Source: a virus. Taken from it: a DNA stretch of 27,099 nt. The notes beneath the pieces were generated by a model. That model ran no database searches. It had not been told where the DNA came from and worked only from the letters and a program-made list of their open reading frames with translations. Shown here piece after piece: positions 1 to 27,099 of this stretch (within the stretch, counting starts at the first letter, position 1; the number at the start of each line of letters is the position of its first letter). The translations under genes and the position numbers were made by a program. The stretch spans positions 1-27,099 of the IMG/VR virus record IMGVR_UViG_3300006101_000052; one strand, 5' to 3'.

Positions 1-3000
1 CAGTCTACAAATGTAGCAAGTACATACACAGTAGAAATACAATCTGAAGGAAATACCAATGAATATTTGTTTACCCCAGACGGTCTAACTTTAAATCCTA
101 CTTTAAAATTGTATAGAGGACAAACATATACTTTTAAGATCAACAGTCCCGGCAATCCATTTAGTTTCATGACGGCTCGATCTGTTGATATTCGTAATCG
201 CTATAATATTTCAGGTATAAGTTCTAATGGTGTCGAACTTGGAAACATTACATTTACAGTTCCAAACAATGCACCGTCTGTATTATTTTATCAAAGCGAA
301 ACAGATATTAACTTAGGTGGCGTTATTGAAATTTTTGATATTAATAGTGCATCAAGTTTAAATGTTACATCTGATATTCTTGGAAAAAATACGTACACTC
401 TTACCAGCGGTATCTCTTTAAGCAACGGAATGAAAGTTGCATTTTCAGGAAACGTTACTCCAGAATTGTACGCTACTGGTACATACTATGTTGAAGGTGT
501 AGGCTCTTCTATTAAATTAATACCTACAAGTATTTTAGAAATAGTAAATCCCTATACAAGTAGCGAACAAATCCAATTTGATTCAATACCGTTTGATGCT
601 GAACCATTTAGTGATGCATCGGGATTCGCATCAACTCCCGACTATATTGTAGTTAACAGAGCCAGTCGAGATCATAATCCATGGGCACGATACAACAGAT
701 GGTTCCACAAAGATGTTATAAATGCATCTATTGTTGCAAACGGTGATACACCGTCATTGGATCAATCTGCTCGAGCAGTCAGACCTATTATAGAATTTGA
801 AGCAGATTTGAAATTATTTAATTTTGGAACAACTGCAATAGATGATGTAGATTTAATCGATACTTTTACTTCAAATGCATTTTTATCAGTTGAAGGTTCA
901 TTGGGTTATAATATTGACGGCGTTCAATTATCTGAAGGTATGAATGTAATTTTTACAGCTGATCTAGATCCTCTTGTAAAAAATAACATCTACAAAGTTA
1001 CATTTGTTAATATTCAAGGTCGTCGACAAATTCGATTGGTAGAAGTTGCTGTTCCGACATTTAATCAAACAACCACTATTTTGCAAGGTAAAATTAATCA
1101 AAGTAAAACATATTGGTATAATGGGTCAACCTGGATAGTCGGGCAACAAAAATTAACAACTAACCAACCCCCATTGTTTGATGTTGTAGATAGTAGTGGA
1201 ATTAGTTATAGTGATACTTCTGTTTATAACGGTTCAACATTTTTAGGAACTACTATATTTTCTTATAAAGTTGGAACAGGTTCTAACGATACTGTATTAG
1301 GATTTCCATTAAGCTATCAGAATGTTAGTAATATTGGAGATATTGTTTTTGACTTTACTCTTGCAACAGATGTATTTCAATATAAGACTTCAACTTCTGT
1401 GTTAACAAAAGCAGTTGATGTTGGGTATTTGTCTACATTAGATTACGGTGGTAATACTGTGTATGTTAACGGTTGGCAAATCTGCAAAACAAAACATGTA
1501 CAAGCAGGTGTTAGAATTTATAAAAATTCTGGATTAACTAATAATTTCAGTATCGATATATTTGATGACATTACTAATCTTTCAGATTTATCAATTAAAG
1601 TTTATATTAACGGTGTATTTTTAAATAGTACACATTATTCTGTTACAGCAGACTCAGTACACTATAAAATAGTATTAAACACTCCTATATTGCTAACAGA
1701 TGTTCTGACTATTAGAACATTTGCGGCACAACCTATTAATAGTAATGGGTTCTACGAAATTCCGTTAAATTTACAAAATAATCCTTTAAATGATGCGATA
1801 GGTACATTTACGCTAGGCGAAGTTTCTGCACATTTAAATTCTATTGTAGAAAATATAGATAGCTCAACAGCAAATATTCGTGATATTGGTAACATTACGC
1901 AGTACGGCACTAAATTTGTACAACATAGTGGACCATTGAGTCTTGGAATATATCATATAACTTCTGAGTCAAACAACATCGTCAAGGCTATTGAAACTAG
2001 CAGAGACGACTATGGAACATTTAAAAGAAACTTTATTGTAACTGCAAGTTCTTTAGGAGTCGATGGTGATCCTGCAACTATTACAGATCTAGTCTTACAA
2101 AAAATAAATGCAAACAAACCAAATACTGCTCCGTACTATTTCAGCGACATGGTACCATACGGTGCTAATATTACGACAAATTTAGCAGTTGTTGATTATA
2201 GAATTAGAACTTACCCATTGTCTACAGTGTTTAGTTTAGATACGTTATCAAATAAAGCAGTTGGAGTATATTGGACATCTAATGGGGTAAAAACACAACT
2301 GATTCATGGAAGAGATTATACATTTAGTAATCAGGCAATGGTTGTAATAGATTCTTCAGTAAAACTGTTAACAGGTGATACTATTACAACAGTTGAATAT
2401 GACTCAACCGATGGTTGTTTTGTACCAGCTACTCCTACTAAATTAGGAATTTGGCCAGCGTATACTCCACAGATATACACCGATACCACTCTAGTAACTC
2501 CTCGAGTGATGATACAAGGACACGATGGTAGTCAGTTATTAGCATATGGTGACTATAGAGATGCACTAATTTTAGAATTAGAAACTAGAATTTTTAATAA
2601 TATTAAAGTTAAGTATGACTCAACGATTTTTGATATCCACGATGTTATACCAGGTTACTCTAGATCTAGTGATTACAGTTTAGCAGAATTTAATCAAGTA
2701 CTTGCTCCAAGTTTTTATAAATGGTCAAGTCTTGTAGGAGTTGATTTTTCATTACCATTGACTTACGATAGAAGCAATCCTCTTACCTATAACTATTCTG
2801 CTGATACCGCTCCAGATGGTACCGCCATTCCGGGATATTGGAGAGGAATTTATCGATATATGTTAGATACTGACCGTCCTAATTTGTGTCCTTGGGAAAT
2901 GTTAGGTTTTAGTATTTGTCCTAATTGGTGGGTTAGTGTATATGGTCCTGCACCCTATACCAGTGATAATTTAATCATGTGGAAAGATATTGCTAACGGT

Positions 3001-6000
3001 GTTGTAAGAGAACCCGGCGTTCCGGCAGTGACATTAACAAAATATATAAGACCATTTTTACTAGATCACCTGCCAGTTAATGAGGAAGGTCTACTGATTA
3101 GTCCGTTAGATTGTGGATTAGCAAATGGTGTGATTGTTACCAATACTAGCGGTAATTATGTGTTTGGTGATATAGGTCCGGTTGAAGCTACCTGGCGCAG
3201 AAGTAGTTATTTCCCATTCAGCGTGTTAATAACAGCGATGTTATTAAATCCTGCCAAATCTTTTGGTGTACTTCTTGACAGATCGAGAATATCTAAAAAC
3301 CTAGCTGGCCAATTGATCTATACCGAAACAGGTTTACATATTAGACCAAAGGATATTGTATTGCCAAGTGTGTATTCTAGTAAAACTCGAGTACAAACCG
3401 CAGGTATTGTTAATTATGTAATTGATTTAATTTTAAATTATGTATTCAGTAATAACTTAGTATCGTATAACGCATACAAATCTGATTTAGAAAATATAAC
3501 TCCACAATTAAGTTATCGTGTTGGTGCATTTACTAATCAAAATCAGTTTAATTTATTACTAGAAAGTAAAACGCCATTAGCTACCGGCAGTGTCTTCATC
3601 CCATCAGAAGACTATACTGTATTTTTAAATACATCTAGCCCAACACAAAAATTAACCTATAGCGGTGTAATTATTACACGTATAGCCAATGGATACGAAA
3701 TAAAAGGTTATAGTAAAACACAACCATACTTTAAAGCCTATCAATCATATCCAGGCGGAACCTTAGTTAAAGTTGGTGGAATTTCTGAAAGTTATGTTAC
3801 ATGGACTCCTAATCAACAATACATTACTGGACAAGTAATTAAAAACGGAAGTACTTATTACAGAGCGACATCTACGTTTACTTCAGAAGCTACATTTGAC
3901 ATAGCTACTGTGGTTGCACTAACCTCATTGCCTTTAGTAGGCGGAGTTGATGCAATATTTAGAACAACGTGGGATCGTTCAACCACGATTAATTTTCCAT
4001 ACGGAACAGTCTTATCCTCAGTCCAGGATGTTGTTGACTTTTTACTAGGTTACGAACAGTGGTTAATGTCTCAAGGTTTTATATTTGATACATTTAACAA
4101 CAATTTAGCATCAGTGGCGAATTGGTCAACTAGCGCAAAAGAATTTATGTTCTGGACAACACAGAATTGGTCAAGTGGTCAAAATACTTGGAGTGAATGG
4201 TTGCCCAACCAAGCATACCCTTACGGATCAGTAGTAAAATATAATGGCGAATATTACAGCGCATCTTACAATTTGCCAACAACTAATATTTTTGAATTTG
4301 CAAATTGGACAGCATTACCTGGATTAAGCAATGTTGGCGCCGGAGTTATAAGTTTGAGTCCATCTGCTAACGGTATTACATTTACAACTAAATTAACTGT
4401 AGTTGATGATATCAGTAATCCGTTTAACAATTACGAATTTTTTAAAGTTGACGGAACTCCGTTACAGCCAAGTCAATTAGATAGTTATAGAGAAGGTAAC
4501 ACTATTAGTTACAGTCCTCGAACATCAGATGGCATATACTGTGCAAGTTTCTATTTGATACAAAATGAACATGTTATTATTATTAACAATGTTGACATGT
4601 TTAATGATGTGATCTACAATCCACCTAGTGGCTACAAACGAGACAGAATTAAAGTTTCAGGATATTTAACCAATGGATGGTACGGCGGACTAGACATTCC
4701 TGGATTTATATTTGATCAAGCACAGATAGCAGTATGGCAACCTTGGCAAGATTATAATATGGGAGATATTATTAACTATCAAGGAAACTATTATAGCTCT
4801 ATTACATTTACAGCAGGAACAGCGTCCTTTGTAGCATCTAGTTGGTCTCAATTATCTAAAAAACCTAATCCTCAAATATTGCCTAACTGGACAAATATTG
4901 CAACCCAGTTTGCAGATTTTTACAGCCTTGATGTTGATAGTGTTGATACAGCACAACAGACACTAGCACAGCATTTAGTTGGATACCAAAAACGTCAATA
5001 TCTTGACAATATTATTCAAGATTCAGTTAGTGAATTTAAATTTTATCAAGGTATGATCCGAGACAAAGGAACACAAAATGTTTTAAATCATCTATTCGGT
5101 GTTCTAACAGCAGATAGAAAAGAAAGTTTAACATTCTACGAAGAGTGGGCATTACGTGTAGGCCGTTACGGCGCTGCCAACGCATTTGAAGATTTAGAAA
5201 TAGTAATAACTCAGTCTGAAGTTAAAAATAATCCTCAAGGGTTTGTTTTAACATCGAGAGTTGATAATACTCTTAATAGTTTTATCTTACAAAAAACTCC
5301 TAACGATCTATATGTTAAGCCACTAGGATATAATTCTACTCCTTTCCCTGTACTAAAAAATCCAATGCCTCTATTGCGAAGTGCAGGTTATGTAGATAAA
5401 ACTGACGTAACTATTAGTCTAGGACATTTATCTGATATTACTTCTTATAATATATCCACATTGTCAAACGGCCAATATGTTTGGGTAGCTTTTGATAATG
5501 CAGGGTGGAATGTTTATAGATTTACAGATTTAAAAATTAGAGTAACTGATGTTACCTATGCTAACAAAATATTGATAATTACGTGCGAGAATATTGTACC
5601 TCTTAAATCGGGAGATTACATAGGATTAGCACAAGTAGCTAATTTGGCAGGCTTCTATCAAATTGCTGATGTATCGTTGAATACAATAACATTAACAACA
5701 TCTGTTTCTAATTTTGTAGCACCATTTACTCAACAGAATGAATTGGTAATTTACGGACTAGTTCCGCAACGTGTAACATCAATAGACACACTGGATAATC
5801 TACTATTAACGCATCTAAAACCAAATACACTAGTGTGGACTGATGACGATGGCACAGGTAGTTGGGCTACTTGGCAATATAATCCGATCTATAAATTTTC
5901 AAATATTGAAAACCCTCAGTCAGAGTTAATGTATGGACTCGGATCAAATCTTGCAATCAGTAGTAATAATTTTATTTTAGTAGTTGGCAATAATGACGGA

Positions 6001-9000
6001 CGTATGATGATCTATGATAAGATCGGTGTAAATGTTCCTTGGATTGAAAGATGTTATTTAGATCAGCCATCTCTTTCAATCATACATCCTCTTATTCCTA
6101 GTCAAACTCCAGTGGCAAGTGATATAGCTACAGTGCTAGCTTTAAGCTCGGATGGTGAATGGTTTGCCGCAGGTAGTCCGTTAGTTGGATATATTGCTAC
6201 ATCTTACAGAGGTGATTGGTCAAACACTGTTAATAACTATGCCGAGGGAGACATTGTAACACTTCCTCAAACTATCGGATATGCGTATTATCAAGCAATT
6301 AATACAGTACCGGTAAACAGTGAGCCTAGCGCAACATCATTGTACTGGCAACTAATACCTTATATTCCAGCAGATACAAAGCTAGGATCTAATTCTACGC
6401 ATCCTGGACAAGGTGTTGTTTCTTTATACAAAAAAGATTCCAATAATCAATTTACGTTAGTTGATTCTTTTGTTAGTCCACAACCGGCAGACAACGAAAA
6501 CTTTGGTGCAAGTATTGCTTTTGGTAACAATGTTATGTACATTAGTGCAACTGGTGCTAATAATAACACTGGCAAAATATACAAATTAAATTATAAAACA
6601 CTTGTACTAGCATCTGCATCATACAATCCTGTTGGCAGTTCTTTAAGTACTATTGTTGTTTCGTCCACACATGGTATACGAGCCGGTATGGTAGTACAAG
6701 GAACAGGATTTACCAACAATCAAACAGTATTTTATGTATTAACTAGATTAGAATTTAAAAACGATGTGTCATTAGGTCCATTTAAATTATCTTCTGGAGT
6801 TGAACAATCTATTCAACCTGGAATGTTTGTAACTGGTGCCAATATTATAACTGAAACAACCGTTGTCAATGCCGGACAGTCGACAGCATTAGATGGTACA
6901 ACAGTAAATTATGTAATTGTACAAAGTACACAAGATTTAAGTCCTAATATTACACAGGTAACATTCGGCGGAGTTAATGTATTAACATTTACCGCAACAG
7001 CAGTGGTAAGTTTACAAACGTTAGTTTTAGATAATATACCAGACAGCCAACCAAGCGGATTTTTAAATTTTGTAACAACTAATTGGACATACGACTGGAC
7101 TAGTCAACCGCCTTCTGGATCAGCTCCAGGCAGCAACTTTGGAAGTTTGCTAACTATAAGCAAGGATGCAAATACACTTGCAGTATCAAGTACCCTGATA
7201 TCTGGTAGTACATCAACCGGATCAGTATCCATTTATAAAAATCCTAGTAATGGTTTCACTAACCCACAAATTATTTCTAGTCATGCGAATGATTTAAGAT
7301 TTGGCAATAGTGTGACAATATCAGATACTGGCAATTATATTGCAATAGCAAATGATAGTGCATCGTCTGGAGTGTCTGCAAATCAAGGCAGTGTAACTGT
7401 GTATAAAAATACTTCTACAGGATATGTATTTTATCAATCATTAGTTAATCATATACCTGAAACAGATGGTCAGTTCGGTAATAAAATTGCCTTTATGAAC
7501 GACCATGACACACTTGTAGTCTATAGTAAAAATGGTGATACACAAACTTCAACCACTTTTGACGTAACAGTCGGCGGGAAAGTTGAAACTACGTTTGATA
7601 AAACTTCTACCAACTTTATAACAACACAACTTAACAATGGTAGAGTTGATGTCTATGATATGTATAACACTAAATGGGTGTTTAGTGAAAGCCTAGCACC
7701 GGTTGTAAATACCAACGTAGGTTATGGTACTGGATTAGCAGTAAGCTCAAATAATATTATTGTTAGTGCGCCGCTAGTATTAGGTAATAACTCAACAACA
7801 GGTGCGCTATATGAATATAGTAAACCATTAAATTCTCAAACATGGAATATATTTAGAAATGAAGTTAAGAGAGCCGACGTTACTAAAATTAAAAAAGCAT
7901 TTTTGTATAATAAAAAATTAGGAAAATTATTAACTTACTTAGATATTATTGATCCTTTGCAAGGTAAAATTGCAGGCCCCGCAGAAGAAGAGTTATCTTA
8001 CAAAACATTTTATGATCCAGCAATCTATTCTCAAGGCACAGCAGGAACAGTTAATGCAGATGGATTCTGGGCCGATCAACAAGTGGGACAGTTGTGGTGG
8101 GATTTAAGAACTGCTAAGTTTCTTGACAACAGCATTAGTGATATTGTATATAGAACAAATTCGTGGAGTGCGCTTGCTGCCGGTGCAAGTGTTGATGTAT
8201 ACGAGTGGATAGCAACTACATTGCAACCTTCGCAATGGGATACACAACAAGGAACTTCAACAGGTCTAGCGTTGGGTATTAGCGGAACTAGTTTGTACGG
8301 CAATTCAGCATATTCTGTTATACAAAAATTTGACAATGTTAGTAAGACATTTAAAAATACTTATTACTATTGGGTTAAAAATAAAACAATTACTCCAAAT
8401 GTTGCTGGTAGAAATATAAGCGCAAATAGTGTAGCTAATCTAATTGCAGACCCCCGAGGTCAAGGTTATACTTGTTTAGGCATAACCAGTACAAGTTCAT
8501 TTGTTCTTGTAAATGCCGCGCAGTACTTACATGAATCAGATGTTGCATTAGCTATAGAATATTGGACTATTGATAAAACTGATCAAAACATACATAGCCA
8601 ATGGTCATTGATTAGTAATGACTCTATTGTTGAGCTACCACATAATATTGAACAAAAATGGATCGATAGTTTATGCGGTATAGATCAAGGCGGCCGAGCT
8701 GTTCCGGATCCCCAGTTACCGGTTAAACTACGTTATGGTATTGAGAATAGACCTCGTCAAGGTATGTTTGTAAATCGTATCGAAGCATTAAAAGAATTGG
8801 TTGAAAATATTAATATCATTCTACAAAAAAATCAAATAGTAGAAACTACAGATATTTCTGATCTAGAAAAATTTGATCCAGCACCAAAAACTATTAGTGG
8901 TTTGTATGATATTGCATTTGATAATAATACAGAACTATCCTATGCAAACGTCGGATCGTTTACCGCTCCTATGCTAACGCCGATTATCACTAATGGAAGA

Positions 9001-12000
9001 ATTACTGGAGTTACTATTGTAGCAGCCGGATTTGGTTATGTTAACGCACCATACGTTACTGTTCTTGGTACTGGTGAGGGTGCAATTATTCGTACTGTGA
9101 TCAATTCGATAGGAAAAATAACTGGTGTAACTATTATTAATTCTGGAGAAGGATATAGTAGTTCAACAGAATGTCTCGTTCGCAGTTACTCTGCTCTAAT
9201 AAAAAGCGATGATACTGCAAGCGGTGCTTGGAGTATTGTATCCTATAATACTACTAGTAAACTCTGGACTCGATCATCAACACAGTCATATGACGTGAGA
9301 AAATATTGGAGATATGCTGATTGGTTTGGCTCATATACAGATCCAACTTCTGGAAAAATACTGTTCACAGCTACACAATTTACTGCTCCGGATTTTTCAG
9401 TTGCAACATTAAATGAATTAAATTCAATTGGTGCAACAGTTGGAGAAACAGTTAAAGTTAGAACGGTAGGTACCGGTGGATGGTTGTTGTTATACAAATA
9501 TGCTAACTCTACAAGTGTAGATTGGACACAATCTTACGCTACTGTTGCTATACAAAATGGAACAGTCCAGTTTAACTCAAATCTATATTCTTTCTCTGGA
9601 ACTGATATAGGTTATGATTCTAACATATTTGATAACAGTGAATTTGATGTGGAAGCAAGCACTGAATTACGAATTATCTTAACTGCAATTAAACATAAGA
9701 TTTTAATCGGCGACTTAAAACAGTCTTATCTAAACTTATTCTTAAGCAGTGTTCGATATGCACATAGCGAACAACCATTTATAGATTGGATTTTTAAAAC
9801 AAGTTTCATCCGCGCCACACATAATGTCGGAGCATTGAATCAACCTGTTAATTATCCTGTTGATAATTTAAGTAACTTCCAAGATTATGTTGCAGAGGTT
9901 AAACCTTACAGAACTAAAATTAGAGAATATATTAGCGATTATACTGCGTTAGATTCTAGTTCTAGCTCAGTGACTGACTTTGATTTGCAACCTACATTTG
10001 AAGGTACTAGCGTTACTGCCATCAACGTTACTGCATCTAATAATATGATTGTAAGTTCCGATTCAAATGTTCAAAAATATCCTTGGAAATTTTGGTTAGA
10101 TAATGTAGGCTATAAGATACTTGAAATTAATGTTACTAATGGTGGTAATGGATATGTTAATGTTCCGCAAGTAGTTATTACTAGTCATAGCGGAGCAGGA
10201 GCAGTTGCAACTGCATTTATTGCAAATGGTATTGTTACTAGAGTAGTAGTTGTTTCTAGTGGTAGTGGCTATTTGTCTGCGCCAACAATTACATTTAATG
10301 GCGGTCTCGGCGCTAATGGAACGTCTGCTAAAGCAGTGGCTATTATAGGTGACAGCTTGGTTAGAACAAATCTAATCGGATTAAAATTTGATAGGATTGA
10401 TCAATCATACTATATGACAACGTTAGAGCAAGTTGATAAATTTGTTGGAATATATCCTCGATTACAATTTGCATTGTCTTGGGCTCCGGATGTTCGTATC
10501 GGACAATCAAAAGTTACCATAAATGGTACACAAATTCTTAGAGAATTGTACACCATCGCAGTGATTAAATCAACTACTAATGGATACACACAGTACACTG
10601 GTACTATTACCTTTGTCACTGCTCCAGCTACTGGAAGTAAGATTGTAGTTACTTACAGTAAAGATATGTCAGTATTATCTGCTACAGATCGTATTCAATT
10701 CTACTATAATCCTACAACAGGACAATTAGGAAAAGATTTATCTCAGTTAATGCTTGGTATCGATTATGGTGGGGTACAAGTTAACGGATTAGGATTTAAT
10801 GTAAGCGGCGGTTGGGGGTCATCACCGTTCTACTCAGAAGCCTGGGCTAACAGAGATCCAAATTTCAACGACTATTATGTACAAGTAGGAGCAAACTCTC
10901 ATGTGTTTGTATTACCATACGAACCGCCTGTAGGAACAAATATTAACATTTATTATGTTAGACAAAAAACATTCTCGTACATTTCAAATGGTGCGTCAAC
11001 CGGATACTCATTTGATTTAAATATGATGTCTCCAAGAGTTACTGTACAATCTGTAGATACTACCACCAATGTTTCTAGTACATATCAAAAAACTGGAAGC
11101 GGTGGTTTCACTCTTAAAGTTGCAAGTACCGCCGGAGTTGTTGCTGGTATGGGTGTGTACGGTCAAGGATTTTTATCTAGACAGCAGATTCTTAAAGTAG
11201 TTGATAGCACAACATTAACCTTAACAGAGATTCCAGATAACATAACTTTACAAAGAACTTACACTACTGTAGGAAGTTCGTTTTCGACTATTAAATTATC
11301 AGATACTACAGGTATTCTTCCTGGCATGATTATTACAGCGAATGTAACAATAACACCGGCATTCCCTGAAACGCCATACCAAGTTCCTGCTTTTGTATCT
11401 GGACAAAAAGTATTAAGTGTTATTGATCTAACAACAATTACAATAAGCGCAATTCCGGATGTTCCATTATTAAACGGCAATAATGTAACATTTACTTCAG
11501 TTCCTACTCAAGGAGATCTATTAGTATTTTCAAACATAGCTGGAAGTTTTGTATTAAAACTTAATAGTGTAACTGGATTAAAAGCAGGTGATGTTGTTAC
11601 AAGTGCCGGTACTAATTTTACGTATGATACTGTTATTGCACCTAATGGTGTTGATACTGCAAATAATTGTGTTACTTTGAATCAAGTATTGTTAACAAAC
11701 ATTCCAAGTGGTAATCCAATAACATTTACAAGAACACTTATTGAACCAGTCGATGTTATTATTAGTGCATCGGGAACAATTCTTTTATCAAATCCGTATT
11801 CGTCTGGTACAATTATTACTGGCGGCACTGGATATTCAGTATCAGACATCTTAACTGTAGTTGGCGGAACACATTCAATAGCCGCGCAGATAAAAGTTAC
11901 AGCAGTTGCGATGGGAGTAATTACTCGATTTAGTATCATTAACCAGGGAGAGTATTCAACTGTTCCACCAAATCCTATAACAGTAACAGGCGGAACTGGA

Positions 12001-14850
12001 ACCGGAGCAACATTTGCTCTAACTAGTGTTAGTGTTACTGGAACTTACCAGCCTACTAAACTAGACGATCCAAATTATAATTCTGTTAGCTTAGGATTGT
12101 GGACAGTTGGAACTAGCTATGCTGTAGGTGATGTAGTTACTGTACGATCTAATCGTTACATTTGCCTAGTAGCCAATACTGCGTCTGGTTTGTTTAATAC
12201 TTCGTTCTCAGCAGGTTATTGGAGATTAATTAATCCAAATGCTATTATGCCAACACCAGTAATTGGAACTTCGGTAATTACCAGTACAGTTGACGGCGGC
12301 TATGGCGCAAGATTACAAGTGTCCTTTACATCAGTTGATGATGGTGGATCAGCAAGTTCATCCGCACCAAGCTCTACACTAGATGGTAGCATCATTGATA
12401 ATCAAATTACTAACGTTATAGAATTACCATCTACGTTCGTAGTATATGATGGTGACGAATTTATTCTAAGACAAGATACTAGTGATGGATCTATACCAAC
12501 GTCTGATGCAGATTATGATACTGCAATAACTGGTGGAGACCTAGCCTACTCAACTGCAACAGGTATACTTGCTGATGATATAATCATTGACGGTGACGGA
12601 TTAGTTACTTCAACAACTAGCCCTGCTCCAGAAGAAGTAGTTCCAGGTCAAGTTGTTGATACACTAGCTATTAAAGTTTATGACAAAGTGTCGACTGGTT
12701 CTGCTAGTATTAAAGCAATTAACCATATTGCTGACGGAATTACAGCCGTATACAGTATTGGTCAAACACCTAATAGTCAGCGAGCTGTTATTGTTAAAGT
12801 TGATTCTAACATAGTAACCTATAATACAGATTATACAGTTAATTATCAATCGGCTGAAATTATTTTTAATACAGTTCCAACAGTAAATTCACTTATTAGT
12901 ATTTTTAGTATAGGATTTAATGGAAGTAATATTTTAGATATTGATTATTTTGTCGGCGATGGTACTACAACTGAATTTATTACAAGAGCAAATTGGGAAA
13001 CCTCTATAACCTCATTAATCTATCTAAATGGACAACCGGCTAATCCTGCTATCTTTAAAACAGATAGTACTTATAATTTTTCTAATGCTATTGGATTGCG
13101 ATTTGCAGTACCACCAAATGCTGGAGATCTAATTAACTATATTATTGTTAATGGAAATCAACAGACATTTGCAGTGACAAAAACAGAAAATATAATGTCT
13201 GATGGAGTAACGCCAACATACACATTACAATATCCAATTGGTGATATATTGCCTAACGAATCTAATATGATTGTGCGTATAGGACAAAATATTCTAAAAG
13301 CACCAAATAACAGTTATTTCTCAATCGGCAGTAACAGATTAAATTATGTTCTTGATCCGACAAAGGTTGCACCATTTTCTCCAACTTCAAACTTGGTAAT
13401 ATATGCTGGCGGAAATATATTAAGACAAGGATCTGACTATTCAGTCGATCCAAGCGGCTTTACAGTTAAAATAACTAAAGCAATTTATTCTAAGTATACT
13501 GGACAACAACTAATTATCAGTGTGCTACCAACAAATGTACCAACGTATAGTTATAATCAAACATCTGGACAAATTACATTCAGCCCGATTCCATCTATGG
13601 GGCAATCAGTTGAAATAATCAGTTCATATAAACAAGATATATTAGATATTCAGCGAACTGACATTAACTATACTTCGGCTATTACAGTGACTCCTGGTAC
13701 ACAAGAGTTTTATACTTACAATTCTATCGGTGGCGGATTAATAACACTTGACAGACCTGTAATCGATAATCAATATATTTGGGTTATTAAAAACAGCACA
13801 TTGCTAACTCCGGGTATCGACTATAAATTAAATGAAGACTTACAATCAATCCAGTTGGCAAATCCTCCTGTTCTTAATGATACAGTTACCTTAATGACGT
13901 TTGGTAGCAATGTATTACCATCTTCAAGTATTTCTTACATGCAATTTAAAGATATGTTAAATCGTGTTTCTTATAAGAGATTAAATGCTACCAAGAGAAC
14001 GACACTAGCAGAAGATTTACATTGGAATGATACACAAATTGTACTAGCGGATGCCAGTAACTTAGATCAGCCAAACCGTGCCAATAACAAACCTGGTATT
14101 ATTGAAATTCGAGGAGAACGTATTGAGTATTTCTCTATCAGCGGAAATGTTTTAAGTCAACTGCGTAGAGGCACATTAGGCACAGGTGTATATAATTTAA
14201 ATAAAACAGGTACATTTGTGCAAGGTATTGGAGCAAGTGAGACTATTCCATATACAGACACTACTACTACTGAAGTTATTACCTCGCCAGGCGGCACAAC
14301 AATTGAATTAGGATTTACTCCGGGTATAGCAGTTGGGTCAACATATAAAGGTTCTGTGCTATCAACACTTGCAGAAACTCAATCTTTGGCAGCTAAATCT
14401 GTAGAAGTATTTGTTGGTGGGTATATTTCTACTGGAAATTGGACTGAAGCTACTAGTTATTCAATCGGGGATATTGTTAATGTAGGACCTTATACATATC
14501 GATGCATAACTGCTAATACTAGCTCAGCATCGTTTGCTGAAGACAGTGCATACTGGCACTTCTTTGTTGGTAATATTCGACTAAAGAATAGCCCTTATAG
14601 TGTTTTCAATATTAATAATGCTCCATACAGTCCTGCTGGTGATGTCACATTCCCTGCAGACTTTACAGTTGACGGTGTTACTCCGGCAATTACACTAACA
14701 AATTCATTGAACTTTGGAACACGAGTTACTGTAGTTAAACAAACAGGACAAGCATGGGATAGCACAATTAATATCTTAAATGACAGTGGCATTATTGCTA
14801 ACTTTATTAAGGCTGCTCCGGGAATTTGGTATACAGACTACAAAAGTTAA
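1..14850 (+). CDS. Giant mosaic virion structural protein / adhesin (5' partial)
   Basis: The reading frame is open from the first base, so the gene begins upstream and the visible part is 4949 residues (numbered here from base 1). Modules in order: a YRGQTYTF beta domain (about 37-60); an NPWARYNRWFH motif (about 222-236); CBM5/12-like W...Y..GD.V...YY modules starting near 1268, 1397, 1579, 2073, 4034 and 4814; a helical segment with HLVGYQKRQYLDNII (about 1658-1700); an FG-GAP-like propeller region (about 1975-2610); GxGY repeats (about 2990-3060, 3373-3453 and 3935-4015); a VKPYRTKIREY motif (about 3300); an Asp/Ser/Thr-rich stretch (about 4110-4220); tandem DGxT units (about 4242-4637); and a GERIEYF...LRRGTLGT domain (about 4700-4730). 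These modules recur in very large structural proteins of T4-like marine phages, some of which are annotated VrlC-like; that label is from memory. The role is inferred to be a virion-surface or tail-fibre component that binds cells or glycans. No catalytic domain was recognised. Stop TAA is at 14848-14850. Confidence 0.9.
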   Translation, partial: QSTNVASTYTVEIQSEGNTNEYLFTPDGLTLNPTLKLYRGQTYTFKINSPGNPFSFMTARSVDIRNRYNISGISSNGVELGNITFTVPNNAPSVLFYQSETDINLGGVIEIFDINSASSLNVTSDILGKNTYTLTSGISLSNGMKVAFSGNVTPELYATGTYYVEGVGSSIKLIPTSILEIVNPYTSSEQIQFDSIPFDAEPFSDASGFASTPDYIVVNRASRDHNPWARYNRWFHKDVINASIVANGDTPSLDQSARAVRPIIEFEADLKLFNFGTTAIDDVDLIDTFTSNAFLSVEGSLGYNIDGVQLSEGMNVIFTADLDPLVKNNIYKVTFVNIQGRRQIRLVEVAVPTFNQTTTILQGKINQSKTYWYNGSTWIVGQQKLTTNQPPLFDVVDSSGISYSDTSVYNGSTFLGTTIFSYKVGTGSNDTVLGFPLSYQNVSNIGDIVFDFTLATDVFQYKTSTSVLTKAVDVGYLSTLDYGGNTVYVNGWQICKTKHVQAGVRIYKNSGLTNNFSIDIFDDITNLSDLSIKVYINGVFLNSTHYSVTADSVHYKIVLNTPILLTDVLTIRTFAAQPINSNGFYEIPLNLQNNPLNDAIGTFTLGEVSAHLNSIVENIDSSTANIRDIGNITQYGTKFVQHSGPLSLGIYHITSESNNIVKAIETSRDDYGTFKRNFIVTASSLGVDGDPATITDLVLQKINANKPNTAPYYFSDMVPYGANITTNLAVVDYRIRTYPLSTVFSLDTLSNKAVGVYWTSNGVKTQLIHGRDYTFSNQAMVVIDSSVKLLTGDTITTVEYDSTDGCFVPATPTKLGIWPAYTPQIYTDTTLVTPRVMIQGHDGSQLLAYGDYRDALILELETRIFNNIKVKYDSTIFDIHDVIPGYSRSSDYSLAEFNQVLAPSFYKWSSLVGVDFSLPLTYDRSNPLTYNYSADTAPDGTAIPGYWRGIYRYMLDTDRPNLCPWEMLGFSICPNWWVSVYGPAPYTSDNLIMWKDIANGVVREPGVPAVTLTKYIRPFLLDHLPVNEEGLLISPLDCGLANGVIVTNTSGNYVFGDIGPVEATWRRSSYFPFSVLITAMLLNPAKSFGVLLDRSRISKNLAGQLIYTETGLHIRPKDIVLPSVYSSKTRVQTAGIVNYVIDLILNYVFSNNLVSYNAYKSDLENITPQLSYRVGAFTNQNQFNLLLESKTPLATGSVFIPSEDYTVFLNTSSPTQKLTYSGVIITRIANGYEIKGYSKTQPYFKAYQSYPGGTLVKVGGISESYVTWTPNQQYITGQVIKNGSTYYRATSTFTSEATFDIATVVALTSLPLVGGVDAIFRTTWDRSTTINFPYGTVLSSVQDVVDFLLGYEQWLMSQGFIFDTFNNNLASVANWSTSAKEFMFWTTQNWSSGQNTWSEWLPNQAYPYGSVVKYNGEYYSASYNLPTTNIFEFANWTALPGLSNVGAGVISLSPSANGITFTTKLTVVDDISNPFNNYEFFKVDGTPLQPSQLDSYREGNTISYSPRTSDGIYCASFYLIQNEHVIIINNVDMFNDVIYNPPSGYKRDRIKVSGYLTNGWYGGLDIPGFIFDQAQIAVWQPWQDYNMGDIINYQGNYYSSITFTAGTASFVASSWSQLSKKPNPQILPNWTNIATQFADFYSLDVDSVDTAQQTLAQHLVGYQKRQYLDNIIQDSVSEFKFYQGMIRDKGTQNVLNHLFGVLTADRKESLTFYEEWALRVGRYGAANAFEDLEIVITQSEVKNNPQGFVLTSRVDNTLNSFILQKTPNDLYVKPLGYNSTPFPVLKNPMPLLRSAGYVDKTDVTISLGHLSDITSYNISTLSNGQYVWVAFDNAGWNVYRFTDLKIRVTDVTYANKILIITCENIVPLKSGDYIGLAQVANLAGFYQIADVSLNTITLTTSVSNFVAPFTQQNELVIYGLVPQRVTSIDTLDNLLLTHLKPNTLVWTDDDGTGSWATWQYNPIYKFSNIENPQSELMYGLGSNLAISSNNFILVVGNNDGRMMIYDKIGVNVPWIERCYLDQPSLSIIHPLIPSQTPVASDIATVLALSSDGEWFAAGSPLVGYIATSYRGDWSNTVNNYAEGDIVTLPQTIGYAYYQAINTVPVNSEPSATSLYWQLIPYIPADTKLGSNSTHPGQGVVSLYKKDSNNQFTLVDSFVSPQPADNENFGASIAFGNNVMYISATGANNNTGKIYKLNYKTLVLASASYNPVGSSLSTIVVSSTHGIRAGMVVQGTGFTNNQTVFYVLTRLEFKNDVSLGPFKLSSGVEQSIQPGMFVTGANIITETTVVNAGQSTALDGTTVNYVIVQSTQDLSPNITQVTFGGVNVLTFTATAVVSLQTLVLDNIPDSQPSGFLNFVTTNWTYDWTSQPPSGSAPGSNFGSLLTISKDANTLAVSSTLISGSTSTGSVSIYKNPSNGFTNPQIISSHANDLRFGNSVTISDTGNYIAIANDSASSGVSANQGSVTVYKNTSTGYVFYQSLVNHIPETDGQFGNKIAFMNDHDTLVVYSKNGDTQTSTTFDVTVGGKVETTFDKTSTNFITTQLNNGRVDVYDMYNTKWVFSESLAPVVNTNVGYGTGLAVSSNNIIVSAPLVLGNNSTTGALYEYSKPLNSQTWNIFRNEVKRADVTKIKKAFLYNKKLGKLLTYLDIIDPLQGKIAGPAEEELSYKTFYDPAIYSQGTAGTVNADGFWADQQVGQLWWDLRTAKFLDNSISDIVYRTNSWSALAAGASVDVYEWIATTLQPSQWDTQQGTSTGLALGISGTSLYGNSAYSVIQKFDNVSKTFKNTYYYWVKNKTITPNVAGRNISANSVANLIADPRGQGYTCLGITSTSSFVLVNAAQYLHESDVALAIEYWTIDKTDQNIHSQWSLISNDSIVELPHNIEQKWIDSLCGIDQGGRAVPDPQLPVKLRYGIENRPRQGMFVNRIEALKELVENINIILQKNQIVETTDISDLEKFDPAPKTISGLYDIAFDNNTELSYANVGSFTAPMLTPIITNGRITGVTIVAAGFGYVNAPYVTVLGTGEGAIIRTVINSIGKITGVTIINSGEGYSSSTECLVRSYSALIKSDDTASGAWSIVSYNTTSKLWTRSSTQSYDVRKYWRYADWFGSYTDPTSGKILFTATQFTAPDFSVATLNELNSIGATVGETVKVRTVGTGGWLLLYKYANSTSVDWTQSYATVAIQNGTVQFNSNLYSFSGTDIGYDSNIFDNSEFDVEASTELRIILTAIKHKILIGDLKQSYLNLFLSSVRYAHSEQPFIDWIFKTSFIRATHNVGALNQPVNYPVDNLSNFQDYVAEVKPYRTKIREYISDYTALDSSSSSVTDFDLQPTFEGTSVTAINVTASNNMIVSSDSNVQKYPWKFWLDNVGYKILEINVTNGGNGYVNVPQVVITSHSGAGAVATAFIANGIVTRVVVVSSGSGYLSAPTITFNGGLGANGTSAKAVAIIGDSLVRTNLIGLKFDRIDQSYYMTTLEQVDKFVGIYPRLQFALSWAPDVRIGQSKVTINGTQILRELYTIAVIKSTTNGYTQYTGTITFVTAPATGSKIVVTYSKDMSVLSATDRIQFYYNPTTGQLGKDLSQLMLGIDYGGVQVNGLGFNVSGGWGSSPFYSEAWANRDPNFNDYYVQVGANSHVFVLPYEPPVGTNINIYYVRQKTFSYISNGASTGYSFDLNMMSPRVTVQSVDTTTNVSSTYQKTGSGGFTLKVASTAGVVAGMGVYGQGFLSRQQILKVVDSTTLTLTEIPDNITLQRTYTTVGSSFSTIKLSDTTGILPGMIITANVTITPAFPETPYQVPAFVSGQKVLSVIDLTTITISAIPDVPLLNGNNVTFTSVPTQGDLLVFSNIAGSFVLKLNSVTGLKAGDVVTSAGTNFTYDTVIAPNGVDTANNCVTLNQVLLTNIPSGNPITFTRTLIEPVDVIISASGTILLSNPYSSGTIITGGTGYSVSDILTVVGGTHSIAAQIKVTAVAMGVITRFSIINQGEYSTVPPNPITVTGGTGTGATFALTSVSVTGTYQPTKLDDPNYNSVSLGLWTVGTSYAVGDVVTVRSNRYICLVANTASGLFNTSFSAGYWRLINPNAIMPTPVIGTSVITSTVDGGYGARLQVSFTSVDDGGSASSSAPSSTLDGSIIDNQITNVIELPSTFVVYDGDEFILRQDTSDGSIPTSDADYDTAITGGDLAYSTATGILADDIIIDGDGLVTSTTSPAPEEVVPGQVVDTLAIKVYDKVSTGSASIKAINHIADGITAVYSIGQTPNSQRAVIVKVDSNIVTYNTDYTVNYQSAEIIFNTVPTVNSLISIFSIGFNGSNILDIDYFVGDGTTTEFITRANWETSITSLIYLNGQPANPAIFKTDSTYNFSNAIGLRFAVPPNAGDLINYIIVNGNQQTFAVTKTENIMSDGVTPTYTLQYPIGDILPNESNMIVRIGQNILKAPNNSYFSIGSNRLNYVLDPTKVAPFSPTSNLVIYAGGNILRQGSDYSVDPSGFTVKITKAIYSKYTGQQLIISVLPTNVPTYSYNQTSGQITFSPIPSMGQSVEIISSYKQDILDIQRTDINYTSAITVTPGTQEFYTYNSIGGGLITLDRPVIDNQYIWVIKNSTLLTPGIDYKLNEDLQSIQLANPPVLNDTVTLMTFGSNVLPSSSISYMQFKDMLNRVSYKRLNATKRTTLAEDLHWNDTQIVLADASNLDQPNRANNKPGIIEIRGERIEYFSISGNVLSQLRRGTLGTGVYNLNKTGTFVQGIGASETIPYTDTTTTEVITSPGGTTIELGFTPGIAVGSTYKGSVLSTLAETQSLAAKSVEVFVGGYISTGNWTEATSYSIGDIVNVGPYTYRCITANTSSASFAEDSAYWHFFVGNIRLKNSPYSVFNINNAPYSPAGDVTFPADFTVDGVTPAITLTNSLNFGTRVTVVKQTGQAWDSTINILNDSGIIANFIKAAPGIWYTDYKS
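5920..7830 (+). other. FG-GAP-like beta-propeller region within the giant protein
   Basis: At least six related blades can be read in this part of the giant protein. They contain the cores GLGSNLAISSNNFILVVG, ALSSDGEWFAAGSP, NFGASIAFGNNVMYISA, FGSLLTISKDANTLAVSS, RFGNSVTISDTGNYIAIAN, FGNKIAFMNDHDTLVV and YGTGLAVSSNNIIVSAP. Most end in a short aromatic strand such as SIYKN, TVYKN or DVYD. The FG...(I/V)(S/A)...G..(I/L)..(G/S)A pattern with a following aromatic strand is that of FG-GAP/integrin-alpha-type propeller repeats. One CBM5/12-like module (from 6217) and two 'GM' modules (about 6631-6900) are inserted between blades. A binding rather than enzymatic role is inferred. Confidence 0.6.
12724..13911 (+). 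other. Tandem beta-sandwich-like units within the giant protein
   Basis: About four successive units in this part of the giant protein (from about 12724, 12946, 13184 and 13561) follow one pattern: a (D/G)G.T..(F/Y) opening, a strand with an NG or GG turn, a DY motif (NTDYTV, GSDYSV, GIDYKL), then a strand, an 'xxPxxGD/N' turn and a final hydrophobic strand. The second unit has its opening and NG strand but no clear DY. Units of this kind are common in phage fibre and virion proteins. Spacing between units varies, so they are diverged copies rather than a recent expansion. Confidence 0.6.
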
Positions 14851-14870
14851 CATAGTAGATAATAATCATT

Positions 14871-14878
14871 GATAAATA
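14871..14878 (+). promoter_or_regulatory. T4-type late promoter, GATAAATA
   Basis: The octamer GATAAATA matches the T4 late consensus TATAAATA at 7 of 8 positions. It lies 20 bp upstream of the ATG at 14899, in the 48-bp gap after the giant gene, and no -35 element is apparent. In T4-like phages this motif is read late in infection by host polymerase with the phage late sigma factor and sliding clamp. Its recurrence ahead of 19092 and 20661 supports it. Confidence 0.65.
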
Positions 14879-14898
14879 TAACATAAAGAGAGATCAAA

Positions 14899-15507
14899 AT
14901 GCAGAGTAAAGACGTAACAGGAATTCATATTGAAGGTCATATTAAAATTCATGACCCTATTTCTAAAGAAATTTACATTAATAAACGCAATGCAATCCAC
15001 TACGAAAACATAAGTGTTGCGCTTGCGCAGTCTCTTTCTAACAGTTCCAATGGATTTATCTATCAAATGGCGTTTGGAAATGGCGGGACAAGCATTGATC
15101 CTACTGGTATTATTACGTATTTGACACCTAATACTAGCGGAACTAATGCTAGCCTATATAATCAAACGTATCAAAAAGTAATTGATCCAAACTCTGCAAC
15201 TAATATAGATCCAACTCGTAATTTTACAGAAATTCGACATGTAACCGGTACAAACTATACTGATATATTTTGTACTTGTTTATTAGACTACGGTGAGCCT
15301 AGTGGACAAAGTGCATATGACACAACTGCGACTGGTGAAACCACTTATATTTTTGATGAGTTGGGATTGAAGAGTTACAGCGCAACAGGACAAAGTTTAC
15401 TATTGACTCACGTTATTTTTCATCCTGTACAAAAAAGTTTAAATCGTTTGATTCAAATTGATTATACAGTGCGTATTCAAAGCCTTACTGGCTTAGTAAA
15501 TGTTTAA
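14899..15507 (+). CDS. Conserved phage structural protein (202 aa), function unknown
   Basis: This 202-residue protein has no signal peptide or membrane segment. Visible features are an N-terminal beta region with IHIEGHIKIHDP and IYINKRNAIHYEN, a short helix (SVALAQSLS), an FGNGGTS motif near residue 56, and a C-terminal beta region ending in QIDYTVRIQSL. It resembles a conserved protein found beside large structural genes in T4-like marine phages, but I cannot give it a T4 gene number. The ATG at 14899 is preceded by a purine-rich AAAGAGAGA and a late promoter, so it is probably the first gene of a late unit that includes the fibre genes. A virion role is inferred from position. The next gene starts 10 bp downstream. 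Confidence 0.85.
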   Translation: MQSKDVTGIHIEGHIKIHDPISKEIYINKRNAIHYENISVALAQSLSNSSNGFIYQMAFGNGGTSIDPTGIITYLTPNTSGTNASLYNQTYQKVIDPNSATNIDPTRNFTEIRHVTGTNYTDIFCTCLLDYGEPSGQSAYDTTATGETTYIFDELGLKSYSATGQSLLLTHVIFHPVQKSLNRLIQIDYTVRIQSLTGLVNV

Positions 15508-15517
15508 GGAATAGACG

Positions 15518-17719
15518 ATGACATATACAGTTCAATTTACTGATTCTACTAATCCTTCAAAACCTTCTATCACAGTTGCAGACGGTGCGCTTAATACACA
15601 AACAAGTTTGACATTTCCTGGAAAAAATTACGCAGGATATGCTCCTGTTATTGCTGGAGACTTGCTACATTTATTAGAAAATTTTGCTAATTCAACTGCA
15701 CCTGCAAATCCTGTACAAGGTCAATTGTGGTTTGACACTAAAAATAACAGTAATGTTCTTATGGTGTATGATGGCAACAGTTGGGTCGAAGCTGGAAATT
15801 TAAAGAAAGCACCTTATGCAAGTGCTCCTAGTGTAGCATCAAGCAGTGCCGGAGATCTATGGGTAGATACAACTAACAGTCAGCTGTACTTATTTTCTGG
15901 TTCATCATGGTTATTGATTGGACCGCAATTTAGTCAAGGTGCCGCAACTGGTCCAGTTGTTGAATCAATTGTCGATACTGGCAATCTTGCACATTCGGTC
16001 ATTTCATTATATGCGTTAAGTTCAGAAAATAATGTATCTTATAGACTTGCAATAATAAGTTCAGACACTTTTACTCCTAAGTCTACAATTACAGGTTATA
16101 GTTCAATCAATGAAGGTATTAATTTGTATGCTAGTACCTCATCTAGTACTGGATCCAGTGCAATATTATGGGGAACAGCTAACAGTGCTAACGCATTAAT
16201 GGTTAACAATAATGCCGTTGCCGCTTCTAACTTTTTAAGAAGTGACGTTGCAAGTACAACTAATCAAGCTCTAAATGTTAGAAGCCCAAATGGCATAAGC
16301 ATTGGTAACGATTTAAGTTTGAGCATTATACAAAATTCAAATAACTTTACATTTAGTTCTTCAAAGAGTGCTAACAGTATAGAATTTAACGTAAACAAAC
16401 AAATTTTAGTACATCTAGATCCTAATGGTAAAGTTGGTATAGGACCTGGAAATGTTAGTCCAGTGTCTGCACTAAGTGTTGCAGGTGTAGTAACAGCAGG
16501 AACACCGGGAACACCAGGCGGACTAGCAGTAACTGACGGTGGCAGTCCGGGATCGACAACTGTATTTTCAGTTAGCCCCTCGGCAGGGATAGCTACATCA
16601 CTTAATACTACTTTTACTGGAAGTACAGTAACTATTGCCGGTGGACAACTAATTTTAAGTGCAGCCACCGCAGATAGTTCAGTAATTTTACCACCACCGA
16701 CTACAGGTACCCCGTTATACGATATCGGTAGCCAATTTCAACCGTTTAGAAATGTTTATGCTCAAAACTTCGTGGGTGCGTTTGTTGGTAACTTCGCTGG
16801 TTCAGTTACTGGTTCAGTTACTGGAACTGCCGATGCTCTTAAAACTCCTACATTGTTTACTGTAGCAGGTGACGTTGCAACGCCAACAACAGATCCAGGC
16901 GTAAGTTTTACTGGAAGTCAACCGTTAGGAACTGCGGTTCTTAATGTTGCAGTACAACCACAAATGATTGGCGGGCAAAAACTTGCATCCTCATCTTTAA
17001 ATAGTGACAAGATACTAGTATTACAAAACGATACCAATCTTGTAAAAATGACAAAAGCAACATTCTTGCAAGGTGTAGCACAGTACGCAATACCAGTTGG
17101 GTCTATTATGCCTTATGCAGGTCCAGCATCTTCTGTGCCACCCGGATGGTTGCTGTGTGATGGAAGTGAAGTTAATAGAACTACCTATAATACATTGTTT
17201 AATTTATTCTTGTATACATACGGAGCACAAAAATCTCTCAAAGGCAACAACACATTTGCATTGCCAGACTTGCGTGGACGTTTCCCATTAGGGCTTGATA
17301 ACATGAATAACTATGGTAATATTCCAGGGTTCGTTCAAGCAACTACTTCTGGAGGAACAACAGTTAATACTGGCGGACAAATTGGTGCGGCAGGAAGAAT
17401 TACACCATTAGCGGCCAACGTTCTTGGCAACTATGGCGGAAATCAAAGTGTGGTTCTTGATGTTACAAATATCCCACAGCACACACATAATCTACAAAGT
17501 GCTAATAATGTTCAATACTATGCACCTGGAGCAGAAGGTGCTACAAGTGATACTAGTGCTAATGCAAATTTTGGATATGGTATACCTACTGGTGCAGGCA
17601 ATACAGGTTATGGTATTTCAACTACTGGAAATGTAAATGCTCCTACAGTTGGCCAGGGTGTAAACACAATGAATCCATATTTGTTCATTAACTATATAAT
17701 TTTTACCGGTAGCCTATAA
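15518..17719 (+). CDS. Tail fibre / short-fibre-like adhesin with C-terminal tail-collar domain
   Basis: The 733-residue protein begins with the domain shared by this fibre family (about 1-200): GKNYAGY at 35-41, [10 protein letters not shown] at 49-58 and QGQLWFDT at 67-74, followed by a second '[13 protein letters not shown]' repeat. The middle is a beta-rich shaft with GTPGTPGG, the [19 protein letters not shown] chaperone-like motif and a GSVTGSVTG repeat. The C-terminus has the phage tail-collar signature: VGSIMPYAG...PPGWLLCDG from about residue 527, [18 protein letters not shown] near 651, and a final [11 protein letters not shown] strand. Collar domains of this type occur in T4 gp12-like fibres, where histidines of the HxH kind bind metal. 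The role is inferred to be irreversible attachment. The start is supported by AAGGA at 15506-15510, which overlaps the upstream stop codon. Confidence 0.9.
16799..16822 (+). repeat. Tandem 12-bp repeat (two perfect copies) in the fibre shaft
   Basis: GGTTCAGTTACT occurs twice head to tail and encodes GSVTGSVT, followed by a third diverged GT unit. In-frame repeats of this kind lengthen or shorten a fibre shaft by slippage without changing frame. Confidence 0.85.
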
Positions 17720-19044
17720 TGACCTATGCAATAACTTTAACAAATGGTAGTACATTAACAGAAATTAGCAATGGTGTTATTGATCAAACTCACACTGATC
17801 TTACATTAATTGGACAAAATTATACCGGCTACGGTACTTTTTTAAATGACAACTTTGTTCATCTATTAGAAAACTTTTCAAATACAATACAACCACCGAA
17901 TCCGATTATGGGACAGTTGTGGTATGATACTAGTTCAAATGTATTAAAAGTTTATAACGGAACTAATTTTACGCCTACTGGAAATACAGTAGTTGCATCT
18001 TCAGCACCAAGTGGCCTTGCAACAGGACAACTTTTTATTGACAGTACAACTAGCCAATTATATTTTAATGATGGATTAGAGACGAACCTCGCAGGACCAA
18101 TTTACACTAAGGCACAAGGCCCATCGGGTTTCGAAGTAGTAGATGTATTTGACGTATATGGAACTAGTCAAACCATTGTTAAACTGCTAGTCGGAAACAC
18201 CCTATTAGGTATTTTTAGTAAAACAGCATTTACCCCAAATTCACCTATTGACCAGTATACTTCATCTGCATCAATAACTGGTACTCAAATTGGGTCAACT
18301 TTAACTGTTACGGCTGTTACATCTGGTACACTCAGTATAGGACAAACCCTAGTTGGAACTGGGATTCCTGCTGGCACTATTATAACTGAATTTTTATTAG
18401 GTCCCGGTGGTCAAGGGCAAGCTCAAGGCGGTGTTGGCACATATGGAGTAAGCACAAACGCTAATGTGCCGTCTACAAATATAACTGCAATTTATGGAAG
18501 TATCAAAATTGGTTTTAATGTAGGTACATACGGCGGAATACAATTTAATGTTCCGACCCTACAAGCTAACTATTTGTTATCTCCTGCCGGAACTTTATTA
18601 AATTCTAGCAGTTTTGTCAGTGCATCGGGTGATTCTACTATTTCTAATGGTGGACTTACAATACAACCAACAGCAACTGAGCCTGCACTGGTGTTAGGTT
18701 CAGCAGGACAAACTCAAATAAATGTTAATGCTAATAGCACAAACGTTTTTCAAATACAATCAGTGTTTGCTAATCAAGATTTTGATATTACATTAAAGAC
18801 TGGATCTACAAGTGCATCTGCATTGCACATTATTGCTAGTACACAGCGTACTGGAATCTATACTAATGCTCCACAAGCTACACTAGATGTAAATGGAACA
18901 TTTAGAATAGCATCAGGAAATGCCCCAGCTCACAATAATTCAGTAGGTGTCACTGGTCAAATTGCATGGGATTCCGGGTACATTTATGTTTGTACAGCAA
19001 CAAATACCTGGGTAAGAGCGGCTCTTTCAAGCACCTCTTGGTAA
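17719..19044 (+). CDS. Tail fibre / adhesin paralogue with an inserted beta module
   Basis: The 441-residue protein shares its N-terminal domain with its two neighbours: GQNYTGYG (32-39), [12 protein letters not shown] (44-55), [11 protein letters not shown] (61-71) and a second [14 protein letters not shown] repeat. The conserved segment '[11 protein letters not shown]...[10 protein letters not shown]' is split by about 75 residues of a different module (about 18265-18490) containing [27 protein letters not shown] and a Gly/Gln-rich turn. The C-terminus carries [12 protein letters not shown] and [19 protein letters not shown], a tip seen in other marine phage fibres. It has neither a collar nor an ADLAE domain. 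The ATG overlaps the upstream stop by one base (TAATG) and has no clear Shine-Dalgarno sequence, so translation is probably coupled. A role in host recognition is inferred. Confidence 0.85.
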
Positions 19045-19057
19045 CAGTCCAAATTAT

Positions 19058-19065
19058 GATAAATA
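19058..19065 (+). promoter_or_regulatory. T4-type late promoter, GATAAATA
   Basis: GATAAATA lies 26 bp before the ATG at 19092, in the 47-bp gap between two fibre genes. It is identical to the motif ahead of 14899 and differs from the T4 late consensus at one base. It would allow the third fibre gene to be transcribed separately from the first two. Confidence 0.65.
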
Positions 19066-19091
19066 CACTGAAATAAGGAACGAGCGACACT

Positions 19092-20633
19092 ATGTCATAC
19101 ACAATTAATCATTTTAACGGCACACCATTAGCAACGATTGCCGACGGTACAGTAAACACTAGCACCGATCTTACCCTAATCGGTAAGAATTATGCCGGGT
19201 ATGGCCAAGCACAAAACGACAATTTTGTCTGGTTGCTAGAGAATTTTGCCAGTGCATCTCCAGGCCCATCCAACCCACAAGCTGGTCAAATATGGTATAA
19301 CACTACATTAAACAAATTGCAGTTTTACGATATTAATGGTACTTGGCGTACAACAGGCGGTGCATCAATTGGCAGCTCATTCCCAACAAATTTAACAGTA
19401 GGCGATTTTTTCTTTAATACTGCTAGTAATCAATTATATGCATATACTGGAGTGGGAAATCCTCCATTTACACTTATTGGTCCTCAGGAAGTTGTAGGTG
19501 CAATGACTACACAAATGTTATCAACTACTGTAACTGACAGCAATAATGTACACAGACCAGTTATCCAAGGCGTAGTTGATGGCCAAGTAGTGTTCATGAT
19601 TAGTAGCACATCATTCTTATTACCTACAGGTCAAGTCACTGGATTTGATCAAATTAATCAAGGTATTACTTTAACAGGAACATTAGCCGCTGATAATGGA
19701 GTTACTGCTGGCAGTTTTGAATTTACTGGTACGGCAACGAACGCAAAAGCATTAAACGGTGTGTCTGCTAGTAGTTTTGTTACATCATCGGCCGCTCAAT
19801 TTACAGCTTCGGCTACTTTTTCAGACACTGGATTTGTAATTGGCAATCCAACAGCTAAATTATCGATTGCTAATGATTCTACTACAGGAGTTCCGACACT
19901 TAAAAACGTTAATGGTCCTCAAATCAACTTTGTAGTAACCTCCGGTGCTAGTACTATTAATCCAATGACAATTAATGGTACTGATTTATTACCCGGAATC
20001 ACATCGACTTCTAGTTTAGGTTCACAAACTTTACAGTGGTTAAATGTCTATGCTACAAACTTTTATGGTACAGCAACAAACTCTAATTATTTAAGTGTTG
20101 GTGGTACCTACGTTTCAGCAACTACAGGTGTTCCTGGCGGTAACGTACTCAGTGTTGCGGCAAGAGATACAAGCGGCAATTTAACAGCCAATGTGTTTAA
20201 TGGTAATGCTACAAGCGCAAACTATGCCGACTTGGCTGAAAAATATCTACCATCGCCTGAATATCCTAACTATTCACCAGGTACAGTAGTATGTGTAGGC
20301 GGATCAAAAGAAATTTGTCCAGCAACTTACGGTTCTAAAGCTATTGGTGCAATAAGTACCAACCCTGCTTATATGATGAATCAGGATCTAGCTGGTGGTA
20401 TATATGTAGCACTTAAAGGTCGTGTACCGGTTAGATTAGTAGGCGGATGCACTAAGGGCGATTTAATTGCACCCTATGGCAGTGGTCAAGCCGCAAGTAT
20501 AGGCAATCCGGCTGGTACGAATAGTGGCGGTAACTTGTTTAGTTCAGATGATACTGCACCTATTTGTTTTGCAGTGGCACTAGCAGATTGCACAAACTCA
20601 GATGAAACACTAGTCGAATGTGTTATTTTATAA
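19092..20633 (+). CDS. Tail fibre / adhesin paralogue with C-terminal ADLAE (Peptidase_G2-like) domain
   Basis: The 513-residue protein has the family N-terminal domain: GKNYAGYG (31-38), DNFVWLLENFAS (43-54), NPQAGQIWYN (61-70) and then GDFFFNTASNQLYAY. The shaft includes KALNGVSASSF and SLGSQTLQWLNVYATNFYGTA, both typical of phage fibres. From Y378 a distinct domain begins with YADLAEKY, followed by SPGTVVCVGG, AIGAISTNPAYMMN, VALKGRVPVRL and a C-terminal LADCTNSDETLVECVIL. This layout resembles the Peptidase_G2-type intramolecular domain that helps fibre folding; whether it self-cleaves cannot be judged here. AAGGA at 19075-19079 is a plausible but distant ribosome binding site (12 bp spacing). 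A late promoter lies just upstream. Confidence 0.85.
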   Translation: MSYTINHFNGTPLATIADGTVNTSTDLTLIGKNYAGYGQAQNDNFVWLLENFASASPGPSNPQAGQIWYNTTLNKLQFYDINGTWRTTGGASIGSSFPTNLTVGDFFFNTASNQLYAYTGVGNPPFTLIGPQEVVGAMTTQMLSTTVTDSNNVHRPVIQGVVDGQVVFMISSTSFLLPTGQVTGFDQINQGITLTGTLAADNGVTAGSFEFTGTATNAKALNGVSASSFVTSSAAQFTASATFSDTGFVIGNPTAKLSIANDSTTGVPTLKNVNGPQINFVVTSGASTINPMTINGTDLLPGITSTSSLGSQTLQWLNVYATNFYGTATNSNYLSVGGTYVSATTGVPGGNVLSVAARDTSGNLTANVFNGNATSANYADLAEKYLPSPEYPNYSPGTVVCVGGSKEICPATYGSKAIGAISTNPAYMMNQDLAGGIYVALKGRVPVRLVGGCTKGDLIAPYGSGQAASIGNPAGTNSGGNLFSSDDTAPICFAVALADCTNSDETLVECVIL

Positions 20634-20636
20634 ATA
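20629..20636 (+). promoter_or_regulatory. T4-type late promoter, TATAAATA
   Basis: This is a perfect match to the T4 late consensus TATAAATA. It overlaps the TAA stop of the upstream fibre gene (20631-20633) and lies 24 bp before the ATG at 20661. Transcription would begin near 20642, giving a leader of about 20 bases that contains the AAAAGGA ribosome binding site at 20647-20653. Confidence 0.75.
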
Positions 20637-20660
20637 GTTTTTAAAGAAAAAGGAATATAA

Positions 20661-22025
20661 ATGTCAGCTGTTTTCCAAGGATATATTAACAACGGTGCAG
20701 ATGGAGTAGCGGGTACTACACTACATGTTACTTCAATGACCAGTGGTGCTATTACATTAGGAATGGTGTTGACATCTGGCTCTACAATTCCATCAATTAC
20801 TTATGTTTCTGCCTTTATTAGCGGTACTGGCACAAACAATGGTGGTACTTATACTGTTAATTACAGTCAAAGTTCAGGCACTTCAACCGGCCCTATTACT
20901 ATTGCTGGTAATATGACTACAGTTGCCGCAAATGACTTTAATACAATTCAAGCTGCCATTTCTGGTATTTACGGAAAAGTACCAGCCGGCTACGGACAGA
21001 ATTTAAGCACATTTGATGCCGCGGTTGCTACTGGTGCTAAGATTACTGCCGCACAATGGAATGCATTACAAGCTGATATCACAGCGGTAAATTGGCATCA
21101 ACTTAATGCGGCTCCTGTGTACAACGGAAACCCACTAACTACAGCAACAAATACTGTAAAAATTAGACAAGCTGACCGTGCCGCATATCTTGCAGTTGCG
21201 TTAGCATTATCAAATCCTAGTCCTACTACAATCGGCGGCGTAAGCTATCCAGGTTGTTATGTAAAAGCTGCCACTAATCAATTTACTAATCCGGTTCCAG
21301 GTGCATCAGAAAACGATAACAGTTTCCCAGCAGTTAGCGTTCGCAACCAAAGCTGGGGTAATACTAGTAGCGGTACATCATATGGTACTCAACCATCTGG
21401 TAAACAAAGTGTAATATGCGAAACTACACTAACATTTACTGCACAGGGCGGTTACAGTGCCAATCAAATTGCAGAATGGTTCTTCCAATCAGGTAGTTCG
21501 ATTACATTTAGCGGTTCTAGACAGTTTGGTACTGTTTCAGGAAAAAATACATCTTGGACAGCATTATTAAACAACATGGGAACTATTAGTTTTAGTTATT
21601 CGGGAGTTACTGCTACCGGTAATCCGGTGTTATCATCCGGCGGATCCGGCCTAACAACATATGGTTGGAACTGGTTCAATAATAATAAAGGTGCAAACGG
21701 TATAGTTATTTGTACTAACAGTCTAGGAACAACAGGTTCAAGTTTGTATGCTCCTAACCAATATACATTAACTGCTAGTATAGATGCAACGGGCAGTATC
21801 TTAACATTTATTGCAACATTCTCGGACTTATCAACAGCCTATACAAAGACACAAGCAGACGGTGCAGTAGGCGGAAACCCAAATGATACTACTACGTTTA
21901 GTATTGATGATCCGGTTGACGGCACACTAACCAGCATTATGAATGTTAAGTATGCAACTGGACCATATGTGGATGTTACTGCCTATTTGCCAACGGTTGC
22001 AACACCAGTTCTACTAGGAACTTAA
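20661..22025 (+). CDS. Conserved phage structural protein (454 aa)
   Basis: The 454-residue protein is beta-rich and Gly/Ser/Thr-rich. Residues about 8-80 form a 'GTTLHVTSMTSGAITLGMVL...GTGTNNGGTYTV' module, the same kind as in the giant protein and in the fibre at 17719. Next comes a helical segment with ANDFNTIQAAISGIYG and ITAAQWNALQADI, then a beta domain with QIAEWFFQSGSSITFSG and NTSWTALLNNMGTISFSY. Proteins with the FFxxGG..I.F...R....W..LL...GT motif are conserved among T4-like marine phages as virion proteins of unknown role. The start is well supported by AAAAGGA at 20647-20653 and a perfect late promoter. It is the last gene of the late block. No terminator hairpin was found after its stop. 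Confidence 0.85.
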   Translation: MSAVFQGYINNGADGVAGTTLHVTSMTSGAITLGMVLTSGSTIPSITYVSAFISGTGTNNGGTYTVNYSQSSGTSTGPITIAGNMTTVAANDFNTIQAAISGIYGKVPAGYGQNLSTFDAAVATGAKITAAQWNALQADITAVNWHQLNAAPVYNGNPLTTATNTVKIRQADRAAYLAVALALSNPSPTTIGGVSYPGCYVKAATNQFTNPVPGASENDNSFPAVSVRNQSWGNTSSGTSYGTQPSGKQSVICETTLTFTAQGGYSANQIAEWFFQSGSSITFSGSRQFGTVSGKNTSWTALLNNMGTISFSYSGVTATGNPVLSSGGSGLTTYGWNWFNNNKGANGIVICTNSLGTTGSSLYAPNQYTLTASIDATGSILTFIATFSDLSTAYTKTQADGAVGGNPNDTTTFSIDDPVDGTLTSIMNVKYATGPYVDVTAYLPTVATPVLLGT

Positions 22026-22048
22026 TCAGTTATTTTTCACCTATCGGC

Positions 22049-22077
22049 TTGACAAGCTAATTACTGTAGTGTATTAT
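22049..22077 (+). promoter_or_regulatory. Sigma70-type promoter, probably early
   Basis: TTGACA at 22049-22054 and TATTAT at 22072-22077 are separated by exactly 17 bp. This is a full -35 consensus and a -10 differing from TATAAT at one base. Start would be near 22084, about 14 bases before the ATG at 22098. The -35 box lies inside the short palindrome GCTTGACAAGC (22047-22057), which could be an operator, although it is short enough to be chance. This architecture differs from the -10-only late promoters upstream. Confidence 0.8.
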
Positions 22078-22097
22078 ATTACATTACGGAGTTATCT

Positions 22098-22448
22098 ATG
22101 GATGAAAGAATTGAAAAAGCGTTTGCTGTAGCCAATTACATGTCTACGTTGAGCAATCAAAGACGAATAATTTTAGAAGAATACCAGCAAAAATTAGTTT
22201 ATTATGTTAACGGTGCTACCTTTAAAATCACACCAGAACTAATTAATTTTGCAAAAACAGCACTGGACCTAGGTCATACTACAGATGTAGCATTTGTAGA
22301 TTCTAATAATTTCCCATTAATTGTAGCAGATGTTCAAGAATTTTTTGATAATATCGTTGAGATATACTTTTCATCTACAAATGAGTATGCAGTCAAGTAC
22401 GCAGATTTAAAAAGCAAAAGAAAAATTTCTGATATAGTTGAGTTATGA
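22098..22448 (+). CDS. Conserved small phage protein (116 aa), function unknown
   Basis: The 116-residue protein is charged, without signal peptide or membrane segments. It has a helical N-terminus (MDERIEKAFAVANYMSTLSNQRRIILEEYQQ), a short beta stretch (KLVYYVNGATFKI), then further helices. I recognise it as a type of conserved hypothetical protein of T4-like cyanophages but know no function. The start is supported by CGGAG at 22086-22090 and the sigma70 promoter. It is the first gene of an overlapping six-gene set. Its TGA overlaps the next ATG (ATGA), which implies translational coupling and suggests that its level is tied to that of the glycosyltransferase-like proteins. Confidence 0.8.
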   Translation: MDERIEKAFAVANYMSTLSNQRRIILEEYQQKLVYYVNGATFKITPELINFAKTALDLGHTTDVAFVDSNNFPLIVADVQEFFDNIVEIYFSSTNEYAVKYADLKSKRKISDIVEL

Positions 22449-23293
22449 CAACTGGTGCAGTAATCTTTTCTCAAAACAATTCTAATATTGACTACACTAA
22501 ACTGGCAATATTTGCCGCCAGCAGGGTTGAAAAATATCTAGATATTCCTGTAAGTCTTATCACAGACAATAAAGATTGGCTTTTGAAAGCATACCCAGAT
22601 CATAAATTTGATCAAGTGATTGAAATACCTTACGTTGAAGCTAATCAAAGACGAACATTTTATGATGGCAGCCTTGCAAGCAAGATGCTCGAATGGCGAA
22701 ATTTGTCAAGAAGTCAAGTGTATGATTTAACTCCATATGATAGAACATTAGTTATAGACAGTGATTATATAATTAATTCTTCTATTTTAAAACCAGCCTT
22801 AGATAATCAATACGATTTTCAAATTTATCATAACAGTTTTGATTTGACTGGTAACAGAGATGTAGGCGCATTTAATCGAATCAATGAATATTCAGTTCCT
22901 TTTTATTGGGCTACAGTTTTTATCTTTAATAAAAATTCTATAATGCAATGTTTTTTTGATCTTGTAGAATATATTAAATCTAATTGGATTTATTTTAGAA
23001 CACTGTATGGAATAGATGCACCTGTATATAGAAATGATGTTGCATTTAGTATTGCCATCCACATAATGAACGGAAAAACAAATGGAGAGTTTACAGTAGA
23101 GCTTCCCGGAAAAATGATATTTTCAGCAGATAGAGATATCTTAATTAGTACAGACAATGATAAGATGAAATTTCTAATTGAAAAGAAAGATTTTTATGGA
23201 GAGTATACTCTGGCTAAAACTACTGGACTAGATGTACATGTAATGAATAAATTTAGTCTTAGTCGATATATTGACGGAGGCAATGGTGTCTAA
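22445..23293 (+). CDS. Glycosyltransferase-like protein, GT-A type (282 aa)
   Basis: The 282-residue protein begins with a strand, helix and strand (AVIFSQNN, IDYTKLAIFAASRV, PVSLITDN), as in nucleotide-sugar-binding GT-A folds. A DxD motif follows in VIDSDYI (D106 and D108), the usual metal and sugar-nucleotide site. NDVAFSIAIHIMNG near residue 200 and HVMNKFSLSRY near the end are shared in layout with the next gene. The two are clearly paralogues and resemble the glycosyltransferase 8-like proteins of marine T4-like phages. Acceptor and donor cannot be told. Possible targets are virion proteins, phage DNA or host surface glycans. The ATG overlaps the upstream stop by 4 bp. Confidence 0.75.
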   Translation: MTTGAVIFSQNNSNIDYTKLAIFAASRVEKYLDIPVSLITDNKDWLLKAYPDHKFDQVIEIPYVEANQRRTFYDGSLASKMLEWRNLSRSQVYDLTPYDRTLVIDSDYIINSSILKPALDNQYDFQIYHNSFDLTGNRDVGAFNRINEYSVPFYWATVFIFNKNSIMQCFFDLVEYIKSNWIYFRTLYGIDAPVYRNDVAFSIAIHIMNGKTNGEFTVELPGKMIFSADRDILISTDNDKMKFLIEKKDFYGEYTLAKTTGLDVHVMNKFSLSRYIDGGNGV

Positions 23294-24125
23294 AGGATTT
23301 TTAATTTTTGCACAAAATACCGACATTGATTATGTCAAACAAGCCTACGCATTAGCGTTAAGTATTAAACACAGCCAGCCGACTATCAATAATGTTTCTT
23401 TGGTAACAAATAGTGTTGTACCTGAAAAATATCGTAAAGTATTTGACCAAATAATTCCTATTCCTTGGTTTAAGGCAGATGGAAACAGTCCGCTTGCGGC
23501 AGAACATCGCTGGCAATTATATCATGCAAGTCCCTATTCTGAAACCATTGTGTTAGATGCTGACATGTTGTTGTTAGAAGACATTGCCAGTTGGTGGGAT
23601 TATTGTTCTCCTTATGATGTTAAATTTTGTTCAAAGATTAATAATTATAAGTTAGAAAATATACTAGTTGATACATTTCATAGAAAAACATTTATTGCAA
23701 ATAAATTAACTAACCCTTATTTTGCCCTACACTATTTTAAAAAGGGTGATAAGGCACATGAATTTTATAAAGTATTGGAATTTGTAATTAATAATTGGGA
23801 ATGGTGTAACACAAAATTTGCACCAGAGCTATACCAGGAATGGCCCAGTATGGATCTAGCAACAGCTATTGCTATAGAAATCACAGGAACTCATGACGAG
23901 GTGATTGACAACTGTAGTCCGTTATCGTTTATTCATATGAAGATACCACTGCAAGGATGGACTATGATGTCTAATAGTTGGCAAGATACTGTACCGTTCG
24001 TGTTGAACTCAAAAGGTGAATTAATAGTTGGCAATATTAAACAGACTAAGTTATTCCATTACGTAGAAAAGAATTTTATAACATCTGATATATTAACACG
24101 ATTGGAGAATTTAAATGCCTCGTAA
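23283..24125 (+). CDS. Glycosyltransferase-like protein, GT-A type, paralogue of the preceding gene (280 aa)
   Basis: I place the start at ATG 23283, not at the in-frame TTG 23271, because ACGGAGG ends just upstream of the ATG; this is a strong but closely spaced site. The 280-residue protein has FLIFAQNTDIDYVKQAYALALS, then VSLVTNS, the DxD motif in IVLDADMLLL (D92 and D94), MDLATAIAIEITG near 195-210, and HYVEKNF near the C-terminus. The order matches the upstream protein, which supports a tandem duplication followed by strong divergence. The DxD motif and the following acidic/hydrophobic strand fit a retaining GT8-like enzyme, but the substrate is unknown. It overlaps the previous gene by 11 bp and the next by 11 bp. 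Confidence 0.8.
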   Translation: MVSKGFLIFAQNTDIDYVKQAYALALSIKHSQPTINNVSLVTNSVVPEKYRKVFDQIIPIPWFKADGNSPLAAEHRWQLYHASPYSETIVLDADMLLLEDIASWWDYCSPYDVKFCSKINNYKLENILVDTFHRKTFIANKLTNPYFALHYFKKGDKAHEFYKVLEFVINNWEWCNTKFAPELYQEWPSMDLATAIAIEITGTHDEVIDNCSPLSFIHMKIPLQGWTMMSNSWQDTVPFVLNSKGELIVGNIKQTKLFHYVEKNFITSDILTRLENLNAS

Positions 24126-24696
24126 AAAATATGTTCCGCCAGCTCCTATCGTAATGAAATTTTATCTGCATTACGATAAAGATACAGGCATTTTAAAAAG
24201 TATATCTAATGATGTATCGTATCACGGATACAGTAATTTTGAAATATCAGCTGGCGACTATAAATTGTTTATCGAAGGAGTTAAACGTCCTCAAGACTAT
24301 TTAATTTTAAGTAATAACGATGAAATTACTCTAGTAAAGGTAATAGATCAATCTTACGAATTTAAAAATAAAATGTTTGAGTGGATTAATATGCCACCTA
24401 CTACTGATACAGAAGTTACAGTCGAATGGATTAAGTCTACAAGGCATTGGAAATTTTCTTTATCTGATTCTGCTAAATCATCTGTACTTCCAGATTCGAA
24501 CACTGTAATATTATTTTTTATAACGTTAGCAGATGATTTTGACTTCTTAATAAGAAGTATTGCACTTAATATAAATGAGCTAGCTATAAAGGATTTGTAC
24601 GTTCCTTTTAGATACGATATTGAAGATCAAATAGCTAAAATATCAATGTCTACAAAACTACATTTTAAAAGTTACGGATTGATTATAAATGATTAA
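24115..24696 (+). CDS. Conserved phage protein (193 aa), function unknown
   Basis: The 193-residue protein starts with a basic, proline-rich MPRKKYVPPAPIVMK segment, then a beta-rich region (FYLHYDKDTGILKSISN, GDYKLFIEGVKRPQDYLI). The C-terminal half is mixed (WKFSLSD, NTVILFFITLADDFDFLIRS, KLHFKSYGLIIND). No enzyme motif is recognised. Similar short proteins with the 'FYLHYDxxTGxI' opening occur in other T4-like phages as far as I recall. It sits between two glycosyltransferase families and overlaps both neighbours (11 bp and 8 bp), so it is probably made together with them. It could be an accessory or virion-associated protein; this is inference. Confidence 0.8.
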   Translation: MPRKKYVPPAPIVMKFYLHYDKDTGILKSISNDVSYHGYSNFEISAGDYKLFIEGVKRPQDYLILSNNDEITLVKVIDQSYEFKNKMFEWINMPPTTDTEVTVEWIKSTRHWKFSLSDSAKSSVLPDSNTVILFFITLADDFDFLIRSIALNINELAIKDLYVPFRYDIEDQIAKISMSTKLHFKSYGLIIND

Positions 24697-25585
24697 AGTT
24701 ATAGAACAAGATATTATATTTCTCAGCTACGATGAACCCAACGCTGAAAAAAACTATGCAGACTTATGCAACAAAGTACCTTGGGCAAAGCGTGTGCATG
24801 GTGTTAAAGGTAGCGATGCCGCACACAAGGCATGCGCCGCACTAAGTGAAACAGAATACTTTGTTACAGTAGATGCAGATAATATTGTAGACCCTAAATT
24901 CTTAGAAGTTGAAATTGATATTGATGCTCTCGGATTGACACCGGATCATGTGTTCAGCTGGTGCGGCAAAGTTCATGTTAATGGATTAATGTACGGCAAT
25001 GGCGGCTTAAAATTATGGACACGTAAATTTGTCAACAATATGAAGACTCATGAAAACTCAGATCCCGATGATACTAAGGGACTAGTAGAGTTTTGTTTTG
25101 ACGATAAGTACTATCAATTCAACGAAAATTTCAGTGAAAGTTTTACCAATGCAACTCCATTCCAAGCATGGAGAGCAGGCTTCCGTGAAGGCGTAAAGAT
25201 GTCATTAGATCAAGGTGCTAAGGTAGAAAAACTACAAACTGTTTGGTGGCAAAATTATCATAGATTACTCATATGGGCAAGTGTGGGTGCTGATGTAGAA
25301 AATGGAATTTGGTCAATTCTTGGAGCTAGAGAAGGAGCCTATTTGACCAATTGTACAGATTGGGATTATAGCAATGTACGTGATTTTGAATACTTAACAA
25401 AACGTTGGTTAGATAATCATGAAGGATCAGATCCAGAAAAGACCACTGCTTATATTAATTTTTTAGGCGATGAACTTAGAGAAAAATGCGAACTAGAAAT
25501 TAGTAATTTGGATCCGTCCGGTAGCAAATTTTTTAAAACTGTTTATAGCAACACCCCGAGAATAATACGTAAACGCAATGTATGA
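24689..25585 (+). CDS. Glycosyltransferase-like protein, second family (298 aa)
   Basis: The 298-residue protein opens with a strand (DIIFLSYDEPNAEKN), then WAKRVHGVKGSDAAHKACAA, and a DxD motif in VTVDADNIV (D62 and D64), the arrangement of a short GT-A domain. YGNGGLKLW (102-110) and WRAGFREG (161-168) are shared with the next gene and probably line the donor or acceptor pocket. The C-terminal part is helical, with WSILGAREGAYL and LTKRWLDNH. It belongs to a family different from the 22445/23283 pair. Such proteins are common in T4-like marine phages, and their acceptors are generally unknown. It overlaps the upstream gene by 8 bp without an obvious ribosome binding site, so translational coupling is likely. 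Confidence 0.75.
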   Translation: MIKVIEQDIIFLSYDEPNAEKNYADLCNKVPWAKRVHGVKGSDAAHKACAALSETEYFVTVDADNIVDPKFLEVEIDIDALGLTPDHVFSWCGKVHVNGLMYGNGGLKLWTRKFVNNMKTHENSDPDDTKGLVEFCFDDKYYQFNENFSESFTNATPFQAWRAGFREGVKMSLDQGAKVEKLQTVWWQNYHRLLIWASVGADVENGIWSILGAREGAYLTNCTDWDYSNVRDFEYLTKRWLDNHEGSDPEKTTAYINFLGDELREKCELEISNLDPSGSKFFKTVYSNTPRIIRKRNV

Positions 25586-26918
25586 TATTTTCTTTATTTC
25601 TAATAAGTTAAATGACAAAAACTTTTCTGTTTTAAAAGAAAGATTTCCATTGGCTAGGCAAGTTTCATCATTTGATGATGCTAAAAAGAAATCTTTTACC
25701 AAATTCTTTTGGATAGTTTGGCCTGATTTAATAGTCAATGACGACTTTAATTTTGATTATCAAGTTCCAGAATGGGATAAAGACTATATTCACGTATTTA
25801 AAAATAACGAATTCTATGACGGAATAATACTGTTTCCAAAATCAAAATCTGTATCTAAAAAAGAAATTGATTATAGATTTTTTGTTAATAAAAAAGAAAT
25901 AGATGTACAAGCAAGTACACCTGCACAATATGATATTTTTAATATTAGTACCTTTGAAGAATATCAATCAGCAATGGAGACAGCTACTACTGATCTATTT
26001 TGGGTTATCCCGCACGAAGTAGAACCGTTAGATGATTTTAAATTCGATTTATATTTTAGTCATCATAATATGCAAGAACGAAATATGAATCACGTGTTTA
26101 AAAATGTCGACGTAGATGAAAACAAATATAACGGAATAATGCTTTTATCAAAATTTAAGCCTCTTGCAAAGAGAGAATTTAATTTTAGATTCCCAGTCAA
26201 TAAAAAAGAATACCCTGTTGTTGCTAGTAAGTTAAAACCTTATGACATTGTTTTTATCAGTTATAACGAAAAAAATGCAGACGATAATTGGAACAAATTA
26301 ATATCAAAATTTCCTAGAGCCCAGAGAGTTCATGGAGTTAAAGGAATACATAATGCTCACATTGCCGCCGCTAAATTAACAACTACTCCGATGTTTTGGG
26401 TAGTAGATGGTGATGCTGTTATTAAAGACTCTTTTGATTTTAGCTTGCTATTGCATCATTGGGATAGAGATACTGTATATGTATGGCGCAGTCAAAATCC
26501 AATTAATAACTTAGAATATGGTTACGGTGGTGTTAAATTGCTACCTAGGAATCTTACTTTAAATATGGATGTTAATAGTGTGGACATGACTACTAGCATT
26601 AGCACTAAATTTAAAGCAATGGACCAAGTAAGTAACATTACAGCATTTAATACAGATGCATTTAGTACTTGGCGTTCAGCTTTTAGAGAGTGTTGTAAAC
26701 TAGCAGTAATTAACAATGAGGAGGCATTGGCTAGATTACACTTTTGGTGTCAATTAAATACCTATGTTCCATTCGGTAGCTATGCTTACATGGGTGCTAT
26801 TCAAGGTCGTCAATACGGTGAAAAAAATGCCTCCAATCCGGAGGCACTGGCCAAGATAAATGACTTTATTTGGCTACAAGATCTTTGGCAAGAGGAAAAA
26901 TCTCAGCTATCACTTTAG
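25578..26918 (+). CDS. Glycosyltransferase-like protein with two degenerate N-terminal domain copies (446 aa)
   Basis: Residues about 222-446 are homologous to the preceding 298-aa protein: YDIVFISYNEKNADDNW, AQRVHGVKG (248-256), VVDGDAVI with DxD at D277 and D279, YGYGGVKL (314-321) and WRSAFREC (365-372). Residues 2-112 and 119-217 are two partial copies of the start of the same domain, each beginning YDIF.IS and containing FW(I/V), DDF.FD, HVFKN and a final (F/P)VNKKE. In these copies the DxD position reads WPDLIV and PHEVEP, so they should not be catalytic and may bind an acceptor or aid assembly. The ATG overlaps the previous stop by 8 bp and lacks a clear ribosome binding site. The 3' end contains the thyX terminator and overlaps thyX by 53 bp in antisense. 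Confidence 0.8.
   Translation: MYDIFFISNKLNDKNFSVLKERFPLARQVSSFDDAKKKSFTKFFWIVWPDLIVNDDFNFDYQVPEWDKDYIHVFKNNEFYDGIILFPKSKSVSKKEIDYRFFVNKKEIDVQASTPAQYDIFNISTFEEYQSAMETATTDLFWVIPHEVEPLDDFKFDLYFSHHNMQERNMNHVFKNVDVDENKYNGIMLLSKFKPLAKREFNFRFPVNKKEYPVVASKLKPYDIVFISYNEKNADDNWNKLISKFPRAQRVHGVKGIHNAHIAAAKLTTTPMFWVVDGDAVIKDSFDFSLLLHHWDRDTVYVWRSQNPINNLEYGYGGVKLLPRNLTLNMDVNSVDMTTSISTKFKAMDQVSNITAFNTDAFSTWRSAFRECCKLAVINNEEALARLHFWCQLNTYVPFGSYAYMGAIQGRQYGEKNASNPEALAKINDFIWLQDLWQEEKSQLSL
26821..26846 (-). terminator. Intrinsic terminator for thyX, located inside the opposing gene
   Basis: Read on the minus strand, TGCCTCC, a 5-base loop (GGATT) and GGAGGCA form a perfect 7-bp GC-rich stem followed directly by seven T residues. 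It lies 19 bp past the thyX stop codon. On the plus strand the same hairpin has no T tract after it, so it should act only on the thyX transcript. Confidence 0.85.
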
Positions 26919-27099
26919 CACAAGCAATAGCAACTTCCTGGTGCTCTTTCTGTGTACCATTTGCACTACGTAATTCAATAAAATGAATCCAACTGCGTAG
27001 TGTGCCGTTCATATATAACCGACTTTCAATAAGTCCTTCCGGCAGAACAGCACGAGCTTGTTCTTTGGCAATACCTTTTTCAATGGCCCACGTATAAGC
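26866..27099 (-). CDS. thyX: Flavin-dependent thymidylate synthase ThyX, C-terminal part (5' partial)
   Basis: The minus strand encodes the last 77 residues of a protein whose start lies beyond the window end. It reads AIEKGIAKEQARAVLPEGL, then SRLYMNGTLRSWIHFIELR, then NGTQKEHQEVA and a helical end. ARAVLP and the LRSWIHFIELR...TQKEHQE block are conserved in ThyX, where this region helps bind dUMP and FAD; the RHRxxSxNxxSxRY motif would be upstream and is not visible. The enzyme makes dTMP from dUMP using methylenetetrahydrofolate and NADPH, and supports phage DNA synthesis. The stop is TAA (26866-26868 on the plus strand). It is transcribed towards the glycosyltransferase operon, overlaps its last gene by 53 bp, and has its own terminator. 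Confidence 0.93.
   Translation of the reverse strand, partial: AYTWAIEKGIAKEQARAVLPEGLIESRLYMNGTLRSWIHFIELRSANGTQKEHQEVAIACAKVIAEIFPLAKDLVAK

Follow-up and report, generated by a model that had tools for sequence, protein, structure and literature searches.

Organization of the operon

The window, the whole 27,099-nucleotide stretch of viral DNA analysed here, is a fragment of a jumbo phage related to Atu_ph07 and Phosso. Six genes, p1 to p6, lie behind four tail-fibre or structural genes and end at a convergent thyX gene (Table 1). The first three of the preceding genes matched tail and virion proteins in PHROGs, and the fourth was assigned to the same class by its position. Consecutive operon genes overlap by exactly 4, 11, 11, 8, and 8 bp, as the initial annotation had counted, and direct reading of the sequence agrees with it that the p5 and p6 starts have no good Shine-Dalgarno sequence. 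The N-terminus of p6 consists of two degenerate half-repeats. Sugar-nucleotide genes are absent from the operon of the window. The earlier description of the genes holds, but the promoter and RNA hairpin at the operon start (22049-22100) went unmentioned in it, and this control region is what is new here.

Table 1. Features of the operon and its surroundings in the window
Feature	Position	Strand	Description
Late promoter motif	14871..14878	+	T4-like, GATAAATA; before 202-aa structural gene; contrast class
Four tail-fibre/structural genes	15518-17719, 17719-19044, 19092-20633, 20661-22025	+	Precede operon
Late promoter motif	19058..19065	+	T4-like, GATAAATA; before tail-fibre gene tfC; contrast class
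Promoter	22049..22077	+	Sigma70-type, TTGACA-17-TATTAT; 11/12 consensus bases; -10 box 22072-22077
Hairpin	22053..22100	+	Pairs p1 Shine-Dalgarno GGAG 22088-22091; -10 box inside
p1	22098..22448	+	116 aa; conserved; function unassigned; first operon gene
p2	22445..23293	+	282 aa; glycosyltransferase-like, family 1; invariant D105-x-D107
p3	23283..24125	+	280 aa; glycosyltransferase-like, family 1 (glycogenin/GT8-like); invariant D92-x-D94
p4	24115..24696	+	193 aa; all-beta, fast-evolving; possible substrate- or glycan-recognition subunit
p5	24689..25585	+	298 aa; GT-A glycosyltransferase-like, family 2; invariant D62-x-D64; most conserved gene
p6	25578..26918	+	446 aa; p5 paralogue; invariant D277-x-D279; facultative
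thyX 3' end	26866..27099	-	Convergent; PHROGs thymidylate synthase, E 9e-25; right operon border

Conservation of the block

In a redundant set of fetched relatives, p1 to p5 are consecutive behind tail-fibre genes at 216 of 221 loci. Their order, strand, overlaps, and place behind the tail fibres are kept down to about 52% p5 identity. The p1/p2 and p2/p3 overlaps recur in all relatives compared (95/95 and 102/102), and those of p3/p4, p4/p5, and p5/p6 in 95, 99, and 95%, respectively, indicating that the overlaps are more than chance. The p6 gene directly follows p5 only in the closer relatives of the window. The conserved unit is p1-p5 and p6 is optional; joint conservation of the six genes, as first suggested, applies to the non-scattered p1-p5 and fails for p6. 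Gene content varies only in the 3' part of the block, with the p1-p5 core fixed. In a more distant lineage, overlapping radical-SAM genes occupy the place of p6 and are followed by sugar-nucleotide enzymes, with a UDP-glucose dehydrogenase or an epimerase/dehydratase gained in these relatives. The corresponding slot in Phosso and Atu_ph07 also contains radical-SAM genes. Radical-SAM genes at this place point to a kind of chemistry that is seldom anticipated next to tail-fibre genes. A 116-aa gene in the Phosso slot resembles p1 in length and in its 4-bp overlap, but was rejected as a p1 homologue by profile scores near zero.

Searches of 50,697 cultured-phage records by tblastn gave no match to p2-p6 or to distant p3 and p6-type homologues, and one p6 relative and one p1 relative found nothing in cultured phages even at E 10. 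A GTDB scan found a relative on five MAG contigs, four of them with p1, p2, p3, and p5; the contigs allowed no safe host call. The block is present in hundreds of metagenomic contigs and in no cultured phage at the sensitivity used. A major environmental lineage of giant phages, widespread yet never cultured, may therefore count among its core traits a sugar pathway that has escaped study.

Transferase-like families and possible accessory proteins

The initial annotation recognized four transferase-like products from two families, and homology bears this out. The p2 and p3 proteins are homologous (BLASTP E 1e-10; profile-profile 99.1%), as are p5 and the C-terminus of p6 (BLASTP E 1e-25; profile-profile 99.9%), and no link was detectable between the two pairs. 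By these comparisons, the two glycosyltransferase-like families are real. The DxD motif is invariant in p2 (23/23), p3 (23/23), p5 (24/24), and p6 (20/20). None of the six products scored above the cut-off in Pfam, PHROGs, or NCBIfam; the PF00535 scores of p5 and p6 (13.5 and 13.6 bits) are below the curated cut-off of 23.3. In a Foldseek search of the PDB with the AlphaFold model of p5 (pLDDT 87, pTM 0.86), the top matches were all glycosyltransferases (E 7e-5), with TM-scores of only about 0.3. The computed model has a GT-A fold. The p3 profile weakly matched glycogenin chains (E 0.03-0.06), and PF01501 was not found in nine p3-carrying records. We infer that all four proteins probably transfer sugars, p2 and p3 as GT8-like and p5 and p6 as GT2-like GT-A enzymes.

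The p1 protein had no match of meaningful score in Pfam, PHROGs, NCBIfam, or PDB sequences. The p4 model (AlphaFold; pLDDT 92, pTM 0.59) gave only weak Ig/FNIII-like matches among solved structures (E 0.04), and in BFVD it matched only proteins from uncultured phages, none of them characterised (E 2e-20). Longer p4 homologues bear weak CBM5/12-like repeats.

Promoter and hairpin at the operon start

A sigma70 match of at least 10/12 was found in 121 of 154 p1 leaders and in 3 of 154 shuffled leaders, and the T4-like late motif occurred in only one of the 154. The late motif is kept before the 202-aa structural gene in 74/95 relatives and before tfC in 81/153. In a 356-kb relative, the genes found behind sigma70 promoters encode ligase, exonuclease, and HNH proteins, and those found behind late motifs encode tail-tube, baseplate, and virion proteins. 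From this motif distribution, the operon seems to be expressed early, from its own sigma70-type promoter.

The segment 22049-22103 folds with -14.9 kcal/mol (z -3.4). The hairpin z is below -2 in 69 of 78 relatives and near 0 in controls, and the mean unpaired probability of the Shine-Dalgarno sequence is 0.24 in p1 leaders versus 0.41-0.57 in controls. Since the -10 box is inside the hairpin, RNA begun at the promoter (predicted start about 22084) lacks the 5' arm. We infer that the hairpin silences late read-through and that early transcripts are translated. Against the hairpin model, RNAalifold found no consensus structure in the gapped MAFFT leader alignment, and the promoter is better kept than the hairpin in distant lineages. 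Support for the hairpin comes instead from single-sequence folds, controls, and pair counts, the last with a structure drawn from one sequence (L020), which favours the L020 fold over slid versions. The p1 leader had no match in Rfam.

The hairpin might instead be a repressor operator or the site of a phage translational repressor rather than a read-through insulator, which would explain the overlap of promoter and palindrome. Across the -10 box, the inner stem reads as a near-perfect palindrome, and the hairpin is kept without sigma70 boxes in some lineages (L030, L066, L190, and L203), so that blocking read-through is not its sole use there. However, stems of unrelated sequence share their geometry and pair the Shine-Dalgarno sequence (L030, L064, L146), which fits an RNA structure better. 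The promoter-in-hairpin device also recurs at other early and late genes, as in the 356-kb relative, where it occurs at a ligase gene of early type that follows a gene of late type. We consider an operator or repressor site distinctly unlikely.

In T4 genes e, soc, 49, and I-TevI, a helix hides the Shine-Dalgarno sequence in longer read-through messages, and a promoter in the 5' arm yields messages without that arm (PMC3014915). Likewise, the p1 Shine-Dalgarno sequence is paired in read-through RNA and the promoter lies in the 5' part of the hairpin. The difference is in the timing. T4 has a late promoter inside and silences early read-through (PMC3014915), whereas the operon has a sigma70 promoter inside and would silence late read-through. 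The arrangement at p1 is a reversal of the best-known T4 translational switch.

Proposed function and alternatives

We tentatively propose, with slightly more doubt than confidence, that p1-p6 form an early, hairpin-insulated sigma70 operon that transfers sugars to host surface glycans and thereby excludes superinfecting phages. Host RNA polymerase would read the operon early from its own promoter behind the tail-fibre genes. In read-through messages from the late tail-fibre genes, the folded hairpin would mask the p1 ribosome-binding site. Messages begun at the internal promoter would lack the 5' arm and allow p1 translation, and the overlapping starts would couple translation of p2 to p6. 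The p2, p3, p5, and p6 enzymes, with p1 and p4 as possible accessory proteins, would spend host nucleotide sugars on remodelling an LPS-type receptor. Exclusion via receptor glycans would explain the linkage to tail fibres. The initial annotation left phage DNA, virion proteins, and host glycans as targets. The predicted early timing, the block of late read-through predicted from the hairpin, the tail-fibre linkage, and a search that detected no ThyA-type hydroxymethylase in the 356-kb relative favour host glycans over virion proteins, with DNA the least favoured. Several points count against host glycans. Phage surface-glycan clusters are usually hypervariable, unlike the syntenic p1-p5 core. 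There is no flippase, polymerase, or membrane protein among the six products, and the p5 fold matches include the peptide- or protein-glycosylating enzymes SunS, ThuS, and a PBCV-1 capsid enzyme.

These fold matches would suit enzymes that act on virion proteins, with the neighbouring tail fibres as the likeliest target; they would be made early for modification during fibre synthesis, and p4 would recognize the fibre. The fixed position directly behind the tail-fibre genes is consistent with this. Divergence of p4 and p2 tracks tail-fibre divergence more than the rest of the operon does (partial Mantel 0.17-0.31 and 0.11-0.28), a pattern that also suits the host-glycan proposal, although these values are only suggestive because the genes differ in rate and length. 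SPASM enzymes often act on peptides; in L332, a radical-SAM/SPASM enzyme carries the p4 N-domain as a fusion, and the radical-SAM genes of Phosso and Atu_ph07 point the same way. Phage virion glycosylation also exists (Freeman 2023, as cited in PMC12619734). However, an early-class promoter whose hairpin should shut off late read-through is the opposite of what late virion modification would need, and we regard virion targets as rather unlikely. The promoter-in-hairpin gives a direct timing prediction separating host-surface, virion, and DNA targets.

The early-class promoter, the conserved core with its transferase folds, and thyX, which adjoins the operon in the closer relatives, could also fit glycosylation of hypermodified genome bases against restriction, as by the T4 alpha- and beta-glucosyltransferases. 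This is very unlikely, as the linkage of the operon is to tail-fibre rather than DNA genes and PF00303 (ThyA, dCMP/dUMP hydroxymethylase) was found in none of nine possibly incomplete records, including the 356-kb relative, versus 9 of 14 controls. A Tet/JBP search was uninformative, as it gave no match in any control, and nothing on ThyX acting as a hydroxymethylase was found in the literature searched. That the overlaps are ordinary packing of neighbours without one shared pathway is more improbable still. Overlaps of 4, 8, and 11 bp are common in phages and p6 moves independently, but p1-p5 keep order, strand, and overlaps to about 52% identity, under one promoter.

Relation to known systems

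The pathway was initially thought not to be described, which holds only in part; tail-fibre-linked clusters of transferases and radical-SAM genes are known in pelagimyophages, and the operon is a variant of such clusters. The pelagimyophage host recognition cluster has several glycosyltransferases, GT8 most represented, beside tail-fibre genes, together with UDP-glucose 6-dehydrogenase and radical-SAM cassettes, and O-chain change against co-infection was proposed (Zaragoza-Solas 2020, PMC7029224). Glycosyltransferases are grouped with tail-fibre genes here too. That region is hypervariable, whereas the five-gene core persists throughout a jumbo-phage lineage with gene order and overlaps intact, and the passages of PMC7029224 consulted report no such promoter or hairpin. 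Cyano- and other jumbo-phage sugar clusters hold paralogous glycosyltransferases, with a proposed surface-polysaccharide change pre-empting other phages (Iyer 2021, PMC7824862). They are sporadic, polymorphic, and rich in sugar-synthesis genes; the operon here is fixed and has no sugar-nucleotide genes. The superinfection-exclusion lipoprotein Llp of phage T5 is early and acts on the receptor of the phage's own binding protein, but blocks FhuA without an enzyme or glycan (PMC9586334), whereas our proposal involves both. Mycobacteriophages likewise encode their own glycosyltransferases, with experimentally established capsid and tail-tube targets (Freeman 2023, via PMC12619734); the targets of the present operon are predictions from sequence and models.

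In a broader reading, which we consider unlikely, these uncultured giant phages would link to their tail fibres a modification pathway that makes an unusual glycan or glycopeptide, and their genomes would use promoter-in-hairpins as general two-way insulators. The pathway would pair a glycosyltransferase core that never varies with a module that can be swapped, either another enzyme of the p5 type or a set of one to five radical-SAM/SPASM enzymes accompanied by sugar-nucleotide genes. The insulators would prevent expression of early genes from late messages and of late genes from early ones.

Conservation and composition of the operon

Searching IMG/VR with p5, the fifth of the six overlapping operon genes (p1-p6), returned at least 599 matching stretches, and a second round seeded with a diverged p5 reached relatives at 51-57% identity. 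The six genes lie in the same order downstream of tail-fibre genes in about 140 loci. Genes p1 to p5 are consecutive in 216 of the 221 loci having both p1 and p5, a count of contigs rather than independent events because the loci are redundant and fragmentary; in the other five, a recognisable p4 is the sole missing gene. Overlaps are kept among relatives (4 bp between p1 and p2 in 93 of 95), and p1 and p2 are present in 44 of 49 loci anchored on the upstream 202-aa protein with sufficient downstream sequence. The joint conservation proposed as a check for all six genes holds for p1-p5 and is not supported for p6, which does not directly follow p5 in 64 loci.

The initial annotation placed the six reading frames correctly, with overlaps of 4, 11, 11, 8 and 8 bp; for p3 the correct start is an ATG, the mechanical ORF list giving a TTG as an alternative. 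Its view of four transferase-like products in two families was also borne out. Sequence comparison together with profile comparison relates p2 to p3 (99.1%) and p5 to the C-terminal half of p6 (99.9%), profile comparison detected no relation between the two pairs, and the DxD transferase motif is invariant in all four. For p3, the profile search gave a weak yet coherent match to glycogenin chains (E 0.03). The predicted p5 model is confident (pLDDT 87, pTM 0.86), and glycosyltransferases top its PDB matches (E 7e-5), but with TM-scores of only about 0.3. The two proteins described as unknown, p1 and p4, matched no named family in family searches. Long versions of p4 have repeats that weakly match CBM5/12 (E 0.04 and 0.26), and in L332 its N-domain is fused to a radical-SAM/SPASM enzyme. 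The transferases contain no strongly hydrophobic segment and are predicted to be cytosolic. At its N-terminus p6 contains two half-repeats of its transferase domain; they are degenerate, with a WPD-like motif replacing DxD, and many relatives lack them. A 551-aa p6-type protein occurs on a Neisseriaceae MAG contig from which the other operon genes are absent.

Promoter class and ribosome-binding-site hairpin

A sigma70-type promoter lies in the gap that separates p1 from the last tail-fibre gene. Of 154 p1 leaders, 121 have a match of at least 10/12 (3 of the 154 after shuffling), and one has the T4-like late motif [TGA]ATAAATA. This late motif precedes the 202-aa gene (74/95) and the tail-fibre/structural genes tfC (81/153) and tfD (47/100). 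The meaning of the two classes was calibrated on start regions of a 356-kb relative, the longest operon-bearing contig used, where sigma70 matches of at least 11/12 occur in 26 start regions (2 in shuffles) and the late motif in 28 (3 in shuffles). Among ten genes behind sigma70 promoters, those identified encode ligase, exonuclease, HNH endonucleases and ATPase, with no structural gene among them; among ten behind late motifs, they encode virion proteins, tail tube and baseplate wedge, with no gene of DNA metabolism. We therefore infer that the operon probably carries an early-type promoter within a late gene cluster.

The p1 leader folds across the Shine-Dalgarno sequence (-14.9 kcal/mol, z -3.4), as do those of the relatives L020 (-21.8, z -6.5) and, with a quite different sequence, L030 (-25, z -7.2). 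Over 78 relatives the mean z is -3.6, with z below -2 in 69, whereas the same computation at p2-p6 and tfD gave means between -0.2 and +0.4. A named structure pairs 83.7% of cells in the leader alignment and scores 0.156 for covariation, against 0.139 ± 0.005 for shuffles and at most 0.093 for slid versions, an advantage partly due to its derivation from one alignment member. RNAalifold found no consensus structure on the gapped alignment, and Rfam had no match to the leader. Since the -10 box sits inside the hairpin, a message started at this promoter would lack the 5' arm. Of the distant lineages, 46 of 63 retain the promoter and 21 of 63 the hairpin (z < -2); some lineages have the hairpin only. 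The 5' arm of the p1 hairpin contains an element resembling GATAATTA(C) or CATAATTA, one base away from the late motif ATAAATA; this element is retained in relatives that have lost the sigma70 boxes (L066, L187, L190, L198, L203, L208).

In the 356-kb genome, hairpins of this kind occur at 19 of 460 starts, and eight of them have a promoter, in every case an internal one (Fisher p 0.014). Both promoter classes are nested in this way elsewhere in that genome (L155-L172). These elements suggest a general insulator of early and late translation in this relative. Ribosome-binding-site hairpins are known from T4 genes e, soc, 49 and I-TevI (PMC3014915); there the internal promoter is late, whereas that of p1 appears early-type.

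Coordinates of the features described
Feature	Sequence	Position
p1 promoter, TTGACA-17-TATTAT	window	22049-22077
GATAATTA(C)/CATAATTA element	window	22055-22063
p3 start, ATG (alternative TTG)	window	23283 (23271)
p6 half-repeats	window	25578-26230
Terminator-like hairpin	window	26826-26848, minus strand
Promoter in hairpin	356-kb relative	176290-176967
Promoter in hairpin; clear case, late-type gene behind early-type gene	356-kb relative	209133-210344
Promoter in hairpin	356-kb relative	223465-225565
Clear case, early-type ligase gene behind late-type gene	356-kb relative	223465-224790
Promoter in hairpin	356-kb relative	257231-257962
Radical-SAM run and ~300-aa protein	Phosso (L153)	22653-30802
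Radical-SAM run and ~300-aa protein	Atu_ph07 (L154)	23460-31109
Three tandem radical-SAM genes	K566 (L346)	10597-16086
551-aa p6-type protein	L344	2985-4637
~337-aa Cys-rich-tail protein gene	L012	2562-3575

Possible acceptors

The window operon contains no sugar-nucleotide genes. Cytosolic, early-type, DxD-bearing transferases without such genes suggest that host nucleotide sugars would serve as donors. Host surface glycans may be the acceptor: the operon's position and predicted timing fit, as do the way in which p4 and p2 covary with tail fibres and the published interpretations of jumbo-phage sugar clusters (PMC7824862) and of pelagimyophage clusters (PMC7029224), and we hold this full account tentatively, at slightly under an even chance. 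Glycosylation of the virion would fit the operon's position but not its early-type timing, and seems less likely. A search of the 356-kb relative and eight other records for a ThyA-type hydroxymethylase found none, which makes phage DNA the least probable acceptor. The statements on the operon and promoter classes rest on much safer ground than this choice. Tail-fibre-linked transferase clusters are already known, and the window operon is of that kind; unusual are its invariant five-gene core, its exchangeable radical-SAM part, and the placing of an apparently early-type promoter within a hairpin that covers the ribosome-binding site.

Variation downstream of p5 and genomic neighbourhood

In closer relatives of the window p6 follows p5, and radical-SAM genes are downstream in 0 of 113 loci. 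Of the 64 loci in which p6 is not the next gene, 55 have radical-SAM genes downstream; in 46 one of these starts within 80 nt of the p5 end, mostly overlapping p5. The same gene run includes a UDP-glucose dehydrogenase in L302 and an epimerase/dehydratase in L337. This distant type is also present in two MAG records, whose titles name Red Sea and MED657.

Upstream of the operon, the window, an IMG/VR contig, encodes a 4949-aa structural protein, the 202-aa protein and tail fibres. The 202-aa protein shares 46-52% identity with proteins of the cultured jumbo phages Atu_ph07 (Agrobacterium, 490 kb) and Phosso (Sinorhizobium, 469 kb), which have radical-SAM genes at the equivalent position and lack p1-p6. 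Besides this overlapping radical-SAM run, both encode in that slot a ~300-aa protein with the C-terminal sequence CH(T/S)SCHASCH(S/N)SRSRR, suggestive of a phage protein carrying a RiPP-type modified tail. In the cultured jumbo phage Vibrio phage K566, one of three tandem radical-SAM genes is distantly similar to the gene following p5 in L302. A conserved protein of ~337 aa, encoded among the tail-fibre genes (L012; also L009, L013, L018 and L061), has the Cys-rich C-terminal tail CKTVCGxEC(D/N)HCDK. Within the p6 3' end, a terminator-like hairpin with a T run would be suited to terminate the transcript of the convergent thyX.
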